From Halorussus caseinilyticus (GTDB taxonomy: Archaea; Halobacteriota; Halobacteria; Halobacteriales; Haladaptataceae): DNA of 64,000 nucleotides. Positions 1-64,000 of the stretch are shown here, in pieces. Position numbers and translations under genes: made by a program. The notes beneath the pieces are model-generated. The model worked only from the letters and a program-made list of their open reading frames with translations, did no database searches and was not told where the DNA came from. The stretch spans positions 3,286,001 to 3,350,000 of the forward strand of contig NZ_CP119809.1 of the NCBI RefSeq assembly GCF_029338395.1, given 5' to 3'. Position 1 is the first letter of the stretch. The number at the start of each line of letters is the position of its first letter.

Positions 1-687
1 ATGTCGGTCGAGAAGGGCGAACTCGTCGGCGTGATGGGTCCCAACGGCGCGGGTAAGTCCACGTTCTTCAACTGCGTCAGCGGCGTGCTGACGCCCGACG
101 ACGGGCAGGTCCGGTTCGACGGCCGCGACGTGACCGGCGACTCCCCCGAGGAGTTAGCCCGGACGGGACTGGTCCGGACGTTCCAGCGGACCCGCGAGCT
201 GGAGACGATGACGGTCCGGGACAACGTGAGACTCGCCGCGCCCGACCAGCCCGGCGAGCGCACCCTGCCCGCGCTCCTGCGCACGGACGGGATGCAGACC
301 ACCGAGCGCGAGGTCCGCGAGCGCGCGGACGAACTCATCGAGGCGTTCGAGTTGGACCACCTCGAAGACGAGTACAGCAGTAACCTCTCGGGCGGCCAGC
401 GCAAACTGTTGGAACTCGCGCGGGTGCTGATGCTCGAACCGGACCTACTGATGCTGGACGAACCGTTCGCGGGGGTCAACCCCTCGCTGACCCGCGACAT
501 CGCCGCGCGCATCCGCGAGTTGAACGACGACGGGATGACGGTCGTCATCATCGAACACGAGTTGGAGACGCTGACCGAACTCGTGGACCGCCTCGTCGTC
601 CTCCAGCAGGGGAGCCTCCTCGTGGAGGGCGACCCAGAGGAGGTACTGGCGGACGAGCGCGTCATCGAGGCGTACCTCGGAGAGTGA
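1..687 (+). CDS. livG: Branched-chain amino acid ABC transporter ATP-binding protein, LivG type (5' partial)
   Basis: ATPase subunit of a membrane importer of the branched-chain amino acid (LivG) family. The Walker A GPNGAGKST is at residues 13-21, the signature LSGGQ at 129-133 and Walker B MLDEP at 151-155. The end VIEAYLGE is typical of LivG. The reading starts on the first base of the window. Family members carry about 20 further residues before this point, so the ATG at position 1 is probably an internal Met and the gene is cut by the window edge. The livF-type gene follows, so this is the 3' part of a liv operon whose permease and binding protein should lie upstream. The true substrate cannot be told from the ATPase. 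Confidence 0.9.
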   Translation: MSVEKGELVGVMGPNGAGKSTFFNCVSGVLTPDDGQVRFDGRDVTGDSPEELARTGLVRTFQRTRELETMTVRDNVRLAAPDQPGERTLPALLRTDGMQTTEREVRERADELIEAFELDHLEDEYSSNLSGGQRKLLELARVLMLEPDLLMLDEPFAGVNPSLTRDIAARIRELNDDGMTVVIIEHELETLTELVDRLVVLQQGSLLVEGDPEEVLADERVIEAYLGE

Positions 688-689
688 CC

Positions 690-809
690 ATGGACCAAGG
701 ACACAGCTACGAGCAGTTGGACGGAGACGAGACGGCCCGCGAGCGACTGGCGGTCTCCGGCGACGAGTCGCCGGAGACCGCCGACCGACCGACGGAGGTG
801 GTCGCGTGA
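690..809 (+). CDS. Possible 39-aa ORF between livG and livF (doubtful)
   Basis: An ATG two bases after the livG stop opens a 39-codon acidic frame (begins MDQGHSYEQLDGDE) whose TGA overlaps the GTG start of livF (GTGA). The spacing would suit translational coupling. However, its second half is built from a perfect 15-bp inverted repeat (749-782), so the frame may be only a read-through of an intergenic hairpin. No known family is recognised. Confidence 0.3.
   Translation: MDQGHSYEQLDGDETARERLAVSGDESPETADRPTEVVA
749..782. repeat. Perfect 15-bp inverted repeat between livG and livF
   Basis: Arms 749-763 and 768-782 are exact reverse complements around a 4-nt loop (CGAG). It lies in the livG-livF junction with no T-tract after it, so an mRNA hairpin that tunes relative expression is more likely than a full terminator. 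It is one of several such hairpins in the window. Confidence 0.7.
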
Positions 810-1510
810 GCCTCCTCGACGTGTCGGCCCTCGACGCGGGCTACGGCGAGTTACAGGTCCTCTCGGACGTGGACCTCCACGTCGAAGCGGGCGAGTACGT
901 CACCATCGTCGGCCCGAACGGGGCTGGCAAGTCCACGGCGATGAAGGCCGTGTTCGGCATCGCAGACCGACTGGGCGGCTCTATCACCTTCGACGGGAGC
1001 GACATCGGCGACTTACCCCCCGAGGAGGTCATCCACGAGGGACTGAGCTACGTCCCGCAGGTGGACAACGTTTTCCCGTCGCTGACGGTCGCGGAGAACC
1101 TGCGACTCGGCGCGTACATCCTCGACGAGACGCCCGACGAGCGCCGACGGGCCGTCTTCGAGCGATTCCCGGTCCTCGAAGAGCGACTCGACGCGAACGC
1201 CGGGACGCTCTCGGGCGGCCAGCAACAGATGCTGGCGATGGGCGCGGCGCTGATGCTCGACCCGGACTTGCTGTTGCTGGACGAACCGTCGGCCGGACTC
1301 GCGCCCGACCTCGTGACCGAGATGTTCGACCGCGTGGACGCGGTTAACGACTCGGGCACGGCCGTCCTGATGGTCGAACAGAACGCGAAGGAGGCCCTGC
1401 GGCGGTGTGACCGCGGCTACGTGCTGGCCCAAGGCGAGAACCGCTACGAGGGGTCGGGCGACGAACTACTGGGCGACGAGGAAGTCCGCAGGCAGTTCCT
1501 CGGCGGCTGA
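806..1510 (+). CDS. livF: Branched-chain amino acid ABC transporter ATP-binding protein, LivF type
   Basis: Second ATPase of the importer, 234 aa, full length for LivF. Walker A GPNGAGKST lies near residues 34-42. FPSLTVAENLRLGAY is the LivF-typical segment before the helical domain. LSGGQQQM and LLLLDEPSAGL follow, and the protein ends VRRQFLGG. The GTG start overlaps the stop of the preceding 39-codon frame. With livG it would form the nucleotide-binding pair on the cytoplasmic face. Probably co-transcribed with livG. Confidence 0.92.
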   Translation: MSLLDVSALDAGYGELQVLSDVDLHVEAGEYVTIVGPNGAGKSTAMKAVFGIADRLGGSITFDGSDIGDLPPEEVIHEGLSYVPQVDNVFPSLTVAENLRLGAYILDETPDERRRAVFERFPVLEERLDANAGTLSGGQQQMLAMGAALMLDPDLLLLDEPSAGLAPDLVTEMFDRVDAVNDSGTAVLMVEQNAKEALRRCDRGYVLAQGENRYEGSGDELLGDEEVRRQFLGG

Positions 1511-1571
1511 CGAGTTCGAACCGACCGTCGGCGTCTGCCTGCGTATCTCTTCTCGTTTCGTGGTAACAGTA

Positions 1572-1582
1572 CACTTATTTAG
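1572..1582 (+). promoter_or_regulatory. TATA-like box of the FAD oxidoreductase gene
   Basis: The AT-rich stretch CACTTATTTAG is centred about 29 bp before the ATG at 1607. This matches the spacing of a haloarchaeal promoter giving an almost leaderless transcript, and indicates transcription separate from the liv genes. Confidence 0.5.
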
Positions 1583-1606
1583 CCGTAGCGTCGAGTGTGT
1601 GTTCAT

Positions 1607-2797
1607 ATGGACGTTGTCGTGGTCGGCGGCGGAATCGTCGGACTCTCCTCGGCGTACTCGCTCGCAACAGCTGGTGCGAACGTCACGCTGGTCGAGAAGG
1701 GGTCGCTCGGGATGGGAAGCACCGCGCGGTCGGCGGGCGGCATCAGGATGCAGTTCTCGACGGAAGTCAACGTCAGGCTTTCGCTGGCGAGCGTGGAAGT
1801 CTGGGACGACTTCGCCGACGAGTTCGGCGTGGACATCGAACATCGGCGACCGGGCTACCTCTTTCTCGCGCGGAGCGACGAGACGGCCGACCGATTCCGG
1901 GCGGACGTGGCGATGCAGAACGACCTCGGGGTCGGAAGCGAGTTCCTCTCGCCCGAGGAGGCGCGCGACCACTGCCCCGGACTCCGAGACGAGCAGTTCG
2001 TCGCCGCCCAGTACAACGCCGAAGACGGCTTCGCCGACCCGAACCTCGCGGTGCAGGGCTACGCCGAGAGCGCCCGCGAAGCGGGAGTCGATATTCGGAC
2101 GAAGACGGCCGTACGGGACGTGCTGACCGCCGAGTCCGCGGAGACCGCGGACTCGGCGGACGAGAGCGCCGACCTCGCCGTCACTGGCGTCGAGACAGAC
2201 GACGAACGCCTCGACGCCGACTTCGTGGTGAACGCCGCCGGAGCGTGGGCGGGCCGGGTCGCCGAGATGGGGGGTCTCGACCTGCCGATACACCCCCGTC
2301 GACGCCAGATTGCGACGGTCGAACCGACGACGCCGGTCCCCGAGGACGTGCCCCTCACAATCGACCTCGACACTGGGTCGTACTTCCGACCCGAGCGCGA
2401 CGGCGCGGCGCTCGTCGGCGGGAAGTTCGACGAGGCGGACCCCGACGTGGACCCCGACGCCTACTCGGAGTCGATGGACTTGGCGTGGGCGGCCACCGCC
2501 GTCGAACGCGCGGCCGACTGCGCGACCTACTTCGACGCCGACTCGCGCATCAAGCGCGGATGGGCCGGACTCTACGCCGTGACGCCCGACCACCACCCTA
2601 TCATCGAGGAGACCGCGCCGGGGTTCGTCACCGCGGCGGGCTTCTCGGGCCACGGCTTCCAGCACGCCCCGGCGACCGGGGAAATCGTCGCAGAGCTGTG
2701 TCTCGACGGCGAGGCGTCTCTCGTGGACGTGAGCGCGCTGTCGAGCGGCCGATTCGACGAGGCGGGCGACGAGTTGGTCGAGCGGAACGTCGCCTGA
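1607..2797 (+). CDS. FAD-dependent oxidoreductase (DAO family, sarcosine/glycine oxidase-like)
   Basis: 396-aa flavoprotein of the D-amino-acid-oxidase fold, which oxidises amines or N-methyl amino acids in the cytoplasm. The N-terminal dinucleotide-binding motif GGGIVGLSSAYSLA is followed by the acidic end of beta-2 (VTLVEKG). TARSAGGIR is the usual FAD-contacting loop. The C-terminal block GLYAVTPDHHPIIEE...GFSGHGFQHAPATG is typical of sarcosine oxidase beta-like enzymes. The ATG at 1607 is chosen because the TATA-like box lies 29 bp upstream; the upstream GTG would lack a leader. An Ala/Glu/Ser-rich segment near residues 175-190 is encoded by a perfect inverted repeat (2127-2159). The substrate is not identifiable. 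Confidence 0.85.
   Translation: MDVVVVGGGIVGLSSAYSLATAGANVTLVEKGSLGMGSTARSAGGIRMQFSTEVNVRLSLASVEVWDDFADEFGVDIEHRRPGYLFLARSDETADRFRADVAMQNDLGVGSEFLSPEEARDHCPGLRDEQFVAAQYNAEDGFADPNLAVQGYAESAREAGVDIRTKTAVRDVLTAESAETADSADESADLAVTGVETDDERLDADFVVNAAGAWAGRVAEMGGLDLPIHPRRRQIATVEPTTPVPEDVPLTIDLDTGSYFRPERDGAALVGGKFDEADPDVDPDAYSESMDLAWAATAVERAADCATYFDADSRIKRGWAGLYAVTPDHHPIIEETAPGFVTAAGFSGHGFQHAPATGEIVAELCLDGEASLVDVSALSSGRFDEAGDELVERNVA
2127..2159. repeat. Perfect 15-bp inverted repeat inside a coding sequence
   Basis: Arms 2127-2141 and 2145-2159 are exact reverse complements with a 3-nt loop (AGA). They code for the low-complexity stretch AESAETADSADES in the FAD oxidoreductase, at a place where a surface loop is plausible. 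Unlike the other hairpins in the window it is not at a gene end. Confidence 0.7.
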
Positions 2798-2983
2798 ACC
2801 GCCGACTCACGGGGACGACCTCTATCGCGGCCACGACTGACCCGAGTACGAGCGGGACCGACCGCGTTGGACCGCACCGAGGAGCGAGTTCGACGGTCAC
2901 GCTCGCCCAACAACTCCGCTAGGACGTGGTTCGTCGCGAGCGAAACTATCGACCACTACCTCCACGAAATCGCTGTCTAGGTC

Positions 2984-3856
2984 CTATCTGTTCGATTTCC
3001 GCTCTTGGTCGGGGTGGTCACTGATGAATACGCTCGTGTCGTCCGGAACGTCGTCGGTCACCCACGAGTTCGCACCGATGCTTACGTGGTCGCCGATTTC
3101 GACCGTCCCGAGTACGTTGCTTCCAGCGCCGATGACGACGTTATCGCCGATGTCCGGATGGCGCTTGTACTCCTTCGCAAGCATGTGGTCTTCGCCTTCT
3201 TCCTCCTCGAAGTGGAGCGCGCCCAGCGTGACGTTCTGGTAGACCCGAACCCAGTCGCCGATTGTCGAGGTCTCGCCGACGACGACTCCGGTGCCGTGGT
3301 CGATGAAAAAATACTCGCCAATCTCTGCACCGGGATGGATGTCGATACCCGTCTCAGCCTTCGAGTACTCGGCGAGTTCGCGGGCGTACTCGAAGCAGTC
3401 CTCCTCGTAGAGGATGTGTGCTACCCGGTGAATCGTGATGGCGTGAAATCCGGGATACGACCGGATAATCTCACAGTAGCTCTTCGCGGCAGGGTCGCCC
3501 TTGTACGCGGCCTCGACATCCTTCTTGAGCGCGCGTCGAATCGCTGGCAACCGGTCGAGCGTCTCGTCGACGATTGCGGTCGGATTATCCGTGTCACTAT
3601 CTGAATAGGACGTGATGCCCTTCTGCATACAGACGCCGAGTTCGGTCAGGCGTGCCCGAGTTTCGTCGGGGTCGTCTAACAGTTCCGTCGCGTTCCAGCA
3701 CCGAGGGAACAGCAGTCGTTTGAGGAGGGGCGGTTCGTCACGCAGTGAATCGCGGCGAGGGTAGACCCGTGAGGTGTCCGTCGGGAACGGCGATTCGTCC
3801 GCTCGATACGACTCTACGAGTTCTCTGTGGGCGTCACCGGTGTACTCGTAATCCAT
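2984..3856 (-). CDS. cysE: Serine O-acetyltransferase
   Basis: Transfers acetyl from acetyl-CoA to L-serine, the first step of cysteine synthesis. The 290-aa protein has a helical N-terminal domain and a C-terminal left-handed beta-helix of hexapeptide repeats. The active-site block is at residues 171-195 (IDIHPGAEIG, then FFIDHGTGVVVGET), with the catalytic-type histidines H174 and H187. A loop rich in Glu (about 216-222) interrupts the helix where the family usually has only a short loop. Monocistronic; the ATG at 3856 is the first start of the frame. The next gene is divergent. The family is certain, and sulfur assimilation is the likely role. Confidence 0.9.
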   Translation of the reverse strand: MDYEYTGDAHRELVESYRADESPFPTDTSRVYPRRDSLRDEPPLLKRLLFPRCWNATELLDDPDETRARLTELGVCMQKGITSYSDSDTDNPTAIVDETLDRLPAIRRALKKDVEAAYKGDPAAKSYCEIIRSYPGFHAITIHRVAHILYEEDCFEYARELAEYSKAETGIDIHPGAEIGEYFFIDHGTGVVVGETSTIGDWVRVYQNVTLGALHFEEEEGEDHMLAKEYKRHPDIGDNVVIGAGSNVLGTVEIGDHVSIGANSWVTDDVPDDTSVFISDHPDQERKSNR

Positions 3857-4074
3857 ATGTGTGAGTGTTACCGCTGTCGAGTGAAGTTTGTTCTTTTACT
3901 TCGTCACCCCCGACCGTTGCCGACTGATTCACAACGGCCCGCCACCAGTGTCACCTGAAGAGGTTATCCCGCTCGACCACCGAGAACCTATATGCAGTGG
4001 TGCGACAAGCCAACGAGTTCCTCCGAGAGCGAGGGTGTGAGGGCTCGGAATCGAAGCCCGAAGGGGGAAGTAGC

Positions 4075-4728
4075 GTGACCGACGACCCTCTCCCGGCAGA
4101 ACACCTCACGCCGCTCGCCACGCTCGTCGACGAGGTTCTCGCGGGCGTCGGCTACGAGATGGCGGCCGCCACCGACGCCATCAACGAGGCCGTCCCCGGC
4201 TACGGCGGTCTGTTCGACCCCGCAACCTCCTCGGAGGAGTTGCGTCGCGCGCTCGAAAATCTGCTGGCGTCGGGACTCACTCGGCCACCCCTCACCGAGC
4301 CGACGGGCGACACGTTCGTCCTCTACGTCGATGGCAGTTCGCGCGGCAATCCCGGTCCCGCAGGTGCGGGGGCTGTCATCATGGACGCCGAAGAGAACGA
4401 ACTCGCGCGTCTCGGCCGACCCGTCGGCTCCCGGACGGGGAACAACACCGCCGAGTACGTCGCTCTCCAACTCGGACTTTCAGAACTGGTGGCTCGCTAC
4501 GAGCCACGCGGACTAGAAGTCCGCATCGATTCGATGACCGTCATCCGAGACGTTTGGGGTGGCGACGACCCCACCGAGCCGGGCGTCGAAACGTACAGCG
4601 AGGGCGTCACGGCGGCACTGTCGAGCATCCCGGACCACCGCTATACGCATCTGGCCGACAGCGACCCGAACCCCGCCGACGCGCTAGCGACAGTTGGAGC
4701 CGATATTGCGGCCTTCGGACCCGGATAG
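4075..4728 (+). CDS. rnhA: Ribonuclease HI family protein
   Basis: Cleaves the RNA strand of RNA-DNA hybrids. The catalytic domain begins at VLYVDGSSRGNPGPAGAGAV, carrying the first Asp, followed by the Glu in NNTAEYVAL and the Asp in EVRIDSMTVI; a late Asp follows (HLADSDPNPADAL). The helix-alphaC basic protrusion of E. coli RNase HI is absent, as in archaeal and retroviral-like forms. About 70 residues of unassigned N-terminus precede it. I prefer the GTG at 4075 (217 aa), which follows a purine-rich AAGGGGGAAG, over the upstream GTG at 3997. A TATA-like ACCTATATG at 3986-3994 could serve as the promoter. Confidence 0.85.
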   Translation: MTDDPLPAEHLTPLATLVDEVLAGVGYEMAAATDAINEAVPGYGGLFDPATSSEELRRALENLLASGLTRPPLTEPTGDTFVLYVDGSSRGNPGPAGAGAVIMDAEENELARLGRPVGSRTGNNTAEYVALQLGLSELVARYEPRGLEVRIDSMTVIRDVWGGDDPTEPGVETYSEGVTAALSSIPDHRYTHLADSDPNPADALATVGADIAAFGPG

Positions 4729-4743
4729 TCGCTCTACGAAGTA

Positions 4744-5976
4744 TCAGGCAGTAACGCGCTCCCCGAGTTTGGGGGCACTTGCATCGAAGCCCTCGTCCCG
4801 CAACTCTTCAGCGAAGTCTCTACATCGGTCGCCGTGGTTCACCAGAACCTCGGCGTCCCGGTACGAATCGAGAAACTCGAACAGACCGTCGCGGTCAGCG
4901 TGAGCCGAGAAATCGTACGACTCTACTCGCGCGCTCACAGGCACGATACGACCGTCAATCTCAGCACGGCCTCTATCCAGTAACTCTCTGCCGGGCGTCC
5001 CCTCCACCTGATACCCCGTCATCGTAATCTTGTTCGTCGGGTTCATCCGAATCTCTGGAATATACGACATCACCGGCCCGCCACTCAGCATCCCCGAGGT
5101 CGTCACGACGACCGTGTTCTTCTCGGCGATGCGCCTGCGCTGGCCGTCGCGTCCGGTCACGAATCGCGCGTTGGACTTCGCTCGCTGGAGCGCGTCCGCA
5201 TCCCGAACGAACTCGGGATACTGGCGCGCAATCTGCGTTACTTTCTGGCCCATTCCGTCCACGTAGCAGTCGATGTCGTGGGCCTCACAGACCATCAGCA
5301 TCTCCTGCGTTCGACCGATGGCGAAGGCGGGGACCACCACAGTCCCGCCCTCCCAAATGGTGGTCCGGACACTCTCGGCGAATCGCTCCTCGACCTGCTC
5401 GCGGGGGTCGTGGTCCACGTCGGAGTAGGTCGATTCGGTAATCACCACGTCCGCCTCGGGTCGCGCCGTGGTGCCCGACAGCAGTTGCGTGTCCTCGGTG
5501 TGGAAGTCGCCGGTGTAGAGCAGTTTGGTCTCGCCGTCGTCCACCAGCACGTGGGCGCTCCCCGGAATGTGTCCCGCGTCGTAGAAGGTGACTTCGTAGC
5601 CTGCCGCGGTGAAGGTCTCAGCGTAGCCGTGGGCTTCGGAGACCTGACTCATACGTTTGACCTCGGTGTGGGTGAAGGGGCAGTCGTAGCTCCCGCCGTG
5701 GAGTTTGAGCGTGTCCTCGGCCAGCACGCGGGTCAGGTCGCGGGTCGGGGGCGTCCAGTGGATGGGCGGCCGGGCGTCGCCCGACAGCAGGGAGGGGACC
5801 GCCCCCACGTGGTCTAAGTGGCCGTGGCTGACGACCACGGCGTCGGGGTCGGGGTCGCCGACCGGGAACGACGGCGGGTTGCCCGTCGCCATCCCGTAGT
5901 CGAGCAACAGGGAGTCGTCCACGAGAAGGGCGCTCCGCCCGATTTCGCGGGCACCGCCGAGAAATTCGACGTTCAT
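4744..5976 (-). CDS. MBL-fold beta-CASP nuclease (CPSF/RNase J-like)
   Basis: 410-aa metallo-beta-lactamase nuclease of the beta-CASP group, which processes or degrades RNA in the cytoplasm. The zinc ligand motif SHGHLDH is at about residues 50-56; DAGHIPGSAHV and YTGDFH supply the next ligands. The beta-CASP insert has TESTYSD and a region with VPAFAIGRTQEML. The C-terminal SAHADRDGL and VNHGD carry motif C histidines. It lacks N-terminal KH domains, so it resembles the short archaeal CPSF2-type form. A stable hairpin (6039-6079) separates it from the upstream same-strand regulator gene. Confidence 0.88.
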   Translation of the reverse strand: MNVEFLGGAREIGRSALLVDDSLLLDYGMATGNPPSFPVGDPDPDAVVVSHGHLDHVGAVPSLLSGDARPPIHWTPPTRDLTRVLAEDTLKLHGGSYDCPFTHTEVKRMSQVSEAHGYAETFTAAGYEVTFYDAGHIPGSAHVLVDDGETKLLYTGDFHTEDTQLLSGTTARPEADVVITESTYSDVDHDPREQVEERFAESVRTTIWEGGTVVVPAFAIGRTQEMLMVCEAHDIDCYVDGMGQKVTQIARQYPEFVRDADALQRAKSNARFVTGRDGQRRRIAEKNTVVVTTSGMLSGGPVMSYIPEIRMNPTNKITMTGYQVEGTPGRELLDRGRAEIDGRIVPVSARVESYDFSAHADRDGLFEFLDSYRDAEVLVNHGDRCRDFAEELRDEGFDASAPKLGERVTA

Positions 5977-6038
5977 TAGCTCACCGTAGACGGTTCGGCC
6001 CTTTTCGTCCGTCGATTCAGTAGTCGGGGTCGGCGATA

Positions 6039-6079
6039 GGTCGGCGGGTCGCGTCGAACTCCGACGCGACCCGCCGACC
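6039..6079. terminator. Perfect 18-bp inverted repeat downstream of the HTH-10 gene
   Basis: Arms 6039-6056 and 6062-6079 pair exactly around a 5-nt loop. It lies 19 bp after the stop of the HTH-10 gene and 63 bp before the start of the beta-CASP gene, both on the minus strand. No T-tract follows, so termination is inferred only from position. Confidence 0.6.
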
Positions 6080-6097
6080 CCGCCGAGTCGTCCGCAC

Positions 6098-6754
6098 TCA
6101 CCGAACCAGCGCGCCGAACACCCGTTCCTCGATTTTTCGGAGGTGTTCGCCCGCCGTCGTCGGCGCGATGCCGACGGCTCGGGCCACGTCCTCGTGGGTC
6201 GCTCGCCGCGGCGCGCTGTAGTAGCCTTCCTCGACTGCCGCTTCGAGGACTTCCTGCTGGCGGATGGTCAGCAGTCGCGCGAACGCGCTCTCGTCGGGGT
6301 CGTAGTCGCCGGTTTCGACCACCTCGAACGCGAGGGCGGTTTCGTCGGCCACGTCCCGAAACAGGTTCCGGAGGTCCGACTCGCTCCCCAAGTATGTCAC
6401 GCGAAGCGACCCGTCGCCCTCGACGCGAATCGGCGTCTCTACCACCACGTCGGACTCGCGGGCGCGTTCGAGTACCCGCCGGGTCGTGTCCGTCGGTTCG
6501 AACTGGCTGACGGCCATCCAGCGGTCCCCCCCCGAGACGAGGTAATCGACGACCGACGGCGACTCCTCCATAATCTCTTCGTAGCGGTGCCTGTCGCCGC
6601 TCGCCTCGGCGAACGACAGCACCGTCCCGTCGGCGAGGAGTTCGACGCGGTGAATGGCTTCCCGCGTAATCGACGGTTCCGCCGAGAGTCGCTTGCCAAG
6701 CGGATGGAACGCACCGCCCTCGCCCGGACGCGCGAGAACCGTGAGATACCTCAT
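6098..6754 (-). CDS. Bacterio-opsin activator-type HTH-10 transcriptional regulator
   Basis: 218-aa protein with the haloarchaeal Bat architecture: an N-terminal GAF-like/BAT region (about 1-150) and a C-terminal HTH-10 domain. The C-terminal block LTIRQQEVLEAAVEEGYYSAP, followed by HEDVARAVGIAPTTAGEHLRKIE, is the family signature for DNA recognition. I choose the ATG at 6754 (MRYLTVLARPGEGG); upstream codons in this frame are only the shadow of the opposite gene. It is divergent from the FAD monooxygenase with 84 bp between the starts, so it is a likely local regulator of that enzyme. The ligand is unknown. Confidence 0.85.
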   Translation of the reverse strand: MRYLTVLARPGEGGAFHPLGKRLSAEPSITREAIHRVELLADGTVLSFAEASGDRHRYEEIMEESPSVVDYLVSGGDRWMAVSQFEPTDTTRRVLERARESDVVVETPIRVEGDGSLRVTYLGSESDLRNLFRDVADETALAFEVVETGDYDPDESAFARLLTIRQQEVLEAAVEEGYYSAPRRATHEDVARAVGIAPTTAGEHLRKIEERVFGALVR

Positions 6755-6838
6755 ACCCGTGATGGAAATCCGAGGGGACTTCAAAGGGCGTGGATGACCG
6801 GCGAACGACGATTCGTCGTCGCATCCGAACGAACGGAT

Positions 6839-8038
6839 ATGAGAGACACACGAGAGACGCCCGACATCGCAGTGGTCGGCGGCGGAATCTGCGGCCTGAC
6901 GACGGCGCTCGCGCTCGAACAGCGAGGCTTCGAACCCACCGTCTTCGAGGCGGCGTCGGAGTACCGACCCGTCGGTGCCGGAATCCTGCTCCAGACGAAC
7001 GCACTGCTCGTCTTCGACCGACTTGGGGTCGCAAACCGACTCCGGGAGGCGGGGGTCGCGCTCGGCGGGAGCGCGATTCACGCCCCGTCCGGGAGAGTCC
7101 TGAAGCGCCTCGACCTGAGCTTCGAGCGCGAGGCATTCGGCTACGGGTTCGTCTCGATACACCGCGCGGACCTCCTCCGGATACTGCTGGACGAACTCGA
7201 CGCCGAAGTCCGGACCGGAAAGCGGTGCGTCGAGGTGAGGGACGCCGAGACGCCGACCGTCCGGTTCGAGGACGGCACGCGGGTTCACCCGGACGTTCTC
7301 GTCGGCGCGGACGGCATCGACTCCACGGTTCGAAATCTCGTCGCGCCGAGTGTCGAACCGCGTGCGATGGACGCCATCGTCTATCGGGCCATCGCCGACG
7401 TAGAACTCCCCGAGCAGTACCGCACGCGGGGAGTCGAGGTGTGGGGCGAGGGAACCTACACCGGCGGGGCACCTCTCGGTCCCGACCGGTTCTACTGGTT
7501 CGGGACGGCACCCGACCGACTGGAGAACGACCCGTCGGACCCGCGGGAACCCGCCGCGACGCTCCGCCAGCGGTTCGGCGACTTTCCCGACCCGATTCCG
7601 TCCGTCGCGGAGGCGCTGGACCCCGACGCGGTTTTCGTCACCGGCTTGGACGACGTGCCGGAACTCGAACGGTGGCACCGCGGGTCGGTCGTCCTCGCGG
7701 GCGACGCGGCCCACGCGATGCTCCCGTTCGGCGGGCAAGGCGCGGCGCAGGGCGTCGAGGACGCCCTCGCGTTGGCCCACGCCATCGACACTCACGGCGA
7801 CTCGTCGTCGGCCTTCCGTGCGTACGAGACCGACCGGAAGCCCAGAGCCGACAGAATCCGGGACGAGTCCCGTAGGCTCGGGACCGTCGGCACGATAGAG
7901 TCGTCGCTCGGCGCTCGGGCGCGGAACCTCGCGGTCGGACTGGTCCCGTCTGCGCTCGTCCGGCGGTTCCGGCGACGACGAGCGTCCGGAACCTCGCTCC
8001 CCGAGACGCCAGTCTCGGGGAGCGGTTCGGGCGCGTGA
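6839..8038 (+). CDS. FAD-dependent monooxygenase (UbiH/salicylate hydroxylase-like)
   Basis: 399-aa class A flavoprotein hydroxylase, NAD(P)H-dependent, probably acting on an aromatic or polyunsaturated ring substrate. It shows GGGICGLTTALALEQRG (FAD nucleotide binding), the DG motif VGADGIDSTVR near residue 155-165, and GDAAHAMLPFGGQGAAQGVEDA (FAD ribityl contact). The ATG at 6839 removes an N-terminal stretch that only mirrors the divergent regulator. A 13-bp hairpin (7995-8024) covers the last codons. The divergent HTH-10 gene suggests substrate-responsive control. The substrate cannot be named. Confidence 0.87.
   Translation: MRDTRETPDIAVVGGGICGLTTALALEQRGFEPTVFEAASEYRPVGAGILLQTNALLVFDRLGVANRLREAGVALGGSAIHAPSGRVLKRLDLSFEREAFGYGFVSIHRADLLRILLDELDAEVRTGKRCVEVRDAETPTVRFEDGTRVHPDVLVGADGIDSTVRNLVAPSVEPRAMDAIVYRAIADVELPEQYRTRGVEVWGEGTYTGGAPLGPDRFYWFGTAPDRLENDPSDPREPAATLRQRFGDFPDPIPSVAEALDPDAVFVTGLDDVPELERWHRGSVVLAGDAAHAMLPFGGQGAAQGVEDALALAHAIDTHGDSSSAFRAYETDRKPRADRIRDESRRLGTVGTIESSLGARARNLAVGLVPSALVRRFRRRRASGTSLPETPVSGSGSGA
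7995..8024. terminator. 13-bp inverted repeat at the 3' end of the monooxygenase gene
   Basis: Arms 7995-8007 and 8012-8024 pair exactly around GCCA. The repeat is inside the last codons of the reading frame (stop at 8036-8038). It is terminator-like by position, but no T-run follows. Confidence 0.55.
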
Positions 8039-8141
8039 GGTCCGAAGCTAAACCCGACACGTGCGACCGCCGCACTCTGCGGGCGTGACACTTGCTGACC
8101 GAACCCTCAAAAGGTCACGCGCCGTAGTTCGACCCGACCGA

Positions 8142-8552
8142 ATGGCCCGGACTCTCGAACTCCCCAACGGCGAAACCGTCACGCCAGACGACGTGTTTCT
8201 CTACAACAACTACCCCTACCGCGTCGTGTTCCCGGACGAGGAGGCTTCGGCGGGCGACGAAGCGTCCGCGAGCGACGGGACCCCAGACGACGCCGAGTAC
8301 GAGTTCTGGCTCTCGCCGCTCTACTGGGGCGGCGGCGAGATGGACATCCCGTTCCGCGACCGGGAGACGCTGGCCGAGCAGTGGGGGTCTCAGTCCCGCG
8401 GGACGCTGGCGGCCGAGGAGTGGGAACAGTGGTTGCGGGAGGCCCGTCACGACGACCGATTCGACGACGAGGAACTCGACGCCCTCGCCCGCGAACTGCC
8501 GGGGTCGGGCGGCGGGTTGGTAGACCGGATTCGGCGAACGCTGGGGCTTTAG
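8142..8552 (+). CDS. Conserved-looking hypothetical protein, 136 aa
   Basis: Not recognised. It starts MARTLELPNGETVTPDDVFLYNNYPYRVVF, has an acidic low-complexity loop (about 40-55), then YEFWLSPLYWGGGEMDIPFRDRETL and a helical tail ending RIRRTLGL. It is soluble, with no signal or membrane segment. I chose the ATG at 8142 because the 27 upstream codons are basic and unlike haloarchaeal protein. The gene converges on the RNA-ligase-like gene, and the two stops overlap by 4 bp. Confidence 0.7.
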   Translation: MARTLELPNGETVTPDDVFLYNNYPYRVVFPDEEASAGDEASASDGTPDDAEYEFWLSPLYWGGGEMDIPFRDRETLAEQWGSQSRGTLAAEEWEQWLREARHDDRFDDEELDALARELPGSGGGLVDRIRRTLGL

Positions 8553-9427
8553 TTTTCGAGCAGTTCCTGCGTCCGCGCCGCGACCGCCGACCGGAACGCG
8601 CTCACGTCGATGGACCGGTCGCCGTCGAACAGTCGGTGGTGTTCCTCGCGGGCGAGGGTTTCGACCGTGCGGTCGTACACCGCGTCGAACGTGACTGGGC
8701 GTCCACGGTCTTCGAGTTCGCGGGCGATATTTTCGACGCGCTGGCGGGTGGTGTAGCGCCGTGCGAGTTCGTCGGCGGACGCTTCGACCGGCGCGGCGTC
8801 GTCTTCCGCCCGGAAGTCGGGGTGGAGAATCGTCGCGCGCTGGCCGGTCTTGTTCCGGACGACGACGCCCGCGGCGGGACCGTCGTACCACGCCGAGTCG
8901 GGCACCTCGTAGCTCTCGGGGTCGAAGTCGGCGGCGCGGACCTCCTTCCGGAGGGTGTTGACCGACCGGAGTCCGAGGCGGTCGTAAATCTGCTCCACGG
9001 CGTCGGGCGGCAGGAATCCCTTTTCGTCGGCGTTCCACACGTCGAACCCGAGAAACGGGGGGAGTCGGTCCCAGTCGTAGTCGATGGCGCGACGGTGGGT
9101 CGCCACGCCGAAGAAGACGACCGACGACACGTCTCCGACCGAGTTCCGAAGCGCCTCGCGGTCGAATCGCTCGCGGACGTGCCGGACCGCGTGGTGGTAC
9201 GGGACGGGAATCGCGTCGGCGTCGCCGGACTCCCGACGACCGTTCGGCGACGGGAGTCGGTCGGCGTCGTAGGTCCGCATCCGGTCGCCGAACTGGAGCA
9301 TGCCCGACTCGCGGAGTCGAAACCGGAAGTGCGACCCGTCCACCTTCTCCTGTATCCAGAGGTGTCCGGAGTCGAAGAGACCGGGCGGAGCGTCCGCGGC
9401 ACGCGGGACGGGCGGGTACTGCTTCAT
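8549..9427 (-). CDS. RNA ligase-like nucleotidyltransferase
   Basis: 292-aa member of the RNA ligase domain family (T4 Rnl2-like fold). The nucleotidyl-acceptor lysine motif EKVDGS is at residues 27-32 (K28), within WIQEKVDGSHFRFR. VVFFGVATHR (about 103-112) and FLGFDVWN (125-132) fit motifs III and IIIa. The motif IV/V region reads AAGVVVRNKTG (185-195), where most ligases have Glu before GVV, so activity is uncertain. The ATG at 9427 directly opens the conserved domain. It may repair or seal broken RNA. No partner gene is adjacent. Confidence 0.72.
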   Translation of the reverse strand: MKQYPPVPRAADAPPGLFDSGHLWIQEKVDGSHFRFRLRESGMLQFGDRMRTYDADRLPSPNGRRESGDADAIPVPYHHAVRHVRERFDREALRNSVGDVSSVVFFGVATHRRAIDYDWDRLPPFLGFDVWNADEKGFLPPDAVEQIYDRLGLRSVNTLRKEVRAADFDPESYEVPDSAWYDGPAAGVVVRNKTGQRATILHPDFRAEDDAAPVEASADELARRYTTRQRVENIARELEDRGRPVTFDAVYDRTVETLAREEHHRLFDGDRSIDVSAFRSAVAARTQELLEN

Positions 9428-9550
9428 GCCGGGGAGTTGTCGGCGCGCGGAAGTAAGACTTCGGCCGTAATAAGTGATGTTTGAGCATTGTTTTTGTTTA
9501 ATAAAGGTAGTTCTGTGTTTGTCCGGGTCGTCTCGTCCGCGACAGCAGTG

Positions 9551-9611
9551 GAGACGACTGCGACGGCGGACGAGACGACTGCGACGGCGGACGAGACGAC
9601 TGCGACGGCGA
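9551..9611. repeat. Tandem repeat, 21-bp unit, about 2.9 copies
   Basis: Unit GAGACGACTGCGACGGCGGA plus C repeats at 9551, 9572 and 9593 without mismatch; the third copy is cut after 18 bases. It abuts the dispersed repeat fragment at 9620. Confidence 0.85.
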
Positions 9612-9619
9612 GACGGTAG

Positions 9620-9656
9620 CTTCAGGCTTGAGCCAATCAGACCGCACAGCACCGCC
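9620..9656. repeat. Partial copy of a dispersed GC-rich intergenic repeat
   Basis: Read on the minus strand, this segment (GCGGTGCTGTGCGGT, then TGATTGGCTCA and GCCTGAAGCTACCG) matches 29785-29825 and the minus strand of 35110-35200. Here only the end of the element is present. Confidence 0.6.
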
Positions 9657-9720
9657 ACCGCCGACCGCACTGTCGCCGACGCCGATGAAGACCGCTACCG
9701 CACCGCGCCCCGTGCCTCCC

Positions 9721-9754
9721 CGCCGCGTTCGCGCGCTTCCGCGCGAACGCGGCG
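9721..9754. terminator. Perfect 15-bp inverted repeat downstream of azlD
   Basis: Arms 9721-9735 and 9740-9754 pair exactly around CTTC. It lies 64 bp past the azlD stop on the minus strand, so it may mark the 3' end of the azlCD transcript. Confidence 0.55.
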
Positions 9755-9817
9755 CGTCCCGTGGTCTGTGACGGAAAGCGCGTTCCGCAGTCCGTGGAGA
9801 AAAGCGCACCCGGCGGT

Positions 9818-10168
9818 TCAGAGACCGAGCGCGAGCCACTTCAGCGTCCAGAGCGCCGCCATCCCCGCCACGATGGTCCAGAGCATGCTCTCGGTCCGCC
9901 ACGCGACCACCGCCGCGAGCGCGCCCGCGAGCAGTCGGTCGTTGCCGACTCCGAGCGCGAGCGTCCCGTCGAGGTAGACCAGTCGCGGCGCGACCAGCGC
10001 GGTCAGCACCGCCGCGGGCACGAACTTCAGCGCGCGCTCCAGACCCGGCGGCACCTCTTCGAGTCGCCCGAACAGGGCGACGAACGAGAGGCGGATGGCG
10101 AAGGTGCCGACGCTCGCCGCGAGGACGACCAGCCAAATCGAGGTGTCGGCCAGCGACTGGGCGCTCAT
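9818..10168 (-). CDS. azlD: AzlD-family branched-chain amino acid exporter subunit
   Basis: 116-aa integral membrane protein, the small partner of AzlC in export of branched-chain amino acids or related compounds. Four hydrophobic helices are visible (about 10-30, 48-64, 72-90, 95-114), with the family-typical TFAIRLSFVALFG and LKFVPAAVLTALVAP. The ATG at 10168 overlaps the azlC stop by 4 bp, so translation is coupled. Codons upstream of this Met are a shadow of azlC. Confidence 0.88.
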   Translation of the reverse strand: MSAQSLADTSIWLVVLAASVGTFAIRLSFVALFGRLEEVPPGLERALKFVPAAVLTALVAPRLVYLDGTLALGVGNDRLLAGALAAVVAWRTESMLWTIVAGMAALWTLKWLALGL

Positions 10169-10911
10169 CGCTCGGCCGCCCCCTCGCGGCGCGCGCCGAC
10201 GCCCTCCGCGAGGACGCCCGCGACGATACCCCCGAGCGCGGCCACCAGAATTCCGACGTTGAACGGCAGGCCGAACCCCGCGACTGCGAGGACGGCCGCG
10301 GCACCCGCCGCGAGGTACGACGGCCGACCGTCCAACGCCGGGAAGAGCAGACCCATGAACAGAAGCGGGATGGCGAAATCGAGGTGCCATCCCTCGGGGA
10401 CGCGCGCGCCGAAGACGATGCCCACGACGCTCGACCCGACCCACGCCGCCCACAGCGGAATCGCCGTCCCGAGGTAGTACCACCGGCCGTCGCCCGCGGG
10501 GTCGAGTCGGTCGCGGCCCTCGAACTGGGCCACCGAGAGCGCGTAGGTCACGTCCAGCAGGAAGAACGCGACCACCACCTTCCACCGCGCCGAGAGGTCA
10601 CGGAAGTGCGCGCCGAGCGACGCGCTGTACATCAGATACCGCAAGTTGACGACGAGCGCGGTCAGGACGACCACGGCAATCGGCGCGTTCTGGCCGAGCA
10701 GTTCGACCGCGGCCACCTGCGCGGCCCCGGCGAACAGCATCCCGGCGAACGCGGTGGCCTGCACCGGGTCGAACCCCGCGCCCACCGTGGCGACTCCCGC
10801 GATGACGCCGAACGGGACGTTGGCCGGGAGTGCGGGCAGTACGTCGCGGACGCCCGACCGGAACGCCGCGCGAGAATCCGACGAGAGACGCGACGACCCG
10901 GAGCGAGACAT
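10165..10911 (-). CDS. azlC: AzlC-family branched-chain amino acid permease
   Basis: 248-aa membrane protein, the larger AzlCD exporter subunit. The family block PANVPFGVIAGVATVGAGFDPVQATAFAGMLFAGAAQVAAVELLG is at residues 25-75, followed by VVNLRYLMYSASL. About six to seven transmembrane helices are present. A TATA-like GATAAAG at 10935-10941 is 27 bp before the ATG, so the azlCD transcript is probably leaderless. Confidence 0.9.
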   Translation of the reverse strand: MSRSGSSRLSSDSRAAFRSGVRDVLPALPANVPFGVIAGVATVGAGFDPVQATAFAGMLFAGAAQVAAVELLGQNAPIAVVVLTALVVNLRYLMYSASLGAHFRDLSARWKVVVAFFLLDVTYALSVAQFEGRDRLDPAGDGRWYYLGTAIPLWAAWVGSSVVGIVFGARVPEGWHLDFAIPLLFMGLLFPALDGRPSYLAAGAAAVLAVAGFGLPFNVGILVAALGGIVAGVLAEGVGARREGAAER

Positions 10912-11302
10912 GCCAGTGGCTACGCGCGAGCGACGATAAAGAGGTTCGTAAAGCGGTCAGACCTGACGTGTCCGGCAGGTACCAATCACCCGCCGACTCG
11001 CGGGCGCGCGACCGACCCGCAAGCGGACGCCCCGCTACTCACCGGGCGTTACGCGCGTAGAGGAGAGGACGGTATCGACGCTGGCGTTACCGATACCGAC
11101 GCTTGCGAGAACTTTTTTCGTGGTTCCGACCGACACCACACATCCGGACGTACTGCATCTTTGGGCGCGTGCCTCCGCCGACGAACGGCGAGGCGAAACA
11201 GGTATATTTTCTTTTATATTTAGGAAGTAAGTTGGAGAACGAATTGATATTCGATATTATATCGAAAAAGTGAAACAGGGACGTAGTAAAGTAGGTCGTA
11301 GA
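10912..11302. other. Intergenic region between azlC and the 44-aa ORF
   Basis: 391 bp with no supported gene. It contains an 8-bp inverted repeat (11070-11077 with 11091-11098), a T6 run at 11113-11118, and an AT-rich end (11200-11275) with TATA-like GATATTATATCG at 11253-11264 that could start the 44-aa ORF. Confidence 0.6.
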
Positions 11303-11437
11303 ATGTCCGGGTTCTGGAACGAAGCGGCGGAGTCGATAGCCGAGAGACCGAAACTGATGAAGGCCGCGTGGTTGCTCACGCTTCTCCTCATCGAAGTCGG
11401 GAGCGTCGTCGCCGACGGTGGGTCGAGCGGACCGTAG
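11303..11437 (+). CDS. 44-aa single-helix membrane peptide next to the CHAT gene
   Basis: Short frame with a polar, basic start (MSGFWNEAAESIAERPKLMK), one hydrophobic helix (AAWLLTLLLIEVGSVVA) and a Gly/Ser end, GGSSGP. Size, layout and the GP end resemble the tiny haloarchaeal peptides (DUF7503 type, from memory) found beside RecA-like and CHAT genes. It is convergent with the CHAT gene, 4 bp between the stops, and has an AT-rich promoter upstream. Function unknown. Confidence is moderate because of the small size. Confidence 0.55.
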   Translation: MSGFWNEAAESIAERPKLMKAAWLLTLLLIEVGSVVADGGSSGP

Positions 11438-11441
11438 CGGA

Positions 11442-13583
11442 CTACGAACAGTTCGTCCACTCGCGGCCCAACACGAGATTTCCGTCGATTATGAGCGGCG
11501 TGTGAGGCATGTCCGCGAGAATCTCGCGCATCTGTTCGCGCTCGGTTAGCACGTTGTGGGGACCGGTCGAGAGGAACTGCGGACCGTCTTCGAGATACGA
11601 CTTGGAGACGCTCCCTATCGAGTGTTCCCGCGTCGGATAGCCGTGGATGGTCAGCGCCATCTGGTTGGCGCTCTCGTCGTCCACGACGTAGGTGAGCGGA
11701 ATCACGTCGTCGCTCTGGGCGAGGGTCAGACCGGGGTCGCCCAGCGAGATGTAGTGGGTCCCGATGGCGGTGTACTTCCGAGCGATTTCCAGTGCGCTCC
11801 CGACGCTGAACCCGTTGTGAACGAGTTTCGCCAGCGTCTCGCCGAACTCCACTGCGATGCGGTTGCCGACGTTTTCGAGACTCACGATACCGGCCCGACT
11901 TCCGGCGTCTATCAGCGCGATGCCTTGGTCGTGGGACCGACAGGCGTTGAGAACGAACGCCTCGATTTCCACGCCGTCCAGCGCCTCGGCGTCGAAGATT
12001 CCGTCGGGACACTCGAACCCGCGTCCGTCGATGTGGCCGATGTAGTGGAACAGGTCGGTCGGCGTCTGCAACAGACGCTGGAGTTCGGCCATCGACGCGT
12101 CGAAGTGAACGTCCACGTCGAAGTTGACCGTCTCGCGGTTGGCGTACACCTCCGCCACCGCGTCCCACTCCTCGCGCATCTCGTCGTCGTTGCAGACCAC
12201 CGTGATGTCGATGATGTCCTCGCTCGTGTCGGACTTGCTGTTTCGGAACGCCTGTGGCAGGACTTTGGTCCCGCGTATCGGCGTCCCGTCGCCGACCCAC
12301 GCGAGTTCGAGTGCGTCCGCGTCGGGCATGTGGACGTACTCTTCGATGGGCGGCACGCCCCGCCGTCGCCCGTTTTCGACCGCCCAGTCGGACTCGTCCG
12401 TCCAGTCGGACCCGTCGGCCTCGTCGGGCCGACGGGAGGACCTGACCGTCGAGGGAGCGGTGCGCTTGAAGTCGTCGATGGCGCTCCGGGTCTCGCGCAT
12501 CTTTTCGGTTTCCTCGTAAGACGGTTGGGGCGGCGTCCGCAGGACCGTGAGGTCGTTGACCAGATACGGGAGCGTCTCGACGTTCTCCGGGTCGGGGCGG
12601 ACGTAGGCGACCCGGTGCCACGTCGGCATCGTGTCGGCCAGCGTCGAGTAGGGAACCGAGAAGTACGCCGACAGTTGCTCGTCGAGTGGCGCGTCATACA
12701 GGTCGGCGAAGTCGAGGTCCACCACCGACTCGACGTGATTTCGGTCGGCTAACTCGACCTGATAGTGGCCCTCGGTACGAGTCACGCAGTCGAGGAAGAA
12801 CGCCTGTTCGAGCGTCCGAACCACCTCGTCTTCGAATCCCTCCGCGCCGTCGAACCGGCGTTCGAATTCCCCCACTGTCAGTCGCGGGGTGTCACCGGAC
12901 ACGACTTCCGCGCCGAAGTAGTAGGCCAGCGGTGCGACCGAGTAGATGGCGTCGTAGTTCGGAGGCACCTCGACGGTGACGCCGGTGTCGGGGACCTCGA
13001 TGCCGTCGGGAACCGACAGTTCGTCGCCGCGTTCGACTCGCGGCGGATGTTCGCGCAGGGTGGGCCACGACCGCTCGCAGGTCGTCGTCTCCAGTGCCGA
13101 CCCGAGCGTCGAGACGGCCGCCATCACGTCTACCGGGTCGTCGGTGGTCGTGACCGTCCCCGTCGGGTCCTCGGAGAACGACCGCGCGCCGACCGTCACC
13201 GGGGTCTCGGATTCGAACACGAGGCGCATCGAGTCGGTGTCGGACTCGATGCGGACACCCGACTCGACGCGGAGGTAGAGTTTGATTGGGACGTTGAGTT
13301 CGATGAGGTACTCGTCGCGGGGGAACTCGGCCGACTCGTCGTGTGCGAGTTCCGAGAGAACTTCACCGTCGGCGTCCCAGACGTACGCCAGCACGGTGTA
13401 CGGGAGGGTGAGCGCGCTGGTCTCGATGGTGCAGGCGGACGTGACCGGGAACCGAAACGAGTCGGGGTCGGCGGGGGTCGGTTCGACCGCACTCGGCGTC
13501 GAGAGGGGAAACCTGCGGGTCTCGATGGGGTCTACCACCTCGAATCCGGGTGTCTCGTCGAGCGTGTCGAACCTCGGCACCAT
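11442..13583 (-). CDS. CHAT-domain protein (caspase-like peptidase)
   Basis: 713-aa protein. The C-terminal CHAT domain (about 430-690) is caspase-like: the His block FHYIGHIDG (H513/H517) and the Cys block EAFVLNACRSHDQG (C548) are the expected catalytic pair. GISLENV-like and HYISLGDPGLTL segments follow. The N-terminal 350 residues are beta-rich with no recognised domain. A Ser/Asp/Trp linker (about 385-400) separates the two parts. The upstream gene is the RecA-like protein (80 bp away); the 44-aa membrane peptide converges on the end. The family cuts proteins on a signal; the trigger and target here are unknown. Confidence 0.85.
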   Translation of the reverse strand: MVPRFDTLDETPGFEVVDPIETRRFPLSTPSAVEPTPADPDSFRFPVTSACTIETSALTLPYTVLAYVWDADGEVLSELAHDESAEFPRDEYLIELNVPIKLYLRVESGVRIESDTDSMRLVFESETPVTVGARSFSEDPTGTVTTTDDPVDVMAAVSTLGSALETTTCERSWPTLREHPPRVERGDELSVPDGIEVPDTGVTVEVPPNYDAIYSVAPLAYYFGAEVVSGDTPRLTVGEFERRFDGAEGFEDEVVRTLEQAFFLDCVTRTEGHYQVELADRNHVESVVDLDFADLYDAPLDEQLSAYFSVPYSTLADTMPTWHRVAYVRPDPENVETLPYLVNDLTVLRTPPQPSYEETEKMRETRSAIDDFKRTAPSTVRSSRRPDEADGSDWTDESDWAVENGRRRGVPPIEEYVHMPDADALELAWVGDGTPIRGTKVLPQAFRNSKSDTSEDIIDITVVCNDDEMREEWDAVAEVYANRETVNFDVDVHFDASMAELQRLLQTPTDLFHYIGHIDGRGFECPDGIFDAEALDGVEIEAFVLNACRSHDQGIALIDAGSRAGIVSLENVGNRIAVEFGETLAKLVHNGFSVGSALEIARKYTAIGTHYISLGDPGLTLAQSDDVIPLTYVVDDESANQMALTIHGYPTREHSIGSVSKSYLEDGPQFLSTGPHNVLTEREQMREILADMPHTPLIIDGNLVLGREWTNCS

Positions 13584-13663
13584 CTGCGACCTCCGCGAGT
13601 ACGACTGCTATCGAAGCGTAACGGTCACACTACAAAACACCTGTGGCACTATAACGCCGCGTC

Positions 13664-14449
13664 TCAAAGCGGAATCCACGGCATCGTGGTATCGGACTGC
13701 GGGAGGTGCCAGCGCTCTTCGGCGTAGTGTGACCGCGTTCCGGTGTTCGACTGGTCGGTCTCGTCGTGAGACGATTCTTCGGGCGCGGGGTCCTCGGGTG
13801 CGGTCCGGAGCTCGACCACGGCGTCGAACTCCGGACGGAGGCGACGACACCACTCGCTGTCGTAGGACCGCGGCAGGACGTAGTGTGCCATGGCGTCGCA
13901 GTCGTAGACGCGTTCGCCGACCGCCCGGAGGAATCGCCGTACGACATCGAACTCGTAGTGGTCTAGCAACGGCGCGAGCGAATCGACCGTCACGCGGACC
14001 TCCGCGGGTCGGTAGCTCTGCGAACAGAACTCCCGCATCGCCTCGCCGAGTTCGGTCCGGAGTCCGGTGAGGTTCGCGTCTCCGACCGACACCTCGGGGA
14101 CCGACGACGCGGGCGTGTCCGCGAGGTCGGCTATCGGTCTCGGGGGCAGGGCGTGGTTGACGATTTTCGTCGTCTCCGAGAGGGGGCGCGGTGCGGCCGA
14201 CGCCGCCGGGAGACGGTCGTAGACGCTCTCGGGACTCGCGTCGGTCAGCGCGAACACCCGCCAGCGGCGCGCGTCGGGGTCGCCGAGCATGCTCGCGCTG
14301 GCGCGCGTGAACACCTCTCGCGGTGCGTCGCCGACGACGAGCAGGTTACAGCCCTCGCTCTTGAGTTGCCGGAGTTTCGACTGAAATCGCGCCAGACTGT
14401 CGTCGGGCGGGCCGTCGCCGCGTTCGTTTCTTAGTTCTACCTTGCTCAT
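13664..14449 (-). CDS. RecA-like fold haloarchaeal protein (DUF7504-type), CHAT neighbour
   Basis: 261-aa protein. The segment GCNLLVVGDAPREVFTRASASMLGD...RRWRVFALTDASPESVYDRLP looks like a RecA-type domain that has lost a Walker A lysine. The later LTGLRTELGEAMREF and LAPLLDHYEFDVVRRFLRAVGERV match the rest of that fold. From memory this is the DUF7504 family common in haloarchaea beside CHAT genes; the name should be checked. The tail from about 205 is acidic and disordered. The TATA-like TTATAAATT (14476-14484) is 30 bp before the ATG. The CHAT gene follows on the same strand. Confidence 0.7.
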   Translation of the reverse strand: MSKVELRNERGDGPPDDSLARFQSKLRQLKSEGCNLLVVGDAPREVFTRASASMLGDPDARRWRVFALTDASPESVYDRLPAASAAPRPLSETTKIVNHALPPRPIADLADTPASSVPEVSVGDANLTGLRTELGEAMREFCSQSYRPAEVRVTVDSLAPLLDHYEFDVVRRFLRAVGERVYDCDAMAHYVLPRSYDSEWCRRLRPEFDAVVELRTAPEDPAPEESSHDETDQSNTGTRSHYAEERWHLPQSDTTMPWIPL

Positions 14450-14475
14450 TTAAAACGAAGCTTTATCGCCGTCGG

Positions 14476-14485
14476 TTATAAATTT
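14476..14485 (-). promoter_or_regulatory. TATA-like box for the RecA-like/CHAT transcript
   Basis: TTATAAATTT is centred 30 bp before the minus-strand ATG at 14449. It is nearly symmetric and could also serve the plus-strand aldehyde dehydrogenase, whose start is 126 bp away. Confidence 0.45.
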
Positions 14486-14610
14486 TCGTCAATCGTCGCC
14501 GGTCGGCCGAGCAATCACAATACTCCAGCTTCGAGCGGTTGTCGGGCGCTGAGGCGGGCGTCCCGTCGTCATCCGACCCTGTTTTCACGCTCGAACTCCA
14601 AGGTCGAGTC

Positions 14611-16083
14611 GTGACTGACCGAGGCTTCACCACCGACGGCGAGTGGAATGCACTGTACGTAGATGGCGAGTGGGTCGAAGCGAGCGGCGACGAGACAATC
14701 GGAGTCGAGAACCCGGCGACGCGCGAGCAGGTCGCCGAAGTTCCGGCCGCAACCGAGTCGGACGTAGACCGGGCCTACGAAGCGGCGGCCGCGGCCCAAG
14801 CGTCGTGGAGCGACCGGTCGGCCGACGAGCGTGCCGAAATCGTCGGGAACGCCATCGACCTGTTAGACGACCACCGCGACGAGATTCTGGAGTCGCTGGC
14901 GGTCGAATCGGGGAGCGCGAACGCGAAGGCGTTCGCCGAGTGGCAGACCGCCCAAGGGATGTGTCACCACGCGACCGGTCTCGCGGGGAAGTTGGGGAGC
15001 GAGACTTCGGACTCGATGATTCCCGGCAAGGAGAACGAGGTAGAGCGCGTGCCCGAGGGCGTCGTGGGAGTCATCTCGCCGTGGAACTTCCCGTTCAACC
15101 TCTCGATGCGGGCGGTCGCGCCCGCAATCGCGCTCGGGAACAGCGTCGTCCTCAAACCCGCCTCGGCGACCCCCATCACGGGCGGTCTGCTCATCGCGCG
15201 ACTCTTCGAGGAGGCGGGCCTGCCCGAGGGCGTCCTGAACGTCGTGACGGGACGCGGGTCCGACGTGGGCGACCGGATGGCCTCCCACCCGGAACTCGAC
15301 GTGATGGCGTTCACGGGTTCGACCGAGGTCGGCAAGCACGTCGCGGCGACGGCCGCCGAAAACCTCGCGCTCCCGGCGATGGAACTCGGCGGCAACAACC
15401 CGTTCGTCGTGACCGAGGACGCCGACGTTGACGCCGCCGTCGATAGCGCGGTGTTCGGCTCGTTCCTCCATCAGGGCCAGATTTGCATCTCCATCAACCG
15501 CCATCTGGTCCACGAATCGGTGTACGACGAGTACGTAGAGCAGTTGGCCGACCGCGCAGAGAGTCTGCCAATCGGCGACCCGCGCGAACGCGAGAACGTC
15601 GTCGGTCCCGTCATCGACGAGGGCCAACGAGACCAGATTCTGGAGTACGTCGAACAGACCGTAGAGGCCGGTGCGACCCTCGAAACCGGCGGCGACCACG
15701 ACGACCTCTACGTCGAACCGACGGTCCTCTCGGACGCCACGAACGACATGGCCGCGGCCTGCAACGAACACTTCGGCCCGGTCGCGCCCGTGATTCCGTT
15801 CGCCGACGACGAGGAAGCGGTCGAACTCGCCAACGACACCGAGTACGGTCTCGCGGCGGCGATTCACGCGGGCGACCTCGATTACGCGCGGGACCTCGCC
15901 GACCGAATCGAGGCGGGTATGGTCCACCTCAACGACCAACCGGTCAACGAGGAACCGGCGATTCCGTTCGGCGGGATGAAGCAGTCGGGCATGGGCCGGT
16001 ACGACGGCGACGAGATTCTGAACGAGTTCACCCAGACCAAGTGGATTTCGACCCAGACCGAGAAGCGCGAGTACCCCTTCTAA
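14611..16083 (+). CDS. NAD(P)-dependent aldehyde dehydrogenase
   Basis: Oxidises an aldehyde to the acid. From the GTG at 14611 the protein has 490 aa, the usual family length; a TTG at 14539 would add 24 residues outside the family. The catalytic Cys is C292 in HQGQICISINR and the general base is E258 in MELGGNNP. EVGKHVAATAAENLALP precedes it, VISPWNFPFN is the cofactor entrance, and the C-terminal PFGGMKQSGMGRYDG is the usual end block. Aldehyde specificity is not evident. It is followed by a 15-bp hairpin at 16107-16139. Confidence 0.9.
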   Translation: MTDRGFTTDGEWNALYVDGEWVEASGDETIGVENPATREQVAEVPAATESDVDRAYEAAAAAQASWSDRSADERAEIVGNAIDLLDDHRDEILESLAVESGSANAKAFAEWQTAQGMCHHATGLAGKLGSETSDSMIPGKENEVERVPEGVVGVISPWNFPFNLSMRAVAPAIALGNSVVLKPASATPITGGLLIARLFEEAGLPEGVLNVVTGRGSDVGDRMASHPELDVMAFTGSTEVGKHVAATAAENLALPAMELGGNNPFVVTEDADVDAAVDSAVFGSFLHQGQICISINRHLVHESVYDEYVEQLADRAESLPIGDPRERENVVGPVIDEGQRDQILEYVEQTVEAGATLETGGDHDDLYVEPTVLSDATNDMAAACNEHFGPVAPVIPFADDEEAVELANDTEYGLAAAIHAGDLDYARDLADRIEAGMVHLNDQPVNEEPAIPFGGMKQSGMGRYDGDEILNEFTQTKWISTQTEKREYPF

Positions 16084-16106
16084 CCGCCGCGAGTACTCTT
16101 TTCGTT

Positions 16107-16139
16107 GCGAACGCAGTCGCCAGCGGCGACTGCGTTCGC
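16107..16139. terminator. Perfect 15-bp inverted repeat after aldehyde dehydrogenase
   Basis: Arms 16107-16121 and 16125-16139 pair exactly around AGC. It lies 23 bp past the stop. The CTTTTC run is before, not after, the stem, so it is not a standard bacterial terminator. Confidence 0.6.
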
Positions 16140-16298
16140 TAACCGCTCGCGTTGCCGTTCCGTCTCCATCTTTCTTTCAGTCTCCTATTTAATTTTCTCA
16201 AGTGTTAGTCACGCGCGTAACGCGCGCGCGTGCGCCCGCAAACCGGGACGGGTTGGACCCGGAATCGGGACGAGACGGACGCGAGCGACCGCGATAAT

Positions 16299-16329
16299 CG
16301 AAAGCGGGCGCGCGAGGCACCCGCTTTCG
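16299..16329. repeat. 10-bp inverted repeat in intergenic DNA
   Basis: CGAAAGCGGG at 16299-16308 pairs with CCCGCTTTCG at 16320-16329 across 11 bases. No gene end is close, and its role is unknown. Confidence 0.5.
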
Positions 16330-16770
16330 GCCGACGCTCGACGCCTCAAAGACGGGAAATGTTGCTCTAAGACAGATAAATAATTGCTAGAAGATGGAAA
16401 ATGTTTACTTTCGGTCGGTCGCTACGAGGTTCGACTCACTGGTGCGGGACGACCCCGCGCCAGACCGGACCACCGGTGGTCTCGCGGAGCGACCGGTGGT
16501 GAACTCGAATCCGAGTTCGAGCGACCGTCGCTCGCGCGCTCTCGACCGACCCAATTCTGGGCGGCGCGCGTCGGCGCGCGCGAGATGGTCGCGGTCGGCG
16601 GTCAGATTTTCGCGCGAAGTACTGTATATTTAGCACTCCTCCTCGAATTGAACCGATATTTCCCTGTGAGCTACCCTTTTTATACTGTATTCTAAATAAA
16701 TTAACTGAATGGGGGGATAATTCCGTTACAATCGTGCTTTCTATCGAACTAACCTTTAATTCAGCAAAAC

Positions 16771-16780
16771 GCTTAAATAA
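16771..16780 (+). promoter_or_regulatory. TATA-like box of terpene synthase gene 1
   Basis: GCTTAAATAA is centred 27 bp before the ATG at 16803, fitting a leaderless haloarchaeal transcript. Confidence 0.6.
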
Positions 16781-16802
16781 AGATAGATATATATCGCGAG
16801 AT

Positions 16803-17930
16803 ATGGCAAACAAGTTCGCAGGCGAAGTGGAGCAGATGAAGAAGACGCGCTCGCAACCCGGCACGCCGGAGATTGGCGGTAGCCAGAGTGCCAGTACAGT
16901 CAACGTTCCAACCATGTCAACGGTCGAAGAGATGGCGACTGTGGACGACCTCGGAATTCTGTTCGACGACCGGGTCGAGAAACGAGTGCTAAACGAAATC
17001 AAAACGACGGAACTTCCCGAGGACATCGAAGACATCATTCTCGACGACGGCGTGCTTGGTGACCGAGAAGAACTATCCTGGAAGTGGGTGTGGCACGTCT
17101 GTACCGAACTGCTGACTCTCGATTGTGTCGGCGACGAGTATCGGCAAGAAGCGTACGAGGCGAAGGCGTTGATGGCGATTTACGTTACGCTGGTAGACGA
17201 CATCGGCGAGCAACTCAACGACAAGGCGACGTTCTGGGAACTGGCCAAGACCGCATACCCCGAGGCCGAACCAGACTGGGAACGCGAAGACATCAACTCG
17301 GACTACGCTCACAGCATCCGCCGAGTGTGGACTGAACTCATGGACCGACTCGAGTCCGCGCCGCGGTTCGACGAGTTCGAAGACCCGTTCATGTTCAACC
17401 TGCGCGAGACGGTCCAAGCCATGGAGTACACACAGATGTCGGACGAGTACTCCGCGTTCATGAACCCCGAGGAGATGTGGCATTTCGACACGCAGGGAAT
17501 CGGGTCGTTCCTCTACTGGACCGTGGACCTGATGTACTCGCCGTCGTTCGAGATGGACGACTTCCGGGAGTTCCGCCAACTCGTCCACGAACTCCAGCAC
17601 ATGTGGAGACTCGGCAACTGGATTACCACGTGGGAAGAAGAGGTCTACGAACAGGACTTCTCGGCCGGAGTCTTCGTGGAAGCCCTCAACAACGGCGTTA
17701 TCGACGAGACGGACATCGAACGCCTCGAATCCGGGGAGACGAACCCCGAGCGACTCATCGGCCGCATCAAGGCGTCGGGAATCGTCGAGCAGTTCATCGC
17801 CGATTGGAAACGCCGACGTGACCGGTTGCACGAGCGGGACTTCGAGATGCAGTCGCTCGACGCCGACCAGATGGTCGTGATGATGGAGCGGATGATGCGC
17901 AACCATCTCGCAACTAGCGAGTACCGATGA
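16803..17930 (+). CDS. Class I terpene synthase-like protein, copy 1
   Basis: 375-aa, all-helical protein with the two metal-binding motifs of class I terpene synthases. The Asp-rich motif DDIGE is at 132-136 (in TLVDDIGEQL), and the second motif has N272, T276 and E280 in GNWITTWEEE. About 135 residues separate them, as in bacterial-type cyclases. Such enzymes ionise a prenyl diphosphate and cyclise it in the cytoplasm. The first 45 residues are polar and differ from copy 2 except VPTMS. ATG chosen from the TATA box 27 bp upstream. Copy 2 lies at 22103-23227. Substrate (C15 or C20) and product unknown. Confidence 0.82.
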   Translation: MANKFAGEVEQMKKTRSQPGTPEIGGSQSASTVNVPTMSTVEEMATVDDLGILFDDRVEKRVLNEIKTTELPEDIEDIILDDGVLGDREELSWKWVWHVCTELLTLDCVGDEYRQEAYEAKALMAIYVTLVDDIGEQLNDKATFWELAKTAYPEAEPDWEREDINSDYAHSIRRVWTELMDRLESAPRFDEFEDPFMFNLRETVQAMEYTQMSDEYSAFMNPEEMWHFDTQGIGSFLYWTVDLMYSPSFEMDDFREFRQLVHELQHMWRLGNWITTWEEEVYEQDFSAGVFVEALNNGVIDETDIERLESGETNPERLIGRIKASGIVEQFIADWKRRRDRLHERDFEMQSLDADQMVVMMERMMRNHLATSEYR

Positions 17931-18145
17931 CCGTCAGTATCCTAGAAGCGGTGTGATAGAGTTCTCTGACCCGGAGGGTCCATGAAAGAGCGTCTCGCAC
18001 TGCAGTGGCGACGCAAGTGAGGTTGACTGTTCTGTCTGGGGACCGGAAGTTACGAAACGGTTCTGGAACGGTAGTTCTCGGAAAAGTAGCTTCGGCGGTA
18101 GTCCTCGGGAAGTACCGGTAGGAGCGTCCGCGATAGCGAAGTAAC

Positions 18146-18688
18146 CTACCAAGTCACTTCCCACACGAACTTCTCGTCTCCCTCCGGTTCCGACTCTTCG
18201 AGATGCGGGTTCGCATCGGTCGGTCCAAAGCGGTTTATCATCCGAGTGTGGACTCCCTTCACGAATGGCTTCGGAAGCGCCCAGTTTTTGTCTGCTCCGA
18301 GTCGGGCCTCACGTGCGGCGGTGTCTAAGTCGTACGTGTAGCGGCCACCGGGGTACTTCATGTCGGAATCTTGGTAGACCTCCTGAACCGTCTTGTCCAG
18401 TTTATCGTATGCTTCTTCGAGACTGATGTCGTCGGAGTAGGGAAGCGTTTGTGCCGATGCTTCGCCACCTTGCTTCATCGTCTGGACACCTACTTCGTCA
18501 GTGAGTCTGCTGTACGCTTCGGCGACATCCCCTAGCCGGTACCATTCGTCGGCGTCGATGTCACCGAGGACCTCTTTGAACATCTCGCGCGTCTTTTTCT
18601 CGAAGATAGGGGAAACTTCTCCCATGGTTTCGATTACGGCATTAATGTACTGTCCGTCCGCCAGTGCATCTTCGTCGTAACGGGACAT
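18146..18688 (-). CDS. Small protein of the WEVTW-ending family, copy A
   Basis: 180-aa soluble protein, not firmly recognised. It has a helical N-terminal half (SPIFEKKTREMFKEVLGDIDADEWY, then LGDVAEAYSRLTDEVGVQTMKQGGEA), a middle with YPGGRYTYDLDTAAREARLG, then LPKPFVKGVHTRMINRFGP and an end FVWEVTW. The layout, with a late G-x-x-x-(R/E)-G helix and a terminal VxW strand, recalls small-molecule-binding V4R/heme-NO-binding-type folds. That is inference only. It is paralogous to 20341-20877 and has its own TATA box. The position between a terpene synthase and the P450 suggests a role in the same pathway. Confidence 0.7.
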   Translation of the reverse strand: MSRYDEDALADGQYINAVIETMGEVSPIFEKKTREMFKEVLGDIDADEWYRLGDVAEAYSRLTDEVGVQTMKQGGEASAQTLPYSDDISLEEAYDKLDKTVQEVYQDSDMKYPGGRYTYDLDTAAREARLGADKNWALPKPFVKGVHTRMINRFGPTDANPHLEESEPEGDEKFVWEVTW

Positions 18689-18711
18689 ATTAGATAAGAA
18701 ATTCTATCATG

Positions 18712-18721
18712 CTATAAATAT
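18712..18721 (-). promoter_or_regulatory. TATA-like box of small protein A
   Basis: CTATAAATAT is centred 28 bp before the ATG at 18688. The same TATAAATATT core precedes paralogue B at the same distance. Confidence 0.6.
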
Positions 18722-18919
18722 TGGGGAAGATACCTTTGTTTTAAATCGATAGTAGAAATATCGCCGATATATTCTAGAAGGTAAATGGTACAAATATAAA
18801 AGAATATCGGCGGTGTGGGCCAGATATATCTCGGAAAAATCTCATTTTGAGTAGAAATTTTGAACCCGTTATCATGAAAGATAATCCGGTAGATAAATAT
18901 AAGATAGGCTAAAATGGCG

Positions 18920-20197
18920 TCACTCACGCGCGTACGCTGTCAGATTGATTGGTCGGTCGGGGGCGGCAGTGAGACTGGGATACATGTCGAACTGCTCCGT
19001 TTCGCGGTCGAACGTGAACCGGTCGAAAAACGCGGCGAGCGCCATTTTAACTTCCGTTCTAGTGAACTGCTCGCCGATGCACTGTCGCGGTCCGCTTCCG
19101 AACGGGAAATACGCGAACGAGTGACGGTCGGAGCTTCCTGCAAATCGACTCGGCCGGAACTCGTCGGGTGCGTCCCACCAGCGTTCGTCTCGGTGAATCA
19201 CCCACTCGGGGAGTTGGACCACGTTGCCCTCCGGAATCAAGTAATCTCCGAGAGTCGTGTCGGTGGCCGTTTCTCGGAAGATAGCGTGAGCAGGTGGACA
19301 GTATCGCATCGTTTCGTCTATCACCTGCTCTGTGTACGTCAAGTCGTCCAAATGTCGTGCGCGCGGGTCGTCACCGTTGAGCACCTCGTCGATTTCGGCC
19401 ACGAGACGTTCCTCCACTTTCGGTTTGTTTGCGACGAAGTAGAGAACGTACGTCAGTAGAATTGCGCTCGTCTCGTGGCCGCCGAACAGGAACGTTATCA
19501 TCTCGTCACGAACTCGTTCGTCGGTGTAGTCCGCTTCGCTGTCTGACCCAACCGTAACCAGCGTCGACAACAAATCGTCGCCACTCCCGTTCTGTTTTCT
19601 GTCTTCTATCATCTCCTCGACCCGATTGACTAACTGCTTTCTCCCGCTCTCGTACTCTTTTTCGACGTTTTCCGGTATCTCCCCTGCACTTGCCGACTCC
19701 CTGAACCAGTGGGTAATCGTATCGGTAGCTTCGGTGATTGCTCTGTCTTCTTCCATCTCGCCGAACAGTGCCCGAAGCATCACCCGAAGGGTTACGTCCG
19801 TCATCACCTCGTGGGCGTCGAACGTCTCGCCGTCCGTCAAACCATCTGCGATTTCGGTTACGATTTCGCTAATCGAGTCACAGTACGAACGTACTTGTGA
19901 CGCTCGGAAGAACGGTTGTAGTTCGCCGCGTTGCGCTCGCCACTGTTCTCCTTCCACCGCGACCACACCGCCGCCGAAAATCTGTTTGTAGGGGTCGAAC
20001 TTGTAGTAGTCTTCATTGTTTTTAATCAACACTCCCTCCACGAAATCCGGGTGAGAAACCATGTAATGGTCTTTTTCGGGGCCGGTAATCCGAACTACGT
20101 CACCCTCTTTTGCCCATTCGGTACGGGTTTCGAATGGGGCTTGCTGGTACTCGGCGAGCGTCCCGACAATGGGAGGCCGTTTATTTTTTGAATTCAT
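18920..20197 (-). CDS. Cytochrome P450
   Basis: 425-aa soluble P450 (no membrane anchor), a heme monooxygenase of the bacterial CYP type. The heme block FPFGSGPRQCIGEQF has the ligand C373. E295-R298 in DETMRY is the ExxR pair, and the I-helix oxygen-binding motif is FGGHETS (about 238-244). PEWVIHRDERWW is the meander-side block. I take the ATG at 20197; the TTG three codons upstream is less likely, and the TATA box at 20221-20227 is 27 bp before the ATG. No ferredoxin or reductase is adjacent, so electrons must come from elsewhere. The terpene synthases on both sides make a terpenoid the likely substrate. Confidence 0.92.
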   Translation of the reverse strand: MNSKNKRPPIVGTLAEYQQAPFETRTEWAKEGDVVRITGPEKDHYMVSHPDFVEGVLIKNNEDYYKFDPYKQIFGGGVVAVEGEQWRAQRGELQPFFRASQVRSYCDSISEIVTEIADGLTDGETFDAHEVMTDVTLRVMLRALFGEMEEDRAITEATDTITHWFRESASAGEIPENVEKEYESGRKQLVNRVEEMIEDRKQNGSGDDLLSTLVTVGSDSEADYTDERVRDEMITFLFGGHETSAILLTYVLYFVANKPKVEERLVAEIDEVLNGDDPRARHLDDLTYTEQVIDETMRYCPPAHAIFRETATDTTLGDYLIPEGNVVQLPEWVIHRDERWWDAPDEFRPSRFAGSSDRHSFAYFPFGSGPRQCIGEQFTRTEVKMALAAFFDRFTFDRETEQFDMYPSLTAAPDRPINLTAYARE

Positions 20198-20220
20198 GCC
20201 TCTCAATTTATCTCTGCCAT

Positions 20221-20227
20221 TATAAAA
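20221..20227 (-). promoter_or_regulatory. TATA-like box of the P450 gene
   Basis: On the minus strand GGTTTTATAATGG is centred 27 bp before the ATG at 20197. A further AT-rich run (20229-20245) lies behind it. Confidence 0.6.
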
Positions 20228-20340
20228 CCTTTATATAATAGGTAATATAAAAGAGGGCGTCTTCAGACTGCTCTCACGGATACGCTAAACGTGAGAACGT
20301 TCGGAGCGCGTCTCCTCCGTAGAGTCCGTCTCGAAGCGAC

Positions 20341-20877
20341 TTACCAAGTCACTTCCCACGCGAACTGCTCGCGGTCTTTCGGTTCCACTTCCTCGAACTC
20401 GGGGATGGCGTCTTCCGGCCCGTACTCCTCAATCATCGCAGTGTGGACGCCCTTTGCGAACGGTTTCGGAAGTAGAAACGCCTCGTCTGCTCCGAGTCGC
20501 GCCGAACGTCCGTCGAGTTCGTACAGGTACTTACCACCGGGGTACTCCATGTCCGAACCTTTGAACACCTCTTTGTGGGCTCCGAGTATTGCCCCGTACG
20601 CTTCTTCGAGGGTCGCGTCGTCCGGAATTGGCACTTCCTTCCCAGACGCTTCTCCACCCACCTTCATCGTCTGAGCACCCACGTCGTCTAGGATACGCTG
20701 GAACACCTCGGCAACCTCGCCCGTTTTGTACCATCCTTCCGGGTCAACGTCGCCAATGACCTCCTGAAACATCTCGCGGGTCTTCTTTTCGAAGATACTC
20801 GAAATCTCTCCCGTAGAGTTGATGAACGCGTGAATGTATCTACCAGTTACCTCGGCGTTTTCGTCGTACTTTGCCAT
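20341..20877 (-). CDS. Small protein of the WEVTW-ending family, copy B
   Basis: 178-aa paralogue of 18146-18688. The same order of blocks is seen: EISSIFEKKTREMFQEVIGD, WYKTGEVAEVFQRILDDVGAQTMKVGGEAS, YPGGKYLYELDGRSARLGAD, LPKPFAKGVHTAMIEEYGPEDA and the end FAWEVTW. There is no signal, membrane helix or Cys pair. The ATG at 20877 is chosen from similarity to copy A and the TATA box at 20901-20910; the upstream 27 codons are AT-rich and non-protein-like. Function unknown. Confidence 0.7.
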   Translation of the reverse strand: MAKYDENAEVTGRYIHAFINSTGEISSIFEKKTREMFQEVIGDVDPEGWYKTGEVAEVFQRILDDVGAQTMKVGGEASGKEVPIPDDATLEEAYGAILGAHKEVFKGSDMEYPGGKYLYELDGRSARLGADEAFLLPKPFAKGVHTAMIEEYGPEDAIPEFEEVEPKDREQFAWEVTW

Positions 20878-20900
20878 ACTATCTGCAAGCAACTGATGAG

Positions 20901-20910
20901 TTATAAATAT
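20901..20910 (-). promoter_or_regulatory. TATA-like box of small protein B
   Basis: TTATAAATAT (plus strand) is centred 28 bp before the ATG at 20877, in the same arrangement as for copy A. Confidence 0.6.
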
Positions 20911-21109
20911 TCTGAAATATATAAACTGTTTTATATTTTGGGTAGTATTTCGAAACATCTCCGGAGTTTGGTCTTAAGTATAAAAATAACTACACCGCTC
21001 GACGGACGAAGTCCTTCTCCCGACGCTGTCAGGGCCGTTTCGAAACTCCCTCCAGACCGATACGCTTGCATCTTCAGATTGAAATACCGCGCGCGACCAG
21101 TCGTCCGTA

Positions 21110-21913
21110 ATGAACTTCGACGCCGAGTCGTTCACCGTCGCGGTCAAAGACAGCGCGCGCGAGGTCAACGAGGCGGCGCGACGGGTGGCAATCACCGAGG
21201 GCGACCGTCTCGAGTTCGACTCCGAGACGGCCGCTCACCGGCGCGCCAGAGAACTCTCCGAGGGCGGCGAGACTCCGGTGAAGGTCCAGCGAGCGGCACC
21301 GCAGGACCCCGACGACGTGGACGGCTATCTCGTGGCGTGGCCCGAGCGCCGGACGCAGAACCCCGAGGGGTCGCCCACCGAGGGACTGACGTTCGACACC
21401 GAGGCCAACCAGTACGGTGCGCTCGGGGAAGCAGTCGCCTTCACGCCAGAGGTGAATCCGCCGCTGTTGACCCACTTCGCGCGGGTAGACGCCGACCTTC
21501 CCGACGTTGACTTCTCGGACCGCGAGCGAGACGAACTCCGCGTCGAACTCGACACCGACCCGGCCCCGGTCGTCGTCGGGTCCGACAGACGGTGGGAACC
21601 TGACTGCCGTGCAGTCGTCCGGTTGGGTCCCGACCGGCCGGTTCTCACCGAGTACTGGTGCGAGGTCAAAACCGGCGACGGGTCGTTCGAGCGGAGTCAA
21701 CGCGAAGCGATGCGGGCGAAAGCACGCGAAGCGTCCGTCCTCAAGATTCGCGTCGAGTTGGACGACTTGCCCGACAGATACACGGCGTGGGTTCGGACCG
21801 TCGAACCGGACAGCGGTGACGCGAACGGCGGTGAAACGACCAAGCTCGGGGTCGAGGAGAGAGACGACGACCAGCAGGTGTATCGAGTCAACGCATCGCT
21901 ACGGGACTTTTGA
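21110..21913 (+). CDS. Hypothetical protein with PD-(D/E)XK-like nuclease motif
   Basis: 267-aa acidic soluble protein, not recognised as a named family. Residues 163-200 (EPDCRAVVRLGP...EYWCEVKTGDGSFERSQREAM) have the spacing of a PD-(D/E)XK nuclease core: D165, then E185-V-K187 on the next strand and a following helix with Q/R. The N-terminal 60 residues look like a separate helical module. GC-rich, unlike the AT-rich flanks. It lies between small protein B and terpene synthase 2; whether it belongs to the pathway or is a bystander is unclear. The start ATG follows no strong promoter. Confidence 0.65.
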   Translation: MNFDAESFTVAVKDSAREVNEAARRVAITEGDRLEFDSETAAHRRARELSEGGETPVKVQRAAPQDPDDVDGYLVAWPERRTQNPEGSPTEGLTFDTEANQYGALGEAVAFTPEVNPPLLTHFARVDADLPDVDFSDRERDELRVELDTDPAPVVVGSDRRWEPDCRAVVRLGPDRPVLTEYWCEVKTGDGSFERSQREAMRAKAREASVLKIRVELDDLPDRYTAWVRTVEPDSGDANGGETTKLGVEERDDDQQVYRVNASLRDF

Positions 21914-22072
21914 GACGCTTCTCGCAAGTGGGGCGTGTCCGATTCAGACAGAAGTCTATCTCCACCCTTCAAGCATTCGTAAATTACTCTTACCACCGTC
22001 GTAAATCGGATATTACATAATTTTGAATTGTTTAAATTATATCCTAATTATAACATAGGATACCAAATGATT

Positions 22073-22083
22073 GATTAAACATA
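22073..22083 (+). promoter_or_regulatory. TATA-like box of terpene synthase gene 2
   Basis: GATTAAACATA is centred about 26 bp before the ATG at 22103, the same leaderless layout as copy 1. Confidence 0.5.
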
Positions 22084-22102
22084 TACAAAATTATTTGACA
22101 CG

Positions 22103-23227
22103 ATGACGGAGAACGCATCTAGGCCGATAAAGAGCGGTGAAACCCACACACAGTTCAACAAGCCGATAGCGAACCATGGCCGGAACACCGGGAGAATCAC
22201 CGTCCCAACGATGTCACCCGTTAACGATACGACGACGGTAGACGACCTCAGTCTCGAGTACGACGAGGAAGTCGAACAGCGGATTCTCGGCGAGGTCGAA
22301 TCGGCGACGTTACCGCCCAAAATAAACGACATTGTGCAAGACGATGGCGTTCTCGGGGACCGAAAGCTGTTCACGTGGAAGTGGATGTGGTACGTCTGCG
22401 GCGATATGCTGACGTTGGATTGCGTCGGTGACAAACACAGACAGGACGCCGCCGAGGCGAAGACGCTGATGGCTCTGTACACGACGTTGATGGACGACAT
22501 TGCCGAGAAACTGGGCGACGAGGCGACCTTCTGGGAACTCGCTAAGACGGCCTATCCCGAGTCCGAACCGGACTGGGAGCGCGAAGACATCGATTCGAAC
22601 TACGCCGACAGCATCCGCCGAGTGTGGACCGAGCTCATCGACCATCTCGAATCCGCGCCGCGGTTCGAAGAGTTCGAGGACCCGTTCACGTTCAACCTGC
22701 GCGAGACGGTCCAAGCCATGGAGTACACGCAGATGTCGGACGAGTACTCCGCGTTTATGAACTCCGAAGAGATGTGGTACTTCGACACGCAGGGTATCGG
22801 GTCGTTCCTGTTCTGGACTATCGATTTGATGTACTCGCCATCGTTCGAGATGGACGACTTCCGGGAGTTCCGCCAAATCGTCTACGAACTCCAGCACATG
22901 TGGCGACTCGGCAACTGGGTCACGACGTGGGAGCTAGAAATATACGAAGGCGACTACAGTACGGGTATCATCGTGGAAGCACTCAATCGGGGAATTATCG
23001 ACGGGGCAGAGCTCGAACAACTCGAAACTGGAGAGATGAGTCCCGAACGGGTGATTGGTCGCGTCGAGGCGTCGGGAATCGTCGAGCAGTTCGTCGCCGA
23101 CTGGAAGCGCCGCCGGGACGCGCTGTACCAACGTGACTTCGGGATGCGTTCGCTCGAAAGCGACGAGATGGTCAGAATGATGGAACAGTTCATGCAGAGT
23201 CATCTCGCTATCGAGAAACAACGCTGA
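22103..23227 (+). CDS. Class I terpene synthase-like protein, copy 2
   Basis: 374-aa paralogue of 16803-17930. DDIAE at 131-135 is the first metal motif; N271, T275 and E279 in GNWVTTWELE form the second. The two copies align without large gaps after residue 35 and share a 23-residue identical block around AMEYTQMSDEYSAF; there the DNA is also almost identical (17399-17458 against 22698-22757). The N-terminal 35 residues differ. Both copies keep all metal ligands, so both should be active; differences near the second motif (E279 to L278 neighbour) may alter the product. Substrate unknown. Confidence 0.82.
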   Translation: MTENASRPIKSGETHTQFNKPIANHGRNTGRITVPTMSPVNDTTTVDDLSLEYDEEVEQRILGEVESATLPPKINDIVQDDGVLGDRKLFTWKWMWYVCGDMLTLDCVGDKHRQDAAEAKTLMALYTTLMDDIAEKLGDEATFWELAKTAYPESEPDWEREDIDSNYADSIRRVWTELIDHLESAPRFEEFEDPFTFNLRETVQAMEYTQMSDEYSAFMNSEEMWYFDTQGIGSFLFWTIDLMYSPSFEMDDFREFRQIVYELQHMWRLGNWVTTWELEIYEGDYSTGIIVEALNRGIIDGAELEQLETGEMSPERVIGRVEASGIVEQFVADWKRRRDALYQRDFGMRSLESDEMVRMMEQFMQSHLAIEKQR

Positions 23228-23272
23228 TGGCAGACTACGGTTGAATCGGCGTCTTTTTGCAGTGAGAAACAC

Positions 23273-24094
23273 CTACCGCCGCGACTCCGGCCACACCGTC
23301 ACCACCGCGACGGCGAGCGTCCCGACCAACCACAGCAGGAGGCCGAGGACGCTCGCCACGGGTGAGGCGGCGGGAGCGCCCGATTCGACACCGCCGACGA
23401 CAGTCTCCAGCACGAGACCCCGGAAGGCGCTGTTCGGACTCAGCGCGAGGACCAGCTCGAGCGCACCCTCGGGGACGACGCCGCCAGCGAGTCCGGCGAC
23501 GATGCCCGCGTCGAACCCGACCACGAGCGCCACCCCGAGCGCGACCGCGACCACGATGCCCGCGCGGGTCGTCCCCGCAGTCGTGGAAATCGCCAGTGCC
23601 GCGCCCATCAGAACCAGTGCGAACGCGGCCGTGAGGACGACGAACCGGAGGTAGAGCAGTGGCGAGTCCATCGCGGCGTGGGAGGCGATGACCGTCGTCC
23701 CGACGCCGCCGAAGGCGGGTACTAGCAGGGCGACCCCCAGAAGCGGGACGACGAGTGCGACCAGCAACGCCGCCGCGCGCCCGAGGTAGACCCCGAGGAC
23801 GAATGTCGCCCGCGAGACGGGGTAGGTCCGAATCACGTCGAGTTCGCCGCGCTCGTCGTCGCCGAGGACCGACCGATAGCCGAACGCCAGCGCCAGCGCG
23901 GGCACCAGCACCTCGACGGGCGTGAGCAGGTCGAGGACCAGCGGAACGTAGCCGACAGCGCCAGCGGTCCACGCCAGCACCGCCACGACTGCGGCGAATC
24001 CTCCGGCGAGCGCGAGGAACGCCCGGGTCCGGACGACCGTCGTCAACTCCCGGCCCACGACCGCGAAGAGTCGGTTGACCGACTGGCGGCTCAT
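23273..24094 (-). CDS. nosY: NosY-type ABC-2 permease
   Basis: 273-aa membrane permease of the NosDFY complex, which supports maturation of the copper centre of nitrous oxide reductase. About six helices are visible. The RSVLGDDERGELDVIRTYPVSRATFVLGVYLGR block is typical of ABC-2 permeases. The ATG overlaps the nosF stop by 4 bp. No nosZ gene is in the window. Confidence 0.85.
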   Translation of the reverse strand: MSRQSVNRLFAVVGRELTTVVRTRAFLALAGGFAAVVAVLAWTAGAVGYVPLVLDLLTPVEVLVPALALAFGYRSVLGDDERGELDVIRTYPVSRATFVLGVYLGRAAALLVALVVPLLGVALLVPAFGGVGTTVIASHAAMDSPLLYLRFVVLTAAFALVLMGAALAISTTAGTTRAGIVVAVALGVALVVGFDAGIVAGLAGGVVPEGALELVLALSPNSAFRGLVLETVVGGVESGAPAASPVASVLGLLLWLVGTLAVAVVTVWPESRR

Positions 24095-25014
24095 TCGTCA
24101 CCCTGCGTCCGGACGCTGACGGTCGGCGCGGTCGTCTCGTCGGCCGCGTCGGGGCGCGTGCCGCCCGTGAGTTCGAGGAACGCCCCCCGAAAGGTGTCGG
24201 CGTCGGTCCGGGCCACGAAGTCGTCGGGCGACCCGTCGGCCACCACGTCGCCGTGGTCGAGCAGGAGAACGGTGTCTGCTTCCTCGGCCCCCGAGAGGTT
24301 GTGAGTCGCAAGCAGGACCGCCATTCCGTCGTCTGCGAGGTCGGCCACGAGGTCGAAGATGTACTCGGTCATCCGGGGGTCCAAGTCGCCGGTGGGTTCG
24401 TCCAAGACGACTATCGGCGGGTCGCCCAGAATCGCCTGTCCGACTCCGAGAAGCCGCGTCATCCCGCCCGAGAGGGTTTCTACCCGGCGGTCGCTCGCCT
24501 CCGACAGGCCGACGCGCTCCACGACGGCCGACACGTCTACCTCGCGGTCCAGCAGGTCGGCGTAGAACCGGAGGGTCTCGGCGACGGTGAACGCCGGGCG
24601 GAACGTCGGACTCTGCGGGAGGTAGCCGACCTCGCGGCCGGTCGTCTCGTTCGTCTTCCCCCCAGTCTCGGCGGTCGGCTTCTCGCCGGTCGTCTCGTTC
24701 GTCTTCCCACCCGTCCCGTCGTCGCTCGCGGCCGGGGCCGCGAGCGACACCGACCCCTCGTCGGGTTCCAACAGGCCGAGAACGGCCCGTAGGAGCGTCG
24801 TCTTCCCAGACCCGTTCGGGCCGACCAGCGCGGTGACGGTGCCCGACTCGACCGAGAACGTCAGGTCCGAGAACACGTCTACCTCGCCGAACGAGTGGCC
24901 GAGACCCGCCACGTCGAGGACCGTCGTCCGCTCGCTCGATTCGGCAGTCTCTCTGTCGTCCGACTCGTCGGTCTCTCGGTCGCTCGGTCGTTCGGAGTGA
25001 GTTCTGTCCGTCAT
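24091..25014 (-). CDS. nosF: NosF-type copper ABC transporter ATP-binding protein
   Basis: 307-aa ATPase energising NosDFY. Walker A GPNGSGKTT, signature LSGGMTRLLGVGQAIL, Walker B IVVLDEPTGDLDP. Between Walker A and the Q-loop (GYLPQSPTFRP) there is a hydrophilic insertion of about 40 residues in which GGKTNETTG occurs twice, a tandem duplication. The N-terminal 30 residues are acidic and disordered. The start overlaps a TGA in the frame that the nosD end seems to have used (ATGA at 25011-25014). Confidence 0.87.
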   Translation of the reverse strand: MTDRTHSERPSDRETDESDDRETAESSERTTVLDVAGLGHSFGEVDVFSDLTFSVESGTVTALVGPNGSGKTTLLRAVLGLLEPDEGSVSLAAPAASDDGTGGKTNETTGEKPTAETGGKTNETTGREVGYLPQSPTFRPAFTVAETLRFYADLLDREVDVSAVVERVGLSEASDRRVETLSGGMTRLLGVGQAILGDPPIVVLDEPTGDLDPRMTEYIFDLVADLADDGMAVLLATHNLSGAEEADTVLLLDHGDVVADGSPDDFVARTDADTFRGAFLELTGGTRPDAADETTAPTVSVRTQGDE

Positions 25015-26956
25015 GGGATACCTCCCGTCCGGTTCGACTCGACCGCCTCACAGAGGCGGTCGGGTCGAACTGGCTCGGCAGCGGTGCCTCGTCCACGACG
25101 CCCGTGGGTCGCAGGCCGGGGACGAGACCCTGAAGCGCCCGGAGCGACGCCAGCGCGGGCGACTCGGCCAGCGTCGTCGCTCCGTCCACGTCGTCCACCC
25201 GGCTATCGACCGGACCGCTCGGGTGGAAGGGTCGTTCCAGCACGCCGTCGTCGTCGGTGTCCGCGCCGGGCGCGTCGGCCCAGTAGTTGCCCCGGCCGTC
25301 GCCGGTCCAGACCCGGAGCGGACCGAGCGACGCCGAGACGTACCGGTCGTTGTCCACGAAGTCGTTCGCCACGACCCGGTTGGTCGAGATGAGCGACGAC
25401 GCGCGGAATCCCACGTCGTTGCCGACCACGACGTTGCGCTCGTAGAGGGAGGTCCGCGAGGGCGCTTCGAGACCGTAGTGGTTGTCAACGACCACGTTCT
25501 CGGCGACGTAGGACGCCCGACCGCCGACGTTGACGCCCGAGTAGCTATCGCGGACCTCGTTTCCGACGATTAGGTTACCGGTCGGCCGAGTCATCACGAC
25601 CACGCCCATGTCGGTTCCCGTCGCGGTGTTGTTGGCGACCAGCGCGCCGGAGGTGTACATCTCGTGGACGCCAAAGCGCATCCCGTCGCGGCCGACCATC
25701 CGGTTGTCCCTGACGACGAGTCCGTCCGCGAGGTGGGTGTACACCCCGTCGCGGCCCCCGACGAACGTCGAGTCCTGCACGACGACCCGCGAGCGCATCA
25801 CCATCACGCCCATGAAGCCGTCGGTCCACTCCTCGCTTCCGACGACGGTGACGTTCTCCACGACGGCGTTTTGGCTCCAGCGCACGACGACGCCGTTCGC
25901 GGGGGTATCGACGGAGACGTTCCGGACCAGCGACCCGTTGGCCGAGTCGAGTGTGACGCCAGCGTCACCGTATCCGTAGCCGAGTTGGACCCGGTAGTCC
26001 CACTGGTCGGCCCGGTCGGTCGAGACGTTCTCGGCCGAGAGCGTGCCGCCGACGCCCGAGATTCGGAGGTCCGCGACTGCCACGCGCGGCGCTGTCGCGG
26101 TCACGACGGTCCCGGTTCCGTCGCCTCGGAGGTGGGTCGCGTTCCCGGCACCGCGGAGCGTCAGGGGCTTGTCGATGGTGAGGGGGTCGTCGGTCGTGCG
26201 GTCGGCGTCGTAGGTGCCGGGCGGGACCCGAACCGCGGTGTTCGGCGGGGCCGCATCGACCGCCGCCGCGAGGGTCGGCGCGTCCTCGCCGACGACCACC
26301 GAGACCGGCCGGTCGAGAAGTCGGTCGGCGTCGGCGACTCGCTGGTCGGCCCACTGATGTCGCTCGCGGACCGCGGTCCGGAACGACTCGCGGGTCGCGG
26401 CCCCGGTTCCGAAGTCGGTCGCTCGAACCGCCTCCCACCGGCGGAGTTCGCCGCCGTACTCGGCGGCGAACTCCGCGGCGGCCGACCGGGTAGAGAAGGG
26501 GACGACCGCTTCGCCCGCCGGGGTTCGCGCTCTGCTCCCGACGACGAAGTAGGCGTCCTCGGCCGCGACCCACCCGACGTACGCCGATGGGGTGTCGGGT
26601 TTCCGGAGGTAGCCGTCGTCGCCGACTTCCAACCGGGCGTCGGCGTAGTCGCTGACGTACACCGTCAGCGGGACGCCGAACTGTCGGGCGTGGCCCTCGC
26701 GCGCGAGTTCGTCAACCAGCGAGGTGACGCCGTGGTAGCCCACGACGTAGCGATACTGGGAGTAGAACACTTCGGCGCGCGGAATCTCGACGCCGCGCTC
26801 GCGGGCCTCGACGGTGGTGGCGGCGGTCATCCCCATGTCGATGGTGTCCTCGAAGGGGACCGGTTCGGGGCGGCGCGCGCCCACGTCCACCGCGAACGCG
26901 GCGCTACTCACCAGCAGGAAGGCGAACAGGACCGCGAGGACGTGTTTCGGATTCAT
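25011..26956 (-). CDS. nosD: NosD-type copper-handling protein with apparent 3' frameshift
   Basis: Exported parallel-beta-helix protein needed for NosZ copper-site assembly. A signal-type helix (LAVLFAFLLVSSAAFAVDVG) opens the protein. Residues about 45-180 resemble NosL (VPFSTRSAAAEFAAEYGGEL), without its Cys motif. From about 215 the carbohydrate-binding/NosD helix repeats (NAVVENVTV, DGVYTHLADGLVVRDNRM) follow. The frame has no stop at the nosF start but runs on through nosF to 24098. Adding one base near 25061-25066 would give an end DRLCEAVESNRTGGIP with TGA at 25011-25013. I take that as the true end. The ATG at 26956 precedes the signal. Confidence 0.78.
25032..25070. repeat. 18-bp inverted repeat at the nosD-nosF junction
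   Basis: Arms 25032-25049 and 25053-25070 pair with one mismatch around a 3-nt loop. It lies just where the nosD frame departs from its expected end, 17 bp before nosF. Confidence 0.65.
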
Positions 26957-27089
26957 CTCGTCGGGGACCTCCGCGGGGAGGGTACTGCCGGAATCGTAAG
27001 CGACGCTCACGTTTACCCCCTTTCCCCGGTTTTCACTTTCCGAGAAACGGACGAGGAGGTATAGATCCTCCCGGTCTAGAGTAGGTATC

Positions 27090-27758
27090 ATGTGTTCGCC
27101 GGACCGAGAGCAACGTTCCCCGTCCCACGACTCACACCACCGTTGCACGCGCGACCACCGCGGCGACGCGACCGGGAGACGCCGTGACCCGACCGACGGG
27201 CGCAGGCGCTCGGTTCTCCGGGCGGGTGCGCTCGGGATTGGGGCGTCTCTCGCGGGGTGTCTCGGTGGCTTGACCGGCGACGGCGGCGAGGTCCCGGCCG
27301 CGATTTCGGTCGCGGGGGGTCTCGACTGCGACGCGTGCGGGATGGTCGTCGAGAAGCATCCGGGTCCCAACGGCCAACTCTTCTACGAGGGCGACAGTCC
27401 CGAGGGCCACGACAACCCCGCGCGATTCGACTCGCTGAAGCAGTGTTTCTTCCCGTACAAACTCGAACACGAGCAGATGGGGTGGAACCTCGACGCGGCC
27501 TACGTCACCGACTACTCGTCGGTGGACTACGACGTTTCGACGCAGGGCGGGACGACGACTATCTCCTCGCACACCGCTCCGGAGTCGTTCGCGCGGGCGA
27601 AGGACGTTCAGTACGTCGTGGACAGCGAAGTAGAAGGCGCGATGGGACCGGACTTCGTTCCGTTCTCGACGCAGGGCGACGCCCAGTCGTTCGCCGACGA
27701 GTACGGCGGCGAAGTCGTCTCCTACGGCGACATCGGCGAAGGGCTACTCGGGAGGTGA
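27090..27758 (+). CDS. nosL: NosL-family copper lipoprotein
   Basis: 222-aa protein that delivers copper for nitrous oxide reductase. A twin-Arg stretch (about 38-40) and a lipobox LAGC (C57) suggest Tat export and lipid anchoring. The copper motif CDACGM is at 80-85. The C-terminal DFVPFSTQGDAQSFADEYGGEVVSY is the NosL core. The first 37 residues are unusually long, Arg/His/Asp-rich and possibly not translated, but no better start with a promoter is obvious. Divergent from nosD with 133 bp between; GGAGG-N7-CCTCC at about 27054-27070 could be an operator. Confidence 0.87.
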   Translation: MCSPDREQRSPSHDSHHRCTRDHRGDATGRRRDPTDGRRRSVLRAGALGIGASLAGCLGGLTGDGGEVPAAISVAGGLDCDACGMVVEKHPGPNGQLFYEGDSPEGHDNPARFDSLKQCFFPYKLEHEQMGWNLDAAYVTDYSSVDYDVSTQGGTTTISSHTAPESFARAKDVQYVVDSEVEGAMGPDFVPFSTQGDAQSFADEYGGEVVSYGDIGEGLLGR

Positions 27759-27775
27759 CCTCGTTCGCGGTCGGA

Positions 27776-28480
27776 CTAGTCGGAGCGGTTCGGGCCGTCG
27801 GTCTCGACTTCGACCGCGACCTCGTTGCGGCGCATGAACGGCGGCGTCCACGGGTCGTCGTACTGGAGGACGACCGGACGGCCGAGCGGTTCGAGGTCCC
27901 GCGTTTCGAGTTCGTCTCGCAGGTCCCGGAGGTTTCGCTCGATTCGGTCGTCGGTCGCGTACCACGAGAACCGCTGGACGGCGAGCGTCCGCGGGGGTTC
28001 GACCACGAGTCTGACTCTCGGGTCGGTCGGCGTCGGCGCGGTGCCGGGCGTGTACTCCTCGGGCAGGTAGAACGCCATGGTGACGCCGCCGTCCCGCGTG
28101 GCGGACTTGGCCGTGGTGCGGACCGGCGCGGTCATCGGGACGCTCTCGCCGTCGGTCCACGCGGTCCGGACCGGCGTCGTCATCGAAACCTCGGTTCCCC
28201 CGGCGTCGGTCGCCACGGGTGCGGTCATCGAGAGTTCCTCGTCGGCGGCGTTCTCGCCGGAGATGTACCGGAAGAGGCGGCCGAAGGCGGTTCGCTGGTC
28301 GTCTGCGGTGGTCTCCACGAGGACGGTCCGGGTGTAGCGCCGGAGTTCCACGCCGTCGAAGGTCTCTACGGTCTCGTAGGGGACTGTCTCGGTCGTTCGG
28401 TCCACGTAGGTTCCCCACCCGACCCACGCCGCGAGGAGTCCGCCCACCCCGGCGAGTAGTGCCTTGGTTCGAGTGCGCAT
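27776..28480 (-). CDS. SOUL heme-binding family protein
   Basis: 234-aa protein of the SOUL/HBP family, which binds heme or related tetrapyrroles. An N-terminal membrane anchor (LLAGVGGLLAAWVGWGTYV) is present, followed by YETVETFDGVELRRYTRTVLVET, GRLFRYISGENAADEELSMTAPV and VTMAFYLPEEYT, the family's typical blocks. The ATG at 28480 gives the anchor its position. Convergent with nosL, so its link with the nos cluster is uncertain. Confidence 0.87.
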   Translation of the reverse strand: MRTRTKALLAGVGGLLAAWVGWGTYVDRTTETVPYETVETFDGVELRRYTRTVLVETTADDQRTAFGRLFRYISGENAADEELSMTAPVATDAGGTEVSMTTPVRTAWTDGESVPMTAPVRTTAKSATRDGGVTMAFYLPEEYTPGTAPTPTDPRVRLVVEPPRTLAVQRFSWYATDDRIERNLRDLRDELETRDLEPLGRPVVLQYDDPWTPPFMRRNEVAVEVETDGPNRSD

Positions 28481-28625
28481 AGGTCGGGTACGCCGGGCGA
28501 CGTGAAAAGTTCGCGCGACGGATTCAGCGGGACCGGCGCGTAAATCTACGCCGGGCCAGCGTGTGACCGAACGGAGACGCCGGGGGACGCGGCGTCGAAC
28601 TCGCACCGGTAAGAGGTACTTCGAC

Positions 28626-28636
28626 GTATTTTTAGG
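28626..28636 (+). promoter_or_regulatory. TATA-like box of rps6e
   Basis: GTATTTTTAGG is centred 28 bp before the ATG at 28659, indicating a leaderless transcript. Confidence 0.6.
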
Positions 28637-28658
28637 GAACGTCCTCTTTCTCACCCGT

Positions 28659-29054
28659 ATGGCAGACTTTCAGGTCGTCGTCGCGGACCCCGAATCCGGG
28701 GCGACCCACCAGCGCGACGTAGACGGACAGGACGCGAACCGATTCCTCGGCAAATCCATCGGCGAGGAAGCAGACGGCGGTGCGGTCGGTCTCGACGGCT
28801 ACACGGTCGAGATTACCGGCGGTTCCGACGACGCCGGTCGCCCGATGCGCGGCGACGTGGCAGGCCCGAACCTCAAGGAAGTCCTCCTCGACGGCGGCAC
28901 GGGCTACAAGCCCTCCCGCGACGGCGAGCGCAAGCGCGTGACCGTCCGCGGCGGCGAGGTCAGCGAGGCCACCGCCCAACTCAACGTCAAAATCAGCGAA
29001 CGCGGCGACGAGTCCGTCGAGGACCTCCTCGGCGGCGGCGAAGACGACGAGTAG
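28659..29054 (+). CDS. rps6e: 30S ribosomal protein S6e
   Basis: 131-aa archaeal S6e of the small ribosomal subunit. It shows [52 protein letters not shown] and a [24 protein letters not shown] block, all diagnostic. The C-terminal tail is acidic, as in haloarchaea, and lacks the eukaryotic phosphorylated tail. The ATG at 28659 fits the TATA box. The next ORF follows 56 bp later on the same strand. Confidence 0.95.
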
Positions 29055-29110
29055 CGCCGCGACCACAGAGGTTTTCTCTCTCACGTCCCTACTGGCGGCC
29101 AGCACCCGCT

Positions 29111-29551
29111 ATGGCCGACCGCATCTCAAGCGACCACTCCTCGCTGACGACCGTCCGCTCGACGCTCGCCCGAAGCGGGGGTCTCGACCGCCCGAAAGTC
29201 GAGATTCCCGCCGACGAGTCCGACCGATTCCCCGACGGCGAGGTCGTGCGCGTCGTCGCCGGGGACCACGAGTACCGCGCCCGCATCGAGTCGCCGCTGA
29301 CCGGCGACGGCCGCGAGATTCGGGGTCTCTACGAGACGCCCTCGGCCGCGCGCAACCCCGGCGACGGCGAAAACCACCTCTCGTCGTGGCTGGCCGACAC
29401 CACCGTCGAGTTCGGCCAGTCGGTCCTCGTGGACGTAATCGAGGCGGGATTCAAGTACGGCCTGCGCGAACCCGGCCAGCGCGTCTTCTACGAGGCCACC
29501 GAATCGCCCGACGACAGTCTGGCGAGCATTGCGGAGCAACTGGACGAATAG
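29111..29551 (+). CDS. Haloarchaeal hypothetical protein, 146 aa
   Basis: Soluble protein that I do not assign to a named function. VRSTLARSGGLDRPKVEIPADESDRFPDGEVVRVVAGDHEYRARI reads as a beta-rich domain, and a second block EFGQSVLVDVIEAGFKYGLREPGQRVFYEATE follows. It lies just downstream of rps6e, an arrangement I recall as common in haloarchaea (possibly the DUF7112 family). It may be co-transcribed with rps6e. Confidence 0.75.
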   Translation: MADRISSDHSSLTTVRSTLARSGGLDRPKVEIPADESDRFPDGEVVRVVAGDHEYRARIESPLTGDGREIRGLYETPSAARNPGDGENHLSSWLADTTVEFGQSVLVDVIEAGFKYGLREPGQRVFYEATESPDDSLASIAEQLDE

Positions 29552-29629
29552 TTCTCGACGGCGTTTAGAATCGTATAGCTGTCTTTGAGCAATAATTTCA
29601 TCCGTTAGAGAAAGTCTTTTGTTTCTCCT

Positions 29630-29830
29630 CGGCGCGTGCGGGCACGGCGTCGTCGGGAGCGGAGCGACCGACGGCTCGGGGGACGCGGGTTGTCCCCCGG
29701 CGCTCGCGAGCGCCGCGGCTCGCACGCGAGGGACGACACCGACCGAGCGAAGCGACGGGAGTGAGGAGGTTGGGGGGGACGAGGGCGGTGCCGTGCGGTC
29801 GCGGTATGATTGGCTCACGCCTGTCGCTGG
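29630..29830 (+). repeat. Dispersed GC-rich structured repeat, copy 1
   Basis: Near-identical blocks recur in inverse orientation at 35180-35407: the 33-nt block starting CGGCGCGTGCGGG, and the block GACGGCTCGGGGGA-Y-GCGGGTTGTCCCCCGGCGCTCG. Inside it a GGGGGAC/GTCCCCC stem and the palindrome GGCGCTCGCGAGCGCC can form. The end (GTGCGGT...TGATTGGCTCA) also matches 9620-9656. Confidence 0.7.
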
Positions 29831-29844
29831 CGTCTCGTCGTCCG

Positions 29845-29945
29845 TTTCGTCGGTCTCTCTTTCACCGTCATTTTCGTCGGTCTCTCTTTCACCGTCATTT
29901 TCGTCGGTCTCTCTTTCACCGTCATTTTCGTCGGTCTCTCGTTTC
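29845..29945. repeat. Tandem repeat, 27-bp unit, about 3.6 copies
   Basis: Unit starting TTTCGTCGGTCTCTCTTTCA begins at 29845, 29872 and 29899, with a partial fourth copy from 29926. There are no spacers, so it is not a CRISPR. It is next to copy 1 of the dispersed repeat. Confidence 0.85.
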
Positions 29946-30108
29946 CTCCCGCGCCGCGCATCGCTCGCCCGGACACCCGGACCGTGGTCCAGTCGGCCGA
30001 GCGTTCGCTGGCGGTCGGTCGGGCGAGCGCATCCCGTGGTCGGTGTCGCCGAGCGCACCCCGTGGCCGAGTACCAAGACTTTTACCCCGGAAAGTCGCGT
30101 TCGAAACC

Positions 30109-30726
30109 ATGAGCGACGACGCCGAGCGCGACGAGTTGGTGGACGACGAGACGATTCCCGAGGACGTGGACGAAGCGGAACTCGAAGAGATGGCCGAGGA
30201 GGACCCGGCCGCCGCCTTCGAACACGTCGGGGAGATTCCCGGCACGCACCTCCGGGCCGCGGAGTTCTGGGACGACATCCTCGCCGACATGGAGGCGACC
30301 GCCGAGGAGTACGAGACCGACGGGTGGGACACCCTCCAACTCCACCCCGGCGACGTGACCGCGCTCGTCCCCGACGAACACGACGACCGGTTCGGTCTCG
30401 ACGTGCTGGCACCCGACGACGAGTTCGAGGAACTCCAAGGCCTGCTGGAAGGTGACGCCTCCTTCGACGCCTACGAGGTGTTCCGCGCGATGGCCGACGG
30501 TCTGGTGCTGTTCGTGGTCGCCATGGAGGACCGCGACCGGGAGATTGCGGTCCTCTACCCCGCCTACTACGACGCCCAGAACGCCCAAGCGATGCTCACG
30601 GCCGCCGAGAGCGCCGGGGAGATGCGGACCTACGTCCGGACGCTGACCGAAGAACAAATCGAGTTCACCCACGACGAACCCGAGAACTTCGGCCCGCCGT
30701 CTAGCGAGGGCGACGAGGGCGAGTAA
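30109..30726 (+). CDS. Haloarchaeal acidic hypothetical protein, 205 aa
   Basis: Very acidic soluble protein with no signal or membrane segment. After a charged N-terminus, residues 60-180 form a compact domain: FWDDILADMEATAEEYETDGWDTLQLHPGDVTALVPDEHDDRFGLDVLAPDDEF and VLFVVAMEDRDREIAVLYPAYYDAQNAQAML. I recall it as a haloarchaeal domain of unknown function (DUF7529-like) but cannot verify this. The ATG at 30109 is set by the TATA-like CTTTTA 28 bp upstream. Confidence 0.78.
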   Translation: MSDDAERDELVDDETIPEDVDEAELEEMAEEDPAAAFEHVGEIPGTHLRAAEFWDDILADMEATAEEYETDGWDTLQLHPGDVTALVPDEHDDRFGLDVLAPDDEFEELQGLLEGDASFDAYEVFRAMADGLVLFVVAMEDRDREIAVLYPAYYDAQNAQAMLTAAESAGEMRTYVRTLTEEQIEFTHDEPENFGPPSSEGDEGE

Positions 30727-30822
30727 GCCGACGGCGAGTGAGTCGCCGAGCGTAGCGCCGGACTGCGACCGACCGAGGTCGGCCGACGGACCGATACGGG
30801 CGGACGCCGAACTCCTCGTCGG

Positions 30823-31872
30823 ATGACCGGAGCGGACATCGACTCGCCGACAGAAATCACCGACACCATCGAGCAACCCGACCGGGGCGCACTTCGACGC
30901 GCGCTGTTCGACTTCAAGCGATGGTTCCTGATAGACGCCAACCGCTGGTTCGTCGTCGGCCTGCTCGCCGGAGCGACGTTCGTCCTGACCGTCGTCGTCG
31001 GGACGTTCGGGCCGGTGTCGGTCCAGCGATTCCTCTCGGAAGGCGTCTCACCCGGCACGACGCTGGTGGAACTGCTCAAGACCATCGTCTCGGTCGTCAC
31101 CATCGTTCTCTCCATCAATCAACTCGTCCTGTCGCCGGAACTCGGTCCCGTCAGCGACCAGCGCGGTCGGTTAGAAGACACGATGGAACTCCGCCGCCGG
31201 AGCGAGGGCCTGCTCGACGACACCGTGAGTCCGCTCTCGCCGGGCCAGTATCTCGACGACCTCGTGTCGGCGCTCCGCGACCGAGCGACCGACCTCCGGG
31301 CGGACGTGACGGGCGGTCCCGAGTTGGAGAGCGAAGTGGACGACTTCGCCGAGAACCTCGCGGCCGACGCCGAGAGCGTGAACGAGGAACTCGCCGACGC
31401 CAAGTTCGGCGACTTCGAGGCGGTCGCGGCCGTGATGGACTTCGACACCTCCGGGAAGATACGCCACCTGCGCCGGATTCGCAAGGAGTACGCCGACCAG
31501 TTGGACGACGACGAGCGCGAGGCGCTGGTCGAGACGGTCAACGCCTTGGAGTTGTTCGTCATCGCCCGAAGCTATCTGAAGACGACCTACATCCGCACGG
31601 AGTTCATCAACTTCTCGCGGGCGCTCCTCTACGTCGGTCTCCCGTCGCTCCTGCTGGCGTTCTGGGCCGCACAGACGTACGACCCCGGCGTGTTCCCCGG
31701 CCAGACGCTCGGCGTCGAGAACCGCCTCTGGTTCGTCAGCGGCGCGGCCACCGTCTCGCTGGTGCCGTTCGTCACGCTCATTTCGTACATCTCGCGGCTG
31801 GCGACCGTCTCCCAATCGACGCTGTTCATCGGTCCGTTCGTCGCCGGGAGCGAACAGCACGAAGAAGAGTAG
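30823..31872 (+). CDS. Multi-pass membrane protein of unknown function, 349 aa
   Basis: Not recognised. There are two helices near the N-terminus (residues 43-62 and about 82-102), a long cytoplasmic helical domain (110-240, coiled-coil-like, Arg/Asp/Glu-rich) and two more helices (about 265-283 and 302-325). The ATG at 30823 follows 96 bp after the previous stop. The family may be haloarchaeal. No partner gene is evident. Confidence 0.75.
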   Translation: MTGADIDSPTEITDTIEQPDRGALRRALFDFKRWFLIDANRWFVVGLLAGATFVLTVVVGTFGPVSVQRFLSEGVSPGTTLVELLKTIVSVVTIVLSINQLVLSPELGPVSDQRGRLEDTMELRRRSEGLLDDTVSPLSPGQYLDDLVSALRDRATDLRADVTGGPELESEVDDFAENLAADAESVNEELADAKFGDFEAVAAVMDFDTSGKIRHLRRIRKEYADQLDDDEREALVETVNALELFVIARSYLKTTYIRTEFINFSRALLYVGLPSLLLAFWAAQTYDPGVFPGQTLGVENRLWFVSGAATVSLVPFVTLISYISRLATVSQSTLFIGPFVAGSEQHEEE

Positions 31873-31878
31873 TCCCTG

Positions 31879-31898
31879 CGTTGGTTATCCGACCAACG
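31879..31898. promoter_or_regulatory. Operator-like palindrome 1 of the tumEA promoter
   Basis: CGTTGG-N8-CCAACG, N8 = TTATCCGA. It lies directly upstream of the TATA box, and a second copy is 29 bp downstream. Confidence 0.65.
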
Positions 31899-31899
31899 G

Positions 31900-31907
31900 T
31901 TTTATAG
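31900..31907 (+). promoter_or_regulatory. TATA box of the tumEA operon
   Basis: TTTTATAG lies between the two palindromes, about 32 bp before the ATG at 31936, so binding at either palindrome could block TBP/TFB or RNA polymerase. Confidence 0.6.
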
Positions 31908-31927
31908 CGTTGGCTATAGAACCAACG
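31908..31927. promoter_or_regulatory. Operator-like palindrome 2 of the tumEA promoter
   Basis: CGTTGG-N8-CCAACG, N8 = CTATAGAA, between the TATA box and the start codon. It has the same half-sites as palindrome 1. Confidence 0.65.
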
Positions 31928-31935
31928 AACGATGG

Positions 31936-32280
31936 ATGGTCGTGACGGACGACGATTTCGACGGATACGAACGGACGAAGGTGTACGACGACGGGACGCT
32001 GGTTCGCATTTCGGTTCGTCGGACCGAGGACGGTTCGTATCCCTCGGGATGGCGGTATACGCTCCACTATGGCGCACTCACACCCGACTCGAAAACACTC
32101 GAAGACGGGACAATCAGGCGGTACGACAACGCACACGAGGATACGAAAGGTCACGAACGACACGTCGCACCCGACCCAGAACCAGAACACGTCGACTTCC
32201 CCGGAATGGCGGAACTCTACGAACGGTTTTGGGACGAAATACCGATAACGCGATTCGGACCATCTGACCACAATAAGTGA
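31936..32280 (+). CDS. tumE: TumE-family (DUF6516) toxin
   Basis: 114-aa protein with the DUF6516 pattern: DFDGYERTKVYDDGTLVRISVRRTEDGSYPSGWRYTLHYGAL, an RRYDNAHEDTKGHERH block and an end with ERFWDEI. The R-Y-D-N-A-H...GHHxH-like segment is the best conserved part of TumE. Such proteins are toxins paired with an HTH protein, as here. ATG at 31936 (or GTG at 31942). The stop overlaps or abuts the antitoxin start, typical of coupled modules. Confidence 0.78.
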   Translation: MVVTDDDFDGYERTKVYDDGTLVRISVRRTEDGSYPSGWRYTLHYGALTPDSKTLEDGTIRRYDNAHEDTKGHERHVAPDPEPEHVDFPGMAELYERFWDEIPITRFGPSDHNK

Positions 32281-32285
32281 TACAC

Positions 32286-32687
32286 ATGACCGAACCTAAG
32301 AACATACTCTTAGTTACAGTCGGCCGCGGTGAGGAGACGTACGAAGAGGGACTGAAAGCGATTCGACGACTCGACCGTGGCGAGTCGGTTGAAAAACCGA
32401 CGACAGTGACGTTTGCGAACGAGAAACAACTCGGAAGCGTCTTCGACGAGCGCACTTACGCGCTTCTTCGGGTCGTTCGAGAGAACTCTCCCGACAGTAT
32501 CCGAGAGACGGCACGGCTCGTCGGACGGGACGTGAAAAACGTCCATCGAGAACTGACGAAACTGGAAGCTCTCGGAATCATCCGCTTCGAGAAAGACGGT
32601 CAGTCGAAGCGACCCGTGTTTCCGTACGACGACCTCTTTATTAGTCCGTTCGCGCACGACGCGGGCGATACCGCCGCGCCGGTCTGA
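32286..32687 (+). CDS. tumA: TumA-family HTH antitoxin/transcriptional regulator
   Basis: 133-aa protein (136 if the GTG at 32277 is used, overlapping the tumE stop). The winged-HTH region, about residues 55-110, reads YALLRVVRENSPDSIRETARLVGRDVKNVHRELTKLEALGIIRFEKDG. It matches the HTH proteins paired with TumE (HVO_A0114-like). It probably neutralises TumE and binds the twin palindromes at 31879-31927. The gene is less GC-rich than the neighbours, which fits lateral transfer. Confidence 0.78.
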   Translation: MTEPKNILLVTVGRGEETYEEGLKAIRRLDRGESVEKPTTVTFANEKQLGSVFDERTYALLRVVRENSPDSIRETARLVGRDVKNVHRELTKLEALGIIRFEKDGQSKRPVFPYDDLFISPFAHDAGDTAAPV

Positions 32688-32712
32688 TTTCGGACTACAT
32701 CCGCCTCGGCCG

Positions 32713-33384
32713 TCAGTCGTCGGTCTCGGCGGCGTCCCCGGTCTCCATCTCGTGGCCGCAGTTCGGACACTCCAGTTCGTCGTGGCGCAACTGCTCGCTG
32801 GCCGACCGGACCTCGCGCATCACGCCCGAGATGCGGTCTTCGGCCTCCAACTCCTCTTCGACCGACAAGTCCACGCCCTCGACTTCGAGCAGGAACTTCG
32901 CCACCTCGGTCACTTCGTACATCATGTCGTCCAACTCCTCGGCGGTGAAGAAGCCGGACATCGCGCCGTAGAGGAACGTCGCACCGGACTGTCGGACCTT
33001 ATCCTCGAACGACGAGCGGGCCTGATTGACCGCCTGCGGGGTGTAGGTGTCGGTCATGAACGGCACGAGGCCGGGGAGGTTCTCGCCGATTTTTGTCATC
33101 TCGACCCCGGTCTCGGTCCGGAAGTCGGCACAGAGCCGCGCGATGGCCCACTCGCGGGCCGTGATGTAGGTCCGGTCGCGCAGAAACTCGTTGACCCGCT
33201 CGTACTGCGCGCCGTCCATCTTCTTGAAGCGTTCGTACTTCCGCACGTCCGCCGGAACGTCTTCGGTTTGGGTGGCTTGCTCTTCGCTTTCGACCGCTCG
33301 CTCGTCGCGTTCGTCGGCGTCGTCGGCGGACCGTTCGGCGTCCTGCTTGTCGTTCTCGGGCGGACGCGGTGGGTCGTCTGCCAT
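32713..33384 (-). CDS. Haloarchaeal hypothetical protein with a C-terminal zinc-binding Cys pair, 223 aa
   Basis: Acidic N-terminus (1-45), a helical core (VRKYERFKKMDGAQYERVNEFLRDRTYITAREWAIARLCADFRTETGVEMTKIGENLPGLVPFMTD...) and a C-terminal CPNCGH Cys pair near residue 209. I recall the core as the DUF5806 family of haloarchaea; this needs a search. ATG at 33384, chosen because upstream codons are basic and non-conserved. It converges on tumA. Confidence 0.7.
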   Translation of the reverse strand: MADDPPRPPENDKQDAERSADDADERDERAVESEEQATQTEDVPADVRKYERFKKMDGAQYERVNEFLRDRTYITAREWAIARLCADFRTETGVEMTKIGENLPGLVPFMTDTYTPQAVNQARSSFEDKVRQSGATFLYGAMSGFFTAEELDDMMYEVTEVAKFLLEVEGVDLSVEEELEAEDRISGVMREVRSASEQLRHDELECPNCGHEMETGDAAETDD

Positions 33385-33482
33385 GAATCCGGGTAGCGGT
33401 GGAAGGTGGAAAAGCGTATCGTCTGGTGGTAAGGGTGGCGGGCTACACAATTGTTTTGTCGGAGGCGGCGGTTGGGTGAGGT

Positions 33483-33851
33483 ATGAACGTCCTGCTCGGA
33501 ATCGGCGGAAGCGACGACTCGCTCCGCGCGCTCGAAGAGACCATCGAACGCGCGCAGGCCGCAGGCGACGACCTCACGGTAGCTATACTCGAAAACCCCG
33601 AGAGCGAACGCGAGACCCGCGACATCGAGACGCGGGTGTTCGAGGCGCTCGAAACGGCGGAGTTCGCGGCCGGTGTCAGACACCTCTCGGGCGACCCCGG
33701 AAGCCGACTCGTGGACCTCGCCGAACGCGAAGAGTTCGACCAAATCGTTCTCGGCGGCGGCCAGCGCAGTCCGATGGGGAAAATCAAACTCGGCCACATC
33801 GCGGAGTTCGTCCTCCTCAACTCCCCGGTCAGCGTCAAACTGGTACGATGA
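33483..33851 (+). CDS. Short universal stress protein (UspA) family protein
   Basis: 122 aa against about 140-150 in normal UspA. MNVLLGIGGSDDSLRALEETIERA opens the alpha/beta fold, and the ATP-binding loop is IVLGGGQRSPMGKIKLGHIAEFVLLNSPVSVKLVR. The shortening lies in the region between beta-2 and beta-4. The stop overlaps the GNAT start (ATGA at 33848-33851), so translation is coupled. Confidence 0.85.
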   Translation: MNVLLGIGGSDDSLRALEETIERAQAAGDDLTVAILENPESERETRDIETRVFEALETAEFAAGVRHLSGDPGSRLVDLAEREEFDQIVLGGGQRSPMGKIKLGHIAEFVLLNSPVSVKLVR

Positions 33852-34369
33852 GTCGAAGCGAGCGTAGCTATCCGGACGAAGCGGCGGGGTCGTTCCCGAA
33901 GCCGCCGCTGTCGTTCGCCGACAAGGAAGGTCGGGAACTGGAGATTCGGCCCTACGAGGACGACGAGTTCGAAGCCGTCGTGGAGATGTACGCCGATTTC
34001 GAACCCGCCGACCGCGCGCAGGGCATCCCTCCGGCCACCGAGTCGCGGGTCCGCGATTGGTTCGAGAACCTGCTGGACGGTCTCAACGTGGTCGCGTGGC
34101 ACGACGACCGGGCGGTCGGTCACGCCACGCTGGTCCCCGACGAGGACGCCTACGAACTCGCCATCTTCGTCCATCAGGAGTACCAGCGCGCGGGCATCGG
34201 GTCGAACCTCATCCGGGCGTTGCTCGGCCACGGGCAGGCCAACGGCGTCGAGAAGGTGTGGCTGACGGTCGAACGCTGGAACCACGCCGCGGTGAATCTC
34301 TACGAGTCCGTCGGGTTCGAGACCCACGGCACCGAGAGCTTCGAGATAGAGATGGTCCTCAGGCTCTGA
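33848..34369 (+). CDS. GNAT-family N-acetyltransferase
   Basis: 173-aa acetyl-CoA-dependent transferase. Core motif A is EYQRAGIGSNLIRALLGHG (Q/R-x-x-G-x-G), and motif B has NHAAVNLYESVGFE. The N-terminal 30 residues are a polar leader. ATG at 33848, overlapping the UspA stop by 4 bp. The substrate (protein or small molecule) is unknown. Confidence 0.87.
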   Translation: MSRSERSYPDEAAGSFPKPPLSFADKEGRELEIRPYEDDEFEAVVEMYADFEPADRAQGIPPATESRVRDWFENLLDGLNVVAWHDDRAVGHATLVPDEDAYELAIFVHQEYQRAGIGSNLIRALLGHGQANGVEKVWLTVERWNHAAVNLYESVGFETHGTESFEIEMVLRL

Positions 34370-34534
34370 ATCGGGTCGAAGCGGACGCCGACGGGAACAA
34401 AGTCCCGAACGCCCGCGGAAAACGGCCAGCGCAGTCACGAAGGTCCGACACTGCTCACGAAGTCGTTCCTCCGGCGAAACGGGTACGACGACGCGGACGA
34501 GGGGGGTGACGGCGAAAAAAGCGCGTAGGCGACT

Positions 34535-34990
34535 TCACACCGACAGCACGGGTTGGCTGGCGTACAGAAGGACGTACTCGGCGGCCTTCTCCAGCACTTC
34601 GCCGGGTTCCCCGCTGAGCGGTTCGCGCGGAATCACGAGGAAGTCGGCGTCGATGTCCTCGGCGGTGTCGAGAACCGCGCTTCCGGGATGTTGGGTCTTT
34701 CTGGTGGTCGAGAAGCCGAAGGCGTTCGAGGTAGAGACGGTCACGCCGTAGTCGGACGCGAGTTCGCGCACCTCCTCGATGAACGTCTCGGTGTCCGAGA
34801 GAACGTCCTCCTTGGCGACGGCCCCGCGTTCGATGCCCCGGACGAGTTCCTCACCGAGGACGTACATCGCATGGACCGACGCGCCGTACTGTTCGGCGAC
34901 GGCGACGGCGTACTCGACGGCTTCGACCGACTCGTCGCTCCCATCGACCGGAACGAGGACGGTATCAACTTCGAGCGGCGGCGCGGTCAT
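34535..34990 (-). CDS. Universal stress protein (UspA) family protein
   Basis: 151-aa cytoplasmic nucleotide-binding-fold protein. DTVLVPVDGSDESVEAVEYAVAVA opens the fold. The second half, ADFLVIPREPLSGEPGEVLEKAAEYVLLYASQPVLSV, lacks the G-x2-G-x9-G(S/T) ATP loop, so ATP binding is doubtful. ATG at 34990. Monocistronic. Confidence 0.85.
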   Translation of the reverse strand: MTAPPLEVDTVLVPVDGSDESVEAVEYAVAVAEQYGASVHAMYVLGEELVRGIERGAVAKEDVLSDTETFIEEVRELASDYGVTVSTSNAFGFSTTRKTQHPGSAVLDTAEDIDADFLVIPREPLSGEPGEVLEKAAEYVLLYASQPVLSV

Positions 34991-35577
34991 GTGCGTACGT
35001 GGACGGGCATCGGGCAAAAATCCTCGCTTCGAGTGGGGGCGTGACTGTGTTGTTCTTGTCGGGAGTAGAGGGGGTCGTGACGCCAGCAGGAACCACTCCG
35101 AAGAAGGCGAGCCGGTAGCGTCAGGGTCAAGCAACGGAGTCCCGCGACGGCAATCTATCGCCGACTCCGAGGAGTCACCGCACCGCCCCGCACAGCACCG
35201 CGACGGCCTCACGCCTCCCCAGCCTCGTCGTTCGCTCCCTGCGGTCGCTCACTCCTCCCTCGCGCGGATGGGCGCGGCGCACGAGCGCCGGGGGACAACC
35301 CGCATCCCCCGAGCCGTCGGTCGCTCGTTCGCGGTTGTACCGCTCTCAGTCGCGCCGCGTTGCGGCGCGCACCGCTCCCGACGACGCCGCGCCCGCACGC
35401 GCCGACAGAGGGAAATAAAATCCTAACTCTAAGAATTGTTTTTCTTTCCTTCGCATATCTTTACCAGTTCGAACACGCACCTCGTCGGCGTCCGACGGCG
35501 CGACGGCCGGTGGCCGCGTTCGCGCCGGATACCCCGATTCCAAACGTTCAAACCCGAAGCCGACCAACCCCGGCCCA
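34991..35577. other. Intergenic region with dispersed repeat copy 2
   Basis: 587 bp without a supported gene. Most of it is the GC-rich repeat (35180-35407) and its divergent flank (35090-35180). From 35410 it becomes AT-rich and holds the promoter region of the helicase gene. Confidence 0.65.
35180..35407 (-). repeat. Dispersed GC-rich structured repeat, copy 2 (inverted)
   Basis: Matches copy 1 (29630-29830) in inverse orientation. The central stem GGGGGAT/GTCCCCC is kept, with one T-G wobble. The flank at 35110-35140, minus strand, has GCTTGA-x-CCTGA-x-GCTACCG-x-CTCG as at 9620. Confidence 0.7.
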
Positions 35578-37935
35578 GTGACCGCAAGCGATTCGTGGCG
35601 CGAGGTGTTCGGCCACGCCGACCCGTACGACGAGCAGGTGGACGGCATCGAAACCGCCATCGACACCGCCGAAGACGGCGGATTCGCGGTGGTCGAGGGT
35701 GCCTGCGGGACCGGCAAGACCATGCTAGCGCTGACGGCGGGCATCCACCTCGTCCGCGACCCCGACAGCCACTACGAGCGGGTGGTCGTCCTCACCAGCG
35801 TCAAACAGCAACTCCGCCAGTTCGAAGAAGACCTCCGGACCGTCAATTCGAATCTCCCCGACGACTGGGACCCCGTGACGGCGCTCACCCTCGTCGGGAA
35901 GGCCGACGTGTGCCCGTACAACCGCGAGAACGCCGGTGGCATCGACGACTCGAACGTCTACGAGCGATGCGAGTCGCTCCGCGAGGACACTCGCGCCATC
36001 ACCGGCGAGGCCGGAGCGACGACCGGTCGAAATCTCGTCTCGCGCGCGCGAAGCCAGCAGACCGGACTGGCCGACTCGGGGTCCCAAGGCCGGGCCGCCG
36101 CGAGTTATCTCGAAACCGCCGACGAACCGACGCCCTACCCGCCGGAGATGCCCGAGTACGACGACGTGGAGTACTGTCCGTTCTACGCGCAGTTCTTGGA
36201 GGAACTACCGGAGGACGGCGACCCCGTGGAGGCGGTCCCGTTCGACTTCGATAGCATGGGTCTCATCGACCCCGAAGAGTTGGTCTCGCTGTCGGTCCAG
36301 CACGGCACCTGCCCGCACTCGATGATGGGCGCAATCTTGGCCCACGCCGAAGTCGTCGTCGGCAACTACTACCACGCCTTCGACCCCGTGACGACCGGCG
36401 GGTTCACCGGCGCGCTACTGGACGACTCGACCTTCGTCGTCTGCGACGAGGCACACATGCTCGAACCCCGCGTCCGTGACCTCGTGAGCGACGCGGTGGG
36501 CGACAAGACCCTGCGCGACGCCGAGTCGGAACTCACCCGCGTCGTCCAACCCCTGAAGTTCGACGGCGACAAGGAGACCCATACCACCGCGGACGCCGAC
36601 CTCGTGCGCGGCGAACTCGAAGACAGCGACGTGACCCTCTCGGACGTGGAAGCGACCCGCGACTTCTTCCGCGATTTGCGAGAGGAACTGGACCGCCGGG
36701 TCACGGCCCACCTCGAACGCGAACACCGCGGATGGAAGTCGAACCTCCACGACCTGCCCGACGACGAGATTCCCCTGCGGGACCCGACCCATCCCCAACC
36801 CGACGAAATCTCGGAGTGGGCCGAGTCGGAGGGCTACCACGACGGCATCTGGGTCAAGTCCGAGGCGGTCGGCGCAGTCGTTGCCCGCATCCTGAACGAG
36901 GCCGAGGACGACGAGAAAGAGCGGGCGGCCCCGGCCGCGGGCCGGGTCCTCGGCGAGTGGTACCGCAACGACCACGAACACTACTTCCGGGAGATAGAAC
37001 TCGAACGGACGTGGAACGAGAAGGAACCCGACACTTCGTGGCGGCGCGCGTACAACGCCCGCCTCGCCATGCAGAACTGCGTGCCCAGCGACGCCATCGG
37101 CGAGCGACTCGCGGAGTTCGGCGGCGGCGTCCTGATGAGCGCGACTCTCGAACCGTTGGACGTGTTCGAGGAGGTGACGGGCCTGAACCACCTCGCCGAG
37201 GAGCAGGGCCGTCCGGTCGAGGAACGGACCTACGGCCTGAACTTCCCCGAGGAGCGCCGCGAGAGCTTCGCCGTGGACGCCCCAAAGTTCACCTACGACA
37301 ACCGGGGTGCGCCGGGCGAGCAGACCCAAGCACGGCAGATGTACGCCGACGCGCTCCGCGACGTTGCGACCGAGACGCCCGGCAACGTCCTCGTGGGGAT
37401 GCCCAACTACGCCGAGGCGGAGTGGGCGGCCGAGACCCTGCGGGAGAACCCCAAAGTCGGGAAGTCGGTCCTGCTGGACGAGAGTAGCGCCGACGACGTG
37501 ACCGAGGACCTGAAAGCCGAGTTCTTCGGCGGCGACTCGAAGGTCCTCGTGACCAGTCTCCGGGGCACCCTCACCGAGGGCGTCGATTACGAGGGTGACC
37601 GACTCAGCGCCGCGGTGGTCTGTGGCGTCCCCATCATCAACACCGCGAGTCCCCGGACCAAAGCCGTCAGGACCGCCTACGAGCGAGCGTTCGGCGACGG
37701 CTTCGAGTACGCGCTGACGGTCCCCGCGGTCCGGAAGGCGCGCCAAGCCCTCGGCCGCGTGATTCGCGGTCCCGAGGAGGTCGGAGTCCGCGTGCTGGTG
37801 GACTCGCGGTACGCCCGCGACTCGTGGGACAGCGTGCGCGAGTACTTCCCCGAGACCGAACGCGAGGAGTTCCAGCCGGTGAGTCCGGACATGCTGTCGC
37901 TCGGAGTAGAGCGATTCTGGCGCGGGACGGAGTAG
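35578..37935 (+). CDS. Rad3/XPD-type Fe-S ATP-dependent DNA helicase
   Basis: 785-aa SF2 helicase of the XPD/DinG group, which unwinds DNA 5' to 3' in repair. Walker A GACGTGKT at 42-49, DEAH at 290-293. Four cysteines (C112, C131, C200, C245) between motifs I and II fit an Fe-S cluster. The C-terminal motifs are VTSLRGTLTEGVDYEGD and ALGRVIRGPEEVGVRVLVDSR. GTG start at 35578, 6 codons before conserved sequence; no better start is seen. The chemotaxis gene converges on its end. Confidence 0.9.
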   Translation: MTASDSWREVFGHADPYDEQVDGIETAIDTAEDGGFAVVEGACGTGKTMLALTAGIHLVRDPDSHYERVVVLTSVKQQLRQFEEDLRTVNSNLPDDWDPVTALTLVGKADVCPYNRENAGGIDDSNVYERCESLREDTRAITGEAGATTGRNLVSRARSQQTGLADSGSQGRAAASYLETADEPTPYPPEMPEYDDVEYCPFYAQFLEELPEDGDPVEAVPFDFDSMGLIDPEELVSLSVQHGTCPHSMMGAILAHAEVVVGNYYHAFDPVTTGGFTGALLDDSTFVVCDEAHMLEPRVRDLVSDAVGDKTLRDAESELTRVVQPLKFDGDKETHTTADADLVRGELEDSDVTLSDVEATRDFFRDLREELDRRVTAHLEREHRGWKSNLHDLPDDEIPLRDPTHPQPDEISEWAESEGYHDGIWVKSEAVGAVVARILNEAEDDEKERAAPAAGRVLGEWYRNDHEHYFREIELERTWNEKEPDTSWRRAYNARLAMQNCVPSDAIGERLAEFGGGVLMSATLEPLDVFEEVTGLNHLAEEQGRPVEERTYGLNFPEERRESFAVDAPKFTYDNRGAPGEQTQARQMYADALRDVATETPGNVLVGMPNYAEAEWAAETLRENPKVGKSVLLDESSADDVTEDLKAEFFGGDSKVLVTSLRGTLTEGVDYEGDRLSAAVVCGVPIINTASPRTKAVRTAYERAFGDGFEYALTVPAVRKARQALGRVIRGPEEVGVRVLVDSRYARDSWDSVREYFPETEREEFQPVSPDMLSLGVERFWRGTE

Positions 37936-37940
37936 TCGGT

Positions 37941-38957
37941 CTACGTCCCGTTGCCCTCAACTAACTCGTCGAGTTCCCGGTTCACGTCGGTTATCTGGTC
38001 GGTCTGGTCGTCCAGTTCCACGGAGATTTCGTCGGTTCGCTCGGCGATTTCGTCGGCGTTCTCGGTCGTCTGGTCTATCATCGCGGCGACCTCTTCGGTA
38101 CTCGCGGCCTGTTGGTCGGTCGCCGACGCCACCTCTTCGATGCCCTGATTGACCTCGTGGACCGACTCGGCGATGTCGTCTAAACTCCCGACCGCCGTGT
38201 CTACCGTCTTTATCCCCTCGTCTATCCGCGAATTGCTCTCTTCGAGACTCTCGACGGCGTTCTCGGTGTCGGCTTGGATGCGACTGACTTTCTGTTCGAT
38301 TTCGCTCGCCTGCGTCTGGGACTCTTCGGCCAGAGTCTTGATTTCGTCGGCGACCACCGCGAAGCCGTCGCCGCCTTCGCTGGCGCGTGCGGCCTCGATG
38401 TTGGCGTTGAGCGCGAGCAGGTTGGTCTGTTCGGCGATGTCGTTGATGACGCCGACGATGTTGTCGATGTCCTGAACGCTCTCACGAATCGTCTGCACGT
38501 CGCTGGCGACGCTATCGGCCGCGTCCTGTATCTCGGTCATCGTCTCTTGGGCTTCTTCGGCGGCGTCCTGCCCTCGTTCGGCCTCTTGGCGGGCTTTCTC
38601 GCTGGCCGACGCGACTTCTTCCGACGACGAGGCGATTTCCTCGACTGCGGCGCTCAGGTCCGAAACCTCCTCGGACACCTGCGACATCCCGTCGGACTGT
38701 TCGCGTGCGAGCGCGGTGATTTCGTGAACTTGGTCGGCGATGCCTTCCGAGGACTCCTGTAGTTCCGCGAGCGAGGTCTGTATCTCGCTGGCGGCCTCGC
38801 GGTCGTAGTCGGCGTCGTCGTCTATGTCCTGTTCTATCTCTTCGACTTCCGTCTCCAGTTCGACTTCTCCCGCGTATTCGATGTCGTCTCGTTCCGCTTC
38901 GTCACCGCTATCGGAGCGTTCTACTCCGTTTTCGAACGCTTCCCCCGATTCATCCAT
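37941..38957 (-). CDS. Soluble methyl-accepting chemotaxis transducer
   Basis: 338-aa transducer without membrane helices, HAMP or a visible sensor domain. The first 55 residues are acidic, and a coiled coil follows to the end. The signalling tip NDIAEQTNLLALNANIEAAR, extended by SEGGDGFAVVADEIKTLAEES, binds CheA/CheW. EEVASATDQQA and similar Gln/Glu pairs are candidate methylation sites. With no sensor, it probably gets its signal from a partner protein or from the cytoplasm directly. Monocistronic. Confidence 0.9.
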   Translation of the reverse strand: MDESGEAFENGVERSDSGDEAERDDIEYAGEVELETEVEEIEQDIDDDADYDREAASEIQTSLAELQESSEGIADQVHEITALAREQSDGMSQVSEEVSDLSAAVEEIASSSEEVASASEKARQEAERGQDAAEEAQETMTEIQDAADSVASDVQTIRESVQDIDNIVGVINDIAEQTNLLALNANIEAARASEGGDGFAVVADEIKTLAEESQTQASEIEQKVSRIQADTENAVESLEESNSRIDEGIKTVDTAVGSLDDIAESVHEVNQGIEEVASATDQQAASTEEVAAMIDQTTENADEIAERTDEISVELDDQTDQITDVNRELDELVEGNGT

Positions 38958-39116
38958 ATTTGAACATGTTTACTGCTCTTTGAAAAATACATGGGTTATC
39001 GAAATTTTCACATAATCTCCCCTATTCCCTCGGCCAAAAATGGTAATTTATTTATTTTCCGAAGCGTGCCGGGCCACCGCACGAGCAATAGACCGGTCCG
39101 ACGAGTCAGCGACGAA

Positions 39117-40157
39117 CTACTTCCCGCCCTCGCCGCCAGTGGCGACGACGTGTGCGTCCGCGGGGTCGAACCCGACCAGCAGTCGCTCGGCGTCCGGACG
39201 CTCCGGCACCCGGAGAGTCACGCCCCGGCCGTCCCAGTCCAGATGCACGCGGAACGACTCGCCGAGAAACTCGACTGCCTCGACGCTCGCTTCGAAGGCG
39301 TTCTCGCCCCCGTCTCGGACCAGATACTCCGGGCGGACACAGAAGACGACTTCGCTCCCCTCGGGCGCGTCGAGACCCGCGAGTCTGAAGGAAGTCGCGC
39401 CGACGCGGACCTCCCCGCCATCGACTTCGCCCTCGAAGACGTTGTTCTCGCCGAGGAATTCCGCGACGAACCGGGTCTCGGGCCGCCGGTACACGTCCTC
39501 TGGCTTGCCGACCTGTTCGACCCGGCCGTCGTTTATGACGGCCACCCGGTCGCTGACCGCGAGGGCTTCCTCTTGGTCGTGGGTGACGTAGACCGTGGTA
39601 ATCCCGAGTTCCGACTGAATCCGCTTGACCTGCGTCCGGAGGTTCTGGCGGAGGCGAGCGTCGAGGGCGCTCATGGGTTCGTCTAGCAGGAGTACGTCCG
39701 GGCCGGGCGCGAGCGCCCGCGCCAGCGCGACGCGCTGGCGCTGACCGCCCGAGAGTTCGTCGGGACTGCGTTCCTCGAACCCCGAGAGGTCAACGAGGTC
39801 CAGCAGGTCGGCCACGCGCCCCTCCTTCGACCGGCCGCCGGGCGTCCCGCGGAACCGGAGACCGTAGGCGACGTTCTCGCCGACCGTCATGTGGGGAAAC
39901 AGTGCGTAGTTCTGGAAGACGATGCCCACGTCGCGGTCCTCGGGGGCGACCCCGGCCATCTCCCGGTCGCCGAACCTGACCGACCCGGAGTCGGGCGACT
40001 CGAACCCGGCGATGGCCCTGAGCGTGGTGGTCTTCCCGCATCCCGAGGGACCGACGAGCGTGAAGAACTCGCCGTCTTCCACGTCGAGGGTCACGTCGCT
40101 TAGGGCGGTCACGCCCTCGAAGGACTTCGAGATTCCCCGAAGCGAGAGGTCGGTCAC
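39117..40157 (-). CDS. thiQ: Thiamine-type ABC importer ATP-binding protein
   Basis: 346-aa ATPase of the importer formed with the next two genes. Walker A GPSGCGKTT, LSGGQRQRVALARAL, Walker B LLLDEPMSALD, and a C-terminal TOBE-like domain from about 235 (longer than bacterial ThiQ and closer to FbpC/PotA). Start GTG at 40157 (VTDLSLRGISKSFEG) preferred over the GTG at 40172. A perfect hairpin (40181-40208) lies between the permease stop and this start. Substrate inferred from the binding protein. Confidence 0.82.
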   Translation of the reverse strand: MTDLSLRGISKSFEGVTALSDVTLDVEDGEFFTLVGPSGCGKTTTLRAIAGFESPDSGSVRFGDREMAGVAPEDRDVGIVFQNYALFPHMTVGENVAYGLRFRGTPGGRSKEGRVADLLDLVDLSGFEERSPDELSGGQRQRVALARALAPGPDVLLLDEPMSALDARLRQNLRTQVKRIQSELGITTVYVTHDQEEALAVSDRVAVINDGRVEQVGKPEDVYRRPETRFVAEFLGENNVFEGEVDGGEVRVGATSFRLAGLDAPEGSEVVFCVRPEYLVRDGGENAFEASVEAVEFLGESFRVHLDWDGRGVTLRVPERPDAERLLVGFDPADAHVVATGGEGGK

Positions 40158-40180
40158 GCCTCCCACCTCCACGGCGGCGC

Positions 40181-40208
40181 GAGTCGCGCGCGGTTCCGCG
40201 CGCGACTC
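40181..40208. repeat. Perfect 13-bp inverted repeat within the thiamine ABC operon
   Basis: Arms 40181-40193 and 40196-40208 pair exactly with only TT between. It overlaps the permease stop codon and precedes the ATPase start, so it may lower or protect the distal part of the mRNA. Confidence 0.65.
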
Positions 40209-41994
40209 ACGCTTCCCACCTCCCGCCGAGTCTGTCCACCACGACGAAACTGACGCTGGTGACGGCCAGCAGGACCGTCCCCATCGCGGTGGCCGGGCCG
40301 AGCGTGCGGTTGCCGATGTATCGCTCGACGGCGACTGGCATCGTGTAGCTACTGCTCCCGGTCGCCAAAATCACCGTCGAATCGAACTCGCCGATGCTGA
40401 TGGCGAACGCGAACGCGGCTCCGGCCGCGACCCCCGAGGCGACCAGCGGGAGTTCCACGTCGAGGAGTGCCCTGACCCGAGTCGCGCCGAGCGCACGCGC
40501 CGACTCCACGACCGAGCGGTCCACGCCGCCGAGCAGTGGCGCGACGTTCCGGACCACGAAGGGGTAGGCCGCGACGGCGTGGGCGAGGGCGATGGCGACC
40601 GGACCGGTCACCTGCACGCGGTGACCGAGGAGTTCGACGCCGAAGACGAGACCCCGGAGCATCCCGAGACCGACGACGACGCCGCTGACCGCGAGCGGAG
40701 CCATCGCCAGCGCGTCGGCGAGTCGGCGACCCCGGCCCCCGCGGGTCGTGAGGACCGAAATCGTCACCCCCATCGGGAGCGCCACGAGGAGAGTCGCCGC
40801 GCCGAAGACCAGCGAGTTGCGGACCGCGACCCCCGGTTTCGTCTGGAAGGAAGCTCCCTCGGCCTGTCGCTGGACGAGGAACTGGTAGTACCGGAGGGTG
40901 AGACCGTTGGGTCCGGTCACGCTCTCGGCGACCATGCTGACGACGGGACCGACGAAGACCACGACGACCACGAGCGCGTAGGCGACCACGCCCGCGCGTT
41001 CGAGCGCGGCGACCGGCGAGAAGCTCTCGGGCAGGAGGCGCTTGCGCGGCGGCGGGTTCGCGGCCCGCCCCGCGTCGGACTGGCGGGCCTCGTACCGGAG
41101 GTAGGCGTAGGTCAGCGCGAGCGAGACGGCGGTCTCTGCCACCGCGAGGGTCGCGGCCTCGGCGTACTCCAGTTCCTGAACCAGCGAGTAGACCCACACC
41201 TCGACGGTGGCCAACTGAAAGCCGCCCAGCGCGAGGACGATGGGGAACGACATGAAGGTGAAGACGAAGGTGAGGAGCGCGCCCGTCAGCACCGCCGGGA
41301 GGAGTTGGGGAGCAAGCACGTCCCGGAACGCCCGCCACGGGTTCGCGCCGAGCGACCGAGCGGTCTCGACCATCCGGGCGTCCACGCTCTCCCACGCCGC
41401 CGTCGTGACGCGGGCGACCAGCGGCGCGTTGTAGAAGGCGTGGGCGACCACGATGGCTTCGAGCGTGAACAGCAAGTTGACGGGACCGAGACCGAAGACG
41501 GCCAGCAGGTCGTTCAGCGGGCCGTTCGTCCCGAAGAAGGCGACGAAGCCGATGGCGACCATGATGGACGGCATCACGAACGGGAGGATGGTCAGCGAGC
41601 GCACGGTCCGCCTGCCGGGGAACTCGTAGCGCGAGAGGACGTAGGCCCCCGGCAGGCCGAGCAAGACGCTGGCGACGGTCGAGAGGAACGCTTGGTACGC
41701 GGTGAACCCGAACAGGCCCAGCGGCGACTCCGCGGCGACTTCGGCGACTGCGCCGAAGTCGCCGCCGAAGAGCGGGGCGAGGACGCCGAAGTAGAACGGG
41801 TCGGTCAGGACCTCGCGGACGACTTCGAGCGTCCACGCGCCGCCGACCCGAATCGCGTCGGCGAACACCGTGAGGACGGGGTAGTAGAAGACGACGGCGA
41901 GGACGAGCGCAGTCGCTACGCCGAGGGTCGAGACTGCGTGGCGTTCGAGCCATCGGCCCACCGCTCGGGCCGGGTCGTCACCGGGCCGAGCCAC
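40207..41994 (-). CDS. thiP: Thiamine-type ABC importer permease (fused double permease)
   Basis: 595-aa inner membrane permease with two homologous halves, as in ThiP/AfuB proteins. Each half has about six helices and an EAA-like loop; the first half carries ESVDARMVETARSLGANPWRAFRDVLAPQLLPAVLTG and the second SVVESARALGATRVRALLDVELPLVASGVAAG. GTG start at 41994, 4 bp after the binding-protein stop. Works with thiB- and thiQ-like proteins. Confidence 0.88.
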   Translation of the reverse strand: MARPGDDPARAVGRWLERHAVSTLGVATALVLAVVFYYPVLTVFADAIRVGGAWTLEVVREVLTDPFYFGVLAPLFGGDFGAVAEVAAESPLGLFGFTAYQAFLSTVASVLLGLPGAYVLSRYEFPGRRTVRSLTILPFVMPSIMVAIGFVAFFGTNGPLNDLLAVFGLGPVNLLFTLEAIVVAHAFYNAPLVARVTTAAWESVDARMVETARSLGANPWRAFRDVLAPQLLPAVLTGALLTFVFTFMSFPIVLALGGFQLATVEVWVYSLVQELEYAEAATLAVAETAVSLALTYAYLRYEARQSDAGRAANPPPRKRLLPESFSPVAALERAGVVAYALVVVVVFVGPVVSMVAESVTGPNGLTLRYYQFLVQRQAEGASFQTKPGVAVRNSLVFGAATLLVALPMGVTISVLTTRGGRGRRLADALAMAPLAVSGVVVGLGMLRGLVFGVELLGHRVQVTGPVAIALAHAVAAYPFVVRNVAPLLGGVDRSVVESARALGATRVRALLDVELPLVASGVAAGAAFAFAISIGEFDSTVILATGSSSYTMPVAVERYIGNRTLGPATAMGTVLLAVTSVSFVVVDRLGGRWEA

Positions 41995-41998
41995 GCGT

Positions 41999-43153
41999 CT
42001 ACTTGCCGCCCGCTATCTGGCGCGCCCACGCGTCCACCCAGTCGTCCACGTTGCCCTGCAACTCCTCGTAGGTGAACGTGACTGGGTTCTCGGGCGTCTT
42101 GGCGTACTTCTGGAACTCGGCGCTGAGGGGTGCCCAGTCGGTGGCGGGGAACTGGACGTTGAGTTGGGCTATCTTCTGCTGGGCCTGTTTGCTGAGCAGG
42201 AAGTCCATGAACGCCGCGGCGAGTTCGGGATTGTCGGTGTCGGCGAACTTCGCCATCCCCTCGGGGTTGGCGTAGCCTTGGTCGTTGAGGAAGCCGACCT
42301 GATGCTTCGAGAGGTCCTTGTCCTGCCGGTTGGCATACACTTGGTCGGTGGAGTACGAGACCACCATCGGGGCCTCGCCGTTCTCGTAGGCGGTGTAGGC
42401 GTCGCTCCACGACCCCAGAATCTTGATGCCGTTCTGCTCCAACTTCGTCCAGTAGTCGAGGTACTGGTCCTCGCCGAGGGTGTTGACGGTCCACAGAAGG
42501 AACGCCCGGCCGGTGGCGGCGGTCTTGGCGTTCTGGACGATGAGTTTGCCCTCGTAGCGGTCTTTCAGCAGGTCTTGGAAGGTCTCGGGGGCCTGCTGGA
42601 TTTCGTTCTCGTCGTAGACGAGACTGATGTAGCCCGTGTCGTAGGGAATCGCGCGCCGTTTCGGGTCGAACTTGAGACCCTCTTTGACGTGGCCGTAGTT
42701 CGAGAGTTGGTCGGCCATCGGCGCGAACAGGCGCTTCTCGCCGAGTTTCTCGTCGATTCGGATGAGGTGGTCCACGTTGAGTCCGACGTACACGTCGGCG
42801 TCCACGTCCACGCCCTGCGTGGCGCGCTGGACGTAGTAGTTGAGTTCGTTCTCGGGCGTCTTCCACTCGACTGTCACGTCGGGGTGGCGCTTCTCGAACT
42901 CGTTTTTGAGCCACGCGCCCGGCGAGGAACTCGGCGCGTCCACGAACGAACTGTAGGTAGCGACCTTCAGCGTCCCGCTGAGGCTTTCTTCGGTCGTGGT
43001 TTCGGCGGTGGTCTCTTCGGTGGTCGTGCGCATTCCGGTATCGGTCGTCGTCTCGTCGGTGGTCGTCTCCTGCCCGCCCTCGCCGCCGGTACAACCGGCG
43101 AGGCCGACGAGCGTGGCCGTCGCGCCGTGCTTCAGAACGGTTCGTCGTCTCAT
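41999..43153 (-). CDS. thiB: Thiamine-type ABC importer substrate-binding lipoprotein
   Basis: 384-aa exported binding protein. RRRTVLKHGATATLVGLAGC has a Tat-type RR and a lipobox Cys, followed by a Thr/Glu-rich linker (28-55). The core KVATYSSFVDAP...GAWLKNEFEKRHPDVTVEW and DADVYVGLNVDHLIRID match the ThiB/TbpA subfamily. Thiamine is therefore the likely cargo, although iron-binding relatives exist. First gene of a three-gene operon. No TPP riboswitch was seen upstream. Confidence 0.85.
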   Translation of the reverse strand: MRRRTVLKHGATATLVGLAGCTGGEGGQETTTDETTTDTGMRTTTEETTAETTTEESLSGTLKVATYSSFVDAPSSSPGAWLKNEFEKRHPDVTVEWKTPENELNYYVQRATQGVDVDADVYVGLNVDHLIRIDEKLGEKRLFAPMADQLSNYGHVKEGLKFDPKRRAIPYDTGYISLVYDENEIQQAPETFQDLLKDRYEGKLIVQNAKTAATGRAFLLWTVNTLGEDQYLDYWTKLEQNGIKILGSWSDAYTAYENGEAPMVVSYSTDQVYANRQDKDLSKHQVGFLNDQGYANPEGMAKFADTDNPELAAAFMDFLLSKQAQQKIAQLNVQFPATDWAPLSAEFQKYAKTPENPVTFTYEELQGNVDDWVDAWARQIAGGK

Positions 43154-43278
43154 TACTTGGTGGTTACATCCAGTGATACTTAGTTTGCGTCATCTGGACC
43201 CGGGGATTCGAGGTGCGAGCGCGCGTCTCGATGCGAGACCGCTCGGAAATGCGAAAGCAGGCCGACCGGACCGGCAAA

Positions 43279-43352
43279 CGCTCGGCGGACCAACCGACAC
43301 GGACGCGCTCGGCGGACCAACCGACACGGACGCGCTCGGCGGACCAACCGAC
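43279..43352. repeat. Tandem repeat, 27-bp unit, about 2.7 copies
   Basis: Unit CGCTCGGCGGACCAACCGAC plus ACGGACG begins at 43279, 43306 and 43333; the third is cut after about 20 bases. No spacers. Confidence 0.85.
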
Positions 43353-43363
43353 GGAAGAAGAGA

Positions 43364-43393
43364 CCGCCCGCTCGCGGTCCCACGAGCGGGCGG
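43364..43393. repeat. 11-bp inverted repeat downstream of the tandem array
   Basis: Arms 43364-43374 and 43383-43393 pair exactly around 8 bases. Position upstream of both genes argues against a terminator. Confidence 0.5.
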
Positions 43394-43520
43394 GGGCGTT
43401 CTGAACCCACTTCACAGCAGTTCCTGCGGTCGCCGCTCTTCCGGTCACGGTGACGACGCGTAGCGACCCAGAGCCTAAGTGGACCGAAACGTTTTGCTCC
43501 GCGGGTTCGATTGACACGGT

Positions 43521-44516
43521 ATGTCCGCGGCGCGACAGCGGGTGCTGGTGGGGGTGCTGGCACTGCTCGGTCTGCTCGCGGCCGCGGTGCTGTTCGACGT
43601 ACTCGGCACCGTCTTCTTCGCGGTTACGGTGGCGTACGTCCTCGTGCCGCTTCACGAGCGGTTCGTCCGGCGCGGAGTTCCGTCGTGGTGGGCCAGCGCC
43701 GCCGCGACGACGGTGGCGTTCGTCAGCGTGCTGTTGTTCTTCGCGTCGTTCGGGTTTCTGGTCTACCGGCGGCGGAGCGAGTTGGTGGGGTTCCTCCTCG
43801 ACCTGCCCGAGAGCGTGACCGTCGAACTCTTCGGGACGGCGTTCACCGTCGATGCCGGAGTCGTGACCGAGGTCACGCGCGAGTACCTCGGCGTCGTCGC
43901 GCTAGCTATGGCCCGCCTCGCGCCGGTCCTCGCGCTCAAGGGCACGCTGTTCGTGCTGTTGGTGTTCGCGCTGTTGATTCGGCGGGGCGAGACCCGCCGC
44001 GCTCTGCTCGCGCCGGTGCCCCACGCCTACCGGGACGTGGCCGCGGCGTTCCACGAGCGCACGCGAGAGACTCTCTTCGCCATCTACGTCCTGCAAGCGG
44101 CGACGGCGGCGGCGACGTTCCTCGTCGCGCTCCCGGTGTTCTATCTGTTGGACTACCAGTTCTACCTCACGCTCGCGCTCGTGGCCGGTTTCCTCCAGTT
44201 CCTCCCCATCGTTGGCCCGTCGTTTCTGGTCGCTCTGCTGGCGGTCTCCCGACTGGCGGCCGACGAGGTGGTCGCGGCGCTACTGGTCCTCACGGTCGGC
44301 GGAGTGGTCGTCGGATGGCTCCCGGACGCGGTTATCCGGACGCGGTTGGCCCGCGAGACGGCCCACCTGCCGGGAAGCCTCTACTTCGTGGGCTTTACCG
44401 GCGGCCTGCTCAGCGTCGGGCCGATAGGGTTCATCGCCGGACCGCTGGTCGTCGCGTTGCTCGTGGAGGCGGCGGAGTTGCTCGCGGCCGAGGTGAACGG
44501 CGACGGCGGTGGGTAG
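43521..44516 (+). CDS. AI-2E transporter (PerM) family membrane protein
   Basis: 331-aa protein with about seven to eight helices. An N-terminal pair is followed by a soluble segment (about 85-130). The C-terminal core FLQFLPIVGPSFLVALLAV, LARETAHLPGSLYFVGFTGGLLSVGPIGFIAGPLVVALLVE is the family signature (PxxGP and GPxGxxxGP). Members transport varied small solutes or ions; the substrate is unknown. Monocistronic. Confidence 0.88.
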   Translation: MSAARQRVLVGVLALLGLLAAAVLFDVLGTVFFAVTVAYVLVPLHERFVRRGVPSWWASAAATTVAFVSVLLFFASFGFLVYRRRSELVGFLLDLPESVTVELFGTAFTVDAGVVTEVTREYLGVVALAMARLAPVLALKGTLFVLLVFALLIRRGETRRALLAPVPHAYRDVAAAFHERTRETLFAIYVLQAATAAATFLVALPVFYLLDYQFYLTLALVAGFLQFLPIVGPSFLVALLAVSRLAADEVVAALLVLTVGGVVVGWLPDAVIRTRLARETAHLPGSLYFVGFTGGLLSVGPIGFIAGPLVVALLVEAAELLAAEVNGDGGG

Positions 44517-44732
44517 ACCGATTCTAAGAATGGCTTTTATTTGCTATACAATTCTATTTCATTCCAAAAGGAATAGTTATATGTCTGTCGGCGCGCTTCT
44601 CACGGCAACTACCTCGACCGAAGGACTCCGACGAACCAGAACACGACGAACACCCCGACGACTAACCTGCGACCAAGACGGCCGACCCACGACGAAGACG
44701 ACTCGAACGAGAAAAACCGAGAAATCAGACGC

Positions 44733-45512
44733 TCACGAACCCGTCTCGATGGGACCGCCGACCGCCTCCCACTCGGTCAGACTGCCCTCGTAGAACGCCA
44801 AGTCGTCGTACCCGAGCGACGAGAGGACGACGTAGGTGTGGCTGATTCGCCGGGCGGTGTTGCAGTAGAGAACCACGCGCTTGTCGGGCGTGACGCCGTG
44901 AGCCTCCAGAATCTCGTCTAACTCCTCGCGGGGTTTCAGTCCGCGGGTCTCGTCGTCCACCAGTTCGCGCCAGTCGAGGTTGACCGCGCCGGGGACGTGG
45001 CCCTCCTCGTACTCCCAGTCGTCGCGGGTGTCCACGACGACGGTTTCGGGGTCCTCGATGGCTTCTTCGACTTCTTCGTGGCCCACCAGCGGCGAGTCGT
45101 CGGGGTCGCCGACTTCGTACTCCGCGCGTTCGGTGTCCGGCGCGGCGCTACTCGTCTCGAACTCCTGCATCCACGCGCTGAAGTCGCCGTCGAGCAGGCG
45201 GAGGTCCTCGTGGCCGTAGCACTCGGCGGTCACGAGGAATCGCGCGGCGAACACGCCGTGGGTGTCGTCGTACGCGACCAGCGTGTCGTCGTCCGAGACG
45301 CCCGCTTCGGCCATCAGGTCGGCCCACGCCTCGGCACCCGGCAACATGCCTTCGTCGCCGTCCTCGCTCCGGAACTCGTCGAACGGGACGCTGACCGCGC
45401 CGGGGAGGTGGCCGATGCCGTCGTACTCCCACGCCTCGCGCACGTCTACGACCGCGACTTCGCCGAGGTGGTCGGCGACCCACTCGGCACTGACTACGAC
45501 GTTCTCGTTCAT
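44733..45512 (-). CDS. Rhodanese-type sulfurtransferase, two domains
   Basis: 259-aa protein of the thiosulfate/mercaptopyruvate sulfurtransferase family. The N-terminal rhodanese domain (about 1-120) lacks the catalytic Cys (VAYDDTHGV at that place). The C-terminal domain has the active loop VVLYCNTARRISH. ATG at 45512, with TATA-like CATTTAC about 28 bp upstream. Divergent from a second rhodanese of the same family, 234 bp between the starts. Confidence 0.9.
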   Translation of the reverse strand: MNENVVVSAEWVADHLGEVAVVDVREAWEYDGIGHLPGAVSVPFDEFRSEDGDEGMLPGAEAWADLMAEAGVSDDDTLVAYDDTHGVFAARFLVTAECYGHEDLRLLDGDFSAWMQEFETSSAAPDTERAEYEVGDPDDSPLVGHEEVEEAIEDPETVVVDTRDDWEYEEGHVPGAVNLDWRELVDDETRGLKPREELDEILEAHGVTPDKRVVLYCNTARRISHTYVVLSSLGYDDLAFYEGSLTEWEAVGGPIETGS

Positions 45513-45746
45513 CGGACGAGCGTAGGCGCGCCGGGGGTAAATGCCTCCGGTTCCGAGCAGTCTCTCGCAACGTCTCACAGCTATCAGCGAGAATTGCCGA
45601 TTTCCGACTCACGGTCACTGTCACTTCGAGTATACTTATATCGCCGGGGTTCGAATCCGGCAATCGTTTCCGGTAGAGGGGACACAAGGCGTTACCTACC
45701 GTAAGTAAAGGGGATATAACGAGAGAACGTGAACCACTAGACGCTC

Positions 45747-46613
45747 ATGAGCGACACCGAGTACGCCAACGACGTTCTCGTCTCCGCCGACTGGGTGGAG
45801 AATCACCTAGACGAGTTCCAAAGCGACGACCCCGAGTACCGACTGGTAGAGGTCGACGTAGACACCGAAGCATACGAAGAGTCCCACGCGCCGGGCGCAA
45901 TCGGCTTCAACTGGGAGACCCAACTGCAGGACCAGACTCAGCGCGACATCCTCGAAAAGGCCGACTTCGAGGACCTCCTCGGCTCTCACGGTATCACCGA
46001 GGACTCCACCGTGGTCCTCTACGGCGACAACTCCAACTGGTTCGCCGCCTACGCCTACTGGCAGTTCAAGTACTACGGCCACGACGACGTGCGACTGCTC
46101 GACGGCGGCCGAGACTACTGGCTCGAAAACGACTACTCGACCACCGACGAGGTGCCGGAGTTCTCCGAACAGACCTACGACGCTGGCGGCCCGCGCGAGT
46201 CCATCCGCGCGTACCGCGACGACGTGGAGAAGGCCATCGACCGCGGCGTTCCGCTGGTGGACGTGCGCTCGCCCGAGGAGTACAGCGGCGAAGTGCTGGC
46301 CCCGCCGGGACTCCAAGAGACCGCCCAGCGCGGCGGCCACATCCCCGGCGCGCGAAACATCTCGTGGGCCGCCGTCACCAACGCCGACGGCACCTTCAAG
46401 ACCCGCGACGAACTCGAAGAACTCTACGCCGACGAGGGCATCGACGGCGACGGTACGACCGTCGCGTACTGCCGCATCGGTGAGCGCTCCTCCGTCGCGT
46501 GGTTCGCGCTCCACGAACTGCTCGGCTACGACGATACCGTCAACTACGACGGGTCGTGGACCGAGTGGGGCAACCTCGTGGACGCGCCCATCGAGACGGG
46601 TAGCGGCGAGTAA
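45747..46613 (+). CDS. Rhodanese-type sulfurtransferase, two domains
   Basis: 288-aa paralogue. The first domain has VVLYGDNSNWFAAYAYW with no Cys; the second has the active loop TVAYCRIGERSSVAWF. An insertion near APPGLQETAQRGGHIPGARNI distinguishes it from the divergent gene and is typical of the SseA-like haloarchaeal form. TATA-like GATATAAC at 45713-45720, 30 bp before the ATG. Confidence 0.92.
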   Translation: MSDTEYANDVLVSADWVENHLDEFQSDDPEYRLVEVDVDTEAYEESHAPGAIGFNWETQLQDQTQRDILEKADFEDLLGSHGITEDSTVVLYGDNSNWFAAYAYWQFKYYGHDDVRLLDGGRDYWLENDYSTTDEVPEFSEQTYDAGGPRESIRAYRDDVEKAIDRGVPLVDVRSPEEYSGEVLAPPGLQETAQRGGHIPGARNISWAAVTNADGTFKTRDELEELYADEGIDGDGTTVAYCRIGERSSVAWFALHELLGYDDTVNYDGSWTEWGNLVDAPIETGSGE

Positions 46614-46711
46614 GTCGGGACGTTTTCGTAGCGACTTTACTTCTTTACCCGGTGGCCGTCGTGTGGGAATATACACATATTTGTGAGTCCGATTGATTCG
46701 TTTGTGACACG

Positions 46712-47527
46712 ATGCGAAAAACGACACTAGCAGTTTGTCTGTTCGCCGCTCTCGTCCTGTCGGGATGTACCGGAGGACTGAGCGGAACGACGGACACCGG
46801 TACGTCGGTCCCTCTCGAAGAGGTATCGTTCCCAAACGGGACGAACGAGTCTGGAGTCACGGACCCTCAAGCACTCGTCAACGCTCACGATGAATTTATC
46901 GCTGACAAGAACTACGAAGCGACGTTCGAGATTCGAAGGGACCGAGGCGGAAACATTACCCGTATTCGTTCGGTCACAGAGAGCAATCTCGATAGGAGAC
47001 GGCTCAGAGTTCGCATGGAACGAGGAGATGGGACCGCACCCGCCCTCTTTGCCAACGAAACGACCGTGGTCCGGAAACGAGACATGGGCGGGATATCTCC
47101 GTTGTACATCGTCAAACCTCGGAAGGAAGTCGGTTTTAACGACACGAGCCACCGCAAGTGGCACCGGGAAAATACGTGGTCTAACGACACCGCCTCCATC
47201 TTGCCGACTTCCGCGATAGAACTCCTTCGAACCGTGAACTACACGGAAACAGAAGCCTACCGCCGGGATGGCCGAACGTTCATTAAGTACCGATTCCGCC
47301 AAGATAACTACACTTGGTTCCCGGTGAACGCGATGAACTTCACCAGTACGGCGGTAATCGACGAGCGAGGACTCATTCATCGAATCACCCACCGATACAC
47401 CTTATCAAAGGGGAACAAGACGGTGAGAGTTCGCCGGGAATACCGAGTCGAGGTCGGCGGTAACGTGACGGTGGAACAACCGGACTGGCTCGGGGAGGCA
47501 TACGAGCAGTCGAAGAGCAGGTCGTAG
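46712..47527 (+). CDS. Haloarchaeal lipoprotein, 271 aa
   Basis: Exported protein with a short basic start, a hydrophobic helix and a lipobox LSGC (about residue 18). The rest is beta-rich with several Asn-x-Thr/Ser sites. The block TDPQALVNAHDEFIADKNYEATFEI is typical of a common haloarchaeal lipoprotein family (DUF7537, from memory). Function unknown, perhaps LolA/LppX-like. AT-rich CACATATTTGTG at 46674-46685 lies about 32 bp upstream. Confidence 0.8.
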   Translation: MRKTTLAVCLFAALVLSGCTGGLSGTTDTGTSVPLEEVSFPNGTNESGVTDPQALVNAHDEFIADKNYEATFEIRRDRGGNITRIRSVTESNLDRRRLRVRMERGDGTAPALFANETTVVRKRDMGGISPLYIVKPRKEVGFNDTSHRKWHRENTWSNDTASILPTSAIELLRTVNYTETEAYRRDGRTFIKYRFRQDNYTWFPVNAMNFTSTAVIDERGLIHRITHRYTLSKGNKTVRVRREYRVEVGGNVTVEQPDWLGEAYEQSKSRS

Positions 47528-47540
47528 AGAACCTCGATTT

Positions 47541-47894
47541 TTAAACCAGTCCGAACCGTCGAAGCTCCGTCCCTAATTTCCCAATCGCCCAGCGACCCTT
47601 GTTCTGAAGCGAGTCGGGAAGAAACCGCAGGAAGACGAGCCATCGAGCCACGCCGACGGGATAGCGCGACTTCGGATTGGACGACGAGACCGCGCACAGA
47701 ATCGCCTCGGCGACCGCCTCGGGTTCGACCGCCAGCGGGCCGCCGTTGAGGAAAGGTCCCTCCTCGTGGAAGTCGTACACGTCGCGGTACTCCGGCGAGG
47801 CGTCAATGTCGGCGAACGCGCGCGCCGTCGCGCGACCGATGCCGGACCCGCATCCGGTTATCAGGACAGTTCGGTCGGCGGGAGTCGGGGTCAT
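47541..47894 (-). pseudogene. SDR-family dehydrogenase with large internal deletion
   Basis: 117 codons join the start of a short-chain dehydrogenase (TVLITGCGSGIGRATARAFAD, nucleotide-binding loop) directly to its C-terminal part (ASPEYRDVYDFHEEGPFLNGGPLAVEPEAVAEAILCAV...). Normal SDRs have about 250-290 residues. The NNAG motif and the catalytic Ser-Tyr-Lys are missing, so about 150 residues seem lost in frame. Probably inactive. Confidence 0.75.
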
Positions 47895-48036
47895 AGTCGG
47901 GTTTCAGTCGAGCGAGACAAATGTTCCGGGGTGTTCCGACGACTCGACCGGCCGAGCGCAACGACCCGCCGCCGACGTAGTGGCCCGACTTTCCGCAGGC
48001 GCTACTTACAAGCGCCTTCCTTTCGTACTCCCGGCC

Positions 48037-48666
48037 ATGAACGCAGACGAATTCCTCGACACCGTTCGTGACGAGAACGAAACCGCGCTCTCCCGACTCG
48101 GCTCTTCGAAGTCGCTGTACGCCGAGACCGAGGGCGAGATGGAACCCGAAACCGTGTTCCGCGCCGCCGCGGACGCCGAGTACGCCGCCAGCGAGACGTT
48201 CCAGCAGTGGGCCGACGACGCCGACGCCGAGTCGGTCCGCGAGACGTTCGCCGACTTCGCCGACCAAGAGAGCGACCACTACGAGCAGGTCGTCGGCAAG
48301 TTGGACGACGACCACGAACCGACCGAGGTGCCCGCCGTCCACGACTACCTTCGGGAGTTAGACGCCGACGCCGCCCGCGTCGGCGGATTCCTCGGTCGGA
48401 CTCTCGCCAGCGAGAAGTCCAAAGAGCAGATGGTGGGCTTCTTCGTCGGACAGGCCGACCCCCAGACCGCCCAACTGTTCCGCGATTTGGGCGGCGACTT
48501 GGACGGCCAACTGGAGCGCGGGACCGAGTTACTGGCAGAAGTCTGTGACGGCGACGACGACTGGGACGCCGCGCTCGAAGCGGCCAGCGGCGCGATTGGG
48601 ACTGCCTACGACGAGTACACCGAGACGCTCGAAGGGATGGGCGTGAACCCGAAACCGGTGTGTTAG
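48037..48666 (+). CDS. Rubrerythrin-like ferritin-fold protein
   Basis: 209-aa helical protein. MNADEFLDTVRDENETALSRLGSSKSLYAETEGEMEPETVFRAAADAEYAASETFQQWADD contains E-rich helices, and FADFADQESDHYEQVVGKL gives an E-x-x-H pair as in ferritin-like di-iron proteins. No rubredoxin domain is present. I recall such proteins in haloarchaea as rubrerythrin family; metal binding is not proven. ATG at 48037, from the ACTTACA box at 48004-48010. Confidence 0.7.
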   Translation: MNADEFLDTVRDENETALSRLGSSKSLYAETEGEMEPETVFRAAADAEYAASETFQQWADDADAESVRETFADFADQESDHYEQVVGKLDDDHEPTEVPAVHDYLRELDADAARVGGFLGRTLASEKSKEQMVGFFVGQADPQTAQLFRDLGGDLDGQLERGTELLAEVCDGDDDWDAALEAASGAIGTAYDEYTETLEGMGVNPKPVC

Positions 48667-48693
48667 GACCGTAGGTTTCGGTTCGGGCGCACG

Positions 48694-49563
48694 TCAGAGG
48701 AACAGAACGCGGTAGACCATGAACGCGCCGACTAGCGAGTAGACGGTCATCATGGCGCGAATGGTAATCTCCTCGGGCACGCGACTGTTGATGAACGCGC
48801 CCGCCTGTCCACCGCAGGCGCAGGCGAGTCCGGCGACGAGACCGAACCCGAACGGCACGGTGAAGTCGTGGCCGCTGAACGCGGGTGGCGCGAACTTCAG
48901 CAGGAACAGGTTCGTGATTAGCGCGCCGACGATAGTCCCGTGGAGGACGAGCGCACTCGTGCCCGTGGAGACGCGGACGGACACGCGCTTGCGAACCGTC
49001 AGGAGCGTCTGGGTGAGTTCGCCGATGGCGATGGCGACGAACCCGGCCATCGCGCCGCCGACGCCCGCGACGAGTCGGTCGTAGCGGTCGAACGTCGCGG
49101 CCGGAGAGACAGTCTGGCCGCCGTCCGCGGCGACTCTCTCGTCGTGGGAGCCACCCTGATGGGCCTTGAACAGGACCGCCGAGAGCAGGACGAGCATCCC
49201 GCCGAACAGCAGTTTCAGGACCGTCGAGGGAGCGAAGTACGAGAGCGCCCGCGTGAGAACCGCCACTGGGATGCTGACCGCGAGGATGGCTTTCGCAACG
49301 TCGAGGTCGATGTGTCCCCGGTAGTAGTACGCCGAGACGCTACTGGTGTACCCGAACAGCTCCACGAACAGTGCGAGACCGATAGCGGCCTGCAACGGGA
49401 TGCTCGGGAACGCCGGGACGACTTCCGGGTAGACGAACATGAACGCGGGGACGAACAGCACCGCCGCCTCCATAGCGAAGGTGTTGACCGTCGTGGCGAT
49501 GGTGAACGTCAGAAGCAGAAACGTCAGGAGACCGATTGCGGAGAAACCGAGCGGAAGCGCCAT
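48694..49563 (-). CDS. TSUP-family (TauE/SafE) membrane exporter
   Basis: 289-aa protein with about eight helices and two TauE/SafE-like repeats: a first half opening MALPLGFSAIGLLTFLLLTFTIATTVNTFAMEAAVLFVPAFMFVYPEV, and a second with GFVAIAIGELTQTLLTVRKRV and PFGFGLVAGLACACGGQAGAFI. Members move sulfite, sulfonates or other organosulfur anions. Two rhodaneses lie nearby, so sulfur metabolism is possible. Confidence 0.85.
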   Translation of the reverse strand: MALPLGFSAIGLLTFLLLTFTIATTVNTFAMEAAVLFVPAFMFVYPEVVPAFPSIPLQAAIGLALFVELFGYTSSVSAYYYRGHIDLDVAKAILAVSIPVAVLTRALSYFAPSTVLKLLFGGMLVLLSAVLFKAHQGGSHDERVAADGGQTVSPAATFDRYDRLVAGVGGAMAGFVAIAIGELTQTLLTVRKRVSVRVSTGTSALVLHGTIVGALITNLFLLKFAPPAFSGHDFTVPFGFGLVAGLACACGGQAGAFINSRVPEEITIRAMMTVYSLVGAFMVYRVLFL

Positions 49564-49756
49564 CTACGCGAATCCCCCTGTCGGTGGCTGAATCGGGTGT
49601 CCGGGGCACGGGCGACCGAATCGAAGTTGTCGTTCCATGGTGGCCCGGTCTAAAAGACGGCTCACGGAAAAGGTTTGATGAACCAGAAAGCGTTCTGAGC
49701 GACGATGACGTTCTCGGGGCCGAGACGACCAGACGAGAGACTGGCGTCCGCAGGAG

Positions 49757-51817
<2,061 letters not shown>

Positions 51818-51883
51818 TGTGGACGCAGTTAGGGATTGGAGGCACTTGAGATGGTCGTTTGTCGAAAAATAAGAGAAGTAGAG

Positions 51884-52048
51884 TTACTCGAATTTCCGCG
51901 AAACCCAACCGGCGAACCGCCGTGCGAGTCGCGGACTGTGAGCCAGCGTCTCGCCCTCAAAGACGAGGGTTTCGTTATCGTCACCAGCGTCCACGTAGTT
52001 TCCCATTTTGGAGACACGTTCGGCGGACTCGGCTGGCTTCCAACTCAT
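51884..52048 (-). CDS. 54-aa small protein upstream of uvrB
   Basis: Frame MSWKPAESAERVSKMGNYVD then AGDDNETLVFEGETLAHSPRLARRFAGWVSRKFE. The composition (acidic middle, Arg/Trp tail) looks coding. A TATA-like TATTTAAGTT (52071-52080) is 27 bp before the ATG. It lies in the 5' region of uvrB, and no gene family is recognised. It is on the same strand as uvrB, 66 bp ahead. Confidence 0.55.
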   Translation of the reverse strand: MSWKPAESAERVSKMGNYVDAGDDNETLVFEGETLAHSPRLARRFAGWVSRKFE

Positions 52049-52135
52049 GTTTGCCAGTTCATCCGCTCGGTATTTAAGTTATGTGGTCGGATAGACCCGA
52101 TATTCCCTATCATAGAGCTTGAGATAAAATCGTTA

Positions 52136-52816
52136 CTACGAGAGTAGTCCCCCGTACGCGACGTATTTGATAATCTTGGGGAGGTCTCCAGATAATGCAG
52201 AAGCAATACCGAGAGATAGAAAGACGAGTGCGTATATCATTAATAAAATAGTTATCGTTACTAAGATTGTATTCCAAAAGATTGTTTCCCGGTTTGACTC
52301 AATCCAGTTCTTATAGCTATTGATAACCGTGTCGTGAACCTCCTTATCGACTAGCTCTCTTTTATGTGCGGTTCGTATATCTTTACTCGAAATACCTGCT
52401 TCAATGCTTGACGAAGTGTATGTAACGCCAGCAAACGCGGTCGAAGCGACGAGCGAGATAATTCCGACTTTTGTATGTATGGTATAAAACGCGCTGATAC
52501 TGTCTACTACTCCGTATTTTACCGCAAATGAGAACGCAGGAACGATGAGTCCGAGAAGTATCGTATTGAATCGTAGGGTCCTCATCGCCTTACTGTCGAT
52601 TTCCCGTATCCACTCTATTTGCCCTTCGACGGTTCTATGAGCCTCTTTCCGTATCGTTCCGTTTCTATACCACGATGCGTGATACTGAGGCGAACGCAAC
52701 CGGAGTTCAGCGACCGTTCTGAGCATTTTTTGTGCCCATTCACGACGTGCAGAGGACGAACGATGTCGCTCCGAACCTCTGCTTTCACCATCAGATTTCT
52801 TATTATTACTACCCAT
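52136..52816 (-). CDS. AT-rich membrane protein, possible defence-type effector
   Basis: 226-aa protein: a basic, Ser-rich N-terminus (1-45), a charged helix with EWIREIDSKAMRTLRFNTILLG leading into a first TM (about 80-100), a second TM (110-132, VGIISLVASTAFAGVTYTS) and a third near 185-207. The I-D-x-K-A-x-x-x-L-x-x-N lead-in resembles small membrane effectors of the SLATT or Pycsar-TM kind; this is inference only. It is strongly AT-rich compared with the flanks, which suggests lateral gain. TATA-like CCTATTTAGG (52833-52842). Confidence 0.65.
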   Translation of the reverse strand: MGSNNKKSDGESRGSERHRSSSARREWAQKMLRTVAELRLRSPQYHASWYRNGTIRKEAHRTVEGQIEWIREIDSKAMRTLRFNTILLGLIVPAFSFAVKYGVVDSISAFYTIHTKVGIISLVASTAFAGVTYTSSSIEAGISSKDIRTAHKRELVDKEVHDTVINSYKNWIESNRETIFWNTILVTITILLMIYALVFLSLGIASALSGDLPKIIKYVAYGGLLS

Positions 52817-52915
52817 CCTGTAGTCGAGATTGCCTATTTAGGTTGTTCTATCAGACGACTATAAATCTATGGAAAGATGATTTTGAAGGACGAACCGACG
52901 CCAACGAACGTTTCG

Positions 52916-53077
52916 TCACTCCCGGACTTCGAACGGCAAGTCCCGCGGGTCCTCGGCGACTACCCACCAGTGGAGGTCCTCCTTCGGGTGCCTGCGCTCT
53001 ACGTGTTCCTCCAGTTCGCGCCCCGTCTCGAAGTCCTTCCCACAGCGGTTGCATCGGTGGTGCTTCTTGTGCGGCAT
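52916..53077 (-). CDS. 53-aa C2H2 zinc-finger protein
   Basis: Frame MPHKKHHRCNRCGKDFETGR then ELEEHVERRHPKEDLHWWVVAEDPRDLPFEVRE. CNRC and HVERRH have the spacing C-x2-C-x12-H-x4-H of a classical C2H2 finger. Such tiny one-finger proteins are common in haloarchaea and some regulate biofilm or metabolism. It is too short for most gene callers; the frame has good codon use. Confidence 0.75.
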   Translation of the reverse strand: MPHKKHHRCNRCGKDFETGRELEEHVERRHPKEDLHWWVVAEDPRDLPFEVRE

Positions 53078-53296
53078 GGTACCGTGATACGCGGTACGCG
53101 CCGAAAAGGGTTCCGCGGGCGTGACGCGGACCGAGTTACCGTCGAGTGAAGATGGATTTATAATTCTCTAACAATCAAAAATATTGCTAAAAGACGTAAA
53201 AACCGTTGCTTAGCCCGCGTAGTCCGTCCGCTCACGGACCTATCGAGACACGTCCCCGACCTCACGCCCGAACCGCGACTTCGGGGCCGCCGGAAC

Positions 53297-54427
53297 TCAC
53301 TCGGCGTTCGGTTCGGGCGCGTTCGCCGGTCGCTCGCCGACTTCCTCGGCGTCCGTCCCGTCCAACTCCGCGAGCATCTCGTCTACGTCGTCCAGTCCGA
53401 GCAGTTCCTCCGTCTCGGCGTCGAAGTCGAGACTCTCCAGCGATTCGCCGTCTCGGGCCACGTCGCTCCCGGTGAGGTGCTTGCCGTAGCGCCCGACCAA
53501 CGAGGTGAGTTCTTGGGGCAGGACGAAACTGGTCGAGTCGCCCTGTCCGATGGCGTCGAGGGTCTCCATCCCCTTGTCGATGACCGCGCGTTCGCCCATC
53601 GACTCGGCGGATTTGGCGCGCAAGACGGTCGAAACCGAGTCACCTTGGGCTTCCAGAATCTGGCTCCGTTTCTCGCCCTGCGCCCGGATGACGTTCGACG
53701 CCTTCTCGCCTTGGGCCTTCTCGATGGCGCTCCGGCGTTCGCCTTGCGCTTCCAAAATCATCGCGCGACGGCGGCGCTCGGCGGCGGTCTGCTGTTCCAT
53801 CGCGCTCACGACGGTCGGCGTGGGCATCACCGACTGGACCTCGACGGCTTCCACGCGGACGCCCCAGTCGTCGGTCGGCCTGTCGAGTGCCTCGTGGATG
53901 CGGGAGTTTATCTCCTTTTGCTGGCGGAGCGTCTCGTCGAGTTCCATGTCGCCCACCACCGCCCGGAGCGTGGTCTGGGCGAGGTCCGAAACCGCCTTCT
54001 CGTAGTTCTCGACCTCCAGATACGCTTTCTCGGCGTCCATCACCCGGATGTAAATAACTGCGTCGGCGGTCACGGGCGAGTTGTCCTCGGTGATGGCCTC
54101 CTGTTCGGGCACGTCAAGCGTCTGGGTCCGCATGTCGAAGGTGTGCGTCTCGCTCACGAGCGGCGGGATGACGTTCAGGCCGGGACCGAGCAGTTTCCGG
54201 TACTCGCCGAACACCGTCAGCGCGCGCTTCTCGTAGGGACCGACGATTTCGACGGCGCTGGCGAGAACCGCGACGACGAGACCGAACGCGAGCAGTCCGG
54301 CGACCGCTACGGGGTCCAAGAAGGGCAGAACGAACAGGAGAGCGAGAACCGTGACGACGCCCGCCAGCACCCGCGAGAGACTGCGACCGGCGGAGAGTCG
54401 CCCGAGTTCGTAGAAGGGGTTGTTCAT
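53297..54427 (-). CDS. SPFH/band-7 (stomatin/prohibitin-like) membrane protein
   Basis: 376-aa protein. Two N-terminal helices (20-35, 40-58) are followed by the band-7 domain (EIVGPYEKRALTVFGEYRKLLGPGLNVIPP, DMRTQTLDVPEQEAITEDNSPVTADAVIYIRV) and a helical AQGE-repeat tail (ILEAQGERRSAIEKAQGEKASNVIRAQGEKRSQILEAQGD). It forms oligomers at the cytoplasmic face of the membrane. No NfeD gene is next to it; a small membrane protein diverges from it. Confidence 0.92.
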   Translation of the reverse strand: MNNPFYELGRLSAGRSLSRVLAGVVTVLALLFVLPFLDPVAVAGLLAFGLVVAVLASAVEIVGPYEKRALTVFGEYRKLLGPGLNVIPPLVSETHTFDMRTQTLDVPEQEAITEDNSPVTADAVIYIRVMDAEKAYLEVENYEKAVSDLAQTTLRAVVGDMELDETLRQQKEINSRIHEALDRPTDDWGVRVEAVEVQSVMPTPTVVSAMEQQTAAERRRRAMILEAQGERRSAIEKAQGEKASNVIRAQGEKRSQILEAQGDSVSTVLRAKSAESMGERAVIDKGMETLDAIGQGDSTSFVLPQELTSLVGRYGKHLTGSDVARDGESLESLDFDAETEELLGLDDVDEMLAELDGTDAEEVGERPANAPEPNAE

Positions 54428-54494
54428 GTTGGTCGTACGATGCTATGGCGGCTTAACGCTTGAGATTTATGCCGCTGGCCGGACAACTGGAGAT

Positions 54495-54821
54495 ATGGCA
54501 AGCACGCGAACCGCGGTGGCGAAAGGATTCTCGGTGGCGGTGGTCGCCGTCCTCGTCGTCATCGGGGGGTACGTCCTCCTGTTCGTCGGCGACTTCTCCG
54601 AGAGCGGACTGCTGGTCTACCTGCTGACGCTCTCGTTCGCGCTGACCGCCGCGCGCGGAATCTGGGCGGGTCGCTACAAAGTCGCAACCGTCGGTGCGGT
54701 CGGGATGCTCGTCGTCGCGGCGTTGCAGGGCGCGCTGGTGGTCGGACTGGCGATTCTGCTCGGGGTCGCGTTAGTCGTCGGGTACTCGGGGCGGACGCGC
54801 GAGCATCTGAGCGCGGAGTAG
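54495..54821 (+). CDS. Small membrane protein, 108 aa
   Basis: Four hydrophobic helices (about 9-28, 35-52, 59-75, 78-96) and a polar end RTREHLSAE. It is divergent from the band-7 gene with 67 bp between; a role with that protein is only a guess. ATG at 54495; TATA-like element CTTGAGATTTATG (54459-54471) upstream. Confidence 0.75.
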   Translation: MASTRTAVAKGFSVAVVAVLVVIGGYVLLFVGDFSESGLLVYLLTLSFALTAARGIWAGRYKVATVGAVGMLVVAALQGALVVGLAILLGVALVVGYSGRTREHLSAE

Positions 54822-54844
54822 GGGTACTATCGACATCGCCGAAG

Positions 54845-55294
54845 CTATCGGTCGAGTCGGTCGGCGAAAAACTCCGGCGTCTTCGCATCGTGCTTCCGGA
54901 GATACGCGTCAACGTTCGTAACGGCGGAGAGTTCGGTAATCTCTTCTAACCACTGCTCGGCGGCTTGGTCGAGAGTAGATAGCGTTTCGGACTCGTAGTC
55001 GTGATTATCGACGTAGAACGCGAAGAGGACGTTGTACCGTTTGTCGTTCTGCGGAATACCCATCACGAGCCGACAGTAAATCCGAAGTGAATCACCCTCT
55101 CGAATGACCTCCAGTTCGTCACAACCTTCGACGGTTTCGTAGATGTAATACTGTGGATTATCACTATCTAGAACGGTGTGGAGTCATTTGACTACCCGTC
55201 GCTGGTCCGTAGTCCCCAGCGACGATATTCCCTCGCCAAATTGCTCGGCAAGGATAGCGTAGTTCTCTTCGTCAGACAGACTTACCGTACGCAC
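54845..55294 (-). pseudogene. Toxin-like gene interrupted by an in-frame TGA
   Basis: The frame starting at GTG 55294 (VRVRTVSLSDEENYAILAEQF...TTDQRRVVK) continues past a TGA at 55184-55186 as LHTVLDSDNPQYYIYETVEG...VMGIPQNDKRYNVLFAFYVDNHDYE, to a stop at 54845. Both sides read as protein with normal codon use, so one gene of about 149 codons seems split. An ATG at 55066 could make a 73-aa remnant. No family recognised. Preceded by an antitoxin-like peptide (55351-55476). Confidence 0.6.
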
Positions 55295-55350
55295 ACGTAC
55301 TCGCCGACAGCTATTCGAGTGATTGACTAAAATACTGTGGAACGACTACG

Positions 55351-55476
55351 TTAGAAGTCGAGAGCTTCGTCGCTCAGAGTCCGGCCTTCGGCAACGTCTT
55401 CTGTGCCCTTTAAGACGCCCTCAGGGACACGTGCCTGTTTTTCGTCCCCGTCTTGACCGTGCTCGAACATCGTCAT
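55351..55476 (-). CDS. 41-aa antitoxin-like peptide
   Basis: Frame MTMFEHGQDGDEKQARVPEGVLKGTEDVAEGRTLSDEALDF. The end G-x-x-D-x-x-x-G-R-x-x-S-x-E is like the C-termini of small antitoxins (Phd/RHH-type tails). It sits just before the interrupted gene at 54845-55294 on the same strand, so the two may be a decayed toxin-antitoxin pair. Confidence 0.5.
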   Translation of the reverse strand: MTMFEHGQDGDEKQARVPEGVLKGTEDVAEGRTLSDEALDF

Positions 55477-55630
55477 GTGTACAGTGGTCGTAGTAGATAA
55501 ATCTGTGGTTGTCTGTGGAGAATGCATATAACTCCGTGGTGGGTGTATAGAAGACGGTGGGGATTAGCGGAAGCTGAGAAGCCTAATGCGGAGATGAAAT
55601 CTTACGACTAGAAACACCTGTAACCCGCGA

Positions 55631-57424
55631 TTACAACCGCGTCCCGATAGTCTCGGCGGTCTTCTCACCCACGCCCTCGACTTCCCGCAACTCCGCGGCC
55701 GACGCCGACCGAATCCCCTCGACGCTTCCGAACCGCCGGAGGAGCGCCCTTCGGGTCTTCGGTCCCACACCCGGAACGTTGTCGAGTTCGGTCGAAACCT
55801 CGTCGCGGAGCGTCTGGTGGTACTGGACCGCGAAGCGGTGGGCCTCGTCGCGGACGCGTTGGAGGACGTGGAGATGGTCGGCGTCGTTCGGCCAGTCGTA
55901 GGTTCCGGCGGGCGTGACGACGATTTCCTCGTCCTTAGCGAGGGCGACGGCGGGAACGTCCCACCCGGCGTCCGCGAGGGCCTCGCGCGCCGCCGCGAGT
56001 TGGCCCCTGCCGCCGTCGATGAGCAGCAAATCGGGGTCGGGCCGGTCGTCCCGGCCTTCGACCGCGCGAGAAGCCCGCCAGTTGGCGAGGTCGTACATGT
56101 TGGCGTAGTCGTCGTTCTCGTCTGCGAGTTTCTTCCGGCGGTAGCCCGACTTGTCGGCCGACCCGTCGGCGAACACTACGTCGCTTCCGACGGCGTGCTT
56201 GCCTTGGGCGTGACTCACGTCGAAACCCTCGATGCGCCGGGGAACGCGGTCGAGATTGAGGGCGTCTCGGAGCGCCGCCAGCGCGTCGGGTTCGCTCGCG
56301 CCGCGCCGGGCGTTCTTCAGTGCGAGGTCCACCAACGTCGCCTCTCGGCCAGCGCCGGGGACGCGGGCGGCCACGCCCTCGGCCTCCAACCAGTCGAGGA
56401 CCTCGGCGTCGTCCGGGCGGTCCGAGAACAGGAGCGCGTCGGGCAGGTCGCGCTCGGCGTAGTACTGGGCGACGAACGCCGAGAGGACCGCTCCCGCGGG
56501 CGTATCGCGGTCGGTCTCGGTGTCTCCCTCGGGAATCGTCACGGCGTGGCGCTCGCGGGCGACGAGTTGGCCCGATTCGCTGTGGAGGCGCGCGACGGTG
56601 GCCGAGTCGCCTTCGAGCGCGACCCCCAGCACGTCTACCGTGCGCTCGTCGTCCCGACTAGCGACTGCCTCGCCCGCGCCGCCGTGGAAGCCTTCCACCG
56701 CGTCGAGTTTGTCCCGGAGGTTGGCCGCGCGCTCGAACTCCCTGTTCGAGGCGGCGTCTTCCATCTCCCGTCGGAGCGGGTCGGCCAGCACGCCGGTCTC
56801 GCCTTCGAAGAACCGGACCACCGACTCCACGTCGGCGACGTACGATTCGCGGTCGATTTCGGCGGTACAGGGCGCAGTGCAGAGACCGATGTCGTAGTCG
56901 AGGCAGGGCCGGTCGCGGTTGGCGAACTTGTGGTCCGAACACCCCCGGACCCCGTAGGTCTCCCGCAGGGCCTTCACCACCGTCTCGACCCTCGTCTTCT
57001 CCGTGAAGGGACCGAAGACTCGCGGACCGGAAATCGAACTGCCGCCGTCGCGCCGGGCGCGGGCCTCCGGGTCGGGGTCGCGGGTAATCTCGATGCGGGG
57101 GAACTCGTGGTCGGTCAACTGCACGAGTGGATACGACTTGTCGTCCTTCAGGCGGACGTTGTACCGGGGCTGAAACCGCTTGATGAGATTGGCCTCCAGC
57201 AGGAGGGCTTGTGTCTCGGTGTCCGTGACCGAGAAGTCGATGCGGTCGGCCCGCCGGACCATCCGCCGGATGCGCTCGCCGCGCGGGTCGGCGTACGAGC
57301 GCACGCGGTCCCGGAGGTCCACGGCCTTGCCGACGTAGACGACCGTCTCGCCGTCCTGAAACTGGTACACTCCGGGCTGGCGCGGTAGCTCCGCCGCGCG
57401 CTCGCGGACCGCCTCCCCGTCCAT
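55631..57424 (-). CDS. uvrC: Excinuclease ABC subunit UvrC
   Basis: 597-aa nuclease that makes both incisions after UvrB. The N-terminal GIY-YIG domain has GVY at 18-20 and YVG at 30-32. The Cys-rich [25 protein letters not shown] and a UVR motif near 210-240 follow. The RNase H-like C-terminal nuclease has [22 protein letters not shown] and [13 protein letters not shown]. The HhH pair is at the end ([46 protein letters not shown]). ATG at 57424. Confidence 0.96.
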
Positions 57425-57433
57425 CGACCCCGG

Positions 57434-58048
57434 CTAGTCGCTACGCGGCTTTGAACTTGTTCCTACCGCGGTCCGAAGCCGTCGGGCCACGTCTTCGGCG
57501 TCGTCGTCGCGGACCGGAACCCGCATCGGGTCGCGTCCGGCGCGTTCGATGACGAGTTCGCGCTCGCGGGAGGTGAAGTAGAGCGCGGTCAGCGCGACGG
57601 CGGCGAACACCAGCAAGCCGCCGCCGACGAGGAGACCGGCCGTGACCGTGCCGAGAGCCTTCGGGAGGAGGGAGACGAGTTGGGCGATACCGGACCCCGG
57701 TGCGTCCTCGGGCGCGTTCACGGTGCCGAGTCGGTCGAGGATGCCGCTGGTCTTCAAGAGGACGCCACCACCGAGCATGACCGCGCCGTAGACGCCGGTT
57801 TTGACGCCCCACTCGACGTACGACCCCTGTCCGGTGGTCTCGACGTTCGCGTCGAGGACGTTCGGCCGGTCGGCGTGGTCGAAGCGCCGCCCGTCGCCGT
57901 CGGGGGTGAACACGAGAACTCGGTGGGTCGTGACCGCGACGCGCGCGCCCTCGACCGTGAACTCCTCTTCGACTTCTTCGCCTTGAAACAGCATCTCGGA
58001 GAGGCGGTCGTCTGTCGCCTGAGACAGCGGGGACTGACTCATCGTCAT
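57434..58048 (-). CDS. Membrane protein with PH-like domain, 204 aa
   Basis: The N-terminal half LSEMLFQGEEVEEEFTVEGARVAVTTHRVLVFTPDGDGRRFDHADRPNVLDANVETTGQ resembles bacterial PH-like (bPH) membrane proteins. Two helices follow (about 88-110 and 132-162), then RERELVIERAGRDPMRVPVRDDDAEDVARRLR. ATG at 58048 or 58042. It ends 9 bp before the uvrC start; co-transcription is possible. Function unknown. Confidence 0.75.
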   Translation of the reverse strand: MTMSQSPLSQATDDRLSEMLFQGEEVEEEFTVEGARVAVTTHRVLVFTPDGDGRRFDHADRPNVLDANVETTGQGSYVEWGVKTGVYGAVMLGGGVLLKTSGILDRLGTVNAPEDAPGSGIAQLVSLLPKALGTVTAGLLVGGGLLVFAAVALTALYFTSRERELVIERAGRDPMRVPVRDDDAEDVARRLRTAVGTSSKPRSD

Positions 58049-58239
58049 GCCGTCGCCGGGCGAGAGGGAAGGTAGTTGCGGCCGATACCTCCTACTCGGA
58101 GTCCCCTCTGGTCCTGCCACCCGTGGTCCATCATTCACAGACTGCTACGCCGTTTTCTGTCTTAACGCTACTGGCGGTATCAGCGAGCGAAGAGGAACGG
58201 ACCCGGTGGATTCAACTCGCTCCCGCGAGAGGCACCGAC

Positions 58240-58500
58240 ATGGACGACGAGCGACTCTGGCTCGTGGAGCGAACGTACACGGACAAGGGACTCGTCTCGC
58301 TGGTGTACGCGACGACCGACGGCGAGCGATACCTCCAGAAACAGCGGTCGATGAACATGCTCAACCACGTAGACGTGACCGCGGCCGTCGATGCCGACCC
58401 CGACTCGCTCGACGCCGTGGACGACGACGAGACCCGCGAGCGATACGCGAGCGAGGCGACTCGGATGGCCGACCAACACGACCCGGACGAGGCAGTGTGA
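58240..58500 (+). CDS. Haloarchaeal small protein, 86 aa
   Basis: Frame MDDERLWLVERTYTDKGLVSLVYATTDGERYLQKQRSMNMLNHVDVTAAVDADPDSLDAVDDDETRERYASEATRMADQHDPDEAV. Acidic, soluble, beta-rich start and helical end. No known domain recognised. ATG at 58240; the ABC gene follows 144 bp later on the same strand. Confidence 0.7.
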   Translation: MDDERLWLVERTYTDKGLVSLVYATTDGERYLQKQRSMNMLNHVDVTAAVDADPDSLDAVDDDETRERYASEATRMADQHDPDEAV

Positions 58501-58644
58501 CGGACAGAGACCGGCGGACAATCGTCTCGAAAACGATTTTCGTGCTTTAACAACGATACAACCACGTCCGATAGCCATCGTTTCGGTCCGTCGGCCGACA
58601 CGATAAGACAAGGGTTTACGTAGGGGAGCGCAAAAGGCGCGACT

Positions 58645-59568
58645 ATGGCCGCCATCGAAATAGACGGAGTGACGAAGCGGTACGGCGACGTAGTCGCCGT
58701 CCGCGACCTCTCCTTCGAAGTCGAGGAAGGCGAGGTATTCGGCTTCCTCGGCCCGAACGGTGCGGGCAAGTCCACGACTATCAACATGCTGTTGGACTTC
58801 GTGCGCCCGACCGAAGGAACGGTCCGAGTTCTCGGACACGACACTCACGACGAGAGCGTCACAGTCCGGGACCACCTCGGCGTCCTCCCCGAGGGGTTCT
58901 CGGTGTACGACCGACTGACCGGCAGACAGCACCTCGAATTCGCCATCGAGTCGAAAGAGGCCGACGACGACCCCGACGCCATCTTGGAGCGCGTCGGTCT
59001 CTCGGCCGAAGACGGCGACCGGAAGGCCGGTGGCTACTCGAAGGGGATGGCCCAGCGCCTCGTCCTCGGGATGGCGCTGGTCGGCGACCCCGACCTGTTG
59101 GTGCTGGACGAACCTTCGACCGGTCTGGACCCGCAGGGTGCCCGCCAGATGCGTGACATCGTGCGCGAGGAGGCCGAACGCGGCGCGACCGTCTTCTTCT
59201 CCAGCCACATCCTCGGACAGGTCGAAGCCGTCTGTGACCGCGTGGGCATCATGCGCGACGGCCAACTCGTCGCCGAAGACTCCATCGAGGGCCTGCGCGA
59301 GACGACCAGCGCGGACACGGTACTCGACATCGTGGCCGACGACGTGTCCGAGCAGGCGGTTGCCGACGTTCGCGCGATAGACGGCGTGTCTGAGGTCGAA
59401 CGCTCCGGCGACGCGCTGACGGTCTCCTGCGAGAGCGACGTGAAGACGACGGTTCTCACGACCCTCGAAGACGCTGGCGTCGACGTGCAGGACTTCGAGA
59501 CCGAGGAAGCCTCGCTGGAGGACCTGTTCATGGCCTACACCACCGACGAACAGGAGGTGACAGCATGA
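58645..59568 (+). CDS. ABC-2-type exporter ATP-binding protein
   Basis: 307-aa ATPase. Walker A GPNGAGKSTTINM at about 38-50, GYSKGMAQRL as a variant of the signature, LVLDEPSTGLDPQGAR for Walker B, and a C-terminal dimerisation/regulatory domain. Its stop overlaps the permease ATG by 4 bp. Exports an unknown solute or acts in membrane maintenance. Confidence 0.92.
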   Translation: MAAIEIDGVTKRYGDVVAVRDLSFEVEEGEVFGFLGPNGAGKSTTINMLLDFVRPTEGTVRVLGHDTHDESVTVRDHLGVLPEGFSVYDRLTGRQHLEFAIESKEADDDPDAILERVGLSAEDGDRKAGGYSKGMAQRLVLGMALVGDPDLLVLDEPSTGLDPQGARQMRDIVREEAERGATVFFSSHILGQVEAVCDRVGIMRDGQLVAEDSIEGLRETTSADTVLDIVADDVSEQAVADVRAIDGVSEVERSGDALTVSCESDVKTTVLTTLEDAGVDVQDFETEEASLEDLFMAYTTDEQEVTA

Positions 59569-60449
59569 CGTGGCAGGCCATCGCCCGGAAGGACTTCCGG
59601 GACGCCGTGCGCTCGAAGTGGCTCTGGGGCCTGTCGGCCATCTTCTTCGGCCTGTTCGTCGGGAGCGCCTACCTCATCGGGTCGGGCCTCCAGTCGAGCG
59701 GGAACCAGCCACTCACCTCGGAGGTGTTCGTGCCGACGCTCGGCAACCGCGTCGTCGCGCTGGTGGTCCCCATCGTCGCCATCGTGGTCGCCTACAGTTC
59801 CATCATCGGCGAGCGCGAGTCGGGGTCGCTGAAGCTTCTGCTTTCGCTTCCCCACTCCCGACAGGACGTGGTGGCCGGGAAAGCCACCGGACGGAGTACC
59901 GTCCTCGCGCTCCCGATACTCGTCGCCATGCTTCTGGCGGCGGTGGTCCTCGCCATCTACGGCATCGACGTGGGACCGCTGAAGTATCTGGCGTTCGTGG
60001 CGCTGACGCTCCTGTTGGGCGTCGTGTTCGTCAACCTCGCGGTCGGCATCTCGGCGGCGGCGTCCACGAATCGCCGGGCGATGCTCGGCACGGTCAGCCT
60101 CTACGTCGTCCTCACGATGCTCTGGACGCAGGTCCGGCGCGGTCTGCTCGTGGTCAACGACAAACTCGGTCTCGGCTGGGAGAACATCACGCTCGTGAAG
60201 TACGGCCTGTTCGTCAAGTACTTCAACCCGGTCCGGGCCTACGAGAGCCTCGTCACCCGCCTCTACACCGACAGCGTTCTGGGCGCGCGACTCTACGGCG
60301 TCAATCGGATGCAACAGCAACTCGTCACCCAGCAAATCGGTGACGTGCCGTTCTATCTCTCGGACTGGGTTGTGCTGGCCCAGTTCCTGCTGTGGTTGTT
60401 CGTCCCGGTGGCACTGGGCTATCTGGCGTTCCGAGACGCCGACCTCTAA
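59565..60449 (+). CDS. ABC-2-type exporter permease
   Basis: 294-aa permease with about six helices and the ABC-2 signature VVAYSSIIGERESGSLKLLLSLPHSRQDVVAGKATGRS. Partner of the preceding ATPase (ATGA overlap at 59565-59568). It converges on ligA; the two stops overlap by 4 bp. Confidence 0.92.
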   Translation: MTWQAIARKDFRDAVRSKWLWGLSAIFFGLFVGSAYLIGSGLQSSGNQPLTSEVFVPTLGNRVVALVVPIVAIVVAYSSIIGERESGSLKLLLSLPHSRQDVVAGKATGRSTVLALPILVAMLLAAVVLAIYGIDVGPLKYLAFVALTLLLGVVFVNLAVGISAAASTNRRAMLGTVSLYVVLTMLWTQVRRGLLVVNDKLGLGWENITLVKYGLFVKYFNPVRAYESLVTRLYTDSVLGARLYGVNRMQQQLVTQQIGDVPFYLSDWVVLAQFLLWLFVPVALGYLAFRDADL

Positions 60450-62521
60450 ACCTCGACGCCCTTCTCGCGGAGTTTCTTCTCGAACGCTTCCCGCCCGTCC
60501 AACACCGGCACGTCGTTCTCCTCGGCCGCGTCGAGTTTCGTCTGGCCGGGGCTATCGCCCGCGACGAGGAAATCGGTGTTCCCGGAGACGCTACTCGTGG
60601 CGTTCGCGCCGCGGTCCTCGACCCGTTTCTGGGCCTCGCTCCGGGTGTAGCCGGAAAGCGACCCCGTGAACACGAAGGTCAGACCCGCGAGTTCGTCGCC
60701 GGTCTCGTCCTCGTCGGGGGTCTCCAGCGGGCCGATTGCGTCGAGTAAGTCGTCGATGACCTCCTCGTTCCGGTCGGACCCGAAGAACTCCGCGATTTGG
60801 TCGGCGACCTTCGGGCCGATGCCCTCGACCGACTCCAGTCGCTCGCGGGTGGCGTCTCGGATGCTATCGAGGTCCCCGAACTCGCGGGCGAGGTCGGCGG
60901 CGGTCGCCGGGCCGACCTTCGGGATGCCGATGGCCGAGAGGAACTCCCGGAGCGGCGGGTTTTCGGAGGCGTCGAGTTCTCGGCGGAGGTTCTCGGCGCT
61001 GGTCTCTCCCCACCCTTCGAGGGAGGTCAGGTCCTCCGTCTCGATTCGGTAGAGGTCGGCGAGACTCTCCTCGATTAGTCCGGCGTCGATGAGTTGGTCG
61101 ACTCGCTCGCCGCCGAGTCCTTCGATGTCCAGACCGTCGTCGCTGGCGTAGTACTCGACCGCGCGCCGGAGTTGGGCGGTGCAGGCCAGTCCGCCGGTAC
61201 AGTAGGCCATCGGACCGTCGAACTCGACCGCACTGTCGCAGACCGGACAGTGGTCGGGGAACTCGTAGTGGCCCTCGGCGCGTTTCTCGACCACCTCGGC
61301 GACGTAGGGAATCACGTCGCCCGCGCGTTCGACTCTCACCTCGTCGCCGACGTTGACGTTCATCGCCGCGATTTCCTCGGGGTTGTGGAGGCTGGCGCGC
61401 GAGACGGTGACGCCGCCCACATCCACGGGTTCGAGGAGCGCGACCGGGGTGAGTCGGCCCGTCCGACCCACCTGCACCGTGATGTCGGTGATTTCGGTGA
61501 CTTCCGAGCGGGCGGGGAACTTGTAGGCGAACGCCCACCGATAGTGTCGCTCGGTGGTACCGAGTTCGGCGCAGGTGTCTAAGTCGTCTACTTTGATTAC
61601 CACGCCGTCGATTTCGTAGTCGAGGTCGGGCCGGTCGTCCATCAGGCGGTTGCGGTACGCGATGGCGTCTTCGATGTCGTCGGTGCGCTCGGCCCGGTCG
61701 TTGACCTTCAGACCCCACTCGGGTAGAGTCTCGTGTTGCTTCCAGTGGGTCTCGAAGTCGTGGGTGGAGTCCAGCACGTCGAAGAAGAACACGTCGAGCG
61801 GTCGCCCGGCGGTCACGGCGGGGTCGAGTTGGCGGAGGGTACCCGCCGCGGCGTTCCGGGGGTTGGCGAAGGGGTCCTCGCCGCGTTCGACTCGCTCGCG
61901 GTTGAGGTCCTGAAAGGCGCTCTCGGGGATGTGGACCTCGCCCCGGAGAACCAGTCGGTCGGGGTAGTCACCCCGGAGTCGGTGGGGCACGCTGGCGATG
62001 GTCCGGACGTTCTCGGTCACGTCCTCGCCGGTGTAACCGTCACCGCGGGTCGCGGCTTGGACGTACTCGCCGTCCTCGTAGACGACTTCGACCGACAGAC
62101 CGTCGAACTTGGGTTCGCAGACGTAGGTCACGCTCTCGCCGACTTCGCGCCGGATTCGCTCGTCGAACTCCCGCACGTCCTCGGCCTCGCCGCCGGAGTC
62201 GATGGAGAGCATCGGCGCGACGTGTTCGACCGTCCCGAGTTCGTCCAGCGGTTCGCCGCCGACCCGCCGGGTGGGACTGTCGGCGGTCCGCACGTCGAAG
62301 GCGTCTTCGAGGTCCTGCAACCGGGTGAAGAGGGCGTCGTACGTCCGGTCGCCGATTACGGGGTCGTTCTCGACGTAGTAGCGGTAGTCGTGAAACCGAA
62401 TCGCCTCCCGGAGCAGACCGGCCTGTTCGTCGGCCTCGTCCTCGGTCAACTCCTCGACCGGTTCGAAGTCGGTCGGCGGGTCCTCGACGTAGGGGTTCTC
62501 GTCCGCGCTGACGGTAGCCAT
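60446..62521 (-). CDS. ligA: NAD-dependent DNA ligase
   Basis: 691-aa bacterial-type NAD+-dependent ligase, which joins nicks in DNA. Domain Ia starts near residue 20 (AIRFHDYRYYVENDPVIGD, typical NMN-binding). The adenylated lysine is K138 in EPKFDGLSVE. A Cys4 zinc site (CPVCDSAVEFDGPMAYCTGGLAC), four HhH motifs and a C-terminal BRCT (LAGLTFVFTGSLSGYTRSEAQKRVEDRG) follow. ATG at 62521 after an AT-rich leader. A transferred bacterial gene, as known for haloarchaea (LigN). Confidence 0.96.
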   Translation of the reverse strand: MATVSADENPYVEDPPTDFEPVEELTEDEADEQAGLLREAIRFHDYRYYVENDPVIGDRTYDALFTRLQDLEDAFDVRTADSPTRRVGGEPLDELGTVEHVAPMLSIDSGGEAEDVREFDERIRREVGESVTYVCEPKFDGLSVEVVYEDGEYVQAATRGDGYTGEDVTENVRTIASVPHRLRGDYPDRLVLRGEVHIPESAFQDLNRERVERGEDPFANPRNAAAGTLRQLDPAVTAGRPLDVFFFDVLDSTHDFETHWKQHETLPEWGLKVNDRAERTDDIEDAIAYRNRLMDDRPDLDYEIDGVVIKVDDLDTCAELGTTERHYRWAFAYKFPARSEVTEITDITVQVGRTGRLTPVALLEPVDVGGVTVSRASLHNPEEIAAMNVNVGDEVRVERAGDVIPYVAEVVEKRAEGHYEFPDHCPVCDSAVEFDGPMAYCTGGLACTAQLRRAVEYYASDDGLDIEGLGGERVDQLIDAGLIEESLADLYRIETEDLTSLEGWGETSAENLRRELDASENPPLREFLSAIGIPKVGPATAADLAREFGDLDSIRDATRERLESVEGIGPKVADQIAEFFGSDRNEEVIDDLLDAIGPLETPDEDETGDELAGLTFVFTGSLSGYTRSEAQKRVEDRGANATSSVSGNTDFLVAGDSPGQTKLDAAEENDVPVLDGREAFEKKLREKGVEV

Positions 62522-63190
62522 TGCGTGGCAGTTGTCGGTTCCGGCGTAAAAACTCCGGTCTTTGCGGGTGATGGCTCTCGGTCGTAGTGATTTTCGGGTA
62601 TTTTCTTCTACGTTAAACACTTTTATAGATTGCTTTTAGAAACTTTTAGATTTCTTTTGGCAACGTTTCCGTCGTTATCGTCTCTGTGGTCTCCGTCGTC
62701 TCTGTCATCGCTGTCGTTGCGGTCTCTGTTGTCGTAGTCGTCGCTGTCGTTGCGGTCTCTGTTGTCGTAGTCGGAGAGACAACAGTCTCGAAAGCCCCGC
62801 CCGCTCGCCACCGGCAGACGTTCCTACTCACTGCGTTGTCGCCGAAAATCGGAGATTTTCGGGATGACGAGAGCGTCGCTCTCGAACCACGCGGGCGTGC
62901 GACTGCCGAGGTCTGCGTCGCTTCGCTCCGCAGACGGTCGCTCAGTGACATATTCTCGCGCCTCACTTCGTTCGGCGCTCGAATAGGGGTCACTGAGACG
63001 ACCACGATAAACGCGAGCGGGCGGCCCCTTTATCCACCCGCGGTGAAAGGTCGGCCGGGCGCGTCCGTGGTAGAAAGTTAGCCGAGTGCGTCCGTGGTGG
63101 GTGTTCCGTCGAGGATTTCGTCCCCGGACTCCGCTCTCGGCTTCGAATCCAAAGGGCTATGAGTGGTCCGTGAAAGCACCAACCAAGCCG
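62522..63190. other. Intergenic region with tandem repeat and hairpins
   Basis: 669 bp without a supported gene. It has an AT-rich stretch near the ligA start (62590-62660), a 33-bp tandem array (62710-62773) and several short inverted repeats, for example 62842-62850 with 62854-62862. Open frames on both strands are Thr-, Val- or Asp-rich repeats. Confidence 0.65.
62710..62773. repeat. Tandem repeat, 33-bp unit, about 1.9 copies
   Basis: Unit starting GCTGTCGTTGCGGTCTCTGT begins at 62710 and 62743. Degenerate related sequence lies before it (62685-62709). Confidence 0.75.
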
Positions 63191-63990
63191 ATGCCCGCCC
63201 CGGATTCGAACGACCCTTCGGACCCTCTTCACTCCCGACCGGAATCGACAGACGACCAGTCCGAATCGCCGGACGACCACGCAGGCGACTCCCCGGAGGA
63301 CCCCCGGATGAACGACGAGTACGTCCGGCGACTCCCCGACGCGGGCGTGACCCTCGTCGGCGTCGTCCACGACCACCCCGCGAGCGTCCACCGCGCTCGC
63401 GCGGTGGTGCGCGAGCGCGACCCCGAAGTCGTCGCGCTGGAAGCGCCGCCGCTGGCGGTGCCCTCTACGAGACCTACGCCCGCGACACCCGGACCCCGCC
63501 CGCCTTCGGCGGCGAGATGAGCGCCGCGGCGCAGGCCGCCGACGACTGTGACGCCGAAGTCGTCGGCATCGACGCCCCGACCGGCGACTTCTTCGCTCGC
63601 CTCGCGCGCAACTGGTGGCGCGACGGCGCGTCGGTCGCCACGCTCCGACGGGTCGCCTCCGGCGTCGCGTCGGTGACGCGCCACGCGCTGACCTGCCGGG
63701 TCGCCGCCGCCGTCGCCGACCGAACGTCGCTCCGCGTCGAGGTAGACGACCCCGTGGAACACGACTGCGACCGGTCGGACCCGCCCGCGGTGCAGGCCAG
63801 CGACGAGCGAACGCAAGCCCGCCGGTCCCAGTCGCTCCTGCGGGCGTTCGACCCGCCCAAGCCGGTGGTCCTCCGCGACGAGACTCGCGAGGAGTGCATG
63901 GCCGACAACCTCGCGTCGCTCGACGGCGAGACGGTCGCAATCGTCGGTCTCGACCACCTCGACGGAATCGCACAAAGAGTGACGGCCTGA
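63191..63990 (+). pseudogene. TraB-like protein gene with apparent frameshift
   Basis: The frame from ATG 63191 reads an acidic leader, then DEYVRRLPDAGVTLVGVVHDHPASVHRARAVVRERDPEVVALEAPPLA. From about 63465 the expected continuation LYETYARDTRTPPAFGGEMSAAAQAADDCDAEVVGIDAP is in the next frame (to the stop at 63990). One added C in the run near 63460-63466 restores one ORF of about 266 aa. This is the TraB/GumN-type fold; the later part has MADNLASLDGETVAIVGLDHLDG. Assembly error or true decay. Confidence 0.72.
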
Positions 63991-64000
63991 CGGCCGAGTG

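Follow-up and report, generated by a model that had tools for sequence, protein, structure and literature searches.

Genes, promoters, and base composition of the locus

The locus lies in a 64,000-nucleotide stretch of Halorussus caseinilyticus DNA, the whole of which is referred to here as the window. It holds genes for two class I terpene synthases (TS1 and TS2), a cytochrome P450, and two small paralogous proteins that are named here H-NOX/V4R-like (Table 1). The G+C content of these cluster genes is 55 to 58%, compared to 64% for the window. The 267-aa gene inside the interval is probably not part of the pathway. An upstream ALDH gene (14539-16083) and downstream ABC genes (23273-25014) were rejected as cluster members because their G+C content is high and normal and no counterparts were recognized at the other clusters. 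Within the cluster, no gene was recognized that would encode a prenyl diphosphate synthase, a redox partner, or a transporter.

The first-pass annotation had described AT-rich promoters of one style across the region. TATA-like hexamers were indeed found 29 to 30 nt before the ATG codons of TS1, the P450 gene, and both small genes, each of which has a separate promoter, but TS2 has no such hexamer at that exact spot before its ATG. The TS1 frame is also readable from a GTG at 16734, upstream of the ATG at 16803; the ATG is favored as the start because of the TATA box at -30.

Table 1. Positions in the window of the genes and promoter elements of the locus
Feature	Position	Strand	Remarks
TATA-like TTAAAT of TS1	16773..16778	+	starts 30 nt before ATG; leaderless promoter
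TS1, class I terpene synthase, 375 aa	16803..17930	+	DDIGE 132-136, N272/T276/E280; predicted fold
H-NOX/V4R-superfamily-like protein 1, 180 aa	18146..18688	-	V at proximal-His position; without YxSxR
TATA-like TTTATA of H-NOX-like protein 1	18713..18718	-	-30
Cytochrome P450, 425 aa	18920..20197	-	I-helix GGHET 239-243; ETMR 295-298 (E295-x-x-R298); FGSGPRQCIG with C373
TATA-like TTTATA of P450 gene	20221..20226	-	-29
H-NOX/V4R-superfamily-like protein 2, 178 aa	20341..20877	-	His at proximal-ligand position (HKEVFK); without YxSxR
TATA-like TTTATA of H-NOX-like protein 2	20902..20907	-	-30
267-aa protein	21110..21913	+	G+C 66.5% (normal); no Pfam match; missing from other clusters
TS2, class I terpene synthase, 374 aa	22103..23227	+	DDIAE 131-135, N271/T275/E279

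Motifs, fold, and distribution of the terpene synthases

Both synthases contain a DDxxE and an NxxxTxxxE motif, and the reading frames and residues are as the first-pass annotation had given them. TS1 and TS2 are 66 to 72% identical and represent a lineage-specific duplication. The dN and dS values of the pair are 0.23 and 0.86, respectively, and both genes look constrained because the resulting dN/dS ratio is about 0.27. Across 20 relatives retrieved by full-length similarity, without use of the motif, there is no variation at D132, D133, R269, N272, T276, and E280, and E136 is conserved in at least 90%, with position 136 occupied by E or D across relatives. Distant homologues from outside the order, probably of methanogens, carry both motifs as well. 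The motifs are thus conserved in homologues, distant ones included, in support of the first-pass annotation. The invariance of the second motif in a separate alignment was rejected as evidence because the scan pattern used for that alignment contained the motif.

Direct searches with TS1 and TS2 gave nothing useful, and the family was recognized because of its individual relatives and the fold. Neither protein has a match in Pfam or NCBIfam, TS1 has none among PDB sequences, and a profile of the synthase family found none by sequence among PDB chains. Among 62 relatives, however, 42 have matches to PF19086 (Terpene_syn_C_2), at E values of up to 0.1 (best, 8.7e-8; many weak), and 8 match PF03936. 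A third synthase paralogue of the genome, 31% identical to TS1, scores above the curated PF19086 cutoff.

The AlphaFold model of TS1 is all helical (pLDDT, 90.4; pTM, 0.87), and its secondary structure places one motif toward the C-terminal end of helix 111-138 and the other toward that of helix 251-282, as expected. The 50 Foldseek matches listed for this model were all terpene synthases, prenyl diphosphate synthases, or terpene-synthase-fold prenyltransferases. They include aristolochene synthase and T-muurolol synthase, with probabilities of 0.99 to 1.00, moderate TM scores (0.3 to 0.6), and E values of only 1e-3 to 1e-4. By Foldseek, the TS1 model therefore has the class I terpene-synthase fold.

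TS1 and TS2 resemble bacterial class I synthases (PF19086, e.g., T-muurolol synthase and pentalenene synthase) in their helical fold, DDxx(D/E) and Nxxx(S/T)xxxE motifs, and length, but have no direct sequence match to them. Unlike the bacterial enzymes, the TS1/TS2 family has a near-invariant extra RxGNWxxTWxxExxExD around the second motif. It also lacks a conserved arginine at the usual pyrophosphate-sensor offset (position 226, 46 residues upstream of the second motif, in an offset-based check), and no C-terminal RY was seen. These two features are typical of bacterial synthases but are not universal. The invariant R258 and R269 could be substitutes for the pyrophosphate sensor.

Of 394 genomes sampled from the order, 118 (about 30%) carry the synthase family, mostly without a P450. 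Other haloarchaeal and methanogen members have the same motifs, mostly at 25 to 40% identity. Relatives were found by an alignment-based scan, whereas a contig scan with TS1 alone found none. About half of the other family members adjoin Bat-type HTH_10 regulators (GAF/HTH_10), and HalOD1 proteins are also frequent neighbors; there is no close linkage to H-NOX-like proteins, and P450s are rarely linked. Two longer frames, of 752 aa (G277) and 628 aa (L161), were rejected as fusions, since their additional segments, rich in R and P, appear to be open by chance.

Cyclic terpenoid pathways had been described as little known in haloarchaea, a view that is refined here: the synthase family itself is common in them rather than rare. 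Archaeal terpenoid biosynthesis has, moreover, already been reported: active archaeal terpene synthases are attributed to a preprint by Samusevich et al. (bioRxiv 10.1101/2024.01.29.577750, as cited in PMC12797696 and PMC13235557).

The P450 and the H-NOX/V4R-like paralogues

The P450 matches PF00067 at 1.2e-75 and has the P450 hallmarks listed in Table 1, with the intact heme ligand claimed for it confirmed within the FGSGPRQCIG motif. Pentalenene oxygenase and albaflavenone monooxygenase are the nearest NCBIfam P450 models, both matched below their cutoffs. With about nine P450 loci in the genome, a single P450 neighbor would by itself mean little.

The P450 gene is flanked by two copies of a protein of about 180 aa, as the first-pass annotation had noted; the two proteins are 58% identical. 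They are paralogues as described and, although called uncharacterized there, seem to belong to the H-NOX/V4R superfamily. Matches to V4R (1.9e-7) and DUF2378 (6.8e-5) were obtained with relatives, although the two proteins themselves (P0002 and P0004) have no V4R or DUF2378 match in Pfam. A weak model built from four sequences (pLDDT of only 66) suggests the same topology as H-NOX, and the best 23 Foldseek matches to this low-confidence model were all H-NOX or soluble guanylate cyclase (best E value, 2.9e-3; TM score, about 0.3). The modeled topology would be that of H-NOX (Nostoc and Thermoanaerobacter) and V4R domains (PF02830; DUF2378). With the register set by eye, the proximal heme position is His in copy 2 (HKEVFK versus HVEVYK of H-NOX 6ocv) and Val in copy 1, so that, unlike in true H-NOX, the proximal His is present in one copy only. 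The YxSxR heme-propionate motif of true H-NOX is absent in both copies and the aligned family, and the proteins are therefore named H-NOX/V4R-like rather than H-NOX.

Recurrence of the cluster and the proposed pathway

A synthase, an H-NOX-like protein, and a P450 occur together in three other genomes, namely, G252 (L041), G300 (L042), and a Haloferacaceae MAG (L091), and the suggested synteny search in other haloarchaea thus gave a positive result. A synthase and an H-NOX-like protein are also found together in G030 (L045). The four clusters with a P450 all differ from one another in how their genes are arranged and oriented, but the three gene types stay together. The cluster synthases form one clade (SH-aLRT, 100), and the cluster P450s form one clade (98/98) apart from the other P450s of their own genomes that were tested; the two clades are congruent. 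Elsewhere, H-NOX-like genes are scattered and their neighbors include no common partner, and chance adjacency is therefore unlikely. The cluster was probably acquired horizontally, which fits the low G+C content of its genes relative to the window.

We conclude, with a probability of about 0.7, that this is an acquired haloarchaeal terpenoid cluster in which TS1 and TS2 cyclize a prenyl diphosphate, the P450 oxidizes the product, and the H-NOX/V4R-like proteins assist. The substrate of the synthases would most likely be FPP or GGPP, supplied by the isoprenoid pathway of the host. They would bind Mg2+ through DDxxE and NxxxTxxxE, ionize this prenyl diphosphate, and release a cyclic product, either a hydrocarbon or an alcohol, which the P450 would then oxidize. 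The H-NOX/V4R-like proteins would most likely be ligand- or redox-responsive sensors or carriers, not catalysts.

The synthases could instead be class I enzymes that do not cyclize, yielding a linear alcohol or hydrocarbon or acting as prenyltransferases on another substrate, with the P450 acting on something else. The sequence does not reveal the product type, conservation is lacking at the canonical pyrophosphate-sensor position, and the listed Foldseek matches also include prenyl diphosphate synthases and the N-prenyltransferase DabA. We nevertheless consider this unlikely: the second motif is the NxxxTxxxE of terpene synthases, whereas chain-elongating enzymes carry a second Asp-rich motif instead, the Pfam matches of the relatives are terpene synthase C-terminal families, and the P450 is kept beside the synthase clade in four genomes.

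It is quite improbable that the genes merely share a mobile low-G+C island and do not form one pathway, given that the three gene types stay together despite rearrangement in all four clusters and that both duplicated pairs have a dN/dS ratio of about 0.25. Such incidental linkage would agree with the G+C content of the cluster, which is below that of the host, and with the ready exchange of DNA among haloarchaea. It would also agree with the distribution of the genes, as close TS1/TS2 relatives were not found in the 27 other genomes searched of the same taxonomic family and the P450 type has no close relatives in 146 other genomes sampled. Recruitment of the synthase fold to bind a prenyl ligand in signaling with H-NOX-like sensors is hardly credible. 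The small partners do resemble sensors, and other family members often adjoin Bat-type GAF/HTH_10 regulators and HalOD1 proteins, but both metal motifs, which a noncatalytic binder would not need, are strictly maintained both in the cluster clade and in almost all relatives, and the P450 partner suggests metabolism.

The isoprenoids known from archaea are mainly membrane lipids, quinones, and carotenoids. With a conserved synthase-P450 cluster, set within a widespread synthase family, cyclic terpenoids of archaea become open to direct testing in organisms that can be cultured. That an H-NOX/V4R-like partner recurs suggests an element for control or transport, and we know of no such element in a bacterial or eukaryotic terpene cluster. 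More tentatively, this could be a new type of archaeal cluster in which these proteins sense or carry gas, heme, or terpenoid and couple it to the synthase-P450 pathway. Judging from the Bat-type genes beside other family members, light, oxygen, or redox signals may regulate how much terpenoid haloarchaea make. A cluster of the new type would, together with its Bat-linked relatives, be part of a broad, largely unstudied regulated haloarchaeal terpenome.

The combination of synthase, P450, and H-NOX-like protein was not found in the searchable literature. Terpene synthase-P450 pairs are known from the pentalenolactone and albaflavenone pathways of Streptomyces. As in these pairs and in DdTPS8-CYP521A1 of Dictyostelium (PMC6524965), a synthase adjoins a P450 in the haloarchaeal cluster, which differs in being archaeal, in the addition of duplicated H-NOX/V4R-like proteins, and in having genes mostly with their own promoters.

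Fold and motifs of the synthases

The cluster at 16803-23227 lies in a haloarchaeal genome of 4.4 Mb and five contigs and contains six genes. The residues given in the first-pass annotation for both metal-binding motifs of the two terpene synthases (TS1 and TS2) and for the P450 heme cysteine were exact on re-check.

Genes of the terpene synthase cluster
Gene	Position	Strand
TS1	16803-17930	+
180-aa protein (copy 1)	18146-18688	-
P450	18920-20197	-
178-aa protein (copy 2)	20341-20877	-
267-aa protein	21110-21913	+
TS2	22103-23227	+

The proposed profile search gave a divided result: TS1 and TS2 had no match in Pfam or NCBIfam, but 42 of 62 relatives scanned singly matched PF19086 (Terpene_syn_C_2; E up to 0.1, best 8.7e-8), and 8 of the 62 matched PF03936. 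A PDB sequence search with TS1 returned nothing meaningful. A third paralogue from the same genome, 31% identical to TS1, scored above the PF19086 curated cut-off. It is located at G000:C1:2439799-2440764 (L003, L053), about 2.6 kb from an H-NOX-like gene, and is a near relative of a Halorussus salinisoli synthase.

As anticipated, the TS1 prediction (AlphaFold2, 62 sequences; pLDDT 90.4, pTM 0.87) was helical throughout, and the 50 Foldseek matches listed against the PDB were class I-type folds: terpene synthases, isoprenyl diphosphate synthases, or same-fold prenyltransferases (probability 0.99-1.00). Aristolochene synthase came first among them (3.8e-4), and T-muurolol synthase gave a TM-score of 0.61 normalised to its own length. 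In the model, helices 111-138 and 251-282 bear the two motifs near their C-terminal ends, the same places as in class I enzymes.

D132, D133, R269, N272, T276, and E280 (TS1 numbering) were invariant in 22 sequences gathered by full-length similarity, and E136 was kept in at least 90% of them. The profile of this set also retrieved distant homologues from outside the order, and these retained DDxxD and NxxxTxxxE, so the expected motif conservation was borne out. The pattern used to gather a larger set included the second motif, and the invariance of that motif there is therefore partly circular. In the haloarchaeal member G121 the first Asp is replaced (NDLSD), so some family members may be inactive. 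Two synthase copies with in-frame stops (L010 in G005 and L013 in G003) are apparent pseudogenes.

Distribution, linkage, and origin of the cluster

Of the 394 genomes sampled from the order, 118 contain the synthase family (42 of 95 genera), and the profile search also found members in other families within the phylum. Such synthases are thus not rare in haloarchaea; what is special in the window is the TS clade and its partner genes. Family members on three low-G+C (30 to 34%) contigs, L147, L158, and L167, group together; their MAG labels are Lysobacteraceae, Patescibacteria, and Methanohalobium, the first two probably reflecting misbinning.

TS1 and TS2 are sister sequences in the tree, the result of a duplication within this lineage. 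The dN/dS was about 0.27 for this pair and about 0.24 for the two 180-aa-type genes. Their clade (SH-aLRT 100) also includes G252, G300, a Haloferacaceae MAG (L091), G030, Candidatus Halobonum tyrrellensis, and Halomicrobium katesii. The suggested synteny search found synthase, P450, and one or two 180-aa proteins together in three of these genomes besides the window's, in a different order each time. That the linkage survives rearrangement argues for a common function. G030 has a synthase and an H-NOX/V4R-like gene without a P450.

Gene order in the four clusters (TS, synthase; H, H-NOX/V4R-like gene; > and <, direction)
Locus	Order
Window	TS>, <H, <P450, <H, (267-aa>), TS>
G252	TS>, H>, H>, <P450
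G300	P450>, <H, <TS
L091	H>, <P450, TS>, H>

The four cluster P450s form one clade (98/98), separate from six further P450s of the window's own genome, the ones for which placement in the tree was possible. No cluster-type P450 was seen in 146 other genomes sampled, G252 and G300 being absent from that sample's output. The cluster genes have 55 to 58% G+C, compared to 64.3% for the window and 66 to 71% for flanking genes, and a search of 27 further genomes of the family turned up no synthase more than about 34% identical to TS1. Acquisition by transfer is therefore likely.

A TFIIB-type transcription factor gene adjoins the synthase cluster in L041 of G252 (5454-6635), L042 of G300 (9029-10276), L091 (1-597), and L045 of G030 (6330-7328). 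Pfam confirmed the factor in L041 and L045; its identity in L042 and L091 was judged by similarity at the N terminus. The window cluster showed no such gene.

Promoters, partner proteins, and proposed pathway

The promoters had been described as AT-rich and of one style. This holds for TS1, the P450, and both H-NOX-like genes, in which a TATA-like hexamer begins 29 to 30 nt 5' of the ATG, an arrangement that matches leaderless archaeal transcription; the AT-rich DNA upstream of TS2 lacks this exact spacing. We left the 267-aa gene out of the pathway because it lacks such a promoter, its G+C content is 66.5%, and no counterpart turned up at the other clusters. Its product has no Pfam match; E-x-K and GxxGE-like segments in it are reminiscent of a PD-(D/E)xK nuclease.

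The two 180-aa-type proteins flank the P450 as annotated, but they are not wholly unknown. They have no direct Pfam match themselves; relatives match V4R (1.9e-7) and DUF2378 (6.8e-5). The H-NOX protein 6ocv (E 0.058) was the only sensor domain among weak PDB matches of the family profile, and the best 23 Foldseek matches of a weak model (pLDDT 66, from four sequences) were all H-NOX or soluble guanylate cyclase (best E 2.9e-3). With the register set by eye, the proximal heme ligand place holds His in copy 2 (HKEVFK versus HVEVYK) and Val in copy 1, and YxSxR is absent from both copies and the aligned family. We call these proteins H-NOX/V4R-like and withhold the label H-NOX. Such genes are scattered over many haloarchaea, and no common neighbour was found outside the clusters. 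One genome (G305, loci L178-L183) has eight paralogues and yielded no member of the synthase family.

In the pathway we consider most likely, TS1 or TS2 would ionise and cyclise host FPP or GGPP, the P450 would oxidise the product, and the H-NOX/V4R-like proteins would act as sensors or carriers of a ligand for the pathway. This scheme builds on the observed fold, motifs, and linkage; the substrate, the product, the order of steps, and the sensor or carrier role are inferred. Clusters that pair a synthase with a P450 are familiar from other organisms (e.g., PMC6524965), and haloarchaeal "terpene" clusters of the antiSMASH type are on record (PMC8600319). PMC12797696 and PMC13235557 cite a preprint by Samusevich et al. 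(10.1101/2024.01.29.577750) as reporting terpenoid biosynthesis in archaea, and PMC13235557 describes earlier characterisation of archaeal synthases via yeast expression. In the papers found, no class I synthase from a haloarchaeon is described alongside either a P450 or H-NOX-like proteins.

Neighbours of synthases outside the P450 clade

Among loci L041-L060 and L091-L169, 45 Bat-type GAF/HTH_10 regulator genes lie within 1 kb of synthase genes outside the P450 clade (99 loci, some overlapping), and 12 HalOD1 proteins also adjoin such genes, which suggests regulated terpenoid production. In Natrinema and relatives, an opposite-strand metallo-beta-lactamase-fold gene adjoins or overlaps the synthase gene (L137, L144, L145, L148, L153, L155, L162-L164, and L058).
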